Positions 1 through 32,744 of a DNA stretch of 32,744 nt are shown here, piece by piece. The notes beneath the pieces are model-generated. The model had not been told where the DNA came from. It did not search any database and saw only the letters and a program-made list of their open reading frames with translations. The translations under genes and the position numbers were made by a program. Origin of the DNA: a virus. The first letter of the stretch is position 1. Each line of letters begins with the position of its first letter. The DNA lies in the IMG/VR virus record IMGVR_UViG_3300044977_000177, positions 1 through 32,744 of that record, one strand, 5' to 3'.

Positions 1-770
1 GAAGAAACCAGATCGGCGATCACGTCATTCGACGCGAACAGATTGCTCACCGCCACATTCAACCCAACTTCACTTCCCCCGGCGAAGGTGCAGGGCGAAA
101 TAGCCGTGGCATTCGTCCCGTTCCATACGAAGGTTTGCGTGGTGACGACGTTCGCTCCCGGCTCCGGGAAATAACACCCTCCGATCACATTCGACGGCCA
201 TGCGAAGGTGTATCCTCCGGTCGCGTTCTCCGCGATCTGAAAAGTCACATAGGCCGGTGCCGATACTCCAGTCACCGAAAGAGGAAGAGAGACGGCATTG
301 CCAGAGAGCGTGAACGAGATCAGCTCATTCTGTGCGGTCAGGGTGAAGGTGGGCGTGGGCGAATAAGGAACCACGACGGAGAGCGTCGAAGCTCCTCCAC
401 CGATGCCGTTGACCGTATACTGCGTCGACCCTGCGGAGCAGTTGAATCCGCCGTTCGACTTCACACTGAAGGTGTAAGCCTGCCCGGACTGGATCCAGAT
501 GTTTGCTGTTCCGCCAGCCGTCAGAATTACAGGATTGGCGTTTTGCGTGACTCCGGTGGAATCGGTGTAGGTAGCCAGCGGCGTAGTGGTCCCTGAAGCG
601 TACGTGAAGACGCAGCCGAAGGCATTGGGAGTTCCATTCTGCAAGTAGGAAGAGAACTGCGGGATCGGGGCCAGCAGGACGGAGGTCTGGGAGTGGGCGA
701 AGGAGGCGCAGAGGAGCAGCGCCGCGGCAAAAATAAGGACAGGAATGCGGTTGGAGTCTTTGGGCTTCAT
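1..770 (-). CDS. Tail fibre/tailspike-type protein, N-terminal part with Sec signal peptide (partial)
   Basis: The frame is open from an ATG at 770 to the window edge, so 256 residues are seen and the C-terminus is missing. Residues 1-25 look like a Sec signal peptide: a short charged start, a hydrophobic core IPVLIFAAALLLCA, then SFA|HS as a likely cleavage site. Residues about 36-90 carry a module common at the N-terminus of phage tail fibres and spikes: FTYASGTTTPLATYTDSTG, then NANPVILTAGGTANIW. The position after three ejection-type genes matches the P22 tailspike. The rest is Ser/Thr/Gly-rich beta-type sequence with scattered Cys. A signal peptide on such a protein is odd, because virion proteins normally stay in the cytoplasm. 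It could instead be a secreted relative built from the same module. Confidence 0.72.
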   Translation of the reverse strand, partial: MKPKDSNRIPVLIFAAALLLCASFAHSQTSVLLAPIPQFSSYLQNGTPNAFGCVFTYASGTTTPLATYTDSTGVTQNANPVILTAGGTANIWIQSGQAYTFSVKSNGGFNCSAGSTQYTVNGIGGGASTLSVVVPYSPTPTFTLTAQNELISFTLSGNAVSLPLSVTGVSAPAYVTFQIAENATGGYTFAWPSNVIGGCYFPEPGANVVTTQTFVWNGTNATAISPCTFAGGSEVGLNVAVSNLFASNDVIADLVS

Positions 771-836
771 AGGATTTGGTATGTTGGCTTGGGAGTTACT
801 TGCGGAACGAAGTCAGTGTGGACTACCTTGGTGGCA

Positions 837-1007
837 ATGGTTGAAGCGATCGTTCTAGCCTGCATTTGCGCATACTTGGCTGTCGCGGCCGTTCATGCTT
901 GGGACAACAAACAAGCGAAGAAGATACGTGACGCACGCCACAGCGGGAAATCCGCATCCGAAGTAATCGCAGAGGGCAAAGCCAATACGCTTCACGGTTG
1001 GGACTGA
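837..1007 (+). CDS. Small single-pass membrane protein on the opposite strand
   Basis: This 56-residue frame fills the gap between the fibre gene and the 992-2380 gene and reads against both. Residues 2-20 form a hydrophobic helix (VEAIVLACICAYLAVAAVH), followed by a basic region (KQAKKIRDARHSGK) and a short polar tail. That pattern fits an inner-membrane peptide with a cytoplasmic C-terminus. The frame overlaps the 3' end of the neighbouring minus gene by 16 nt. No clear Shine-Dalgarno precedes the ATG at 837; a GTG at 831 and a TTG at 828 in the same frame are alternatives. I do not recognise a family. A holin-like or exclusion role is possible but unsupported. Confidence 0.45.
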   Translation: MVEAIVLACICAYLAVAAVHAWDNKQAKKIRDARHSGKSASEVIAEGKANTLHGWD

Positions 1008-2380
1008 TCCGCCGGTTCCCCTTGCTTCCCCACCAGCGCGCCAAATTGATCGGCGTAGGCTGCTACCCTGGCATTGGCGGCGTCGAGCGGGATTCCGCTG
1101 CCTCTATGCACGGCAATTGCGAGTCGCGATTTAACAATCGGATCGTCCAGCGCCGCTTTCATCACTCCCGCAACGGCCGCTAATTTGTTGCTGCCCGTAA
1201 CCGCTTTCGCCGCGCCAGCGGCGACCGGTGTCCCGATTCCAAGAAGTTGGTGATTACTGATGCGGTTGACCGCTCTTTCGAGAGAGGGCTGTAAATCGAG
1301 AAGCTCGCTCTCCGCACCGTTAAGATTAGAGAGTTCAGGGAAGGCCATCGCCAGCTCTTCCTTCAAACCACGCGCGAGGGCCTTCTGCGATTCGATTGAT
1401 GCGCTTTGCAACTCGCCGTAAGCTTTCGAATCGAGTTGCCGGTACGTGCCCGTTTTCATCGCCTGCGCATCCTCGGCGTTGATTGGCGCAAGGTTCTTTG
1501 GTCCTTGTGCGCCAGGGGGAAGTGGGCTCGTCGAGCGATTGCGCAAGAATTCATCACGCGAGTCGGCGATCGCCGCGAGATCGGCATCTGGATTGACCTG
1601 ATTCGCGAATTTATTTTCAAGTCCCTGCGTGCGCGCCGCGACGGCGGTTGGACTGATCGGCCGGGTTGGGTCGGCCTGAATTTGTGCCGTGATCTTTTGA
1701 TTCAGGTCGTCAATTTTCGAGGCGAGCGTTTCAATCCCCGCTTTACTCACCGGGATTCCTTGCTCCAGGCCTGTGTTCACAATACGTGCGCGCTCAGCCG
1801 GATTTAGTGTGGTCGAGGGCTTGAGTGCGCTTTCGTAAGCCGCTTCGGGAGTGCGACCAAGCAAAAGGGGTTTCGTGATCACCGCAGAAGGAATGGCGTC
1901 GGCTGCGGCCCCCGCAATTTCCGGTGCTGCCACGTTGGTTGCGATCCCCGCTGTCATGCCAGCGCCTTTCGCATACTGCCCGTTCTGCATCATGTCGCCA
2001 GCCGCATCCGTTTGAGGCCCCAACACGGGGAGCATGTAATTCAGAAAATGCCGAATTCCTTGGGCATAATCTCCCCGATCGAACGCGGCCTTCGCTTTTT
2101 TCTCCACATCCCCCTGATTCTGGAGAACAGTGGCCGCAGTGTCGATGGGGTGATAAAAGGCTTGATCGACGCCCTTGATCGCAGAGACAGGATTCACTTG
2201 GTTCCACCATTCCTTCGCGAAATCCGAAGCAGAATCGAGCCACGAGCGGGGCGCGGGCGGATTGTTGTCGCCGCCACTGATAAGCGTCGCGCCTGGAGGC
2301 AACGCCATCGAAAGCGGTGGCTGAGAACCGCCGCTTACTAAAGTCGCTCCCGGAGGAAGCGTCATTCCAGTATCTGACAT
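992..2380 (-). CDS. Putative ejection (internal virion) protein, third of three, gp16 position
   Basis: The product has 462 residues. It begins with two imperfect copies of a short motif, LPPGATLVSGG and LPPGATLISGG (residues about 8-37). Next comes a tryptophan-containing region (SWLDSASDFAKEWWNQV), a Gly/Ala-rich hydrophobic stretch around residues 150-180, and a long helical region with heptad-like spacing. The start ATG lies 1 nt past the stop of the upstream gene. The three genes from 5307 to 992 occupy the place of P22 genes 7, 20 and 16, whose products leave the virion with the DNA and help it cross the envelope. Sequence similarity to gp16 is not evident to me, so the call rests on position and composition. 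Confidence 0.6.
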   Translation of the reverse strand: MSDTGMTLPPGATLVSGGSQPPLSMALPPGATLISGGDNNPPAPRSWLDSASDFAKEWWNQVNPVSAIKGVDQAFYHPIDTAATVLQNQGDVEKKAKAAFDRGDYAQGIRHFLNYMLPVLGPQTDAAGDMMQNGQYAKGAGMTAGIATNVAAPEIAGAAADAIPSAVITKPLLLGRTPEAAYESALKPSTTLNPAERARIVNTGLEQGIPVSKAGIETLASKIDDLNQKITAQIQADPTRPISPTAVAARTQGLENKFANQVNPDADLAAIADSRDEFLRNRSTSPLPPGAQGPKNLAPINAEDAQAMKTGTYRQLDSKAYGELQSASIESQKALARGLKEELAMAFPELSNLNGAESELLDLQPSLERAVNRISNHQLLGIGTPVAAGAAKAVTGSNKLAAVAGVMKAALDDPIVKSRLAIAVHRGSGIPLDAANARVAAYADQFGALVGKQGEPADQSQP

Positions 2381-2381
2381 T

Positions 2382-4388
2382 TTAATTGCCGCTTAATTTC
2401 GTGTAGTTCGCCAGGTCGGCCGTGTCTCCGCTTCCTTTGTACTGATATTTCTGGTCGCCGATCTCGATCACATGGCCACCACTACCGCCGCCCGTCGTCT
2501 GCGGAGATAACTTATTCAACGTTCGCTGCGCTTCGGGAGTGATGAATCGCTTCTGGAAGTCATCGCGCTGCATCGTGTTTTTGTACTGATTTTCGATGGA
2601 GCCGATCTTCGAGCGAAGCAACTGTGCCGTCACCGCGGCGTTATCTTTAAGCTGTTTGTTTCCGAGACTCGGATCGAAGTCCGCCGCCGTGGTTCCCCGT
2701 TCGCCTTCGCCGCCGCCACCTTGTACATAGGCTGCGGTCAGTTCCGGGCCGACTCGATGAATGATCGTGTTGAGCGTGGTGACAGGAGTGTCACCGGCCT
2801 GGACGCCGATCTTGTTCGCGATCTCGCGCAACGCTTTCACTCCTCCGTCGCTATTGTGCAGCGCGTCGATGGCATCGTTCAGAACTCCCACGTGGCCAAG
2901 GGCCGTATTGATGGCATTGATCTGCGTTGCTTCCGGCCCCGAAGTCATTGCGGTCATCATCTTGTTGCGTGCGGGGAACATCGTCTCGTCATGGGTGGGA
3001 TCGATCTTCTGCACCCACTCGCTGATCGCGCTGTTGACGGGATTGTTGCGTCCCGCTGGCGGCAATGCTTGACGGTAATCGACGATAGCCTGAACCCGCC
3101 CGCGGATCGCTGGAGGAACGTCATTAATGGAAGGTGTGCCGGCCGCGCCCCCGCCGCCCGCGCCCGAAGCAGTGGGACCGAGACCGCCCCCATTCGCATT
3201 CATGTTGATATTGAATTGCGGCACCAGGGTCTTCATGTGCTCGTAGGCTCGATTGAATGCAGTATCTTCGGGGCTGAGGGGCTGACCGGCATTTTGCCGC
3301 GCTTGATTCATCACGTAGCGGCCTTCGAGCATCGCCGGACTCATCACGCCGCCATTAATGCTTGAGACTTCTCCGGTGTCGGCATGATAGACCGCTCCGA
3401 GTTCCGGGAAGGGAATAAGATTCGCTTTGCGCGCTTCCGCTTGCGACTTCGCTGCTGCACTCGTCTTTTCCTGCGTAGCAGCTAATGCGGCCGCTTCCGA
3501 CATGACTTGCTTATGCAATCCCAGCTCTGCCGCCGCCTGATCTAAATCTCTCTCGTCAGTTAAGACTGGTTTGAAGTTTCCGATGGGGATTCCCAGGCTG
3601 TTCAGACGGATCAATTCTTTCTGGTAGGCCATTTGCGCTTCGGGCGTGATGGGACGGGGCGCGTTGGCGGCAGAGTCTTGGAGGGCCGCTTCGGTAGAAG
3701 TAGGAGTGGCGCCGGGTTGTGGGGCCCCAAGCGATTCGGGTGTGCCCGGAGGAGCGGAACCGGTTTGAGGCGCTGGCGTACCTGCGGGTTGACTCTTGAG
3801 CAGGGCTTGCGCCGCAGGCATATTCGGCAGCATTGCCGCGGGCATTCCATTGGTTCCTGGGACGGGAGGTCCGAGGGGATTTTCAGCGCCGGAAACTGGA
3901 GAGGGCGCAAGTGGCGTCGATGTAGCCTTCGGTGCGCTCTTGTCCTGAATGTCGCGGACTGAGTTCAGGCTGTTCGCGATTTCGTCGTTGACTTTGTCGG
4001 CGTGCGCGAGCTGCGCGTCGCTCAATCCCAGAACTGCTTTCTGCATCTCGACCTGCTTCATCCGCATGGTGGCGATGTTGGCGGGATCGGCTCCTTGTTC
4101 GAGCATGGCGTTGTACAAACCTTCGGTGTCGAAGCCGATGGGCTTGCCATTCGCGTCTTTCTGCACGAACTGAGGCGCTAGCTGGCGGCGGGTCATCTCA
4201 TCTTTCAGGGCGAGAGCCTGCGCTTGATTAGAAGTCTGCTGGGCTTCGGTCTGGGCCTGGATGGCCTGTTGGCGCGCAGCTTCGGTTTGAAGGGATGCGG
4301 CTCGCTGAAATTCTGCGAGCGCGTCCGGCGGAGGAGCCGGTGCCGGTTTGTTCACGTCGAGTTCGGGAAGTGGAATGGTTACGCCCAT
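2382..4388 (-). CDS. Putative ejection (internal virion) protein, second of three, gp20 position
   Basis: The product has 668 residues. The N-terminal 110 residues are Gln/Ala-rich and probably coiled coil (EAARQQAIQAQTEAQQTSNQ). A long Pro/Ala/Gly-rich low-complexity stretch follows (about residues 150-240), then a second helical part and a Gly-rich linker near residue 400. The C-terminal third contains KTLVPQFNIN and IGDQKYQYKG. The gene begins 4 nt after the upstream stop, with no obvious Shine-Dalgarno, so translation is probably coupled. Position between gp7-like and gp16-like genes suggests a DNA-ejection protein that travels inside the capsid. No enzymatic motif, such as lytic transglycosylase, is visible. 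Confidence 0.6.
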   Translation of the reverse strand: MGVTIPLPELDVNKPAPAPPPDALAEFQRAASLQTEAARQQAIQAQTEAQQTSNQAQALALKDEMTRRQLAPQFVQKDANGKPIGFDTEGLYNAMLEQGADPANIATMRMKQVEMQKAVLGLSDAQLAHADKVNDEIANSLNSVRDIQDKSAPKATSTPLAPSPVSGAENPLGPPVPGTNGMPAAMLPNMPAAQALLKSQPAGTPAPQTGSAPPGTPESLGAPQPGATPTSTEAALQDSAANAPRPITPEAQMAYQKELIRLNSLGIPIGNFKPVLTDERDLDQAAAELGLHKQVMSEAAALAATQEKTSAAAKSQAEARKANLIPFPELGAVYHADTGEVSSINGGVMSPAMLEGRYVMNQARQNAGQPLSPEDTAFNRAYEHMKTLVPQFNINMNANGGGLGPTASGAGGGGAAGTPSINDVPPAIRGRVQAIVDYRQALPPAGRNNPVNSAISEWVQKIDPTHDETMFPARNKMMTAMTSGPEATQINAINTALGHVGVLNDAIDALHNSDGGVKALREIANKIGVQAGDTPVTTLNTIIHRVGPELTAAYVQGGGGEGERGTTAADFDPSLGNKQLKDNAAVTAQLLRSKIGSIENQYKNTMQRDDFQKRFITPEAQRTLNKLSPQTTGGGSGGHVIEIGDQKYQYKGSGDTADLANYTKLSGN

Positions 4389-4392
4389 AGGT

Positions 4393-5307
4393 TTATAAGC
4401 CGTAAGGATTCAGCGTCGGAGCCGATCCCGGAATCGCGAGCGGATTGTAAGGCGCGGGAGCACCGATGCCAGCGTAGGGATTGGCCGTGGGAGACGGGGT
4501 TCCCGGCACATCGACATACGGGTCGCCGGTGAGTCCGCTGGAGTTGTAGTTCAGAATTCCCCCGCTGTTGGTGCCATAATTCGGGATTTGCGAGAGCACC
4601 AAGCCTTGCGTGACTCCATTCGCCACACCGTTCAGCATGTTCGAGTAGGCGTTGGCTTGTCCCACGTCTCCGGCTGCGATGGCTGCGCCCTGGTTGTTCA
4701 GTTGCGAGGCTTGCTGCTGGCCGCCGGTCAAATACAGGTTCGAAAGGTTGTTGGCTGCCGACTGCCCGAAGGAACCGAGCTGCTGTGTCGCCGAAAGCCC
4801 GCTATTGACGCCCTGTCCAGCGGCGTTCAGGTTCGTCAGAAATTGGGTGAGCGCATTCTGGTAGGCCTGCTGGTAGGTGGTAGTTGCTAATCCCTCGCCG
4901 AATTTCTGCAGCGCCGTGCCGGTGTTCCCCGACATGAGGTTCCCGGTGGCAGCCGCATTTTCATCGATCGCCTGTGTCCCCGTCTGCAGGTTGAACTGGT
5001 AGCCGGGAGTCTTTTCCGCTTGCGCGAGCGTCGGCGCGGTGAACGGATTTTTGAGAAGGTCGGCATAGGCGTTGGCCGAGGTCGAGCCGAGTTGGAGATA
5101 GGGCTGCTCCGCCGTCTGCTGGCCGGTCCACTCGTTATTCTGGAAGGTGACGCCCGCCTGCTGATTCTGCTGTTCAAGCTCTTGGGCTTGCTGGGCATAG
5201 GTTTTCTGGGCTTGGGCCGCATTTCCGGCGGCGTTGCCCTGCATGATTCCTCCGGCAATGGAGGAGCCGATACCAGCGACGGCGGCGATGGTGCCAGTGA
5301 TGGACAT
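4393..5307 (-). CDS. Putative ejection/DNA-transfer protein, first of three, gp7 position
   Basis: The product has 304 residues. It opens with a glycine-rich hydrophobic segment (TIAAVAGIGSSIAGGIM, residues 4-20), then a Gln/Ala coiled coil (AQKTYAQQAQELEQQNQQ). The middle, GYQFNLQTGTQAIDENAA followed by GNLMSGNTGTALQKFG, is a pattern I associate with internal virion proteins of many podoviruses. The C-terminus is Pro/Gly/Asn-rich. P22 gp7 is somewhat shorter (about 230 residues). The gene is separated from the minus-strand GNAT gene by a plus-strand cassette (5327-6092), so it may need its own promoter; I could not identify one. No Shine-Dalgarno precedes the ATG. Confidence 0.62.
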   Translation of the reverse strand: MSITGTIAAVAGIGSSIAGGIMQGNAAGNAAQAQKTYAQQAQELEQQNQQAGVTFQNNEWTGQQTAEQPYLQLGSTSANAYADLLKNPFTAPTLAQAEKTPGYQFNLQTGTQAIDENAAATGNLMSGNTGTALQKFGEGLATTTYQQAYQNALTQFLTNLNAAGQGVNSGLSATQQLGSFGQSAANNLSNLYLTGGQQQASQLNNQGAAIAAGDVGQANAYSNMLNGVANGVTQGLVLSQIPNYGTNSGGILNYNSSGLTGDPYVDVPGTPSPTANPYAGIGAPAPYNPLAIPGSAPTLNPYGL

Positions 5308-5326
5308 ATGGGTTTAGAATTTAGAA

Positions 5327-5512
5327 GTGCTAGAGGTCTCGATCAGTCCGGAGGATGCCTTTCCGCGGCAAGTGCGAGTGCTGTGTGGACATTTCGTCTC
5401 GACGGGAAGCGTGCGGGATACCATTCCGCCGCCGCGGGACTGGACGATTTTGCTGTTGATGCCGGAAATCTGTGACTGTTGCCTCATCATGCGCGAGGCC
5501 AACAATCTATGA
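5327..5512 (+). CDS. First gene of an opposite-strand cassette, small Cys-rich protein
   Basis: The 61-residue frame starts at a GTG (5327) just after an in-frame TAG, so the start cannot lie much further upstream. It contains CGH near residue 21 and an ICDCC cluster near residues 49-53, which could bind a metal. The PPPRDWTILLLMPEICDCCLI stretch (in two halves) is hydrophobic. Its stop overlaps the next start as ATGA (5509-5512), the arrangement of a translationally coupled operon. That argues that this frame is real despite the short length. A hexamer TAGAAT lies about 6 nt upstream of the GTG, but no good -35 is seen. I do not recognise the family. Confidence 0.5.
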   Translation: MLEVSISPEDAFPRQVRVLCGHFVSTGSVRDTIPPPRDWTILLLMPEICDCCLIMREANNL

Positions 5513-5691
5513 AGCACCGTTCCATTGAATTCACAAAAACTTTTTCTCCAGTCGCCGGAAAACTAATAGCTATTCGCATTGACTGGCGCGAGCGCGGCAA
5601 GAAAAGAATCAAGTTCATTCCCGAAACCGATTACCGATATGCCCGCTCCATGGCTTCGAAAACTACCTTCGGAGGATTTATTAAGCGATGA
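5509..5691 (+). CDS. Second gene of the opposite-strand cassette, small basic protein
   Basis: This is a 60-residue basic protein (MKHRSIEFTKTFSPVAGKL, then DWRERGKKRIKFIPETDYRY). It is rich in Lys, Arg and aromatic residues. Both ends overlap neighbours as ATGA, upstream with the 5327 gene and downstream with the Tat-signal gene at 5688. The charge suggests contact with nucleic acid or with an acidic partner, but no domain is recognised. Three consecutive ATGA junctions on the strand opposite to the late operon are unlikely by chance. Confidence 0.6.
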   Translation: MKHRSIEFTKTFSPVAGKLIAIRIDWRERGKKRIKFIPETDYRYARSMASKTTFGGFIKR

Positions 5692-6092
5692 ACCGCCGCA
5701 ACTTTCTCTCACTCTTTCCCGCTGCCGTCGCTGGCATCGCGTTGCACGAAGCGATCCCGTTCAATCGGGTGTGGAGCTTCCCGTCGAAGATCGCAGTGCC
5801 ACAGTCACCGTTTGATTTCAGCGAGAATTATGAGAACTCGTTTCGGGAACTGAATCGAATAATGGACCAGTGGCAGAATGCGCGGCAATTCTGGTATCGC
5901 GACCCATCGGGGCGAATCTGGATGTGGCCCGAAGGACAAACCGCGCCGATAAAAGTGAGTTACGTTGCCGATCCTGCCGAGTTTCGCTCAGTCGAGGCTA
6001 CAGCACCTTCTGCCTCACCACATCTGTCTTTTCCCATCCCAGCGCGTCGAGCAGTTCGCCCGACTCAAAATGTAATTTCGTTGAGATCGTAG
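5688..6092 (+). CDS. Exported protein with twin-arginine (Tat) type signal
   Basis: The product has 134 residues. The N-terminus MNRRNFLSLFPAAVAGIAL fits a Tat signal: two arginines, x, F-L, then a moderately hydrophobic core of about 14 residues. The mature part has SFRELNRIMDQWQNARQFWY, then DPSGRIWMWPEG, which looks like a small folded aromatic-rich domain. The start overlaps the preceding stop as ATGA. The last 95 nt run opposite to the 3' end of the GNAT gene at 5998-6453. A Tat substrate would be exported folded, sometimes with a cofactor, but no cofactor motif is evident. I do not recognise the family. Phage-borne Tat substrates are uncommon. Confidence 0.6.
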   Translation: MNRRNFLSLFPAAVAGIALHEAIPFNRVWSFPSKIAVPQSPFDFSENYENSFRELNRIMDQWQNARQFWYRDPSGRIWMWPEGQTAPIKVSYVADPAEFRSVEATAPSASPHLSFPIPARRAVRPTQNVISLRS

Positions 6093-6453
6093 CTTTCTTC
6101 ACGCCTTCCCGTCGCAACTCGTTTTCTGCGAAGCGCAGCAACTTGGCTCCCGCGCCGCCTTTCCGTTCACCCGGGAGAAGATAGAACATATCTGTCGTGG
6201 AGACTTTGCCGCCGTCTTTATTGTGCGGATGATGTGAGATCACGATGCCCACGTAGTAGCCGATCAATTTGCCGTCGCGCCGCGCGGTGACGACTAAGAG
6301 GAAGTGATTCCGCTCCAAGTTGAAATAAAATTCATGGTCGCAGCCCATGGGCATAACGTCTTTATGCAGGGCGAGTTCGTCAAAATGGACCCGGAAGATC
6401 GGTTCGGCCTCGCGCTGCATGGCGGCCCAGGATTCGCGCTGGAAGGTCAGCAT
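5998..6453 (-). CDS. GNAT-family N-acyltransferase
   Basis: The product has 151 residues from the ATG at 6453. A longer reading from 6495 exists, but the 6453 start overlaps the stop of the 51-residue gene as TAATG and is preferred. The acyl-CoA-binding motif A is visible as ERKGGAGAKLLRFAENEL (R-x-x-G-x-G/A type), preceded by a beta strand FLLVVTARRDGKLIGYYVG and a VSTTDMFYLLPG strand. The C-terminal FESGELLDALGWEKTD matches the end of the GNAT fold. The family transfers acetyl or longer acyl groups to amines. The substrate is unknown. GNAT genes near tail genes are known in podoviruses, but here it sits in one coupled run with an acyl carrier protein, so acyl-ACP is a possible donor. Confidence 0.85.
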   Translation of the reverse strand: MLTFQRESWAAMQREAEPIFRVHFDELALHKDVMPMGCDHEFYFNLERNHFLLVVTARRDGKLIGYYVGIVISHHPHNKDGGKVSTTDMFYLLPGERKGGAGAKLLRFAENELRREGVKKATISTKLHFESGELLDALGWEKTDVVRQKVL

Positions 6454-6608
6454 TAAGCTTGCGCAACGGGGCCGTAGATGCCGAAACTGCGCCAACGAGA
6501 GCCCCAGATCAAGGTAAGGGAAAGCTTCGAGTGGCCAACCTGATACAGGTTGTCGCCATGAACGGTCACCGCGAATCCGACGCCAAAAAGAACCAGCGAA
6601 AATATCAT
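6453..6608 (-). CDS. 51-residue membrane or secreted peptide
   Basis: A short frame begins at an ATG at 6608 behind a strong Shine-Dalgarno (GGAGGAAG, spacing about 6) and ends in a TAA that overlaps the GNAT start as TAATG. Residues 2-16 are hydrophobic (IFSLVLFGVGFAVTV), then HGDNLYQVGHSKLSLTLIWG, then an Arg/Trp-rich part (SRWRSFGIYGPVAQA). It can be a single-pass membrane peptide or have a cleavable signal. The good ribosome site and the exact overlap support a real gene. Its place between the ACP and the GNAT gene suggests membrane-associated work with one or both. Confidence 0.75.
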   Translation of the reverse strand: MIFSLVLFGVGFAVTVHGDNLYQVGHSKLSLTLIWGSRWRSFGIYGPVAQA

Positions 6609-6630
6609 GGTTGCTTCCTCCAGCCTCAGC

Positions 6631-6825
6631 TTATACCGCGACTGCCTTCACAATATCGCCCACCGTCTCAATTCCCACTTCTTTCTCCCGTGGAACTTCG
6701 CACTTGAGCATCAATTCCATGAATCCCAGCGAGTCGACTCCCAGCGAATCGAGCGTGGTGTCGAGCGTGATGCCGTCGATTCCCAACTCGCTCTGCACGG
6801 TTTCAATAATTTGCTCTTGCGTCAT
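6631..6825 (-). CDS. Acyl carrier protein-like protein
   Basis: The product has 64 residues. The 4'-phosphopantetheine attachment motif is clear: LGVDSLGFMELML, with Ser32 in D-S-L. The preceding LDTTLDSLGV and the C-terminal GIETVGDIVKAV match helix I/II entry and helix IV of bacterial ACPs. Ordinary ACPs have about 77 residues, and here about seven seem missing between helix II (ELMLKCE) and the VPREKE turn. The ATG overlaps the upstream stop as ATGA (6822-6825), fixing the start. A longer frame upstream (to 7176) exists only because the reading is open. The carrier would need host phosphopantetheinyl transferase. Acyl carrier proteins are rare in phages; the neighbour two genes on is a GNAT transferase. 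Confidence 0.85.
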   Translation of the reverse strand: MTQEQIIETVQSELGIDGITLDTTLDSLGVDSLGFMELMLKCEVPREKEVGIETVGDIVKAVAV

Positions 6826-7169
6826 CCGACCTTGTACCAGTCCGTTCCGTTGGATTTGATCTTGAAAGACTGCCACTGCGCCGTCAGCGTTAGCGGGCCT
6901 TCCGGTAGGTTTCCGCCGACTCCGGCTAGGGTAAAGGTATTCCCGTCCGCCGAGATTTTCTTGTACGTGATTTCCTGATTCTGGTTCGTCTGCCCGGTGG
7001 AGGTGTTCAATCCGGCTTCCGGGGGATTCTCTTCGTAGCTGCCTGCCGAGGTGTCGACGAGTCGCAAAGGAGCAACTTGCTGTGTCTCCAGTTCCCAGAA
7101 CTGCATCTCCGGGCGAAGGTCCGCATGTTTGGTCGGCGGAAGGCGGCGGATGGTCTGGGTTGTCGGCAT
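6822..7169 (-). CDS. Probable virion protein with C-terminal beta module
   Basis: The product has 115 residues from the ATG at 7169, which overlaps the stop of the YodC-like gene as TGATG. The N-terminus is Pro/Thr-rich. The C-terminal half, ADGNTFTLAGVGGNLPEGP then LTLTAQWQSFKIKSNGTDWY, matches a module often found at the end of phage structural proteins (L-T-A-x-W-x-S-x-x-x-x-S-D/N-G-T-x-W-Y). It is probably a small decoration, tail or adaptor protein. It ends with an ATGA overlap to the ACP gene, so its translation is linked to the ACP cassette. Confidence 0.7.
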   Translation of the reverse strand: MPTTQTIRRLPPTKHADLRPEMQFWELETQQVAPLRLVDTSAGSYEENPPEAGLNTSTGQTNQNQEITYKKISADGNTFTLAGVGGNLPEGPLTLTAQWQSFKIKSNGTDWYKVG

Positions 7170-7348
7170 CAGGCACTTAGAGGTTCGAGTGTGGCGATCG
7201 GAAATACTGCGCGGCACGCCGATCCATCCTCGGCCAGCCATTCGCATTCCACGGCCTCAATGCCCTCATCGGCAAACCCTAAAACTGCCATCAACGGGCC
7301 ACCGCTCTTGAGAACAATAATGTCTCCGTGATCGAACAGTTTCCCCAT
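7169..7348 (-). CDS. YodC-like (DUF2158) small protein
   Basis: The 59-residue frame runs from an ATG at 7348, 4 nt after the gp10-like gene. The N-terminus LFDHGDIIVLKSGGPLMAV closely follows the DUF2158/YodC pattern (F-x-x-G-D-x-V-x-L-K-S-G-G-P-x-M-T-V). The later CEWLAEDGSACRAVFPIATL fits the W-F ... F-P-x-x-L-E part of the same family. YodC-family proteins are small SH3-like barrels of unknown function found in enterobacteria and phages. The stop overlaps the next start as TGATG, placing it in the accessory run behind the tail hub gene. Confidence 0.75.
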   Translation of the reverse strand: MGKLFDHGDIIVLKSGGPLMAVLGFADEGIEAVECEWLAEDGSACRAVFPIATLEPLSA

Positions 7349-7351
7349 AGT

Positions 7352-8887
7352 TCACGTGATCTTCCTTACCTGCTCGCTCAACCGTTCGCCCTTCTTGTAG
7401 ATCGCCTCTCCGTTGCAGGTTGCATTCAGATAAGCGTCGGCGATTCGCCACGGGATCGGATCGGAGCCACTCAGGGCAAAGGATCGATTCCTTGATCGCC
7501 CGAGCTTCGTTTTTCGGATTCGCACATTCACATCGCCCGCCTGCCCGCAGTCGAGATAGTACGAGTTGCTCTTGACGGTGACGTTGTCAAACCATTCCAG
7601 AATCACTTGCGGGCCGCGCGGCTGGCCGTCTCCATCGAGCAAGGGCGGCTGCGGTCCGAGGCCTTTCTGGATGTCGAACTGAATCTCCTCGAAGTAAATC
7701 CACTCGTTTTCCGCGGAGATATTGGGACTGCGCCGGTACCAGCGCAGCGGATTCCCGAAGTCGGTGTAGAGATTGATCGACATCTGGTAAATGTTGCCGG
7801 AGACCCAATCTCCAACCAGGTGCACCCCGCCAAACTCCATGTGCGAGGTGGAGCGGTGCGCCGAGTAGGTTCCATTCGCGACTTGCCAAAAGCCGCGCTT
7901 GTGCCAGAGCGACGTTGAAAAGTCGTACACCCATGTCACGTTCGCGGAAGGGAAGCGGATCACCCAGAAGTTATGCCCCTGATCCTGATAGGCGTAGGCA
8001 ACCGCGTCAGAGATGGTCGCATAGCTCTGCCAGGCGAATTCGACCGCCAGTGTCGAGATGCGGATTCCCACGTAGGATCCCATCATCTTCGCCACGCCCT
8101 GCCCGCGCTCGTTCAGGGAAATCCAGCACACGGTATCGTTCGCCTGCACTGTGCCGAAGGCCGCCGCCGCCCCATCTTCGAGGAATGCGCCTTGAATCGG
8201 GATGAATGGCGGGTAGCCGGCGCCGGCGTTGTAGTAGGCGATGGATTTCTTGCCGGAGAAAAACCAGACTTCCCGGTGATCGACTTTCATCGAAACGATA
8301 TTGTCGGGGAAGTAGGAGATGGTCGAGATAAACAGGCCGCTCCAGGTGGTGCCGTCTTCGAGGTTTGAGACCTGAAAAGTATTCGAGTTCTGGATGGTCG
8401 CGAAGAAATAGCCGTCGCAGAAATCGATCTGCAGCACCGGCCCGTTGAACTGCCCCATATTGACGGCAAAGAATTCGTTCGCCGGATGAAAGACGCTGCT
8501 CGAATCGGTGAAGGCGGTTAAGACGAAGATATAGAGATCGCCGTTCGAGAGAATCAACAGGTGGGTCTGGCAGGAGAAAATCTGCGTCGGCGAAGTCGGC
8601 GGCCCGTTCAGCTCGCCCCACTGCGTGAAGTTCGGCGTCTTGCTGGGCAGTAGTTCGTAAAAGTTCGATGCAGCCGCGAAACCGCGCCCATTCACCGTAA
8701 ACAGTCCCGGCACCGACGCTTCGGGCAACTGATAAACGATCTGCGTTCCCGGCGTGTGCATCAGCGTGACAGCGGCTTTTGCTCCCGGCGTCTCCGGAGT
8801 TTCCGGGTACAAATTCATACACTCTTCCGCATCCACGTTGGGGGATTGGAGAAGGTAAGCGCCGGAGCAGAAACCGAAGCGGGACAT
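7352..8887 (-). CDS. P22 gp10-like tail hub / packaged DNA stabilisation protein
   Basis: The product has 511 residues, close to P22 gp10 (472). The N-terminus has VDAEECMNLYPETPETPGAK, then TPGTQIVYQLPEASVPGLF, a pattern typical of this family (N-x-Y-x-E ... P-G-x-K ... T-P-G). Repeated beta-propeller-like strands follow, for example FCDGYFFATIQNSNTFQVSN and SMKVDHREVWFFSGKKSIAY. The family closes the portal after packaging and joins the tail needle or spikes. The position just downstream of gp4-like genes agrees. The ATG at 8887 precedes SRFGFCSGAY and is the natural start. Confidence 0.88.
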   Translation of the reverse strand: MSRFGFCSGAYLLQSPNVDAEECMNLYPETPETPGAKAAVTLMHTPGTQIVYQLPEASVPGLFTVNGRGFAAASNFYELLPSKTPNFTQWGELNGPPTSPTQIFSCQTHLLILSNGDLYIFVLTAFTDSSSVFHPANEFFAVNMGQFNGPVLQIDFCDGYFFATIQNSNTFQVSNLEDGTTWSGLFISTISYFPDNIVSMKVDHREVWFFSGKKSIAYYNAGAGYPPFIPIQGAFLEDGAAAAFGTVQANDTVCWISLNERGQGVAKMMGSYVGIRISTLAVEFAWQSYATISDAVAYAYQDQGHNFWVIRFPSANVTWVYDFSTSLWHKRGFWQVANGTYSAHRSTSHMEFGGVHLVGDWVSGNIYQMSINLYTDFGNPLRWYRRSPNISAENEWIYFEEIQFDIQKGLGPQPPLLDGDGQPRGPQVILEWFDNVTVKSNSYYLDCGQAGDVNVRIRKTKLGRSRNRSFALSGSDPIPWRIADAYLNATCNGEAIYKKGERLSEQVRKIT

Positions 8888-8912
8888 GGGCTAGGGTGCT
8901 AGACTTTCCAAA

Positions 8913-9206
8913 ATGGCGAACAATCGCATGTATCTACGCTGTCCGGTTTGTCCCGACGCGAAGCCGGTCATGCTGGCGAAGTATTATCCGACCACCGGCT
9001 GGTTTGCCTTCGGGGCGAGTTCCCCCGATGATGCTTACGAGGTGAAAGTGAATGAGTTTTTCGATAAACATCATCACGAAAGCCAGTGGGGCAGCGGGTT
9101 CGCGCTTGAATTTGAGATCGAGCCGGATTTCCCAGCGCCAAACCAGCCCAAATTCACGGTCAGCTTGACGGAGCCGTTCCCGCTGAACCCAGCCCCAGAT
9201 TCTTAA
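8913..9206 (+). CDS. Small zinc-ribbon-like protein on the opposite strand
   Basis: The 97-residue frame fills the gap between two minus genes. It starts MANNRMYLRCPVCPDAKPVM, with a C-x2-C pair, then LAKYYPTTGWFAF, and VNEFFDKHHHESQWGSGF with a His triplet. The conserved-looking first 60 residues (C-x2-C plus HHH) resemble small phage metal-binding proteins. The last 47 nt overlap the 3' end of the minus gene at 9160. There is no evident Shine-Dalgarno. A TAGACT hexamer ends 7 nt before the ATG, which could be a -10 for a nearly leaderless mRNA, but no -35 is seen. The function is unknown. Confidence 0.65.
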   Translation: MANNRMYLRCPVCPDAKPVMLAKYYPTTGWFAFGASSPDDAYEVKVNEFFDKHHHESQWGSGFALEFEIEPDFPAPNQPKFTVSLTEPFPLNPAPDS

Positions 9207-9381
9207 TCCCTTCGAGCGCCGGAACCACGTACTTCGCCGTAAAGTCTGCTACCGAGAGCGCCGCCGCTCCTTGCACATCGACTCGCGGGATTCGCACCGT
9301 CGCCCAGCACGCGGACATAGAGGCGTCGCGTTTTTCTTTCGGGTCGTGAACCCGGATCGTTAGCGTGAGTTCGTCAGCCAT
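9160..9381 (-). CDS. Small hypothetical protein between gp4- and gp10-like genes
   Basis: The 73-residue product begins MADELTLTIRVHDPKEKRDA and continues VQGAAALSVADFTAKYVVPA. A beta-rich start followed by a helical end suggests a small virion or assembly factor. Its ATG at 9381 lies 1 nt after the stop of the gp4-like gene, so it is in the same operon and probably coupled. P22 has gene 10 directly after gene 4, so this is an insertion relative to that order. The family is not recognised. Confidence 0.65.
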   Translation of the reverse strand: MADELTLTIRVHDPKEKRDASMSACWATVRIPRVDVQGAAALSVADFTAKYVVPALEGIKNLGLGSAGTAPSS

Positions 9382-9382
9382 C

Positions 9383-10168
9383 TCAGAAGCTCCGGTTCAG
9401 ATAGTTGAACGTTGTGCTGCGCTGATCCTCTTCGGCTCCGGGAATTCCGGAGTCCCTCGTCTGCATTCGTGGAACCTTGTTGTTGTTTCCAAAGATTGCC
9501 GAACGCGCCAGAGCTGCATCCCGCGCCAACGTCGCCGGGGGCTGCCCTCCCAACATTTCCGCCAGACTCAGCATGGCCGCACTGCGATACCCCGGTGGCA
9601 ACGTTCCCGGTCCGCCAGGTCCGCCCAGCGGATCGGTGATAGACGAGAACTGAGAAATCAGCGCCCAGCATTTCAACTGCGTCTGGTACGCGATGGTTGG
9701 AATCGGCCAGAAGAAGAGTTGGCCATTTGGGAATGCCGGATTGTAAAAGAGATCAGTCGGCTGCTGACTGGTGAGATTCTGGATCGTCTGATCCATCCAC
9801 CACTGTTCATCCCGGATATTCAGTGGAATTGAGACGACCGGCGAGACGTTATTGAGGATGATCGTCGCCTGCGTGATCTTCACCGGGCGCTGCGGCGCGT
9901 AGAATGTGGCTCCAACTCCCGGCCCGATCGTGTGCGGCGCCAGATTCGGCACCAAATTATAAATATTGAAGGTCGATGCATAAGAGAAGACCTTGCGCGC
10001 CGCCCACGTATCGGTGAGGTAGTTGAATTTCCGGAAAGCCCACTGCGCCGTGTCCGGATCGAGTTTCTCTCCGGGCGCAGAAATCCCCACCTCGATCAGC
10101 GCGTCGGTAATAATGTCGAGCGCCGAGTAAACGAGCGGGGCTTCCCCGGCTGGCGGACCGATGGGCAT
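9383..10168 (-). CDS. P22 gp4-like head completion / tail accessory factor
   Basis: The product has 261 residues. The N-terminal helical part YSALDIITDALIEVGISAPG and the following DTAQWAFRKFNYLTDTWAAR match the gp4 family, which forms a ring under the portal and completes the head. A beta-rich central part (ITQATIILNNVSPVVSIPLN) and a C-terminal helix ARDAALARSAIFGNNNKVPR follow. P22 gp4 has 166 residues, so this member carries an extra central domain. The start ATG is 3 nt past the preceding stop. Confidence 0.82.
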   Translation of the reverse strand: MPIGPPAGEAPLVYSALDIITDALIEVGISAPGEKLDPDTAQWAFRKFNYLTDTWAARKVFSYASTFNIYNLVPNLAPHTIGPGVGATFYAPQRPVKITQATIILNNVSPVVSIPLNIRDEQWWMDQTIQNLTSQQPTDLFYNPAFPNGQLFFWPIPTIAYQTQLKCWALISQFSSITDPLGGPGGPGTLPPGYRSAAMLSLAEMLGGQPPATLARDAALARSAIFGNNNKVPRMQTRDSGIPGAEEDQRSTTFNYLNRSF

Positions 10169-10171
10169 GAG

Positions 10172-10567
10172 TTAGCTCTTCGGTTCGGAGGAAGCGGGCT
10201 GGTCGCCGATTGAGGCGGGGGTCGGAGTTGCGGGACTCGGCTGCAACGGCGGAACGGGTTGCGGCCCGGATGGAGCGGGATTCGGCGCGGGCTGCGATGC
10301 CGCCTCAATCTCTTCCTTCGCCGCGTCTTGCGCGAGCGCGAGTTGCTCTTCGATCGCGGCCAGTTCTTCGGCGCGGTTATTCACCACTCGGGTTTCTTTC
10401 CCGAATTGCAGGTGTTTGGGATACTCCTGGTGAATGTGAAGGCTTGCGACGACGCTGATCTGGCGTGGCGCGTGGTTGTCCTGGTCGAGCGCATCCATCG
10501 CATCTGCGATCCGCTTCAGTTCCGCGGGCAGGATGGTTACGCCTTCCGGTAAGGTCTGCTGTGCCAT
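10172..10567 (-). CDS. Hypothetical virion-operon protein, Pro/Ala-rich tail
   Basis: The 131-residue product has a folded-looking first half (LPEGVTILPAELKRIADAMD, ISVVASLHIHQEYPKHLQFG) and a helical stretch (NRAEELAAIEEQLALAQDAA). The C-terminal 40 residues are almost only Pro, Ala, Ser and Gln. A strong Shine-Dalgarno, AAAAAGGAG, precedes the ATG at 10567. It precedes the gp4-like gene by 3 nt. The HLQFGKETRVVNN part recurs in small proteins of phage head operons as far as I recall, but no named domain is recognised. Confidence 0.7.
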   Translation of the reverse strand: MAQQTLPEGVTILPAELKRIADAMDALDQDNHAPRQISVVASLHIHQEYPKHLQFGKETRVVNNRAEELAAIEEQLALAQDAAKEEIEAASQPAPNPAPSGPQPVPPLQPSPATPTPASIGDQPASSEPKS

Positions 10568-10579
10568 AAAAACTCCTTT

Positions 10580-10807
10580 TTGATCCTTAGAGATAAACTT
10601 GGAGACGTGGAGAGCGAAGAAGATAACGGGCTGGCATGGCTGGCATGTGACCGGGTGTGCGATGCCTGCGTGAAAGTCGTTCGCGCCAATCCCGGTGCGC
10701 TCTGGGATGAGTTCCGAGTTCTGCTTCCGGACGGAAAGCAGTGCTTAGGTTTCTGTGTCACAGACGCCAAGCCAAACGGATTCCCCGACGCGCCGCCGCG
10801 TTTTTAG
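10580..10807 (+). CDS. Small protein on the opposite strand, start uncertain
   Basis: The frame runs from a TTG at 10580, or a GTG at 10607, to a TAG at 10807 (75 or 66 residues). Its stop and the stop of the minus gene at 10804 share 3 nt. The sequence WLACDRVCDACVKVV then ANPGALWDEFRVLLPDGKQC, and LGFCVTDAKPNGFPDAPPRF, looks protein-like, with C-x2-C and two further Cys. It exactly fills the gap between two minus genes. No convincing Shine-Dalgarno is seen for either start. The family is unknown. Confidence 0.45.
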   Translation: MILRDKLGDVESEEDNGLAWLACDRVCDACVKVVRANPGALWDEFRVLLPDGKQCLGFCVTDAKPNGFPDAPPRF

Positions 10808-11460
10808 CTCGCGACGGGCGCGTAGGCGATCGCCGCGATGATGTCCGCCTTGGTCATGTCGGCATCGAGTTGCAGGCCCAGATCCTTGGCGTGCGCAATC
10901 AGTGTGTCGCGGTTCATCGCATTCAGCTCGAGGATCCTTGCCACATCGGGCGCTGGCGTTGGAGTTTGTGAGGTCTGCGTGTCTTCGGGGTTCGCCGACG
11001 GAACTCGGCTCTGCGACGGCCCGACTTTTACGCTCAGGATGGCGGGATCAATTCCCGCATTCGCCTGGGCGGAATCCTCCAACTGAATCTGCGGGGGCGT
11101 CTGAAGGAAGCCGTCCGCTTTCGCCTGCCGTTCCTCTTCCTTGCTTTTCACCGTGCGTGTCAGTGGACGCGGATGCGGAACGTCCAGCGGTGCGAGCGTC
11201 GGATTGGCGTCATTTCGCCGGCGCGTTCCTAGGCGAAGATCCTCTCGGACCGGGTCCAGTTTTGCCGGGTGATACATCACCTTCGGAAATTCCAGGTACG
11301 GAACCTTCTTCCATCCCGTACTGCGTTCCGGGTGATGGATGTCGATGGCCTCCGCCGAAGCGTGGTTTTCGACGATCTGGTTTTGCGTGTTGGCCAGTTC
11401 CTCGAGCAGCAGCTTCTTGCGGACTTCCAGTTCCTGATAGTTCATGCCTTGCGATGCCAT
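10804..11460 (-). CDS. Head-operon protein with C-terminal HeH/LEM-like helical motif
   Basis: The 218-residue product starts MASQGMNYQELEVRKKLLLE, a coiled coil, then has a Pro/Asp-rich middle. The end, LELNAMNRDTLIAHAKDLGL then QLDADMTKADIIAAIAYA, fits the short helix-extended-loop-helix (HeH/LEM, SAP-like) motif seen at the end of several phage head-region proteins, where it may bind DNA. The start ATG at 11460 has GAGGAGACACT upstream as ribosome site. A strong terminator lies just upstream (11507-11546), so this gene opens a new transcription unit or is reached by read-through. Confidence 0.7.
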   Translation of the reverse strand: MASQGMNYQELEVRKKLLLEELANTQNQIVENHASAEAIDIHHPERSTGWKKVPYLEFPKVMYHPAKLDPVREDLRLGTRRRNDANPTLAPLDVPHPRPLTRTVKSKEEERQAKADGFLQTPPQIQLEDSAQANAGIDPAILSVKVGPSQSRVPSANPEDTQTSQTPTPAPDVARILELNAMNRDTLIAHAKDLGLQLDADMTKADIIAAIAYAPVAS

Positions 11461-11506
11461 AGTGTCTCCTCGAACAGCGAATGCAAATCGTGAGAACAGA
11501 ACCTGT

Positions 11507-11546
11507 AAAAAAATGGCGGGCCGGGCTCCGAAAGCCCGGGCCCGCC
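11507..11546 (-). terminator. Rho-independent terminator after the 11554-12450 gene
   Basis: Read on the minus strand, a very GC-rich hairpin of about 13 bp (GGCGGGCC arm with one bulged base, loop of about 5 nt) is followed by a T-tract of seven. It lies directly after the stop at 11554. It probably ends most transcripts of the coat gene and the following secreted-type gene, lowering expression of head completion genes downstream. Confidence 0.85.
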
Positions 11547-11553
11547 CTCTCTT

Positions 11554-12450
11554 TTAGTTACTGAACAGTCCGAGCGAGGCGGAAATATTTGCCGCCGTGT
11601 CGGAGGTTGCTGAGACAAATTGGAACTGGATGTAATCGCCCACTTTAGTGGCGACTCCGTCCGCCGTGTCGGCGCAACTCGTACCGGAGGCTGCGATGGT
11701 GCAGGTAATGGAAGTGGCTGCGCCGTTTTTATAAACGGTGAGCACGTCCTTTCCCGTACCGCCGACAACCGCGGCGCTCGAATTGACGTGAAGATTTGCC
11801 AACTCGCCGTCGGTTGCGACCGTATAGCTGAACGTGGCCGTAGTTGCGCCTGAGCAGGCTGCTCCGTTCAGATATTCGGTTTGCGCCGATCCCGCCGTGC
11901 CGGTACAGAAACCGGCCGGTACAGTGGTCGCGGCGCTCCAGGCGGAACCGGTTCCCGAGTGGAACCAATTGCCATCGGCTTTGCAATCGAACCGGAATCC
12001 GTCCGTTAAGTTGATCCACGGAAGAATCGCCGGAAGGGTCGCGGTGCCGGCAGCGTTCGACCAGCAGGTTCCGGCCACGTCATAGCCCTGAAACAAGTTG
12101 GGGCGTCCGACATAGACGGTTCTGCCGGAAGCGTGGCCTTCGGCTTTGGTTCCATGCGTGCCGCGAGTAACCAGAATGCAGGTTCCTGACGGCGGGATGG
12201 AGTTGGTCACGACATCCATTGCTTCCGTATCCACCCAGAGGGTTGTCTGGACTTCGACCGTCGCATAGACGTTGGCAATCGAAGCCAGGCAGACACCCTG
12301 AGTCGTCGCGGCGCCCCCATTTACGGTGGGAATGGCGGAAGACAAGGTTGTCGTGGTTTGTGATTGTGCGCCCTGCTGTTGGGCAACGCCCGAAACTGCC
12401 AGGAGAGCGACAAGGACCGAAACTGCGAAAATGCTTTTGAGTGTTTTCAT
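11554..12450 (-). CDS. Secreted-type protein in the capsid locus
   Basis: The product has 298 residues from the ATG at 12450, which has GGGAG about 8 nt upstream. The reading is open to 12765, but that part lies inside the coat gene and has no character of its own. Residues 1-23 are a clear Sec signal peptide: MKTLK, hydrophobic SIFAVSVLVALLAV, and SGVA|QQQ. The mature part is Thr/Ala/Gly-rich with several Cys that could form disulphides. The C-terminal 90 residues, starting TFSYTVATDGELANLHVNSS, look like a beta sandwich with VLTVYKNG, a type seen in phage decoration and fibre proteins. It sits between the coat gene and the terminator. A signal peptide on a decoration protein would be paradoxical. 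Confidence 0.75.
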   Translation of the reverse strand: MKTLKSIFAVSVLVALLAVSGVAQQQGAQSQTTTTLSSAIPTVNGGAATTQGVCLASIANVYATVEVQTTLWVDTEAMDVVTNSIPPSGTCILVTRGTHGTKAEGHASGRTVYVGRPNLFQGYDVAGTCWSNAAGTATLPAILPWINLTDGFRFDCKADGNWFHSGTGSAWSAATTVPAGFCTGTAGSAQTEYLNGAACSGATTATFSYTVATDGELANLHVNSSAAVVGGTGKDVLTVYKNGAATSITCTIAASGTSCADTADGVATKVGDYIQFQFVSATSDTAANISASLGLFSN

Positions 12451-12517
12451 GGGTTGTCTCCCTTTCAATGGACCGCTGAATGCTCCCAGTTGCCGTTGAA
12501 GTCGGGAATTCTCCTCT

Positions 12518-13762
12518 TTAGCTGCAGGCAATGCGGACGGCGCAGTTGTCGGGATACAGCGCGCCGAAGCCCAGGAGGACATCAGCGCGGCATACCCGCT
12601 TGCGCTCGATCGGATCGAACATATCAAGCAGCGCGACGGAGATCCCGGTCTCGGGATCGGTGGCGCGGCCGGACCATTCGCAGGCCTTCGGAATGTCGAG
12701 TTCGACTCCAACCATGGCATACGCATCTTTGGTGAGGGCGAGGCCCTGCGCCGAAGATTTGCCATTGGGCGAAACCGTTCCCGGATAGGAAGTCAGCGCC
12801 GCGGCATTCGCCGGAAGCGAATCCACGTTCTGGTACTGGCTGCCCGGTCCGAAGATGGCGGGAGAGATGTTCAGCACATCGGCTCCGCCGCCCACGCAGG
12901 TGATAGCCTGCGTGACCACGAACTCCTTACCCTGTGCTGTCGAGATCACAGCCAGGTTTTCGGGGTTCACGGCATTGACGTTGGCGATTTCGAAAATATC
13001 GCCCTGAGCGTAGGTGTCGCCGGCGGTGGCGTTGATCGTCAGTTGCGAGCCCTGCTGATCCGCGCCAGCGACGGTGTTGGTTCCGGCTTGCGTGCCGGCC
13101 GTCTGCCGCCAATTGTTCACCGACTCGTACCAGTCGAAGCCGACCATCTTGCCCATCGAGCCGCGTTTGTACTGCCGGCTGATTTCAGAGGTCGGATTGA
13201 AGAATGAGGCGAGCGAGGGAATCAGGCTGGTGCCGACGGAAGGCGGATAGATCATGCCCCATTCGCCATCCTGCGGGCATCCCTGCTCGATCAAGCGTTG
13301 CCGCGCCTGCAGGAAGGTCGTCATCGAGGTGGGATCGACTCCCAACTGGCCCACGATGTTCGACGTATTCTGCATGGCGAACAGCGCGAACCGGCGATCG
13401 ATTTCATTCGCCAGCTTCGCCATCTGCTTGTCGATGTACTCTTTCTTGAACCACTCGCGGCCGCGCTCCATCTTCAGCGCGCGTTCCAAGCTGTCCACCT
13501 GGAAGTGAATGCCGAAGATCTGGTTGACGGAAACCGTGGTGTAGATGCGGTTGATCGGTTGAGGTTGGAACGCCAGGCCGTTCGTTACCAGCCAGCGCTG
13601 CGGCAGTTTCACGCGGACGGTTTCGCCGACCGCGTAGGTGCGTTCGTATTCTTTTTCGTACTCGTGGGATGCGAACTGGGCGTATACCAGCCGGTTGAGC
13701 AGCATACGCAGAGATTCCGCCGCAACCCAGTCAACGAATTGAAAGGTATTTGCTGTGGCCAT
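12518..13762 (-). CDS. Major capsid protein, P22 coat (gp5) type
   Basis: The product has 414 residues (P22 gp5 has 430). The N-terminal NRLVYAQFASHEYEKEYERT, then AVGETVRVKLPQRWLVTNG and QPQPINRIYTTVSVNQIFGI, closely follow P22-like coat proteins (F-x-x-x-Y-E ... K-x-G-D/E-T-V-x-V-R/K-x-P). DEIDRRFALFAMQ-type helices and LIEQGCPQDG follow. HK97-fold shells are built from several hundred copies. Scaffold is directly upstream and portal two genes upstream, as in P22. The C-terminal KRVCRADVLLGFGALYPDNC is also typical of the family. Confidence 0.9.
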   Translation of the reverse strand: MATANTFQFVDWVAAESLRMLLNRLVYAQFASHEYEKEYERTYAVGETVRVKLPQRWLVTNGLAFQPQPINRIYTTVSVNQIFGIHFQVDSLERALKMERGREWFKKEYIDKQMAKLANEIDRRFALFAMQNTSNIVGQLGVDPTSMTTFLQARQRLIEQGCPQDGEWGMIYPPSVGTSLIPSLASFFNPTSEISRQYKRGSMGKMVGFDWYESVNNWRQTAGTQAGTNTVAGADQQGSQLTINATAGDTYAQGDIFEIANVNAVNPENLAVISTAQGKEFVVTQAITCVGGGADVLNISPAIFGPGSQYQNVDSLPANAAALTSYPGTVSPNGKSSAQGLALTKDAYAMVGVELDIPKACEWSGRATDPETGISVALLDMFDPIERKRVCRADVLLGFGALYPDNCAVRIACS

Positions 13763-13785
13763 CTAGAATTCGTCCTTGCGAGCCT

Positions 13786-15021
13786 TCAGCGTTGTGCTGC
13801 CTTGGTCTCGCGAGCGTTCACGATCCGCATATACGCGGCCATGTCGCCTCTGGCCAAAGCTGCCTCGGCTTCATCCGCCGGCGCGGCACCGCGGCCGCCG
13901 AGTTCCGGAGGTGGAGGGGGTAGCCTTGGAGGTGGAGGGTTCACAGGACGAGCTTCCGCAGCGGGCGTCTTTTTAGGCGCGGGTGCAGCGGAGAATTCGC
14001 GTTCGATGGCTTCGAGTCGCCGGACCTGGCGAATGGGGTTGACGTGGTTGGTGTATTTGCCCGTCTTATGGTCAAAATCACCGTAATCCCACGTTTTGGT
14101 TTCAGGATCGTAGTCGCAGCCGTAAAACTCCGCGAGGATCTCGGGATGCTTTCCGAGATAGTAGAGAACTTCGCCGGGGTTGTCGGAATCCTTGATGAAC
14201 AGATCGACTGGCGAGCCAGCCGGAATGGGCAACTTCGGATCCGCGGCGACCTCCATGAAGTCTTTGTACTTCTCCATCGCAGGCTTCGACTTCGTGATCA
14301 CGGCTTCTGCGACCTGGCGCTGCTCTTCGGTCTGCGTCCGCGCCTGTTCCACCTTGCCGAGCCGCTCCTCTAATCGGGCTTCCAGGCGTTTGTCGTTCCA
14401 CTCGTCGACGGCGTCCATCCATGCGTCGAGAGAGGCAAACGGCTTGCCGGTTTTCGGATCGGTATCGGTCAGTTTGGGCTTGGCGGGAGCGGCGGCCGTC
14501 GATGCGCCGGGCTTGGCAGTCTTGTCCTCGGCTGCAGGTTGCGAATTCTGCTTGTCGGCATTGTTTCCCGAGGGTTGACTGCGCAGTCGCGCGAGTTCCT
14601 GACGATCTTTTTCCCATGCGTCGAGCAGCTTCTCGAAGCGCTCGTCGGATTTTTTTCGTCTCTGTGGTTGATTTGCGGGCTGCGCGGCCGCGGCGTCTGC
14701 AGCGGGAGCGGGCGAGGCTCCGGGTTCAGCCGATTTGTCTTTCCCTTTGTCCTTCTCTTGCGATGCTTTGTCTTGCGATGGAGTGGCGGAGGCTCCGGTA
14801 CGCGCCGAATTTGAGGGTTCGTCCTTCTTTTCGCCGGGTGTATTCTCGGCGGCCTTCACTTTTACAGGCGGGATGTCGCCGGTCTTGCGCCAGTTGTCGA
14901 GTTCGGCGGATGAGGCATGATTCAGCCGCTCCTGCACGGTGATTTCAGGAGTCTCGACGCTTTCAACGGCTGCGGCTGCAGGGGGAACCGGGGCTTCCGT
15001 GATGACGGCGGGTGTGCTCAT
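13786..15021 (-). CDS. Scaffolding protein
   Basis: The 411-residue product is highly charged and mostly helical. The first 180 residues are low-complexity Ala/Pro/Lys/Glu/Ser. A central coiled coil (DEWNDKRLEARLEERLGKVE) is followed by KPAMEKYKDFMEVAADPKLP and EVLYYLGKHPEILAEFYG, which is the pattern of scaffold proteins in P22-like phages. The C-terminus is Pro-rich then basic (RGDMAAYMRIVNARETKAAQR in two pieces), matching the coat-binding basic helix of scaffolds. Position between portal and coat genes supports the call. It would direct coat assembly and then leave the procapsid. Confidence 0.85.
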   Translation of the reverse strand: MSTPAVITEAPVPPAAAAVESVETPEITVQERLNHASSAELDNWRKTGDIPPVKVKAAENTPGEKKDEPSNSARTGASATPSQDKASQEKDKGKDKSAEPGASPAPAADAAAAQPANQPQRRKKSDERFEKLLDAWEKDRQELARLRSQPSGNNADKQNSQPAAEDKTAKPGASTAAAPAKPKLTDTDPKTGKPFASLDAWMDAVDEWNDKRLEARLEERLGKVEQARTQTEEQRQVAEAVITKSKPAMEKYKDFMEVAADPKLPIPAGSPVDLFIKDSDNPGEVLYYLGKHPEILAEFYGCDYDPETKTWDYGDFDHKTGKYTNHVNPIRQVRRLEAIEREFSAAPAPKKTPAAEARPVNPPPPRLPPPPPELGGRGAAPADEAEAALARGDMAAYMRIVNARETKAAQR

Positions 15022-15061
15022 GGAGTTTTTATCCTCGGAAGAAAATGGGTGGCGATTAGAA

Positions 15062-17350
15062 TTACGATCCAGCAGGCGGCTGCGCTTGCGACTGCTGATC
15101 CGCCTGAATCTGCGTAGCCTGCTGCGCGGCTGCGGTCTGGGCCTGCGTTTCCGCTAAATTCTTTTCGTGTTCCTGCTCGGCGGCCTGCAGACCCACATCG
15201 TGCGCGGCGCGGTGATTCTCCAGCCAGAATTCCTTGTACATCTCCTGCTCTTGCTGCTCGTTCTGGTTTTTGGCTGAGATGAGCGCGACCAAAACCTTGA
15301 TATCGTTCTGCATCTGCGCGATGGTTTGCGCGTTGACGTGGCTGGCGGCATCGGCTGCTCCGTCGGCCTGAATCTCCATCTGCTTGAGCTGAAGTTTCGT
15401 GTCGGCTTCCAGTTGTCGCTTGGCTCGGTCCTGATGAAGTGCGGCGTTCTCGGTCTGCAGTTGCGAGAGTTGCGCCTGCAACGTCTGCATCTGCTGTTGC
15501 AGTTGTGCTGGGTCCCCGGTAGGCGGTTCGAGAATCTTTACCATCTGGTCGCCGATCGGACCCATTTGTTTCAACTGGATCATCAAGGCGAGAAGGTGCT
15601 GCTTCACCTGTGGGTCGAGCGGCAGTTCGGCCAACTGCTCGGTCAGCGTTTCCAGGTAATCACTGGCTTCTTCGCGCTGAGAATCCTCTGTCGGGCTAAC
15701 CGAGAGCGTCACGTCGTACTCTCCCAGCGTCATATCGTGATGCTGTTGCTGGCCCTGGTCGTCGGTGTATGGCTTGTTGATCCAAACCAGCTTCTCTTTC
15801 CCGTCCTTCATGCGGATCGGGACTTGTTTCGGCGTAATTTCGATTTTCGATTGCAGATCGTTGACGATGCGCCCTACGGCCACGATGAACCGGTTGTAGT
15901 TGTCGATGAAGTGGAAAGAGCCGATATCGGACTGCGCGTCCAGTTCTTGAATCGCTTTTCCCGATTTGGCGTTGGTGTCGTTTTTGCCGACCGAGGTGTT
16001 GTACATGCCCACGGCGGTTTGCCCGGCTCGAAGGAAGGATTCCGAGGCAATTTCCAGATTTTGCACCGGCGGATCGAAGGGCTCGCGGATCGGCGCCGGG
16101 GCTGGCGTCACGCCGTCTGGAAGCGTCGTTGGCTTGTAGTAGGTAACCGGTCTGGGGCTCCGGTTGGCGTCTTCCAATTCTTCCTCGTGGCCCTCAAACG
16201 ATCCTTCCGGCGCCAGGTAGTTAGTCCGCGGCACCATGCCGATTGCCTCGACCTTGCAGGTCTGAACGTAGTTGTAGGACATCTGGCTGTCGCGCGCGTT
16301 GCGGATCAAACTCAGCAGCATGCGCTTCGATCCGGCGGCTTCGGTGAGGTAAAGCTCTTTGCCGAAAATCGGAATGACCGGAATCCACTTTCCCACCCAC
16401 TCGTTTGCTTCGAGGATCTCGATGCCGTTGGTGAGATACTGCCAGATGGCGGGGATCCGGGTATTCCGCACGTTCAGGAGCGGAACGCGGATCTCCGGAT
16501 GGCCGTCCTGTTCGGGGTAGATGACGAGCGAGTCCTCGACCCGCCCGCCTCGCGCGAGAAGTTTCGATTTCAATTCGGTGAGGATGCCGGCTTTTCCGCC
16601 GTCAAACTGAAACAGTTCGTCAGTCTTGTGCTCGACTCGCCAGTATTCGGCGACGCGAAGCGATTTGTCCTTGAACCAGTCGGGTGCGGCCGTGATGTTC
16701 GCGCCTTCAAACTCCATGACCTCAGCGTCCGGCCATCGGCGGCGGAACTCGCTCTTGAGCATTTCGTCGATGATGTAGCAGTGAGTGGCGTCGGAGCAGT
16801 CGAGTTCCTTGCAAGCCGAGTCGAAGAGCACCGAATCCGGATTGGGAATGCGGCGAATGCAGATTTCCTGATCGAAACTGGTCGCCGAGGCGTAGCGCAG
16901 CGAGACGCGCGCGAAGCCATAGCTGCGCTGCACGCAGTTTTCAATGGCGGTGATGTAGGCGGCCTGGGCGTCGGACCGGTACTGAATGGCGCGGATGCGG
17001 TTTTCGCGCAATTCGGCGAGCTGGGCCGTCGCCCCAAAGCCGCGGGGAGAAAGTTTGATTTCGCGAGGATGCTGCCGGACTTCATTGATGACCAGATTGC
17101 AAAATTGATTGAGAAAATCGCAGGACATCATCGGGCGTTCACTGCCCGGAGTTCGTCGTGCCTGCTTTTCTTTTTCGGGCCAGGGATCGTTAGCGATGAA
17201 CTTCACGTCGGTTGCGCCCTGGTCGCGGATGGTCTGGAAGGCAATGGTGTCGGATTCGTAGTTCTCCCGCACTTCGCGCAGCAGCTTCTCGTCGGAGGTG
17301 CCGATGCTGTCGTGCTTATTGGCTACCGCTTTGTGGGCGACGTCGGGCAT
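15062..17350 (-). CDS. Portal protein, P22 gp1 type
   Basis: The product has 762 residues (P22 gp1 has 725). The N-terminal part DPWPEKEKQARRTPGSERPM, then SCDFLNQFCNLVINEVRQHP, is characteristic of the P22 portal family. Family-like features continue with ICIRRIPNPDSVLFDSACKE, VEAIGMVPRTNYLAPEGSFE and SGKAIQELDAQSDIGSFHF. The C-terminal 180 residues form a long Gln/Ala coiled coil, corresponding to the barrel region that reaches into the capsid. The dodecameric portal is the DNA entry and exit channel. The ATG at 17350 directly follows the upstream stop. Confidence 0.92.
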   Translation of the reverse strand: MPDVAHKAVANKHDSIGTSDEKLLREVRENYESDTIAFQTIRDQGATDVKFIANDPWPEKEKQARRTPGSERPMMSCDFLNQFCNLVINEVRQHPREIKLSPRGFGATAQLAELRENRIRAIQYRSDAQAAYITAIENCVQRSYGFARVSLRYASATSFDQEICIRRIPNPDSVLFDSACKELDCSDATHCYIIDEMLKSEFRRRWPDAEVMEFEGANITAAPDWFKDKSLRVAEYWRVEHKTDELFQFDGGKAGILTELKSKLLARGGRVEDSLVIYPEQDGHPEIRVPLLNVRNTRIPAIWQYLTNGIEILEANEWVGKWIPVIPIFGKELYLTEAAGSKRMLLSLIRNARDSQMSYNYVQTCKVEAIGMVPRTNYLAPEGSFEGHEEELEDANRSPRPVTYYKPTTLPDGVTPAPAPIREPFDPPVQNLEIASESFLRAGQTAVGMYNTSVGKNDTNAKSGKAIQELDAQSDIGSFHFIDNYNRFIVAVGRIVNDLQSKIEITPKQVPIRMKDGKEKLVWINKPYTDDQGQQQHHDMTLGEYDVTLSVSPTEDSQREEASDYLETLTEQLAELPLDPQVKQHLLALMIQLKQMGPIGDQMVKILEPPTGDPAQLQQQMQTLQAQLSQLQTENAALHQDRAKRQLEADTKLQLKQMEIQADGAADAASHVNAQTIAQMQNDIKVLVALISAKNQNEQQEQEMYKEFWLENHRAAHDVGLQAAEQEHEKNLAETQAQTAAAQQATQIQADQQSQAQPPAGS

Positions 17351-17713
17351 TTACTGAACGTTTCGAAGCTTCCGGTCGAGCGCATCCGAGGAGCGGTCAT
17401 AGGCTTCTCGTGCGGCGGCGCGTTCCGCCTCTTCGAATGTCACGCGCGGCATCTTCGTCTTTGCGGCTTTCTGGGCGATCCGTTTGGCCTTCTTGCCGCC
17501 TACGCCCATGAACATGGTGAAGCTGGGGACCTTGAAGGCAAGATGCGGGACAATGGCGTCATAGGCGGCTTTCCGTTTGTCTGCGGGCGTGGCAAAAAGA
17601 AACGCCCGAAAGTGCTCCTTCGAAAGAATGCGTTTCGCGAGTGCCGGCGCGGGGTTGAGGAGCGAGATCCCCGCATCCATCAACATCTGCGCGGCTTTGG
17701 CGTCCACGCTCAC
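17351..17713 (-). CDS. Hypothetical basic helical protein upstream of the portal
   Basis: The 120-residue product starts at a GTG at 17713, overlapping the previous stop as GTGA. It is helical and basic: SVDAKAAQMLMDAGISLLNP, then RILSKEHFRAFLFATPADKR, and VGGKKAKRIAQKAAKTKMPR. It ends with EEAERAAAREAYDRSSDALD. Its place between packaging accessory genes and the portal suggests an assembly helper. No family is recognised. Confidence 0.7.
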   Translation of the reverse strand: MSVDAKAAQMLMDAGISLLNPAPALAKRILSKEHFRAFLFATPADKRKAAYDAIVPHLAFKVPSFTMFMGVGGKKAKRIAQKAAKTKMPRVTFEEAERAAAREAYDRSSDALDRKLRNVQ

Positions 17714-17949
17714 CGCAGATTCTCCCGGCTTCGCCAGTTGTAGGAGTTCGACTCGCTCACGACGGATCGATTGCCCATACGGCGATGTTTTGCGGTTCCA
17801 GCTACGGCAGCATTGGCCTCGCGGATGGCGCGGCCTTCGTCGCCGGTGGATGCGAGCACCGAGTTGGCGCCGTCCGAGAACTGACGCCTCTTCTTCGGAG
17901 TGTTCGCTTTCTTGGTGTGACGCGTGGCGTCTTCGGGTTTCCAGGGCAT
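17710..17949 (-). CDS. Small conserved-type phage protein
   Basis: The 79-residue product begins MPWKPEDATRHTKKANTPKK and continues FSDGANSVLASTGDEGRAIR, EANAAVAG. This follows a small basic family common in phage packaging regions (W-K-P/A-x-D-A-x-R-x-T-K-K-A ... N-S-x-L-A-x-T-G-D-E-G-x-A-I-R-x-A-N). The function is unknown. The C-terminal 30 residues are less typical (RRMGNRSVVSESNSYNWRSR). It begins 1 nt after the preceding 24-residue frame and ends in a GTGA overlap. Confidence 0.75.
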   Translation of the reverse strand: MPWKPEDATRHTKKANTPKKRRQFSDGANSVLASTGDEGRAIREANAAVAGTAKHRRMGNRSVVSESNSYNWRSRENLR

Positions 17950-17950
17950 C

Positions 17951-18025
17951 TCAATAACCGATCGCGCGAGACATTAAAATATCGACCGCCCAGCCCACAT
18001 CTTTACGATCCAATCTGCGACTCAT
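17951..18025 (-). CDS. Possible 24-residue peptide gene
   Basis: A frame of 24 codons (MSRRLDRKDVGWAVDILMSR plus AIGY) exactly bridges two genes. Its ATG overlaps the stop of the upstream gene as ATGA, and its stop is 1 nt before the next ATG. The peptide is amphipathic. The fit into the junction pattern used throughout this operon supports it, but the length means chance cannot be excluded. Confidence 0.45.
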   Translation of the reverse strand: MSRRLDRKDVGWAVDILMSRAIGY

Positions 18026-18240
18026 TGTCCCGTCGGAATCTCGTTCAGCTCCACACCTGGAGCGTAGTAGCGCTTGCCGTTGTGCGGACACGGGTTGCCG
18101 TTTTGGAGTTTGCCGCCGTCTGGGTGAGTGAGGCTCATGCGGTCCGGATGGGCCGCCAGAACGGTGCGCGAAGCGTATTCGAGCACCGACCCGCACGCCG
18201 GGCACTCATAGTTGTGCTTGAGGTAGAAGTAGGCTGGCAT
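18022..18240 (-). CDS. Small zinc-binding-type protein
   Basis: The 72-residue product starts at the ATG at 18240 (MPAYFYLKHNYECPACGSVL). It has C-x2-C early and a later C-P-H (NGNPCPHNGKRYYAPGVEL), giving a plausible C-C-C-H metal site. A longer reading to 18291 would overlap the tRNA and is not preferred. The middle (VLAAHPDRMSLTHPDGG) is His-rich. The function is unknown. It belongs to a group of tiny Cys-rich genes between terminase and portal. Confidence 0.7.
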   Translation of the reverse strand: MPAYFYLKHNYECPACGSVLEYASRTVLAAHPDRMSLTHPDGGKLQNGNPCPHNGKRYYAPGVELNEIPTGQ

Positions 18241-18260
18241 TGGAATTACACTTACGAAGT

Positions 18261-18348
18261 GGAGAGTTGGGTGAGCGGCCGAAACCAGCACATTGCTAAC
18301 GTGCCGAGCAGAAATGCTCCGTCAGTTCGAATCTGACACTCTCCGCCA
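18261..18348 (+). tRNA. tRNA-Ser (anticodon GCU), CCA encoded
   Basis: The 88-nt gene folds as a class II tRNA. The acceptor GGAGAGT (18261-18267) pairs with ACTCTCC (18338-18344), then discriminator G and encoded CCA. The D-arm has a 3-bp GGT/ACC stem. The anticodon loop TTGCTAA gives GCU, with one A-C mismatch next to the loop. A long variable arm, GAGCA-GAAA-TGCTC, is diagnostic for Ser/Leu. The T-arm is GTCAG-TTCGAAT-CTGAC. It would read AGC and AGU serine codons. It lies on the plus strand between minus-strand genes. Confidence 0.93.
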
Positions 18349-18357
18349 TTTGCTCAG

Positions 18358-18519
18358 TTACTCCGGAACGCCTTTCCAGGGCACTCGCACCGTTCCGAAT
18401 CCCCACACGTAGTCCACCGGCTTTTCGTGCAACAGGCAGGCCTCCAGCGTCTCAACCAACAGGTCTTCGCCGACCTGCGGCTTTACCTCTGTTCCCGGCC
18501 AGTTGTCATTCTTTGGCAT
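18358..18519 (-). CDS. Small hypothetical protein (53 residues)
   Basis: The frame runs from an ATG at 18519, inside the end of the upstream HiPIP-like gene (14-nt overlap), to a TAA at 18358. The product begins MPKNDNWPGTEVKPQVGEDL and ends DYVWGFGTVRVPWKGVPE. A middle helix LLVETLEACLLHEKPV is predicted. The gene ends 9 nt from the 3' end of the tRNA on the other strand. The family is unknown. Confidence 0.6.
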   Translation of the reverse strand: MPKNDNWPGTEVKPQVGEDLLVETLEACLLHEKPVDYVWGFGTVRVPWKGVPE

Positions 18520-18712
18520 CGAACTTCTTGCACCAATCGGTTCCCTGAATCGGCGTCTTCACATGCTTGCAGCGCGGAACCATCGCGGGAATGTAGGCGA
18601 CGCAGAGTGAGCAGTGCTCGTCTTCGTGCCGTGAGGGGTGCTGGAAATTAACTGCGGCGTGCGTGAGTTTCTCGCTCGCCGGCCACTCCCCCGAAACTAA
18701 CTGGACCAGCAC
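18506..18712 (-). CDS. HiPIP-like small Cys4 protein
   Basis: The 68-residue product starts at a GTG at 18712, directly after the upstream TAG. Four cysteines, C34-x2-C37-x10-C48-x12-C61, with the context HCSLCVAYIP ... PRCKHVKTPIQGTDWCKKF, follow the high-potential iron-sulphur protein pattern (C-x2-C-x-x-Y/F ... C ... G-x-x-W-C). Classical HiPIPs bind one Fe4S4 cluster, but they are exported and a little longer; this one lacks a signal peptide. A zinc site is the alternative. It is one of several Cys-rich mini-proteins in this block. The fold call is a motif match only. Confidence 0.6.
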   Translation of the reverse strand: MLVQLVSGEWPASEKLTHAAVNFQHPSRHEDEHCSLCVAYIPAMVPRCKHVKTPIQGTDWCKKFDAKE

Positions 18713-19051
18713 CTAGCTTTCCAGTTCTTCCTCTTCGTCAGGCTCGTCCGCCTTCGTATTGCTTTTATTGGGGGACTCTTCCTTCTCTTCGATAATCGAG
18801 TGCGGGATGCCCATGTGCTCTGCGATGTGCTGCAGAGGGTGTCCTTTCGGCAACTCCACGCTCTCGCTGGGCTCGGTGAACGGATGCTGCTCCGATGGGT
18901 GTTCGTAGCTGGTGAAATGGTGCTCTACCACCGTCCCGCCGGTAGGATCTGCGCCCTTCATGACGCGGAGGTGTTCGAGGACCTTGGCTGGTTTCTTCGG
19001 CTTCTCCATTTCTCGTGGATTCATGCCGCCATGCGCGATGCTGGGACTCAT
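18713..19051 (-). CDS. Hypothetical acidic-tailed protein
   Basis: The 112-residue product begins MSPSIAHGGMNPREMEKPKK, with AAGGAGATCACC as ribosome site before the ATG at 19051. A conserved-looking middle, VEHHFTSYEHPSEQHPFTEP then GHPLQHIAEHMGIPHSIIEE, is His-rich. The last 20 residues are mostly Asp and Glu. His-rich plus acidic parts could bind metal, but this is only composition. It directly abuts the HiPIP-like gene. Confidence 0.7.
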   Translation of the reverse strand: MSPSIAHGGMNPREMEKPKKPAKVLEHLRVMKGADPTGGTVVEHHFTSYEHPSEQHPFTEPSESVELPKGHPLQHIAEHMGIPHSIIEEKEESPNKSNTKADEPDEEEELES

Positions 19052-19090
19052 GCTGGTGATCTCCTTGTCTGCAAACGGTTGAAACTCGAT

Positions 19091-19285
19091 TTACTTCTTC
19101 GCCGGCGCCGCGGCGCACGTCAGGATGGCCATGTCGCCGACCAGGCGCTCACTCATCTTGCGTCCCCCGAGGCAACGGATGCCGACTTCCTGGGCGCCAA
19201 GATGCGTGACCTGGTAGGTGTTCGGTTCGGCTGCGAAAACCATCAGGCCGCCGGCGATCAAAACGAACATCAGAACTTTCTTCAT
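19091..19285 (-). CDS. Small secreted or periplasmic protein
   Basis: The 64-residue product has a typical Sec signal peptide, MKKVLMFVLIAGGLMVFAAE, with likely cleavage near residue 18-19. The mature peptide of about 45 residues has two Cys (IRCLGGRKMSERLV, AILTCAAAPAKK) that may form a disulphide. The Shine-Dalgarno GAGGTAA stands about 6 nt before the ATG at 19285. Possible roles are superinfection exclusion or envelope modification, which is inference only. Confidence 0.72.
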   Translation of the reverse strand: MKKVLMFVLIAGGLMVFAAEPNTYQVTHLGAQEVGIRCLGGRKMSERLVGDMAILTCAAAPAKK

Positions 19286-19312
19286 GGAATTACCTCGAGT
19301 TGCCGGGAAGTT

Positions 19313-19840
19313 CTAGCTGTAGGTGCCGACCGAAACGGGCGTGAAAGTTGCCGCCGTAGGCAACAGGTTCACCAGCCAGGTGCGCGAAGTGTTTTGAGGC
19401 ACCGTGGCGGTCCCGTTGATCGTCACACCGGTTCCACCGACCAAAGTCAGGGTGCCGGCTCCGGTCTGCGTGATGGTCAGAATGAAATTGATTCCGCCAA
19501 CCAGCGCGGGATCGGTCAGCGGTAATCCCCATTGGGCCGCGAGATCGGCGAAGAGTTGCGCCGCAGTGCGCGTGGTCTGATTTCCCGGCACCGTGGCTGC
19601 GGAGTTCAGGAAAACCTGCAAGCCTCCGGTCAGGACGTTGGCGGGGATCGTTTGGGCGACAACGGCTGCCGCGAAGGCGGTGTACTGCGGACTGAAGGCG
19701 CCTATCAATTGCGAGGCGCTGCCTTGGGTGAAGGCGCCGAAGTTCGATATTGCTATTCCGACCAAGCCGAGCGTGGCAAAGATCACAGCCAGACCGACAG
19801 GGTGCGTGAAAAACGAGAGTGCGAGAGCGAGTGGAAGCAT
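19313..19840 (-). CDS. Probable virion protein with hydrophobic N-terminus and C-terminal beta module
   Basis: The 175-residue product starts at the ATG at 19840, supported by CGGAGACAAAACAA upstream; the open reading to 19966 adds no family-like sequence. Residues 1-33 are strongly hydrophobic (MLPLALALSFFTHPVGLAV, IFATLGLVGIAIS). The C-terminal part, GTLTLVGGTGVTINGTATVP then QNTSRTWLVNLLPTAATFTP, resembles the G-V-T-I-x-G-x-x-x-I-x-x-N-T-x-R module of phage structural proteins. It may be a head decoration or membrane-anchored virion-like protein. Confidence 0.65.
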   Translation of the reverse strand: MLPLALALSFFTHPVGLAVIFATLGLVGIAISNFGAFTQGSASQLIGAFSPQYTAFAAAVVAQTIPANVLTGGLQVFLNSAATVPGNQTTRTAAQLFADLAAQWGLPLTDPALVGGINFILTITQTGAGTLTLVGGTGVTINGTATVPQNTSRTWLVNLLPTAATFTPVSVGTYS

Positions 19841-19868
19841 TTGTTTTGTCTCCGGGAAAATCAGAATT

Positions 19869-20114
19869 TCAAAGGTCGAACATTTCGGTCCAGCGAGCGA
19901 TCCGGGCACGCTCAGGATGCGGTGGGCGGGTTTCGCCGCTGAACGCAGTCGAGTTGTCGCCGGCAAGCTGCAAATTCTGGCAGTGCGTGTTCTCTGCTAC
20001 GAAGCACACGGGGCAGGGAATCGATAAAGCTTTACCCACTGGCTTCGCCGAGGTGAAGTCGCGTAGAAACGGGTAAGTGTTCGTCATTGCCAGTGCTGTT
20101 TCGTGCGGAGTCAC
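19869..20114 (-). CDS. Small Cys/His protein of the packaging block
   Basis: The 81-residue product starts at a GTG at 20114, overlapping the upstream stop as GTGA; an ATG at codon 10 is an alternative. A C-P-V-C ... H-C group (IPCPVCFVAENTHCQNL) suggests a metal site. The C-terminal part GETRPPHPERARIARWTEMF is basic. The function is unknown. It is part of a consecutive set of three coupled small genes (20510 down to 19869). Confidence 0.65.
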   Translation of the reverse strand: MTPHETALAMTNTYPFLRDFTSAKPVGKALSIPCPVCFVAENTHCQNLQLAGDNSTAFSGETRPPHPERARIARWTEMFDL

Positions 20115-20305
20115 CGAATGGATGCGCCAGCGCTCAAACGAATCAGCGAAGGCCGCTGCGTGATTCCTCTTCGATAGCCGTTCTTGCGAATTTCTTCACC
20201 GAACGGGTCTTTTCTGGCTTCGAGCCGCTGCAAGCCGCAGTGTTTGGCTTTATGCCCGGCGCCGCCGCAAATATCGCAGCAGACGAAATGGTTGCCGATG
20301 CCCAC
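20111..20305 (-). CDS. CCHC zinc-knuckle mini-protein
   Basis: The 64-residue product starts at a GTG at 20305, with GGAAAG upstream. It contains a perfect zinc-knuckle spacing, C-D-I-C-G-G-A-G-H-K-A-K-H-C (C-x2-C-x4-H-x4-C), preceded by another Cys. Zinc knuckles bind single-stranded RNA or DNA. The C-terminal half is Arg-rich. Located between terminase and portal genes, it could act in packaging or as a nucleic-acid chaperone; this is inference. Confidence 0.7.
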   Translation of the reverse strand: MGIGNHFVCCDICGGAGHKAKHCGLQRLEARKDPFGEEIRKNGYRRGITQRPSLIRLSAGASIR

Positions 20306-20309
20306 AAAA

Positions 20310-20510
20310 TCACTTTCCTAGCTTCCGATTGGCCTTGGCTCGGACCGTCGCGGCCTGCGCGGGAGACAAAGTTCCCGCATTCACTCCCTGGGTAGCGCGA
20401 GCTTTTGCATTCGCGGCATGCGCCCTATCGGGAATTGGGAACCGCCGACCGGGCAAAGCAAATACGCTGTCCGCGAGAGCGTTGCGGGATTTGCTGGTGA
20501 GTTTCGCCAT
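20310..20510 (-). CDS. DUF6582-like small protein
   Basis: The 66-residue product contains ADSVFALPGRRFPIPDRAHA then ANAKARATQG, and GTLSPAQAATVRAKANRKL. This follows a widespread short domain (L-P-x-x-x-F/Y-P-I-x-D-x-x-H-A-x-N-A-L-A-R ... S-P-x-x-x-x-x-V-x-x-x-V/A), which I recall as DUF6582. It occurs in phage capsid or packaging loci. The function is unknown. The ATG at 20510 lies 9 nt after the previous stop. Confidence 0.75.
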   Translation of the reverse strand: MAKLTSKSRNALADSVFALPGRRFPIPDRAHAANAKARATQGVNAGTLSPAQAATVRAKANRKLGK

Positions 20511-20519
20511 GAGGATTTC

Positions 20520-20819
20520 TTAGTACATCATCGGTCGTCGCTGCAGGAAGCCGGACGCCAGCGCATTGTTGTATTGCGGGGCTTGCATCGGCATCGGCCG
20601 CGACATGGGAACGAACGGAGCTTGCGGCGCCATCGGTGGCTGTCCCGGAACCGGAGCTGCAGCGCCGGGCACGCTGTAAGGCTGCGGGTTGACTTCGATG
20701 GGATTCTGGATGGGGTTCGGTCCCGGAGACGGGAGCGACATAGGACCACCTGGCCGCACCATCGGTCCCAGCAATCTTCGCGGATCGTTGAACTGACTGG
20801 CGTAGGAGTTTGGGTACAT
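20520..20819 (-). CDS. Proline-rich small protein after the large terminase
   Basis: The 99-residue product is Pro/Met/Gln-rich (GPNPIQNPIEVNPQPYSVPG, PGQPPMAPQAPFVPMSRPMP). The ends are more regular: MYPNSYASQFNDPRRLLGPM and NALASGFLQRRPMMY. It starts 1 nt after the terminase stop, so translation is probably coupled. Such Pro-rich proteins are often disordered virion or assembly linkers. No family is recognised. Confidence 0.65.
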   Translation of the reverse strand: MYPNSYASQFNDPRRLLGPMVRPGGPMSLPSPGPNPIQNPIEVNPQPYSVPGAAAPVPGQPPMAPQAPFVPMSRPMPMQAPQYNNALASGFLQRRPMMY

Positions 20820-22316
20820 TTAAGACCACTCCGTTGTAGGGCGACGGGCGATGTTGGCTTTCGGTTTCGTAATCCCCACCGGCAACGCCCAGGTCAGACA
20901 GAAAGCATCGGCATCGTCGGGACTCTGTTCGCCGCGCGCCTGAATATCCTGCTTCGATTCGATCACCAGCTTGCCGGAAGAATTGATGTGGTAGCCGGGA
21001 AGCGAAAGCTGCGAGCAGAGAATGTCATCGTCCGGCAATCCTCCGAGCAGCAGCCACTCTTTGCATTTTCCGTACATGTGAGCGCGCATGTTCAGGAAAT
21101 GCGGATCCGGACTGGGACCGCCGAAATTCACTTCGAAGACATTCTTGAAATCCAGCGCGCGCAACCGCTCGACGATCGGCGCCCCAAACGCGCGGTCGAC
21201 AAACATCGCCGCTACGACTCGTCCCGGCCGGCGATCGCGCAGCAGCTCGGCACATACAGCGACGCGCTGCGATCGATCGGGATCGTGCTCTCCGGGGATG
21301 CGAATGGGTTTGAAGCCCTCGGGATTTCCGTCCAGGCCGCGGCGGGCGCGGATGACATTCCAGGCGCGTCCGCCGCCGGAGACATCGAAGCCGAGAATCA
21401 GCGGCTCGTCTGCCATGGCAAAAGCTTTGCGGGCCCGCGCGGCATCCACGCGCGCCTTGTCGATATACTGCAGCTCGGAAGCCGAAGGCGGATAGCCGAG
21501 GACGCGGACCTTATAGTGATCGCTGTCGATGCCGTAATCTTTTTCCCACTGCTTGATGAGTTCTTTGTTGGTGAAGCGGCTGGTATTGCTGTCGACGCGG
21601 CGGTGATTCCAGCGCACGGCGAGATCTCCGAACGAGATCCGGTAGAACTCTCCCGTGTTGCGCACCATCTGCCCCCACACGAACATCATGGGCTCGCCGT
21701 CGGTCAGGCCTCCGTAAGCCGTGTGGAAGATACCATCGGGAACTTCGCTAGCTTCATCGAACAGATACCAGCTCGTCGAAGTCTTCGCGTGTTGCCCGGC
21801 GAAGCTCTGACGGTTTTCCTCTTTACAGGTCTGCGCGAGCACCTTCCAGTCATCCGGGAATTGCTTGTGGTAAATCCCTCGAGCCTGGATATCGAACCAG
21901 TGACCGGTAATGCACAGCTTCGTCCAGTAGCGAATCGCCGCCCAGGTGCGGTTCTCGAGCTGCACATACGTGCCGGCGGTGACGGTGCCGATCGAGTGCG
22001 GCCGTGTCGAAAGAATAAAGTCGGTGAGCCAGGCGCCCATCGCGCTCTTGCCCGTGCCGTGGCCGCTCGATTCGTTCATCAGAATCGGCATGACCGGAGT
22101 GCGGCCGTCGAATTTGCGCTTGCGGATCTCCTTCCCGAGCTCTCGCAGAAATTCCTTCTGGTTGTCATCCGGGCCCGACTCGTGCTCGAGCGGACCGCCG
22201 GGTTCGCCCCAGGGATAGGCAAACATGACGAAGCCCAGCGGATCGTCGTAAAACTTAGCGACTTCGTCCGCGAGCTGCAGGTCGGGCAACTGTTCGAGTT
22301 GGGCGGTTGCGCTCAT
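20820..22316 (-). CDS. Terminase large subunit (DNA-packaging ATPase/nuclease)
   Basis: The product has 498 residues. The ATPase domain shows a Walker A SSGHGTGKS (residues 83-91) and a Walker B WYLFDEAS (183-190). The RNase H-like nuclease domain has LGFDVSGGG (Asp311), AAMFVDRAFG (Asp374) and SPDDADAF (Asp467-Asp470). It cuts concatemeric DNA and pumps it into the head through the portal. The ATG overlaps the small-terminase stop as ATGA (22313-22316). Its length matches P22 gp2 (499). Confidence 0.93.
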   Translation of the reverse strand: MSATAQLEQLPDLQLADEVAKFYDDPLGFVMFAYPWGEPGGPLEHESGPDDNQKEFLRELGKEIRKRKFDGRTPVMPILMNESSGHGTGKSAMGAWLTDFILSTRPHSIGTVTAGTYVQLENRTWAAIRYWTKLCITGHWFDIQARGIYHKQFPDDWKVLAQTCKEENRQSFAGQHAKTSTSWYLFDEASEVPDGIFHTAYGGLTDGEPMMFVWGQMVRNTGEFYRISFGDLAVRWNHRRVDSNTSRFTNKELIKQWEKDYGIDSDHYKVRVLGYPPSASELQYIDKARVDAARARKAFAMADEPLILGFDVSGGGRAWNVIRARRGLDGNPEGFKPIRIPGEHDPDRSQRVAVCAELLRDRRPGRVVAAMFVDRAFGAPIVERLRALDFKNVFEVNFGGPSPDPHFLNMRAHMYGKCKEWLLLGGLPDDDILCSQLSLPGYHINSSGKLVIESKQDIQARGEQSPDDADAFCLTWALPVGITKPKANIARRPTTEWS

Positions 22317-22882
22317 GCTGATTTCGCCGCTCGCTCCCGGCCTTTTTGCAGGCGGGCGAGAATTGCGGCGCCGTCACTAACCTCAAATTTGTCGGTGAAC
22401 AGCTTGAAGTGCCGGCCGAGACGCTCCAGATTCAATCCGCGATCGGCGAGCCGAACTTTCGTGATCGTTCCCACCTCTTCGGCCTGACCCTTGCCGAAGT
22501 GTTTGAAGAGTTTCTCGACATCCATGCCGGCGAGGGCGTGCACCGTGGCATCGTCCATGTCGGTGATCTTTTTCATGCTGCCGTCTTCGTTGAACATCTT
22601 GCGGGGATCGAAGAAAGCCAGCTCGGCGAGGCCTTTGAGGACCTGCTCGGAGGTGATATCGAGCTTCTCGAGGCGCTTGGAAGTGATTTCGGCTAGTTTT
22701 TCCCGGACCTTAACATTTCTTAGCAGACGGGAGGCGGTGACGGCCGCCGAGCGCTTCCCGTAACCCGCTGCTTCCGCGGCCCTTGCGCCATTTCCGTCGA
22801 CCAAATATTCACGGATGAAAACTTCCTGTTTCTGGCTAAGGTCCGCGCCCTTTTTGTTAACATGCTTGCTTTTGGGGGTCAT
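22313..22882 (-). CDS. Terminase small subunit (Terminase_2 type)
   Basis: The 189-residue product contains LSQKQEVFIREYLVDGNGAR then AAEAAGYGKRSAAVTASRLL, the helix-turn-helix signature of the Terminase_2 family (K-Q-x-x-F-x-x-E-Y-L-x-D ... N-A-x-x-A-A-x-x-A-G-Y). A central oligomerisation region (KRLEKLDITSEQVLKGLAEL) and RLADRGLNLERLGRHFKLF are also typical. It recognises the packaging site and recruits the large subunit. The overlap with the large-subunit gene is ATGA. Confidence 0.9.
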   Translation of the reverse strand: MTPKSKHVNKKGADLSQKQEVFIREYLVDGNGARAAEAAGYGKRSAAVTASRLLRNVKVREKLAEITSKRLEKLDITSEQVLKGLAELAFFDPRKMFNEDGSMKKITDMDDATVHALAGMDVEKLFKHFGKGQAEEVGTITKVRLADRGLNLERLGRHFKLFTDKFEVSDGAAILARLQKGRERAAKSA

Positions 22883-22964
22883 GAATTAGCGGGGAAAGCG
22901 GTTGAAACCCTTGCTGGGAGCGGGTTTGCGCGGAAGTACAAACATTAGCATCGAAAACGCGGGC

Positions 22965-22989
22965 TGCACCAATATGCCATTTTGGTGCA
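22965..22989. repeat. Inverted repeat beside the recombinase gene
   Basis: Two 8-bp arms, TGCACCAA (22965-22972) and TTGGTGCA (22982-22989), are separated by 9 bp. It lies 6 nt after the stop of the recombinase gene, in the 112-bp gap before the terminase. The layout could be a recombinase core site, a weak terminator or an operator. No T-tract follows directly on either strand. Confidence 0.45.
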
Positions 22990-22994
22990 ACCAC

Positions 22995-23564
22995 TTACCC
23001 CGCAAGTCCCTGAGAAACCAACTCGTCCACTTCGCTCTCCGCCAGCCGCGCATAGATCAGCGTGTTGGCGCCGTTGACGTGTCCGGCGCGGCGCTGGCCG
23101 GCGGGGACTCCGTATTTCTTCACGACGTGCGAGACGATCGAGTGTTTCAGGACCGTGGTTTTTGCTTTGAAGCGTGGGATGCCGGCGGCGAGCGCGATTT
23201 TCACCAGGTGGCGCCAGTAGGTCCAGCGGGTTCGCGGATAGAGCCTCTGCTTCGGCTGCATTTTCCAGACGAAGTCCGGCACGACTTTGGTTTCGTTCAA
23301 CAAATCATCTTTGGAATGCACCAGGCGCTGCCGGCAGGGCTCGGATCCTTTCCCGCGCGTGTAGGTGATGAAGCCATCGGCAAAATTCTTGGCCTGCAGG
23401 TGGATCATTTCCGAGTTTCGGCCGGCATGGTGGTACTGGATCAGCATCAGCAGGTATACCGGGTAATCTGTTTCGCGCGCTTTTACGAGAACCGCGCGCA
23501 GCTCGTCATGGGTGAGCGCGATCGGCGCCGGGATGGCCCGCTTCCGTCGTTTCGTTTTAGGCAA
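22995..23564 (-). CDS. Tyrosine recombinase catalytic domain, with substituted active-site residues
   Basis: The 189-residue product has the layout of the catalytic domain: ALTHDELRAVLVKARE, box I HHAGRNSEMIHLQ (Arg49), beta-hairpin YTRGKGSE (Lys72), box II TTVLKHSIVSH, then RRAGHVNGANTLIYARL (His162, Tyr171 the probable nucleophile). At box II the usual H-x-x-R is T-x-x-K (Thr137, Lys140). So Arg-II is replaced by Lys and the first His by Thr, which may lower activity. It starts at a TTG at 23564 that overlaps the preceding stop. The N-terminal core-binding part is in the preceding frame (23557-23784). Confidence 0.72.
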   Translation of the reverse strand: MPKTKRRKRAIPAPIALTHDELRAVLVKARETDYPVYLLMLIQYHHAGRNSEMIHLQAKNFADGFITYTRGKGSEPCRQRLVHSKDDLLNETKVVPDFVWKMQPKQRLYPRTRWTYWRHLVKIALAAGIPRFKAKTTVLKHSIVSHVVKKYGVPAGQRRAGHVNGANTLIYARLAESEVDELVSQGLAG

Positions 23565-23784
23565 GCGGGTTCGCCTCGCGCGGCCGATGATTCAACGCGC
23601 TGCCGAAGATCCGCTGCGAATGCACACGCCAAGCATCGAAGTTCAAAGCCTTCTCCTCGAGTAAACGGCAATACGCCTGGTAGGAGCGATAGGCTGTGAG
23701 TTCTGGAGTTGGTCTGGTGCCGTAGTGCAAATGCAGGAGAGGGCGAAGAGGGGTGGAGAAGGAAAGTTGGCGGGCGGCTGACAT
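23557..23784 (-). CDS. Probable N-terminal core-binding piece of the split recombinase
   Basis: The 75-residue product is helical: PELTAYRSYQAYCRLLEEKA, NFDAWRVHSQRIFGSALN, then HRPREANPLA. It resembles the SAM-like core-binding domain of integrases, which typically ends N-P-L/A just before the catalytic domain. The next frame begins P-K-T-K-R-R-K-R, as such a linker would continue. The frames are offset by one and overlap at a TTGCCTAA junction. It could be a split two-gene recombinase, a frameshifted pseudogene, or an unrelated small protein. The start ATG is at 23784. Confidence 0.55.
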   Translation of the reverse strand: MSAARQLSFSTPLRPLLHLHYGTRPTPELTAYRSYQAYCRLLEEKALNFDAWRVHSQRIFGSALNHRPREANPLA

Positions 23785-23799
23785 AGAGAAAAATTCTTA

Positions 23800-23858
23800 T
23801 ATTCTACGAAGCACAACTCATGGCGAGGGGCTTCCGGGTCCAGCTACCCACAATCACG
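23800..23858 (+). repeat. Dispersed two-block element, copy A
   Basis: Block 1 reads TATTCTACGAAGCACAACT and block 2 CGGGTCCAGCTACCCACAAT. The CTACG start (23804) and CGGGTCC start (23835) are 31 nt apart. Copies B, C and D share both blocks. This copy lies in the non-coding stretch 23785-23978. That stretch otherwise holds only a short reading (23866-23943, GTGGTGAGC start, 25 residues) aligned with the start region of copies B and D. Confidence 0.75.
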
Positions 23859-23978
23859 CTTGCTCGTGGTGAGCAGAAAAAGTGAACGGTTTTTAGCTCT
23901 GCGGCCACTCGTTCCGACCGCCGCCTATCGTTTCGGCACTTGAGCCCTATGGGAAAACCGTCAAACCTCAGTTGAAAG

Positions 23979-24176
23979 TCATGCGGCTTTCGGCACTTCG
24001 CGATCGCCGCGGCGGCGCCGGGCCGGGAATTTCAGGGGCTTTGAGACTAAGTCCCAGACGATCTCCATGCGCTGGCGCAAATAGACTTCTGCCTGCGGTC
24101 GCTCAAGGGTGCCGTCCTTAAGACCGCGAAGAAGCGCGTGCATCGTCTGCACGTCGAGAGTTTGGAAAACGTCCAT
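23979..24176 (-). CDS. Small hypothetical protein (65 residues)
   Basis: The product begins MDVFQTLDVQTMHALLRGLK and continues LERPQAEVYLRQRMEIVWDL, ending in a basic tail KFPARRRRGDREVPKAA. It looks helical with a nucleic-acid-binding end. The ATG at 24176 overlaps the previous stop as TGATG; a GTG one codon earlier (24179) would give a GTGA overlap. The family is unknown. Confidence 0.6.
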   Translation of the reverse strand: MDVFQTLDVQTMHALLRGLKDGTLERPQAEVYLRQRMEIVWDLVSKPLKFPARRRRGDREVPKAA

Positions 24177-24358
24177 CACGCAGCCAGCCCCAACTCTTTC
24201 AATCCGATCTGAAAGAGTTCACACTTCCAGTTTTCTTTATCGAGTAAGCCCAGTTCGTTCATCCCGATCCAGAACAGCTCGCACTGCCAATAAGTGACGC
24301 GCGCGGCGAAGACGGCTCTGTGGAACGCGGGGCGCCGGTCTGGTGATCGGGGCTTCAT
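24176..24358 (-). CDS. Small protein with internal duplication
   Basis: The 60-residue product carries two copies of a 13-residue unit, CELFWIGMNELGL and CELFQIGLKELGL, joined by LDKENWK. The N-terminal part (MKPRSPDRRPAFHRAVFAAR) is basic. The repeat suggests duplication of an amphipathic helix. The start ATG overlaps the upstream stop as ATGA (24355-24358), supporting the frame. The function is unknown. Confidence 0.65.
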   Translation of the reverse strand: MKPRSPDRRPAFHRAVFAARVTYWQCELFWIGMNELGLLDKENWKCELFQIGLKELGLAA

Positions 24359-24684
24359 TTTGCGAACTTTGCGAGCAGCATTACGATCAGCGTGAACTCG
24401 GCAGCGGCGACGATCACCACGATGCGGTGCCAGACGACGGATGTGACCTGTTTACGGAGTTCGTTCATTTCGGCCTTGGTGGCTGCCGTTTTCTCGTGCG
24501 TCCGAAGTTTCGCCCACGCTTCATCCACGGCCCGGCGGTAGTCGGCATCGCTGGCGCTCTGGTATTGGCGCGAGCGGTCCAAGGCGTCAAAGGTCCCGAG
24601 CTGCTTGGCTTTCTCGATGGCGTTCATCTTCCGCTCTACGTGGTCGAGTAAGTCAGTGATGCGGAATTCGCCGAAGTAGGGCAC
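24355..24684 (-). CDS. C-tail-anchored coiled-coil membrane protein
   Basis: The 109-residue product has an extended helical region (TDLLDHVERKMNAIEKAKQL, HEKTAATKAEMNELRKQVTS) followed by one C-terminal membrane helix, RIVVIVAAAEFTLIVMLLAK. The start is a GTG at 24684; the ribosome site is weak. A coiled coil plus single membrane helix fits a holin-like, spanin-like or membrane-recruitment protein, but none of these families is recognised and no endolysin is nearby. Confidence 0.65.
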   Translation of the reverse strand: MPYFGEFRITDLLDHVERKMNAIEKAKQLGTFDALDRSRQYQSASDADYRRAVDEAWAKLRTHEKTAATKAEMNELRKQVTSVVWHRIVVIVAAAEFTLIVMLLAKFAK

Positions 24685-24697
24685 ATCGGAGAATTAT

Positions 24698-25138
24698 CTA
24701 CGCGATCGCGCTCGAAACGTAATTCGCCCACTGCACACCGGGCTGAGAGAAGATCGAGCGGGAAGAAACCTTTATGAATTTGCGGCGGCTGCGCTGGTAG
24801 GGTGTGCGATCGCCTGCAGGTGGCAGCTCGTAGTGAAGTTTTGATCCATCACAGCGGGGCTTCGCGAAGGGAAGTAAGTTGCCGACGCCCATCGGGCCAT
24901 CAAAGAGAATGTGTTTTGTTTTTTCCACTTCTCTCAGGGCGGAGTCGCGCACGGCCTTCGCCTGTTTGATGGCGGCCTTCGCTTCGCCACGCACCATCTG
25001 AATCAGCCGCTTGCCGATCCGGCGGGCTTCGCACTGCTTCACCATGATCTCGGCGATACCGGTGCCGCAGAAAGCTTTGGCGGCAGAGATTTTCTGAGGC
25101 GCATGGGCCTCCAAGACTGCTACACGTCCTTTTGCCAT
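24698..25138 (-). CDS. Hypothetical protein (146 residues)
   Basis: The product begins MAKGRVAVLEAHAPQKISAA and contains a Lys/Ala-rich helix (GEAKAAIKQAKAVRDSALRE). It ends in a basic segment with RTPYQRSRRKFIKVSSRSIF. No signal peptide or known motif is seen. The ATG at 25138 lacks a clear Shine-Dalgarno. The gene follows the 25139-25411 gap, so it may have its own promoter, which I could not identify. Confidence 0.55.
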   Translation of the reverse strand: MAKGRVAVLEAHAPQKISAAKAFCGTGIAEIMVKQCEARRIGKRLIQMVRGEAKAAIKQAKAVRDSALREVEKTKHILFDGPMGVGNLLPFAKPRCDGSKLHYELPPAGDRTPYQRSRRKFIKVSSRSIFSQPGVQWANYVSSAIA

Positions 25139-25199
25139 GATTTTGGGAACACGAATCCGAGGTTGGTGGAACTGGCCGTTTTAGCGCACGGCGGGACGC

Positions 25200-25505
25200 A
25201 TGTACAACGAGAAGGAGCTGGCGCTCCGAGGCTTAAAGATACGGCCAGAAGAAGGGAATTCGCTCGTTACCGAGGTGCTAGAGACGTTACGAGGGGTCTA
25301 CGACCTGAGGGAAATTCTAAGGCTTTCCGCGTCTACGAAGCACGTCTCCGCGTCCGGCAGCTTTGGGACAGGTACCTGCCTGCCGTCGTTCATTCTCCGT
25401 GGAAAGGGAAGTTACTTCGCAGGTTTCGGAGGGGCGCATTCCTCGGGGAACAGGTCGGAGATGCGCTTGGTGGTTGAGCCGAGCGAGATCGTATTCTTGC
25501 AGTAG
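25200..25505 (+). CDS. Doubtful opposite-strand gene
   Basis: The gap 25139-25411 has no minus-strand gene. On plus, a 101-residue frame starts at an ATG at 25200 (MYNEKELALRGLKIRPEEGN, SLVTEVLETLRGVYDLREIL), and its first 45 residues look protein-like. The rest is Ser/Gly-rich and runs 94 nt opposite to the end of the secreted-protein gene. Codon third positions are not clearly biased. Other opposite-strand genes exist in this phage, so it is listed, but it may be non-coding. Confidence 0.25.
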   Translation: MYNEKELALRGLKIRPEEGNSLVTEVLETLRGVYDLREILRLSASTKHVSASGSFGTGTCLPSFILRGKGSYFAGFGGAHSSGNRSEMRLVVEPSEIVFLQ

Positions 25506-25930
25506 CCGCGTCGCCCAATGACTAAATCCTCTCCGGGAGCATCTTCATCAGGAGCAGTTATCGTTATGACGTTTGCATTGACAGGCTGCTCATCCTCGCC
25601 CAAGTTAAGCCGATTCCGGTTTCCGATGTTCGACTGAGACCAGTGCACCTTTCCCTCTTCCTGCACGCGATGGCACCACTTGGCCCCGTTTTCGGCGGTC
25701 AGCAACACATTAGATTTGTCGGCGCATGAGTAGCGATAGTAATAAAACTTTGCACCTTCGGGAGAGTGGAACCACGTGTCGGCATCGAGTTCCTTGCCTG
25801 CCAGATCGGTAACGGAACATCCATCACTATTCGTGCGTAAACATTCCCACAGTTGCGCCTCTACCTTGATCGCAGGCACATCCTGCCCCATCGCCATCCC
25901 AAGGAGCACAAATAAAAACGCGAATCGCAT
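25412..25930 (-). CDS. Secreted Cys-rich protein
   Basis: The 172-residue product has a short Sec signal peptide (MRFAFLFVLLGMAMGQ, cleavage likely after Gly15). The mature part has several Cys (QLWECLRTNSDGCSVTD, YYRYSCADKSN, AKWCHRVQEE, RRGYCKNTIS, FPEECAPPK), enough for disulphides. Shine-Dalgarno GGAGAG lies upstream of the ATG at 25930. The family is unknown. A periplasmic or surface role such as host modification or superinfection immunity is plausible but unproven. Confidence 0.72.
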   Translation of the reverse strand: MRFAFLFVLLGMAMGQDVPAIKVEAQLWECLRTNSDGCSVTDLAGKELDADTWFHSPEGAKFYYYRYSCADKSNVLLTAENGAKWCHRVQEEGKVHWSQSNIGNRNRLNLGEDEQPVNANVITITAPDEDAPGEDLVIGRRGYCKNTISLGSTTKRISDLFPEECAPPKPAK

Positions 25931-26011
25931 CTACGTGCTCTCCATTGAAAACACACGAATCGCTTCTGCCGGATCGGTCGGGATCGCAGCGAGGGAACTG
26001 CTTTGTTTACT

Positions 26012-26257
26012 TTATCCGGTCTTGCGCAAGGGAACCGGGTTTTCTGTCATCGTCACCGGTTCCGTGATCTTGGTGACCGTGAAGGGACGCCGCTCCTTGG
26101 GATCGGCCCAGGTGACGTTCGAGATCGAGTGGCCGGGTTTGCAGGTGATGACGAGGGATTCGTCGCCGAAGTTGACGAGGAACGATCCGGTCTGGCCGCG
26201 AAGGGCAAGCGCTGGATCGTAGGTGTTGATTGACTCACCGAGAAGAAGTGGGTCCAT
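26012..26257 (-). CDS. Hypothetical beta-rich protein (81 residues)
   Basis: The product begins MDPLLLGESINTYDPALALR and continues GSFLVNFGDESLVITCKPGH, VTWADPKERRPFTVTKITEP. Alternating hydrophobic residues suggest a small beta barrel. The ATG at 26257 has CGGAGG at good spacing, favouring it over the upstream TTG at 26278. The gaps on either side (25931-26011 and 26279-26379) show nothing I can name. Confidence 0.65.
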   Translation of the reverse strand: MDPLLLGESINTYDPALALRGQTGSFLVNFGDESLVITCKPGHSISNVTWADPKERRPFTVTKITEPVTMTENPVPLRKTG

Positions 26258-26379
26258 GTGGGGGAACCTCCGGTACAAGAGGAAGGGTGACGCTGGAAGG
26301 ATGGGGCGGGGAAGTGGCGAAGTTGGTTCAGGGAGCGGCGTGGAGAGAGCGACCCGAAACTCCCTCCACGGTTTGCAGC

Positions 26380-27108
26380 TTAGAGCGTCTCCTCGAACTT
26401 CGGCTCTTTCCAGACTTCGAGGTAGTAGGTTTCATCGTCGAGCCGAGCTACAAGGAATGGATCGATCAGCCTTTGCTCCTCGATCAATTCGTCCACTTGA
26501 AGAATCGCCTCCGGGCACGCTTTCTTGACCTGCACCGCTTTCCGCAGGGCGAACAGGGGAACTTCCTCTTTGCATTGGCCCAGCTCGACGCGCCGCCACG
26601 AGATATCAATGCGATAACGAACGCCAAACTGGACAGCACCCTCGCGCTCAATCACAAGCTCCCTCTTGCGCCAGAGCACCATCTCGCGTTTGTACTTCTC
26701 GACCGCTTCTGTATTCAGCGGTTCGATATCGAGACAGGCCAGCACTTCGCCGAGTTTGCCGGGAATTTTCAGCTTGCGACGGAGAACGTTATAGCCGAGC
26801 AGCGCTTCGGCTTCTTTGGCGAGGGAGACGTCGCCTTCTTCGTCGGCCAGCGCGACGCCGAGACGCGGGATCAGCTTGCGGTCCGGCTCCGAGACAGGCG
26901 CGGCGGAAAGATTTTCGCGAGGTCCGGGATCGAATAGTGGATCGAAGCCCTCGCTGAAATACCCGCGCTCGAATGGCGTATCCATTGCCCGGTTCACTTG
27001 TTCTTGGTATCCCTGCATCTGTTTGCGCTGCGCGAACGCGATCGCATCCCGCATCATTTCCTGTTGCTCGCGGATCGCGTCGCTTGCGCTCAACATTCGA
27101 TTGGCCAT
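26380..27108 (-). CDS. Hypothetical protein, first gene of the leftward late unit
   Basis: The 242-residue product starts MANRMLSASDAIREQQEMMR, a helical region, then FERGYFSEGFDPLFDPGPRE and an alpha/beta part (LRRKLKIPGKLGEVLACLDI, REGAVQFGVRYRIDISWRRV). The Shine-Dalgarno TAGGAGG stands 7 nt before the ATG at 27108, and a TATAAT -10 is placed for a leader of about 17 nt. The family is not recognised. The strong ribosome site suggests high expression. Confidence 0.75.
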   Translation of the reverse strand: MANRMLSASDAIREQQEMMRDAIAFAQRKQMQGYQEQVNRAMDTPFERGYFSEGFDPLFDPGPRENLSAAPVSEPDRKLIPRLGVALADEEGDVSLAKEAEALLGYNVLRRKLKIPGKLGEVLACLDIEPLNTEAVEKYKREMVLWRKRELVIEREGAVQFGVRYRIDISWRRVELGQCKEEVPLFALRKAVQVKKACPEAILQVDELIEEQRLIDPFLVARLDDETYYLEVWKEPKFEETL

Positions 27109-27131
27109 ATTCGCCTCCTATGGAACTACAG

Positions 27132-27137
27132 ATTATA
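27132..27137 (-). promoter_or_regulatory. Probable -10 box of a leftward promoter
   Basis: On the minus strand a perfect TATAAT precedes the 27108 ATG by 23 nt and is preceded by T-G. No good -35 is visible at the usual distance. The leader would be about 17 nt and includes TAGGAGG. Confidence 0.5.
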
Positions 27138-27179
27138 CAGGTCGATTTCGCCGCCCTGATCTCCACGTAGAGCGCGTCC

Positions 27180-27419
27180 TTAGTCTCCCAGGTTCGGAGC
27201 CAGACGCTTTTTCGCGGCTTTTTTCGCGGCTGCGAGAGCCTTCTTTTCGAGACGCTTGGTGCCCTCTTTGATTTCCTTGACTTCGGCGCGGAGTTTGGCC
27301 CAGCGTGCATTGATAGCCTTCTTTGCGGATTCACTGCGCTCCTGCGGGGTCAGATTCTTGGCGCGAGCCTTCCCGCCCTTTCTGCCAAGACTGGCAAGAT
27401 GCTCCTTTAGTGTGGTCAC
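27180..27419 (-). CDS. Small basic protein, candidate regulator of the divergent control region
   Basis: The 79-residue product has the motif LGRKGGKARAKNLTPQERSE then SAKKAINARWAKL, a widespread short basic pattern (G-G-K-A-R-A-x-x-L-T-P-E-x-R-x-x-I-A-x-x-A-A-x-A-R-W) of unknown function. A Lys/Ala-rich helix follows (KRLEKKALAAAKKAAKKRLA). It starts at a GTG at 27419, only 9 nt after a TATACA -10 and without Shine-Dalgarno, so the mRNA may be leaderless. Being divergent from the early operon across two palindromes, it may bind DNA there; this is inference. Alternatives are an RNA-binding or histone-like role. Confidence 0.72.
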   Translation of the reverse strand: MTTLKEHLASLGRKGGKARAKNLTPQERSESAKKAINARWAKLRAEVKEIKEGTKRLEKKALAAAKKAAKKRLAPNLGD

Positions 27420-27428
27420 GGATTGAAG

Positions 27429-27457
27429 TGTATACCACTAAAATCACGTTCATACGT
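27429..27457 (-). promoter_or_regulatory. Leftward promoter of the small basic protein gene
   Basis: On the minus strand the -10 is TATACA (27434-27429). The -35 position, 17 nt upstream (27457-27452), falls exactly on the edge of palindrome O1 and reads ACGTAT, a poor match to TTGACA. The start GTG (27419) follows the -10 by 9 nt. Confidence 0.5.
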
Positions 27458-27470
27458 AACGGCCTCGTAT
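27452..27470. promoter_or_regulatory. Palindromic operator O1
   Basis: ATACGTAACGGCCTCGTAT is an imperfect 19-bp palindrome (ATACG ... CGTAT outer arms). It overlaps the -35 position of the leftward promoter. Its 13-nt left part, CATACGTAACGGC, is identical to that of O2, and the two sites are 52 bp apart, about five helical turns. Confidence 0.65.
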
Positions 27471-27498
27471 CCTCATGAAAGCAATCCGAATAAAGTTC

Positions 27499-27525
27499 TT
27501 GACATACGTAACGGCTACGTATAAA
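27499..27525 (+). promoter_or_regulatory. Rightward early promoter
   Basis: A perfect TTGACA (27499-27504) and TATAAA (27520-27525) are separated by 15 nt, a little short of the usual 16-18. The ATG at 27534 follows the -10 by 8 nt, which predicts a leaderless or nearly leaderless transcript. No Shine-Dalgarno is present. Confidence 0.75.
27504..27522. promoter_or_regulatory. Palindromic operator O2
   Basis: ATACGTAACGGCTACGTAT is a palindrome with perfect 7-bp arms (ATACGTA/TACGTAT) around a 5-bp centre. It overlaps the last base of the -35, fills the spacer and enters the -10 of the rightward promoter. A third partial copy, GTAACGGC, follows at 27526-27533. A bound dimer would block the promoter. 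Confidence 0.75.
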
Positions 27526-27533
27526 GTAACGGC

Positions 27534-27722
27534 ATGACGATAGATGAACGCATTGAACGGCTAACCGAGCGGCACGAAGCGCTCACTCAGAGCGTGGAAA
27601 TGCTGCACGCCGAAATCCGCGATCTCAAAGACTCTGCGCAATCCCTGCTTCACATTGCGGAGATTCACGAACAACGTATTTCCCGGCTGGAAGATGCGGA
27701 CGGGAACGAATTAACGCAGTAA
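27534..27722 (+). CDS. Small coiled-coil early protein
   Basis: The 62-residue product, MTIDERIERLTERHEALTQS then VEMLHAEIRDLKDSAQSLLH, is one long coiled coil with heptad spacing, ending HEQRISRLEDADGNELTQ. Such short coiled-coil proteins (T-I-D-E-R-I-E-R-L-T-E-R-H-E-A-L-T-Q-S) are common in phages and in acidobacterial and proteobacterial genomes, without known function. It is the first gene of the rightward early operon and lacks a Shine-Dalgarno, so it is probably translated from a leaderless mRNA. Confidence 0.8.
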   Translation: MTIDERIERLTERHEALTQSVEMLHAEIRDLKDSAQSLLHIAEIHEQRISRLEDADGNELTQ

Positions 27723-27791
27723 TAGACCGCTCTGGGCGGGTGTTAGAGCACTCGCCCAAAGCTAACCCTTGAGACCTACGTAGGAGGCCCA

Positions 27792-28037
27792 ATGGCTTCA
27801 CAAACTGTACCACCGTCCGTTTCCCCAGGGCAGTTACATCCCATCTTCGCCCAGATTTTCCACCAATTCACCGCAGCCCAACTCACTCTCTCCCGCCGTT
27901 CCGAAGCCCCTATCTACTGCGAGTACGAACTTCCCCGGTTCGGCGGGGAGAAGTGCGGCAAAGTTGCCGTCGTCACCAACCTAGAAACCGAGCAGGAAAT
28001 GTGTCTCGGTCACCATCAGGCGGTGAGCCGTGGCTAA
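27792..28037 (+). CDS. Small early protein with Cys/His motif
   Basis: The 81-residue product has a Pro/Gln-rich helical start (GQLHPIFAQIFHQFTAAQLT), then APIYCEYELPRFGGEKCGKV and TNLETEQEMCLGHHQAVSRG. The pattern C-x-Y-x-L ... C-G ... C-x-x-H-H could hold a zinc ion. The ATG at 27792 is preceded by TAGGAGG inside a 10-bp palindrome CCTACGTAGG (27775-27784). The family is unknown. Confidence 0.72.
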   Translation: MASQTVPPSVSPGQLHPIFAQIFHQFTAAQLTLSRRSEAPIYCEYELPRFGGEKCGKVAVVTNLETEQEMCLGHHQAVSRG

Positions 28038-28173
28038 AACCTATCACGATCTCAACCGGGGCTACGGAGTTCTGCCGGAGCCGGAAGTTCTCTCAAACTT
28101 TTGGGGCAGGGTTGCGCGCTCGACCTTTCAGTGGGCGAAGGTGTGGGCCAGCCGAAAGCGGGTGAGCCAATGA
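28030..28173 (+). CDS. Small basic early protein (47 residues)
   Basis: The frame starts at a GTG at 28030, overlapping the previous stop (GTGGCTAA), and ends in a TGA overlapping the next ATG. The product VAKTYHDLNRGYGVLPEPEV then LSNFWGRVARSTFQWAKVWA is basic and Trp-rich at its end. The tight overlaps on both sides support expression. The family is unknown. Confidence 0.6.
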   Translation: MAKTYHDLNRGYGVLPEPEVLSNFWGRVARSTFQWAKVWASRKRVSQ

Positions 28174-28442
28174 CCGACACCCTTTTCGCCGAATATTCCG
28201 ACCTGGTGAAAGCCCGCGACCGCCGCGCCTATGAGTGTGCCGGTTCGGCGATCATCGCTTCTGCCTTCCTCAACCTGGGCGAAGTCGAGAAAGCGCAAAA
28301 GACCTTAATGGAAGGCATCGCCGCGTTTCAGGAAGCAGCCCTAGAAGTCGAGCAGTTCCACAAACGACAAGTTTCTTCCCCCGTCACCACCAATTCCAAA
28401 AAGGAGAATCAATCCGATGGCAACAGCACAGCAGCCGCTTAA
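28170..28442 (+). CDS. Hypothetical helical early protein (90 residues)
   Basis: The start ATG at 28170 overlaps the previous stop as ATGA. The product MTDTLFAEYSDLVKARDRRA then YECAGSAIIASAFLNLGEVE and KAQKTLMEGIAAFQEAALEV is helical and resembles a short helical repeat. Its 3' end contains the ribosome site and start of the ATPase gene (26-nt overlap). The function is unknown. Confidence 0.7.
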   Translation: MTDTLFAEYSDLVKARDRRAYECAGSAIIASAFLNLGEVEKAQKTLMEGIAAFQEAALEVEQFHKRQVSSPVTTNSKKENQSDGNSTAAA

Positions 28443-29646
28443 CTCACAGGCTTACGCAGAAGCCGCATTTGTCAAACATCTCGATAAAAAACCCGTTCCG
28501 GCGCTCGTTCCGGTCATTCCCACGAAGATCGGTTTCATGGGCGACCAGGGCGTCGGCAAAACCACCAGTGCCGGGCTCTTTGCCGCGGCACTCTCGGTTC
28601 AATTTCACTCGGGAGCGCCGATTGTCGCGACCGATCCGGAGCTTGGCTGGCAGTTCCTCGATCCAGTGATCTTCCGGAAGGAAAAAATCAAGCTGATCCA
28701 GCGAACCGTTCCCACATTCGCAGCGATGCTCGGAGACATCGCGTTCGCCGAGCGCGAGGGCGCCTGCGTATGGGCGGTCGAACTCGGAAAAATCTGGATC
28801 GAGATTCTGCACTCCCTCCAGAAAAAGAAGCCGGACAACTGGGGCATGGACCTGCGCTTCATGTGGGATGACTTTGTGGCGCGATTCCTGAACTCGAAGC
28901 TGCATTGCTTGGTTCTTGGCCGTATTCAGGACGTGATCGAGCAGGTGATGACCGAGCGCGGCCGCGTGCAATCGATCAAGGTCGGCGAAGGCATGAAAGC
29001 CGGAGGCCAGTCAAACAACTTTGGCTATGAGCCGCACCTGGTCCTGCGTCTCTACCGCGAACAGAAGCCGCGCATAAAGAAGGGCAAGGAGTTCGAGGAA
29101 GAAGGGCGTGTCATCCATCGTTGCCAGGTCACGAAGGACCGCACATGGGCGCTGAACGGCAAAGTATTTCGCTGGCCGGATCGCGACGGCTATCTGCCCG
29201 GCGACTTCAAGTATGTCTGGCAGAGCTTGCAGCCGCACTTCGCCGCGGTTCAGCAAACGATGTCGTTAGTGACGCTCGACGCCACGCAAAGCTCTGAGGG
29301 GCTGATCGATGAGGATGGCAACTCGGAATACTACGCGAAACGGCAGAGAAGGGAAGCGACGTCGGCCGAGATCAAAGCCTGTCTCGATCTGTTCTTCGCT
29401 GGCCAGGGCAAAGAGGAAAAACAGCTTCGCCTGGCGGTCAACGATCTGTTGTTCGGGGTGAAGTCCAAGGAAGCCGCCGACGCGCTGCCCTATGAGCGAT
29501 TGGAGCGCGGCCTCCGCATCCTGCACGCCTACGAAAAAATCCCCGCCAAGAAGATGGACTCGCCGCAGGCCGTGCTTGGGGAAATGACCGAGTGCATCGC
29601 CGAGTATGACCGCGGGGAATCGGAGGAGTGGGACATACCTTTCTAA
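28417..29646 (+). CDS. P-loop ATPase, AAA_24 / RecA-like phage recombination type
   Basis: The product has 409 residues. A Walker A motif MGDQGVGKTT lies at residues 41-50. Further conserved-looking parts are ATDPELGWQFLDP, CVWAVELGKIWIE (possible Walker B strand) and SKLHCLVLGRIQDVIEQVMT. The first 230 residues form a RecA-type core as in AAA_24 phage proteins, some of which (Sak4 group) help single-strand annealing recombination. The C-terminal 150 residues (SAEIKACLDLFFAGQGKEEK) look like a separate helical domain. The Shine-Dalgarno AAGGAG is 10-12 nt upstream. No single-strand annealing protein or helicase is seen nearby, so the exact role remains open. Confidence 0.78.
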   Translation: MATAQQPLNSQAYAEAAFVKHLDKKPVPALVPVIPTKIGFMGDQGVGKTTSAGLFAAALSVQFHSGAPIVATDPELGWQFLDPVIFRKEKIKLIQRTVPTFAAMLGDIAFAEREGACVWAVELGKIWIEILHSLQKKKPDNWGMDLRFMWDDFVARFLNSKLHCLVLGRIQDVIEQVMTERGRVQSIKVGEGMKAGGQSNNFGYEPHLVLRLYREQKPRIKKGKEFEEEGRVIHRCQVTKDRTWALNGKVFRWPDRDGYLPGDFKYVWQSLQPHFAAVQQTMSLVTLDATQSSEGLIDEDGNSEYYAKRQRREATSAEIKACLDLFFAGQGKEEKQLRLAVNDLLFGVKSKEAADALPYERLERGLRILHAYEKIPAKKMDSPQAVLGEMTECIAEYDRGESEEWDIPF

Positions 29647-29695
29647 TGCCCTTCCCGGCCCTCCGAAGCAGCTTGCGAACGCCGGGAACGAACAG

Positions 29696-29724
29696 GAAGG
29701 TCCGAGGCGGAGGGGCGGACCTTC
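29696..29724. other. Hairpin in the 29647-29774 gap
   Basis: Nine-base arms GAAGGTCCG (29696-29704) and CGGACCTTC (29716-29724) enclose an 11-nt loop. No T-tract follows on plus (TGAAAATTC), so it is not a standard terminator; attenuator or mRNA-processing roles are possible. The rest of this gap has an A/T-rich stretch with TTGTACAA and the ribosome site of the next gene. Confidence 0.55.
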
Positions 29725-29774
29725 TGAAAATTCACAAATTGTACAAATCTTGAACTTTTGCGAAAGGAGCCTTT

Positions 29775-29975
29775 ATGCCATGCCAGATTGAAATTTACGA
29801 CTGCGCCCCACACACTTGTCCCCATCCATCTTTAGCCGATTGTACGGAGTGCCGCCAACCTCACTGCTCCAGTCACGTCGCAGAATGCCCTCGCTGTGGA
29901 GAATTTGTGTGTCAGGATTGCTGGGCGGAGCACCTGAAGGAGCATGGGATACGAGTGGAAAAGCGAGTTGCGTAA
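29775..29975 (+). CDS. Zinc-finger early protein (B-box-like)
   Basis: The 66-residue product has repeated Cys/His pairs: CAPHTCPHP, CTECRQPHCSSH, CPRCGEFVCQDCWAEHLKEH. The spacing suggests a cross-brace two-zinc domain like a B-box or small RING-type finger. Shine-Dalgarno AAAGGAG precedes the ATG at 29775. It sits directly upstream of dispersed element copy B. The role could be protein or nucleic-acid binding; the family is not assigned. Confidence 0.8.
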   Translation: MPCQIEIYDCAPHTCPHPSLADCTECRQPHCSSHVAECPRCGEFVCQDCWAEHLKEHGIRVEKRVA

Positions 29976-29981
29976 CCACGA

Positions 29982-30045
29982 TATTCTACGCAGCGTTTCT
30001 GTTGGTTAGTGTATTCGGGGTCCCTGCCCCTAATCAGGGAGAAAG
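29982..30045 (+). repeat. Dispersed two-block element, copy B
   Basis: Block 1 reads TATTCTACGCAGCG; block 2 reads CGGGGTCCCTGCCCCTAATC. CTACG (29986) and CGGGG (30016) are 30 nt apart. The element ends with CAGGGAGAAAG, the ribosome site of the 30046 gene. CCCTG pairs with CAGGG across 8 nt, so a hairpin would hide the Shine-Dalgarno. Confidence 0.8.
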
Positions 30046-30396
30046 GTGGTCAGCGTGGAGAAACAAACACCCGAGGAACTCTTGCAGGACGTTGCCCTAA
30101 AGCTGGATTTGGCGAATATGGAACTGCAAACAATAGATGAAGTCCTCGCCCGCCGTCCAGCGCTCGCCGGGTTAAAACATCGGACGGAAAAAATCGAGCG
30201 CGCGTGCCAAGTCAACGGAGAACTTTTGACCGCGCTGCAGGGCGCATGCAATCACATGACTGGATTGAAGGCTTATCTCGCTACATGCGCCACAGAGGTA
30301 ATCATCGAAAACCTTGAAACCATCATCACCGCACTGCGCAAGCAGGTGGAAGAAGGCGAGGCCGCAATCCGAATGGCGAAAGGGGACGAACGATGA
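30046..30396 (+). CDS. Helical early protein under dispersed element B
   Basis: The 116-residue product VVSVEKQTPEELLQDVALKL, ANMELQTIDEVLARRPALAG, VIIENLETIITALRKQVEEG is almost wholly helical and probably coiled coil. The GTG at 30046 is preferred over the one at 30055 because copy D has an ATG at the homologous position after the same CAGGGAGAAAG. The Shine-Dalgarno would be masked by the element hairpin. The stop overlaps the next ATG. The function is unknown. Confidence 0.7.
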   Translation: MVSVEKQTPEELLQDVALKLDLANMELQTIDEVLARRPALAGLKHRTEKIERACQVNGELLTALQGACNHMTGLKAYLATCATEVIIENLETIITALRKQVEEGEAAIRMAKGDER

Positions 30397-30611
30397 GCTT
30401 CGGAATCGGTCCGCACGATCAAGGGTGCGAATGTGCGCGATGTAAATCCCGGAGGGCCGCGAGTGGGATCCCATCAGACGAACTCACGCAGGCTTATCTG
30501 TGGGCCAGCGAGATCGCGATGCAGAACGGTCAGGTCACGGGCGACGACAACCAATATTTCGTGACGCTTCGGCAACTTGAGAGCGTTTTCCTGCGGATCA
30601 AAAGCCGATGA
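30393..30611 (+). CDS. Small early protein with CxCxxC start
   Basis: The 72-residue product begins MSFGIGPHDQGCECARCKSR, with C-x-C-x2-C near the start, then helical SDELTQAYLWASEIAMQNGQ and NQYFVTLRQLESVFLRIKS. The ATG overlaps the previous stop as ATGA and its own stop overlaps a short frame at 30608 as ATGA. The family is unknown. Confidence 0.7.
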   Translation: MSFGIGPHDQGCECARCKSRRAASGIPSDELTQAYLWASEIAMQNGQVTGDDNQYFVTLRQLESVFLRIKSR

Positions 30612-30638
30612 TCCGCCGCCACCCCATCCTGAAATCCC
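30608..30638 (+). repeat. 31-bp direct repeat, left copy
   Basis: It is identical at 30 of 31 positions to 30843-30873. The copies are 235 bp apart and flank the 30655-30846 gene. Confidence 0.9.
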
Positions 30639-30658
30639 AAGAAAGGAGAAATCGTTGA
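30608..30658 (+). pseudogene. 16-residue frame, duplicated start of the HNH gene
   Basis: The first 10 codons (MIRRHPILKS) nearly match the start of the HNH gene at 30843 (MIRRRPILKS). The frame then stops after QERRNR, its TGA overlapping the TTG start of the next gene. It looks like a remnant left when the 30655-30846 gene and the HNH gene start were rearranged. It may still be translated through its ATGA junction. Confidence 0.6.
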
Positions 30659-30846
30659 AACCCAACCGCAAGCGAAAGCCCGGTTTCTATTGGGTGCGTT
30701 TCGAAGGCGAAATTGTTGTGGCTGAATACACCGAAGGACGTGGCTGCAGCGATGAACGCCCGCACTGGCACGTTCCGGGCAGCGCCGAATGCTTCAAGAA
30801 CAGGGAAATTTGCGAACTTCTCAGCGAGAGACTTGCCCAGCCATGA
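30655..30846 (+). CDS. Small protein between direct repeats, TTG start
   Basis: The 63-residue product KPNRKRKPGFYWVRFEGEIV then VAEYTEGRGCSDERPHWHVP and SAECFKNREICELLSERLA starts at a TTG at 30655, supported by AAAGGAGAAATCG directly upstream. The G-F-Y-W-V-R ... V-A-E-Y ... W-x-V-P-G pattern looks like a small barrel found in many phage early proteins. It is flanked by a 31-bp direct repeat, so it may be an inserted cassette. Confidence 0.75.
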   Translation: MKPNRKRKPGFYWVRFEGEIVVAEYTEGRGCSDERPHWHVPGSAECFKNREICELLSERLAQP

Positions 30847-30873
30847 TCCGCCGCCGCCCCATCCTGAAATCCC
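30843..30873 (+). repeat. 31-bp direct repeat, right copy
   Basis: It forms codons 1-10 of the HNH gene. One mismatch (A/G) to the copy at 30608-30638 changes His to Arg at codon 5. Confidence 0.9.
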
Positions 30874-31187
30874 GCGACTACCCGGAGCAATCCCTGCGCT
30901 ATAAAACAATTTTGAGTGGAGCGGTGCGCGTGTACCCGGACGGCAGGGAAGTGTGCATCGATTCGACGGCCGGCTGGCGCGAATACAAGCGACGAGTCGA
31001 GGTGATGGTTCAGCGCCAGAACCATCGTTGCTGCCTCTGTGGCAGGCGCTTATCGCTCGCAAACGCTACTTTTGAGCACCAAAGGCGTCGAGGGATGGGA
31101 GCGGCGTGGAGGGACGACAGAATCACGAAGGACGGCCAGGACTGGAACGGAGCGGCGCACTGGGCGTGCAATTCGGAGAAGGGCTAA
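30843..31187 (+). CDS. HNH-type nuclease or zinc-binding protein
   Basis: The 114-residue product carries an HNH-like core: RCCLCGRRLSLANATFEHQ (Cys63/64, Cys66, His79), then RRRGMGAAWRDDRI and GAAHWACNSEKG (His106, Cys109, Asn110, Lys113). The H-x-x-x-R-G-M-G ... C-N ... K/E-x-G pattern matches phage HNH proteins. The ATG overlaps the previous stop as ATGA. The stop overlaps the end of the convergent minus gene at 31184. Roles may be packaging, recombination or a homing function; no intron is seen. Confidence 0.78.
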   Translation: MIRRRPILKSRDYPEQSLRYKTILSGAVRVYPDGREVCIDSTAGWREYKRRVEVMVQRQNHRCCLCGRRLSLANATFEHQRRRGMGAAWRDDRITKDGQDWNGAAHWACNSEKG

Positions 31188-31387
31188 AGGATAGCACTCC
31201 CATGAAAAACTATCGCACCTGTTTCAACTTCGCCGCGGAGATCGACGGCGGGAGCGGCGTTCGGCTCTGGTGGTAGCCCCGGATGAAGTTTATCTGTACT
31301 GACATGCTCCCACTGGCCGTCAATTCGGATGATTAGGCCGCCACAATGCTTGCAGCCCTTTCGCGTCGCTTGCTTCGCTTCGGTCAT
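31184..31387 (-). CDS. Small CxxC protein, last of a leftward group
   Basis: The 67-residue product begins MTEAKQATRKGCKHCGGLII, with one C-x2-C, then RIDGQWEHVSTDKLHPGLPP. The C-K-H-C-G-x-x-I-x-x-x-D-G-x-W-x-H pattern is common in tiny phage zinc-ribbon-like proteins. The ATG overlaps the stop of the 42-residue gene as ATGA. It ends 4 nt inside the convergent HNH gene. Confidence 0.7.
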   Translation of the reverse strand: MTEAKQATRKGCKHCGGLIIRIDGQWEHVSTDKLHPGLPPEPNAAPAVDLRGEVETGAIVFHGSAIL

Positions 31388-31512
31388 CGCGCCCCGCTTT
31401 CACTCGCCCACGCTAGAATCGACAGCAGGTTCATCCAGCATGATCGGCACAGCTTCCAAGCCAATCCCTTACGACGATAGGCTTTGTTGTTTCCGCAGTC
31501 AGTACATTTCAT
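31384..31512 (-). CDS. 42-residue double-CxxC zinc-ribbon-type protein
   Basis: A short frame, MKCTDCGNNKAYRRKGLAWK then LCRSCWMNLLSILAWASESG, has two C-x2-C pairs separated by 15 residues. It is linked to both neighbours by ATGA overlaps (31509-31512 and 31384-31387). It would bind one zinc ion. The basic loop suggests nucleic-acid contact. The function is unknown. Confidence 0.75.
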   Translation of the reverse strand: MKCTDCGNNKAYRRKGLAWKLCRSCWMNLLSILAWASESGAR

Positions 31513-31808
31513 CGCGGCTCCGTCCCTTCGGTTGGTTCAGACATGCTCGGCTCCCTCGATTCCGCGTTCACGCAAGTATCTGTCTCGTTCGGCTTTCCAT
31601 TGCCGGAGTAGTCGATTACGTGCTTTGCGGGAAGTTGCCACACATCGTTCCGGCTGGCCATGAAACGAAAGAGCGCCTGTCCGAGTGCCTTCTGTCTTCC
31701 CGTCAAACCAAGCGGAAGCAACGTCATCCGATACAGCAAAACTTCCGCCATCGGCTCTACCATCCAATCGGTCAACACCACTTGCCCGTTCTCTTCGCGG
31801 TAGCTCAT
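31509..31808 (-). CDS. Hypothetical protein (99 residues)
   Basis: The product begins MSYREENGQVVLTDWMVEPM and continues LLPLGLTGRQKALGQALFRF, DVWQLPAKHVIDYSGNG, ending in a polar tail. The ATG at 31808 follows AAAAGGAAC. Dispersed element C lies just upstream in reverse orientation. A longer reading to 31835 adds only nine residues. The family is not recognised. Confidence 0.65.
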   Translation of the reverse strand: MSYREENGQVVLTDWMVEPMAEVLLYRMTLLPLGLTGRQKALGQALFRFMASRNDVWQLPAKHVIDYSGNGKPNETDTCVNAESREPSMSEPTEGTEPR

Positions 31809-31824
31809 GGGGAGTTCCTTTTGG

Positions 31825-31880
31825 CTACAAAGCACAACTGTTGGTCAAAGCAGATCGGGTCCCTACCCACGATCAGGAGA
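31825..31880 (+). repeat. Dispersed two-block element, copy C
   Basis: Block 1 reads CTACAAAGCACAACTGTTGG; block 2 reads CGGGTCCCTACCCACGATCA. CTACA (31825) and CGGGT (31856) are 31 nt apart. It points away from the start of the 31808 gene, opposite to the orientation in copies B and D. GGGTC and GACCC (31870-31875 region) could pair around block 2. Confidence 0.75.
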
Positions 31881-31897
31881 GACCCGAAATTGATTCG

Positions 31898-32104
31898 TCA
31901 AATCTTGTTCGTTCCCTCGACTTGCCGCGCCTCGCGATCCAGTTTTCGCTTCATCGACCACAGAAGCGCCTCGTCTAATTTCGTGATAATCACGGAGTTC
32001 TCTCGGCATGGGAATGCTTTATTGAAGCCTTCGATTTTCTCCTTGACCCACGCAATCACATCGTCGATCTGGCATCCGTTCTCGCCGAACTCACCTGCGG
32101 CCAT
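31898..32104 (-). CDS. Acb2/Tad1-like hairpin-domain protein (candidate anti-defence sponge)
   Basis: The 68-residue product contains FGENGCQIDDVIAWVKEKIE then GFNKAFPCRENSVIITKLDE and ALLWSMKRKLDREARQVEGT. The C-R-E-N-S-x-x-I-T-K-L-x-E-A-L-L-W stretch is the helical-hairpin pattern I associate with small phage proteins annotated as Acb2/Tad1 domain. Characterised members bind cyclic-nucleotide signals and block CBASS or Thoeris. The start ATG at 32104 has GAGGAG at good distance. Not all family members have shown activity. Confidence 0.6.
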   Translation of the reverse strand: MAAGEFGENGCQIDDVIAWVKEKIEGFNKAFPCRENSVIITKLDEALLWSMKRKLDREARQVEGTNKI

Positions 32105-32145
32105 CCGCGCTCCTCGATGAACTTGTTTTCCTTCACACTTACCAT
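32056..32145 (-). CDS. Possible 29-residue leader frame after dispersed element D
   Basis: An ATG at 32145 follows CAGGGAGAAAG exactly as the GTG at 30046 does in copy B. The peptide MVSVKENKFIEERGWPQVSS ends at 32056 inside the Acb2/Tad1-like gene in another frame. It may be a leader peptide that opens the downstream ribosome site, or the true N-terminus joined by a frameshift. Confidence 0.4.
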   Translation of the reverse strand: MVSVKENKFIEERGWPQVSSARTDARSTM

Positions 32146-32210
32146 CTTTCTCCCTGATTGAGGGCAGGGACCCGGTTTGAACTATTTCGTGCCACAACTT
32201 CGTAGACTAT
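32145..32210 (-). repeat. Dispersed two-block element, copy D
   Basis: On minus, block 1 is TAGTCTACGAAG, block 2 is CGGGTCCCTGCCCTCAATCA, and CTACG (32205) and CGGGT (32174) are 31 nt apart. CCCTG pairs with CAGGG of the following Shine-Dalgarno CAGGGAGAAAG. The gap 32105-32236 holds this element and the leader frame only. Confidence 0.8.
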
Positions 32211-32236
32211 GAGCCGCTCCCTTTCCCCTCAGACTC

Positions 32237-32744
32237 TCAATTAAACCAGTTTCGCACTTCCGCTAGAATCTCTCTCTTCAATGAGGCGCATTTATCCTCA
32301 TCCACATGCACGACTGGCGGATATAAAGCCACAATCCAGAGCCGTTCCCCTTTCCACTTTGCGGGATTGAGCGTGGCGTGCAGCGCTCCAGGCTTGCAGG
32401 GATGAAGCGGTCCTTTCATCTCTTCGATCATGCCGACGCATCGCGCCGGACCACTGCCGCCATTGGCGGGTGTGCCATCTTTGGCAGATCTCCAGAACGC
32501 CAGCACCGCGCCTTGTTCGCGCAAGAGCGAACCGCGCTCCCCGATGACTGATGCTATAACGGCCTCCCTGTAAGCGACGACCTCGGCCCCGTCCCCGTCC
32601 CCGTCCCCGGACCCGTACCCGTCCCCGGACCCGGCCCCGTCCCCGTCCCCGTCCCCGTACCCGTACCCGTCCCCGTACCCGTCCCCGTCCTCGGCCCCGT
32701 CCCCGGACCCGGCCCCGTCCCCGTACCCGGACCCGTACCCGGAC
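32237..32744 (-). CDS. Gly-X repeat protein with DUF7666-like C-terminal domain (partial)
   Basis: The frame is open from the window edge to 32237, so the N-terminus is missing. The first visible 55 residues are Gly alternating with Asp, Tyr, Ser or Ala (for example GDGYGDGYGYGDGDGDGAG), encoded by a hexanucleotide repeat. Then come GAEVVAYREAVIASVIGERG and LLREQGAVLAFWRSAKDGTP. The C-terminal part, EMKGPLHPCKPGALHATLNP then KWKGERLWIVALYPPVV, resembles DUF7666 phage proteins. A TTG at 32524 is a possible internal start, but the continuous sense reading through the repeat argues for a longer protein. The function is unknown; Gly-X tails may be flexible or adhesive. Confidence 0.7.
   Translation of the reverse strand, partial: SGYGSGYGDGAGSGDGAEDGDGYGDGYGYGDGDGDGAGSGDGYGSGDGDGDGAEVVAYREAVIASVIGERGSLLREQGAVLAFWRSAKDGTPANGGSGPARCVGMIEEMKGPLHPCKPGALHATLNPAKWKGERLWIVALYPPVVHVDEDKCASLKREILAEVRNWFN
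32582..32744. repeat. Hexanucleotide tandem repeat array
   Basis: About 27 units of the form CCC-GTC, CCC-GTA, CCC-GGA or CCC-GGC, without interruption of the reading frame on minus, reach the window edge. Two units carry CTC in place of CCC. Such arrays expand or shrink by slippage in steps of two codons. Confidence 0.9.

Follow-up and report, generated by a model that had tools for sequence, protein, structure and literature searches.

Why would a short-tailed phage encode an acyl carrier protein (ACP) beside a GNAT-fold transferase, and what could such a pair act on? The window (the whole stretch of DNA that was analysed) is a virus record of 32.7 kb, assigned to the short-tailed type by its structural genes. 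By Pfam it encodes a P22-like portal, and by PHROG a phrog_283 major head protein, an Hc3 head-closure protein and a phrog_598 DNA-ejection protein. On the minus strand, the Hc3 block and the ejection block flanked the ACP gene, a 51-aa ORF and the GNAT gene. The features, from the upstream border on, were as follows.

7352 to 8887, minus strand: head-closure Hc3 (stabilization) protein, the upstream border (phrog_578, E 2.6e-75)
6822 to 7151, minus strand: small ORF, 109 aa as read, directly upstream of the ACP gene; without Pfam or PHROG family
6631 to 6825, minus strand: ACP, 64 aa (PF00550, E 1.9e-8), with Asp31-Ser32-Leu33
6453 to 6608, minus strand: 51-aa ORF with hydrophobic N-terminus; without family
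5998 to 6453, minus strand: GNAT-fold acyltransferase, 151 aa (PF00583, E 2.8e-8; phrog_1249, E 2.2e-14)
4393 to 5307, minus strand: gp7-like ejection protein gene (phrog_598 'DNA ejection', E 3.1e-18)
2382 to 4388, minus strand: long protein, probable second ejection protein by gene order; without confident family
992 to 2380, minus strand: third protein of the ejection block, placed by gene order alone; no Pfam match at E<=0.01

The preliminary description had placed three ORFs at 5998-6825, and all three were present on the minus strand. It was also right in calling them coupled, since the starts of the ACP and GNAT genes each overlapped a preceding stop. The ACP ATG shared bases with the stop of the ORF at 7151-6822 (ATGA), and the GNAT start, the ATG at 6453, overlapped the stop of the 51-aa ORF (TAATG). 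The small ORF upstream of the ACP gene was found at the same position in L002, L004, L005 and L006. About 690 bases separated the GNAT gene from the next minus-strand gene, the first ejection gene, and a plus-strand ORF stood between them. The GNAT gene shared the strand of the ejection gene and preceded it by a short distance, a T7 gp13-like position. Relatives of the 2382-4388 protein occurred in the same order in L002 and L005.

The plus-strand ORF (5688-6092) overlapped the 3' end of the GNAT gene inside the minus-strand operon. It began MNRRNFLSLFPAAVAG, a twin-arginine-like leader. Similar leaders with different tails were seen in ORFs opposite the strand of the structural genes in L002, L005, L020, L044, L054 and L056. 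Elsewhere in the window, a phage integrase family protein of 189 aa (22995-23564, minus strand; PF00589, E 7.3e-8) was encoded near the terminase small subunit (PF03592), so the phage may be temperate. The right end (32554-32744) was a simple repeat that, read in one frame, encodes chiefly Gly, Asp and Ser, and it was open in several frames at the edge of the record.

The ACP had been described as carrying an intact D-S-L site at Ser32, and this reading held. The protein matched PF00550 with 34.9 bits (curated cut-off 20.8), and phrog_5934 weakly (E 0.013). In its AlphaFold model (mean pLDDT 84.9, pTM 0.62) helices spanned residues 3-14, 32-41 and 55-62, with Ser32 starting the second. In an alignment of 22 ACPs, Asp31 and Ser32 were the sole invariant columns. 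Leu33 was present in 21 (Met in L148), Thr54 was nearly invariant, and identity to the window ACP was 18-37%, L002 aside. The DSL was also read in ten further ACPs from a GNAT-only query. PF00550 was matched at E<=0.01 by 20 of the 22, and the net charge of the ACP core was -5 to -16 in 21 of 21. Like AcpP and the phrog_5934 ACPs, the window ACP thus combines the PF00550 profile, Asp-Ser-Leu, acidity and helices, whereas the ACPs at this position are short and hypervariable. The window ACP is itself a short one, with a much reduced helix III region. A core of just ~58-65 aa, lacking most of that region, was likewise seen in the ACPs of L002, L140, L145, L227, L229 and L236.

Whole records were also searched. 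PF00550 at E<=1 was matched in nine of 11 phage records, once in each and above the cut-off in seven. AcpS (PF01648) was found in none of the 11, against 10 of 14 control genomes; this absence carries little weight, as seven of these records were shorter than 15 kb. The sequence features and the model appear to be the marks of a working carrier that would rely on the AcpS of the host.

The 51-aa ORF matched neither Pfam (E<=1) nor PHROG (E<=0.1), and it was present solely in the window and its near-copy L002. Between these two, its frame carried six synonymous codon changes (one of them in the stop codon) and two non-synonymous ones. Read in the other two frames, the same changes gave one synonymous against seven non-synonymous, and three against five. 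This suggested that the ORF is probably a real gene, accessory and not conserved. Membership of this peptide in a conserved three-gene cassette was rejected, because in the 30 contigs besides these two, with starts as guessed, the ACP and GNAT genes overlap or are separated by just a few bases, too few to accommodate it. Of the cassette as first described, the ACP-GNAT pair therefore stood (32 contigs), and the membrane peptide did not (window and near-copy only).

ACP and GNAT genes in unrelated places in homologous phages would have spoken against the linkage. This was not what was found: the ACP gene lay just upstream of the GNAT gene in the window and 31 other IMG/VR contigs. The search with the window GNAT returned five loci. 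L002, a near-identical contig (the same as L003), had all three genes. L004, L005 and L006, whose GNATs were 87, 81 and 67% identical to that of the window, each had a distinct small ACP-like ORF with DSL before the GNAT gene and lacked the 51-aa ORF. No ACP was detected by HMM in L007 (GNAT 32% identical). In L012, found by ACP alignment, the GNAT was just 34% identical, and the ACP gene again overlapped it.

IMG/VR was then surveyed by the neighbour genes. Hc3 led to 32 loci; the ejection protein was used twice, and the 80 best of 537 relatives were taken from one search and the 80 best of 418 from the other. Our own ACP and GNAT HMMs were run on six-frame ORFs of at least 40 aa (13,300 ORFs, 218 loci). 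The first ACP HMM was built from five seeds, and the seed was widened in later rounds. The five-seed HMM detected ACPs outside the seed in L024, L025, L026, L031 and L043, each just upstream of a GNAT gene; the wider HMM added L057 and then ten more contigs. Among 180 distinct viral contigs, 21 ACP ORFs were found at E<1e-3, and a GNAT gene came next in 21 of 21. The ACP stop and GNAT start (starts guessed) overlapped or lay a few bases apart, except in the window and L002 with their 51-aa ORF.

The position before the ejection gene, hereafter the slot, was resolved in 165 contigs. It held an ACP with a phrog_1249-like GNAT in 19, such a GNAT alone in 42, a DUF2824-like GNAT in 30 and neither in 74. 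Slots with a phrog_1249-like GNAT thus numbered 61, of which 19 also had an ACP; of the 104 others, 0 had one (Fisher p 8e-10, uncorrected for kinship). This GNAT class was set by our own HMM, with ACP-linked GNATs among its seeds. Outside the 165 were 12 contigs without a detected ejection gene and three with that gene at the edge. L004 and L006, in which the sequence ends soon after the GNAT gene, were counted among the 21 and not among the 165.

A query made of the GNATs of ACP-linked phages alone gave an ACP just upstream in 18 of 18 loci. Ten of these were new contigs, all ten with an ACP. An ejection gene followed the GNAT gene directly in 17 of the 18, and none was found in the short L232. 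Since the queries were picked from ACP-linked relatives, these figures describe the stability of the pair within the group, not its frequency among phage GNATs. Together these observations make a strong case that ACP and GNAT are coupled, and a two-gene module ahead of the ejection genes is well supported.

How common are phage ACPs outside this module? The preliminary description called them rare, and in INPHARED they were: E. coli AcpP matched 39 of 50,697 records at E<=0.1, 12 of these being labelled 'Bacteriophage sp.'. The window ACP gave two weak matches in INPHARED (E 0.4 and 0.6), and the L026 ACP gave zero. ACPs in other contexts were seen in MW202777, Erythrobacter R6L, Olleya Harreka_1, pf16 and phiXF1, and the five public phage records taken for their ACP gene also matched our ACP HMM. 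No GNAT-annotated neighbour of the ACP was present in the five of the 39 INPHARED records examined; the neighbours in those five were a RusA nuclease in one and proteins without Pfam family in three, with pf16 judged by annotation. In L133, L134 (an Erythrobacter phage), L135 and L137 the ACP gene overlapped the following gene, which encoded the RusA nuclease in L134 and a protein without Pfam family in the other three. In one study, 'acyl carrier protein' is named, without context, among predicted accessory genes of Acidobacteriota virus genomes (PMC11924767). No paper on a phage ACP-GNAT pair was found among the matches listed, mostly outside subscription journals.

The acyl-CoA pyrophosphate loop of GNATs has the motif [RQ]xxGx[GA]. 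The window protein had been called a GNAT-fold transferase with a normal acyl-CoA loop, and both parts of this agreed with the searches. It matched PF00583 with 34.5 bits (cut-off 20.7), and its loop, RKGGAG, is canonical, with the same letters in the near-identical L002. Three Acetyltransf families, and no other, were listed for it at E<=1 in Pfam. The AlphaFold model (mean pLDDT 94.1, pTM 0.88) aligned with many GNATs of the PDB at Z about 16 over 127-148 residues. The structural matches, for which Foldseek was also run, included RimI, GNA1, SSAT and aminoglycoside acetyltransferases, and those listed were GNATs of the acetyl-CoA type.

The loop pattern was matched by 12 of 21 ACP-linked GNATs, one of which (L147) may be spurious, against five of 40 unlinked ones. 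The loop was thus not lost as it might be in an ACP-only enzyme, and its loss as a sign of pure ACP use was not seen. A basic surface on the ACP-linked GNATs was also considered and set aside: the mean net charge was +0.8 for linked (n=21) and -0.6 for unlinked GNATs (n=40), with overlapping ranges, a difference too small to be decisive. His77 and Asp88, candidates for a His/Asp catalytic dyad such as that of HlyC and CdiC, were conserved in at least 90% of 17 GNATs, ACP-less ones included. Judged from the model and the loop, the GNAT would fit either ordinary acyl-CoA chemistry or an ACP arm in the same cleft; these features decide neither.

A GNAT tree was built from 48 sequences, 12 of them ACP-linked (those then known); it carried a long-branch warning for some, L026 among them. 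Nine ACP-linked GNATs formed one supported group (97/85), and the L026 GNAT fell in another well-supported group (99/97). Two GNAT subfamilies are thus paired with an ACP, L026 standing apart from the rest. The ACP label required four changes on the tree, compared with a mean of 10.9 after shuffling, and well-supported branches forced two. This suggested that the pair probably arose more than once or was often lost.

The ACP gene itself differed much more than its surroundings. Between the window and L004, Hc3 was 90%, the ORF before the ACP 87% and the GNAT 87% identical, and the ACP 38%. For L005, L006 and L025 the ACP was 34, 33 and 29% identical and the GNAT 81, 67 and 66%. Over these four comparisons the ACP was 29-38% and the neighbour genes 52-90% identical. 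From these sequences, the ACP gene would appear to be either swapped between phages or very fast-evolving, the protein found there being again an Asp-Ser ACP. It follows that any ACP-GNAT interface must be tolerant.

What the pair might act on was sought in its position. In 91 of the 165 resolved contigs our HMMs detected some GNAT in the 2.2 kb that precede the ejection gene. A GNAT held the same position in several annotated INPHARED relatives, and no ACP was detected by HMM near the GNATs of the annotated INPHARED phages examined. BPP-1 and two environmental phages differed: their related GNAT was encoded next to the terminase instead of the ejection genes. The slot of other IMG/VR contigs held DUF2824-like GNATs, one of which matched phrog_651 'head morphogenesis', the P22 gp14 type. 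The bacterial-genome scan with Hc3 gave a single match, a Betaproteobacteria MAG, with a DUF2824-like GNAT in the slot and no ACP there.

Other slots held other proteins. One had a sulfotransferase-like domain fused to a GNAT, a weak match (E 0.0016, below the Pfam cut-off); further occupants were SET domains, an aspartyl/asparaginyl hydroxylase and cupin-like proteins whose PHROG matches are annotated as tail fibre. Differing slot proteins were seen, for example, in L074, L111, L126, L082 and L010. Of the 74 contigs with neither GNAT class nor ACP, 69 had an ORF in place, and 67 of these were scanned (two near-copies were left out). The scan gave 13 Cupin_2, three SET and one hydroxylase. Each of phrog_12032, phrog_24280 and phrog_34170 was matched by 45 of the 67; phrog_12032 and phrog_24280 carry a tail fibre annotation, which, for the largest slot group, does not help the modifying-enzyme view. 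This site in the genome may serve to house enzymes that modify proteins. Because some slot proteins are such enzymes, a virion or ejection protein would be favoured as the target.

The first ejection protein was compared over 91 contigs and three GNAT classes. No lysine was specific to the ACP-linked phages: the best column had lysine in 47% of the ACP-linked class, against 81 and 67% in the two others, and a class-specific target lysine in this protein was therefore rejected. Residue 2 was Ser, Gly or Ala in 16 of 19 ACP-linked phages and Pro in 17 of 30 DUF2824-linked ones, with starts guessed and kinship uncontrolled. This difference in sequence is only a lead.

Enzymes of related fold are known to draw on carrier proteins. 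N-acyl amino acid synthases and LuxI have a GNAT-related fold and use an acyl-ACP donor. The window GNAT resembles them in fold; neither they nor any other known acyl-ACP enzyme was among the PDB matches listed for the GNAT model. A GNAT of a cobavirus (pc40) has been likened to T7 gp13, for which a role in virion morphogenesis is suggested (PMC6775973). T7 gp13 and pc40 are GNAT-fold genes beside internal virion or ejection genes, as in the window; compared with slot GNATs of the T7 gp13 type, the 32 contigs here add an ACP gene just upstream. What is known already is GNAT genes beside phage internal virion genes, and what appears to be new is the paired ACP.

A second precedent comes from delivered toxins. 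One paper describes CdiC as a lysyl acyltransferase that is encoded beside a delivered effector and lipidates a lysine of it, and HlyC and CyaC as its relatives, toxin activation depending on acyl-ACP (PMC8510554). CdiC is the closest worked precedent for the acylation that we propose for the ACP-GNAT pair. All three enzymes modify a delivered protein, and the pair here adjoins ejection genes and would likewise use acyl-ACP as donor. Unlike them, the GNAT here matches ordinary Acetyltransf families, with no match to the HlyC-type Pfam family at E<=1, and has an ACP gene of its own.

We propose that the AcpS of the host would attach 4'-phosphopantetheine to Ser32 of the ACP, and that host fatty-acid metabolism would load an acyl group onto this arm. 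The ACP would pass the acyl group to the GNAT encoded beside it. The GNAT would then transfer it to an amino group, that of a lysine or the N-terminus, of a co-expressed virion protein. The most likely target would be one of the ejection proteins, which have to enter the envelope of the host at a later stage. The products of 4393-5307, 2382-4388 and 992-2380 are the candidate substrates, the latter two by their place in the gene order. We give this model as a whole about an even chance. Against it count the acetyl-CoA-type folds among the structural matches, the CoA loop that was kept, the want of a class-specific lysine in the first ejection protein, the divergence of the ACP, the many slot GNATs without an ACP, the related GNATs beside the terminase and the tail fibre annotation of the commonest non-GNAT slot proteins. 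Acyl-ACP is the probable donor, by a modest measure; an ejection or other virion protein as the target falls slightly short of an even chance, and a role of the acyl group in envelope passage is tentative.

Other readings of the pair turn on the same observations, and the first two given here are the main rivals. The acetyl-CoA-type fold and the CoA loop in 12 of 21 linked GNATs would suit an enzyme that uses acetyl-CoA or another acyl-CoA, with the ACP as acceptor: either its arm would be loaded, or an amino acid bound to it would be acylated, giving a small molecule or a loaded carrier. The strict pairing and the invariant Ser are also in keeping with this. On the other hand, we noticed no gene of biosynthesis in the stretch that runs from head closure to ejection in the loci inspected, the whole-record searches relevant to biosynthesis having covered AcpS and PP-binding in 11 records, and we consider an acceptor role unlikely. 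Host ACP is a subunit of non-lipid complexes, and most slot GNATs do without an ACP (42 contigs of the same class and 30 DUF2824-like). The GNAT might therefore acetylate a virion protein from acetyl-CoA, as the other slot GNATs presumably do, and the ACP would then be a subunit with a regulatory or stabilising role, or would sense the lipid state of the host. If the role of the ACP were purely structural, there would be no need for Asp and Ser to be its sole invariant columns, which makes this rather improbable.

The rapid change or allele replacement suggested by the ACP (29-38% identical beside neighbours at 52-90%) would be explained by conflict, if the ACP were a decoy that competes with host ACP or its partners, stalling lipid synthesis or evading defence, and the GNAT modified this decoy. 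Its position among virion genes and its pairing with a GNAT speak against a decoy, to which we assign a low probability. The preliminary description had also allowed for an independent ACP, that is, a gene for lipid metabolism or host takeover that shares the operon while the GNAT has a separate role. Phages with ACP genes in other contexts do exist. However, 31 of 31 other contigs with a slot ACP have it before the GNAT (the 51-aa ORF lying between in L002), 0 of 104 slots without a phrog_1249-like GNAT hold an ACP, and L026 pairs its ACP with another GNAT subfamily. An independent ACP is disfavoured because the pair is linked in 32 contigs with the attachment Ser in each, and we hold it to be very improbable.

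The reading that we prefer, acylation of a virion or ejection protein by the GNAT from host-armed ACP, can be carried further with less assurance. It is possible, though doubtful, that the pair is a self-contained acyl-ACP-dependent module with which the phage lipidates the proteins that it will eject, ahead of packaging, and thereby enables the injected channel to insert into the envelope of the host. Such a module might, equally speculatively, be a phage equivalent of the toxin-activating acyltransferases, and an example of a wider slot whose enzymes modify injected proteins (acyl, perhaps sulfo, methyl or hydroxyl). The preliminary description had spoken of N-acylation or lipid modification 'at the membrane during late infection'. 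The pair stands ahead of the ejection genes, and the proteins these encode work at the envelope of the host, which makes this more specific.

The presence, in 32 contigs, of an ACP dedicated to a GNAT points to the transfer of acyl groups by way of a carrier protein, a proposal that is testable. If true, acylation of virion proteins would be an overlooked step in the crossing of the envelope by short-tailed phages.

Follow-up and report, generated by a model that had tools for sequence, protein, structure and literature searches.

The window, i.e. the whole stretch of 32,744 nucleotides of viral DNA that was analysed, terminates in a gene encoding a Gly-X repeat protein. The contig stops within the gene, whose 5' end and start codon are thus missing from it, as is the upstream partner. 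Positions 32743-32237 on the minus strand form a single open frame, reading S-(GX)26-EVVAYREAV...RNWFN-stop, in which the following features were distinguished:

32741-32743, minus strand: Ser codon of the next unit, adjoining the contig end
32585..32740, minus strand: (Gly-X)26 array of GGG-KMC hexanucleotide units, X = D12 Y6 S4 A4; runs off the contig end
32240..32584, minus strand: C-terminal domain 'type A' of about 115 aa (AFWRSAKDG..NGG..LHATLNPAKWKGERLWIVAL..KREI), DUF7666-like / ADP-ribosyltransferase-like fold by prediction
32237..32239, minus strand: TGA stop codon of the Gly-X protein, closing the reading frame

Tandem Repeats Finder reported a period of 6 with 25.8 copies at 32587-32741. 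A preliminary description had claimed that this hexanucleotide array is coding and in frame with the downstream protein, which is confirmed by the single minus-strand frame. Its reading of the array as Gly-Asp, Gly-Tyr, Gly-Ser and Gly-Ala pairs holds for the 26 pairs, with the specification that the strand is the minus strand and that one of the 26 Gly codons is GAG (Glu). The other 25 are GGG and the X codons are exclusively TAC, GAC, TCC and GCC, so that unit changes alter X and not Gly, as had also been claimed. The longest unbroken Gly-X run of the array has 17 units; elsewhere in the window no run exceeds 4 units, and in 40 mononucleotide shuffles none exceeds 6, so that the run is not due to chance. 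An alternative TTG start at 32524 is contradicted by the similarity to the nearest relative of the window, locus L002, which runs upstream of that position (VVAYREAVIASVIGERGSL) and into the array. A match of the array to the Pfam family TrAA12 was low-complexity and under the cut-off and was rejected; RTX-type Ca-binding repeats were ruled out by the register of Gly and Asp.

Homologues were checked for the same Gly-X part: 17 IMG/VR loci encode the type A domain and all 17 retain its fusion to a preceding Gly-X array. The window protein gave no match to the PF24703 (DUF7666) HMM, and two out of 22 relatives scored against it at E 0.0048 or weaker. An AlphaFold model of the domain (pLDDT 90) matches named DUF7666 proteins in fold (BFVD Foldseek, e.g. 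E 2.8e-3, TMq 0.56). Similarity to ADP-ribosyltransferases is weak, with VIA Z-scores of 6.2 for Arr, 6.0 for 2aua and 4.6 for PARP14, all below 8. The earlier designation of the domain as DUF7666-like stands as far as the predicted fold is concerned and is not matched at the HMM level; on the model, the domain is DUF7666-like by fold rather than a DUF7666 member. Residues His73, Arg108 and Glu109 are invariant. A PHROGs search of the domain yielded nothing useful, and DUF7666 was absent from the 249 bacterial genomes searched.

A type A domain follows the array in 19 of 85 classified intact array genes and no domain follows it in 53. Another type of C-terminal domain (...AVRAFSKAFPDGGIWPDDIAKAEAAGLDVNW...) was observed behind the array in L252, L260, L263 and L270. 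Elsewhere in the window, positions 4393-22882 (minus strand) hold a structural and packaging block comprising DNA ejection, head closure Hc3, major head, scaffold, portal and terminase small subunit genes, with a tRNA-Ser (gct) gene at 18261-18348 between the portal and terminase genes.

The DUF6948 gene beside the arrays

The wider array family was searched with the pattern (GGNKMY)12, which is biased to Tyr, Asp, Ser and Ala at X. Many of the matches listed are tiny proteins in which a short N-terminus leads into the array and a stop codon comes straight after it; others continue into differing C-terminal domains. Again among the matches listed, a conserved gene of about 90-100 residues usually lies directly upstream of the array. 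This gene was identified as Pfam DUF6948 (PF22253), with E-values of 1.7e-17 in L002, where it is directly next to the array, and 5.2e-32 in L068. No DUF6948 was found in the window record. In PHROGs it corresponds to the unnamed family phrog_18306, and it is rare in bacterial genomes, being present in one out of 398, the centre genome itself.

Searches of genome and viral contigs anchored on DUF6948 yielded 124 loci, five of which end too soon to judge. Directly behind DUF6948, a (Gly-X)n gene with an array of at least 8 units was found in 116 of the 119 testable loci; the remaining three are short or decayed. The Gly-X gene is directly downstream of DUF6948 in 14 of 15 annotated phage records. 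When the search was anchored on the arrays, DUF6948 was detected by HMM beside 48 of 62 arrays with mixed X residues and a divergent relative beside eight more, and it was missing beside nine of the 11 arrays with a single X residue.

Some loci depart from this arrangement. In L153 (MW202478, at about 1457-1690) the order is swapped, the Gly-X gene being directly upstream of DUF6948. L053 carries five array genes in tandem at 1659-2800; these share their N- and C-termini, and there is no DUF6948 upstream of them. In L035, L047, L051, L059, L064 and L078 the DUF6948 position upstream of the array is occupied by a divergent small protein (VVVVDRGWIFAGDV...), which is probably a distant DUF6948 relative.

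The C-terminus of DUF6948 has a conserved Trp, whose codon is overlapped by the start codon of the Gly-X gene (xATGG) in 105 of 128 loci; the two genes most often share 13 bases. The conservation of this Trp can be explained by the start codon spanning it. At the sequence level, the overlap supports translation of the array, which would be coupled to that of DUF6948.

An AlphaFold model of DUF6948 (pLDDT 93.6) was compared with the PDB, and nearly all top matches were Sm/LSm proteins (Foldseek probability up to 0.99, E 0.07; VIA Z 6.5). DUF6948 is accordingly modelled here as a predicted Sm/LSm-like barrel; the Sm matches are weak by E-value, with Z below 8, and may show only a common barrel.

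Composition and variability of the arrays

Since the array pattern search favours Y/D/S/A, the composition at X was taken from the DUF6948-anchored loci. Totals were Y 1413, S 1404, D 961, N 148 and F 58, with few others, Tyr, Ser and Asp together making up 91% of X. All three residues occur in 92% of 102 non-redundant arrays. In these arrays the third base of the Gly codon is fully uniform in 78% (median entropy 0.00 bits) and the third base of X has a median entropy of 0.11 bits, compared with 1.57 bits, near the three-state maximum, for the first two bases of X. The same is seen among relatives of the window's C-terminal domain, where most arrays are all-GGG, all-GGC or all-GGT, and nearly all units have TAC, TCC or GAC at X. 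Synonymous differences, though expected from point mutation alone, are thus nearly absent, which argues that units are copied and shuffled. Ser is encoded by TCC in most arrays and by AGC in gonococcal prophages, and the L011 array has T at nearly all X third positions; a residue set that persists through such codon differences speaks for selection at the protein level. The combination of uniform synonymous sites and variable X points to unit-wise recombination or slippage, presumably under selection at the amino acid level.

The arrays vary beside unchanged flanks. The array flanks of the Pectobacterium phages Ymer and Amona match at 100% identity (1479 bp upstream, 1200 bp downstream), yet the arrays themselves count 29 and 26 units, in reshuffled order. 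Within the pairs L237/L241 and L238/L240 the upstream flanks are identical and the arrays differ. In L162-L169, contigs of one population, the arrays are identical, truncated copies aside. In the Ymer group array lengths differ by multiples of 6 bp, and these steps between near-identical phages bear out the earlier claim that length can change without a frameshift.

Two complete Neisseria gonorrhoeae chromosomes were found to contain three prophage copies each of DUF6948 and a (Gly-X)n gene:

NZ_CP119142: L289, L292, L294
NZ_CP119140: L290, L293, L295

Their X residues are N, Y, S (AGC), D and K. The arrays differ between copies (255 versus 261 bp) and between strains, with flanks that are 95.8-100% identical.

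The genomes of Ymer-type phages are short-read assemblies made with metaSPAdes (PMC11445585). No repeated 77-mers were found in the Ymer-group arrays, so that assembly should resolve them. This, together with the differing prophage copies in complete chromosomes, counters an assembly artefact as the source of the variation.

The preliminary description suggested that slippage may serve to tune a flexible or adhesive domain. On this reading, plain microsatellite slippage would set the length of a linker or an adhesive part; adhesion finds no support in the data. The 6-bp steps between near-identical phages agree with this, as do the two gonococcal prophage copies that are one unit apart. However, the order and identity of the units change as well. 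L198 and L201 differ in two units, GAC being replaced by TCC, which requires two base changes each, and the rest of the array is unchanged. Over the 102 arrays, identical units stand side by side less often than expected (1037 observed versus 1182 expected), contrary to the prediction for single-unit slippage. Simple slippage is thus insufficient, and the majority of array genes without a domain behind the array shows that it is mostly not a linker. The length steps stand, and slippage as the full account of the array is unlikely.

A diversity-generating retroelement was rejected, no reverse transcriptase (PF00078) being found in 30 related records, some of which may be fragments as IMG/VR records, or in the window record. 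An ERF or RecT annealing protein was present in 12 of these 30 records, in all 12 within about 5 kb of the gene pair, and in the Ymer-type phages and PhiPLPE the pair lies in the DNA-metabolism region. The link with annealing recombinases is suggestive but not general. Two arrays with a disturbed frame were also noted. In L181 (4288-4596) insertions of +1 and +2 cancel, part of the array reading Val-Arg before Gly-X is resumed, and the decayed array of L150 (MW202898) is readable as Gly-X in two frames.

Proposed module and alternative explanations

It is proposed that the window end represents gene 2 of a two-gene phage module, of which gene 1, beyond the contig end, would be a DUF6948 of roughly 90 aa. 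Gene 2 would encode a low-complexity (Gly-X)n protein, alone or with a folded C-terminal domain, DUF7666-like in the case of the window. The window itself contributes an in-frame (Gly-X)n of 26 pairs with X mostly Tyr, Ser or Asp. Judged from the sequences, a DUF6948-(Gly-X)n module very probably exists.

The units of the array would be copied, lost and shuffled via slippage or annealing-type recombination, and selection would act on composition (Tyr, Gly/Ser spacers and Asp charge) and not on order. The Gly-X product may be a 'sticker-and-spacer' chain, disordered and multivalent, in which Tyr residues act as stickers and which associates with itself. DUF6948 may be the folded partner of this chain, possibly ring-forming and nucleic-acid-binding, and both would act in the early, recombination-rich phase of infection. 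In some lineages the C-terminal domain would supply a further function, of a client or catalytic kind. The restricted X, the free order and the Sm-fold-like partner favour a scaffold or condensate; that function is a guess, which we would sooner doubt than assert. Taken as a whole, the explanation by a module, unit shuffling, selection on composition and a scaffold with DUF6948 falls just short of an even proposition. Against it count the array-wide change of the Gly codon while the Y/S/D mix persists, the presence of annealing recombinases in only 12 of the 30 records and a window without its DUF6948 partner.

Alternatively, the array could be under diversifying selection as a hypervariable surface or decoy of which the order matters, for instance in evading CRISPR targeting or a sensor of the host. 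The very fast change of the arrays relative to their flanks would fit, as would the near-maximal diversity of X and the depletion of identical neighbours. Unconstrained order would give fast change too, however, several contigs of one population share identical arrays and the arrays hold only three to four residue types, and we consider this explanation improbable. Equally little weight is given to a dedicated protein-diversification module, in which an Sm-fold-like protein would accompany a Gly-(Tyr/Ser/Asp) array whose units are actively replaced one at a time, residue identity changing while synonymous positions stay uniform, so that each phage population would be a cloud of array variants serving as self-associating scaffolds or decoys.

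A structural role in the virion, as a glycine-rich element of silk-like or tail-fibre type, is very unlikely: the alternating Gly-X formally resembles silk fibroin, but records with an annealing recombinase have it no more than about 5 kb from the pair, as in Ymer-type phages and PhiPLPE, i.e. in a DNA-metabolism region, and a tail fibre gene is annotated separately in the Ymer type. A role at the DNA level, as a G-quadruplex, an origin or a hot spot of recombination, with the protein being incidental, can hardly be maintained. GGG-type arrays would suit a G-quadruplex and recombination genes are nearby in some records, but 74 of the 102 arrays are GGC-type and 10 GGT-type, the DNA motif thus varying while the Gly-(Y/S/D) protein is kept, Ser is retained via both TCC and AGC, and the start codon is coupled to DUF6948.

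Novelty and comparison with known systems

In the open papers that were searched, neither DUF6948 nor arrays of this kind were found to be described. Tandem repeats and their variation, low-complexity proteins, the Sm fold and DUF7666 are already known; the combination and its behaviour are new. We could find no described counterpart to a coupled, near-obligate gene pair whose array draws on three residues and is reshuffled. The gene pair is widespread among unrelated phages, occurring in those from soil, water, the gut and plant-rot hosts and in prophages, including gonococcal ones. The module would make the role of DUF6948 testable and offer a natural model of a coding repeat of which the composition appears conserved and the order not. 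Such arrays also explain why a number of viral contigs break there.

The upstream partner in relatives, including L002, belongs to DUF6948 (PF22253) by HMM. The Pfam entry covers the partner domain only, without the coupled Gly-X gene, and in the window the partner would lie beyond the contig end. The C-terminal domain has a predicted fold in common with DUF7666 (PF24703) proteins, which occur in phages and giant viruses. Several of the matched proteins carry ankyrin or pentapeptide repeats, and a repeat joined to such a domain is a layout in common, whereas the repeat in the window is Gly-X and the window protein has no Pfam match.

As in simple-sequence contingency loci, short tandem DNA units vary in number among close relatives. 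In frameshift contingency loci the repeat number switches a frame or a promoter; here the period is 6 and lengths differ by multiples of 6, so that no frame switch is caused. Unit order and identity change as well, and there is a near-obligate partner gene. With diversity-generating retroelements the arrays share localised hypervariability in a phage protein, but there is no reverse transcriptase in the 30 relatives and the window, and X is limited to about three residues.

FUS-type low-complexity domains combine Tyr with Gly/Ser spacers, and silk fibroin (Gly-X)n shows a strict Gly-X alternation. Unlike these, the arrays described here are of phage origin, Asp-rich and hypervariable, and are encoded beside an Sm-fold-like partner.
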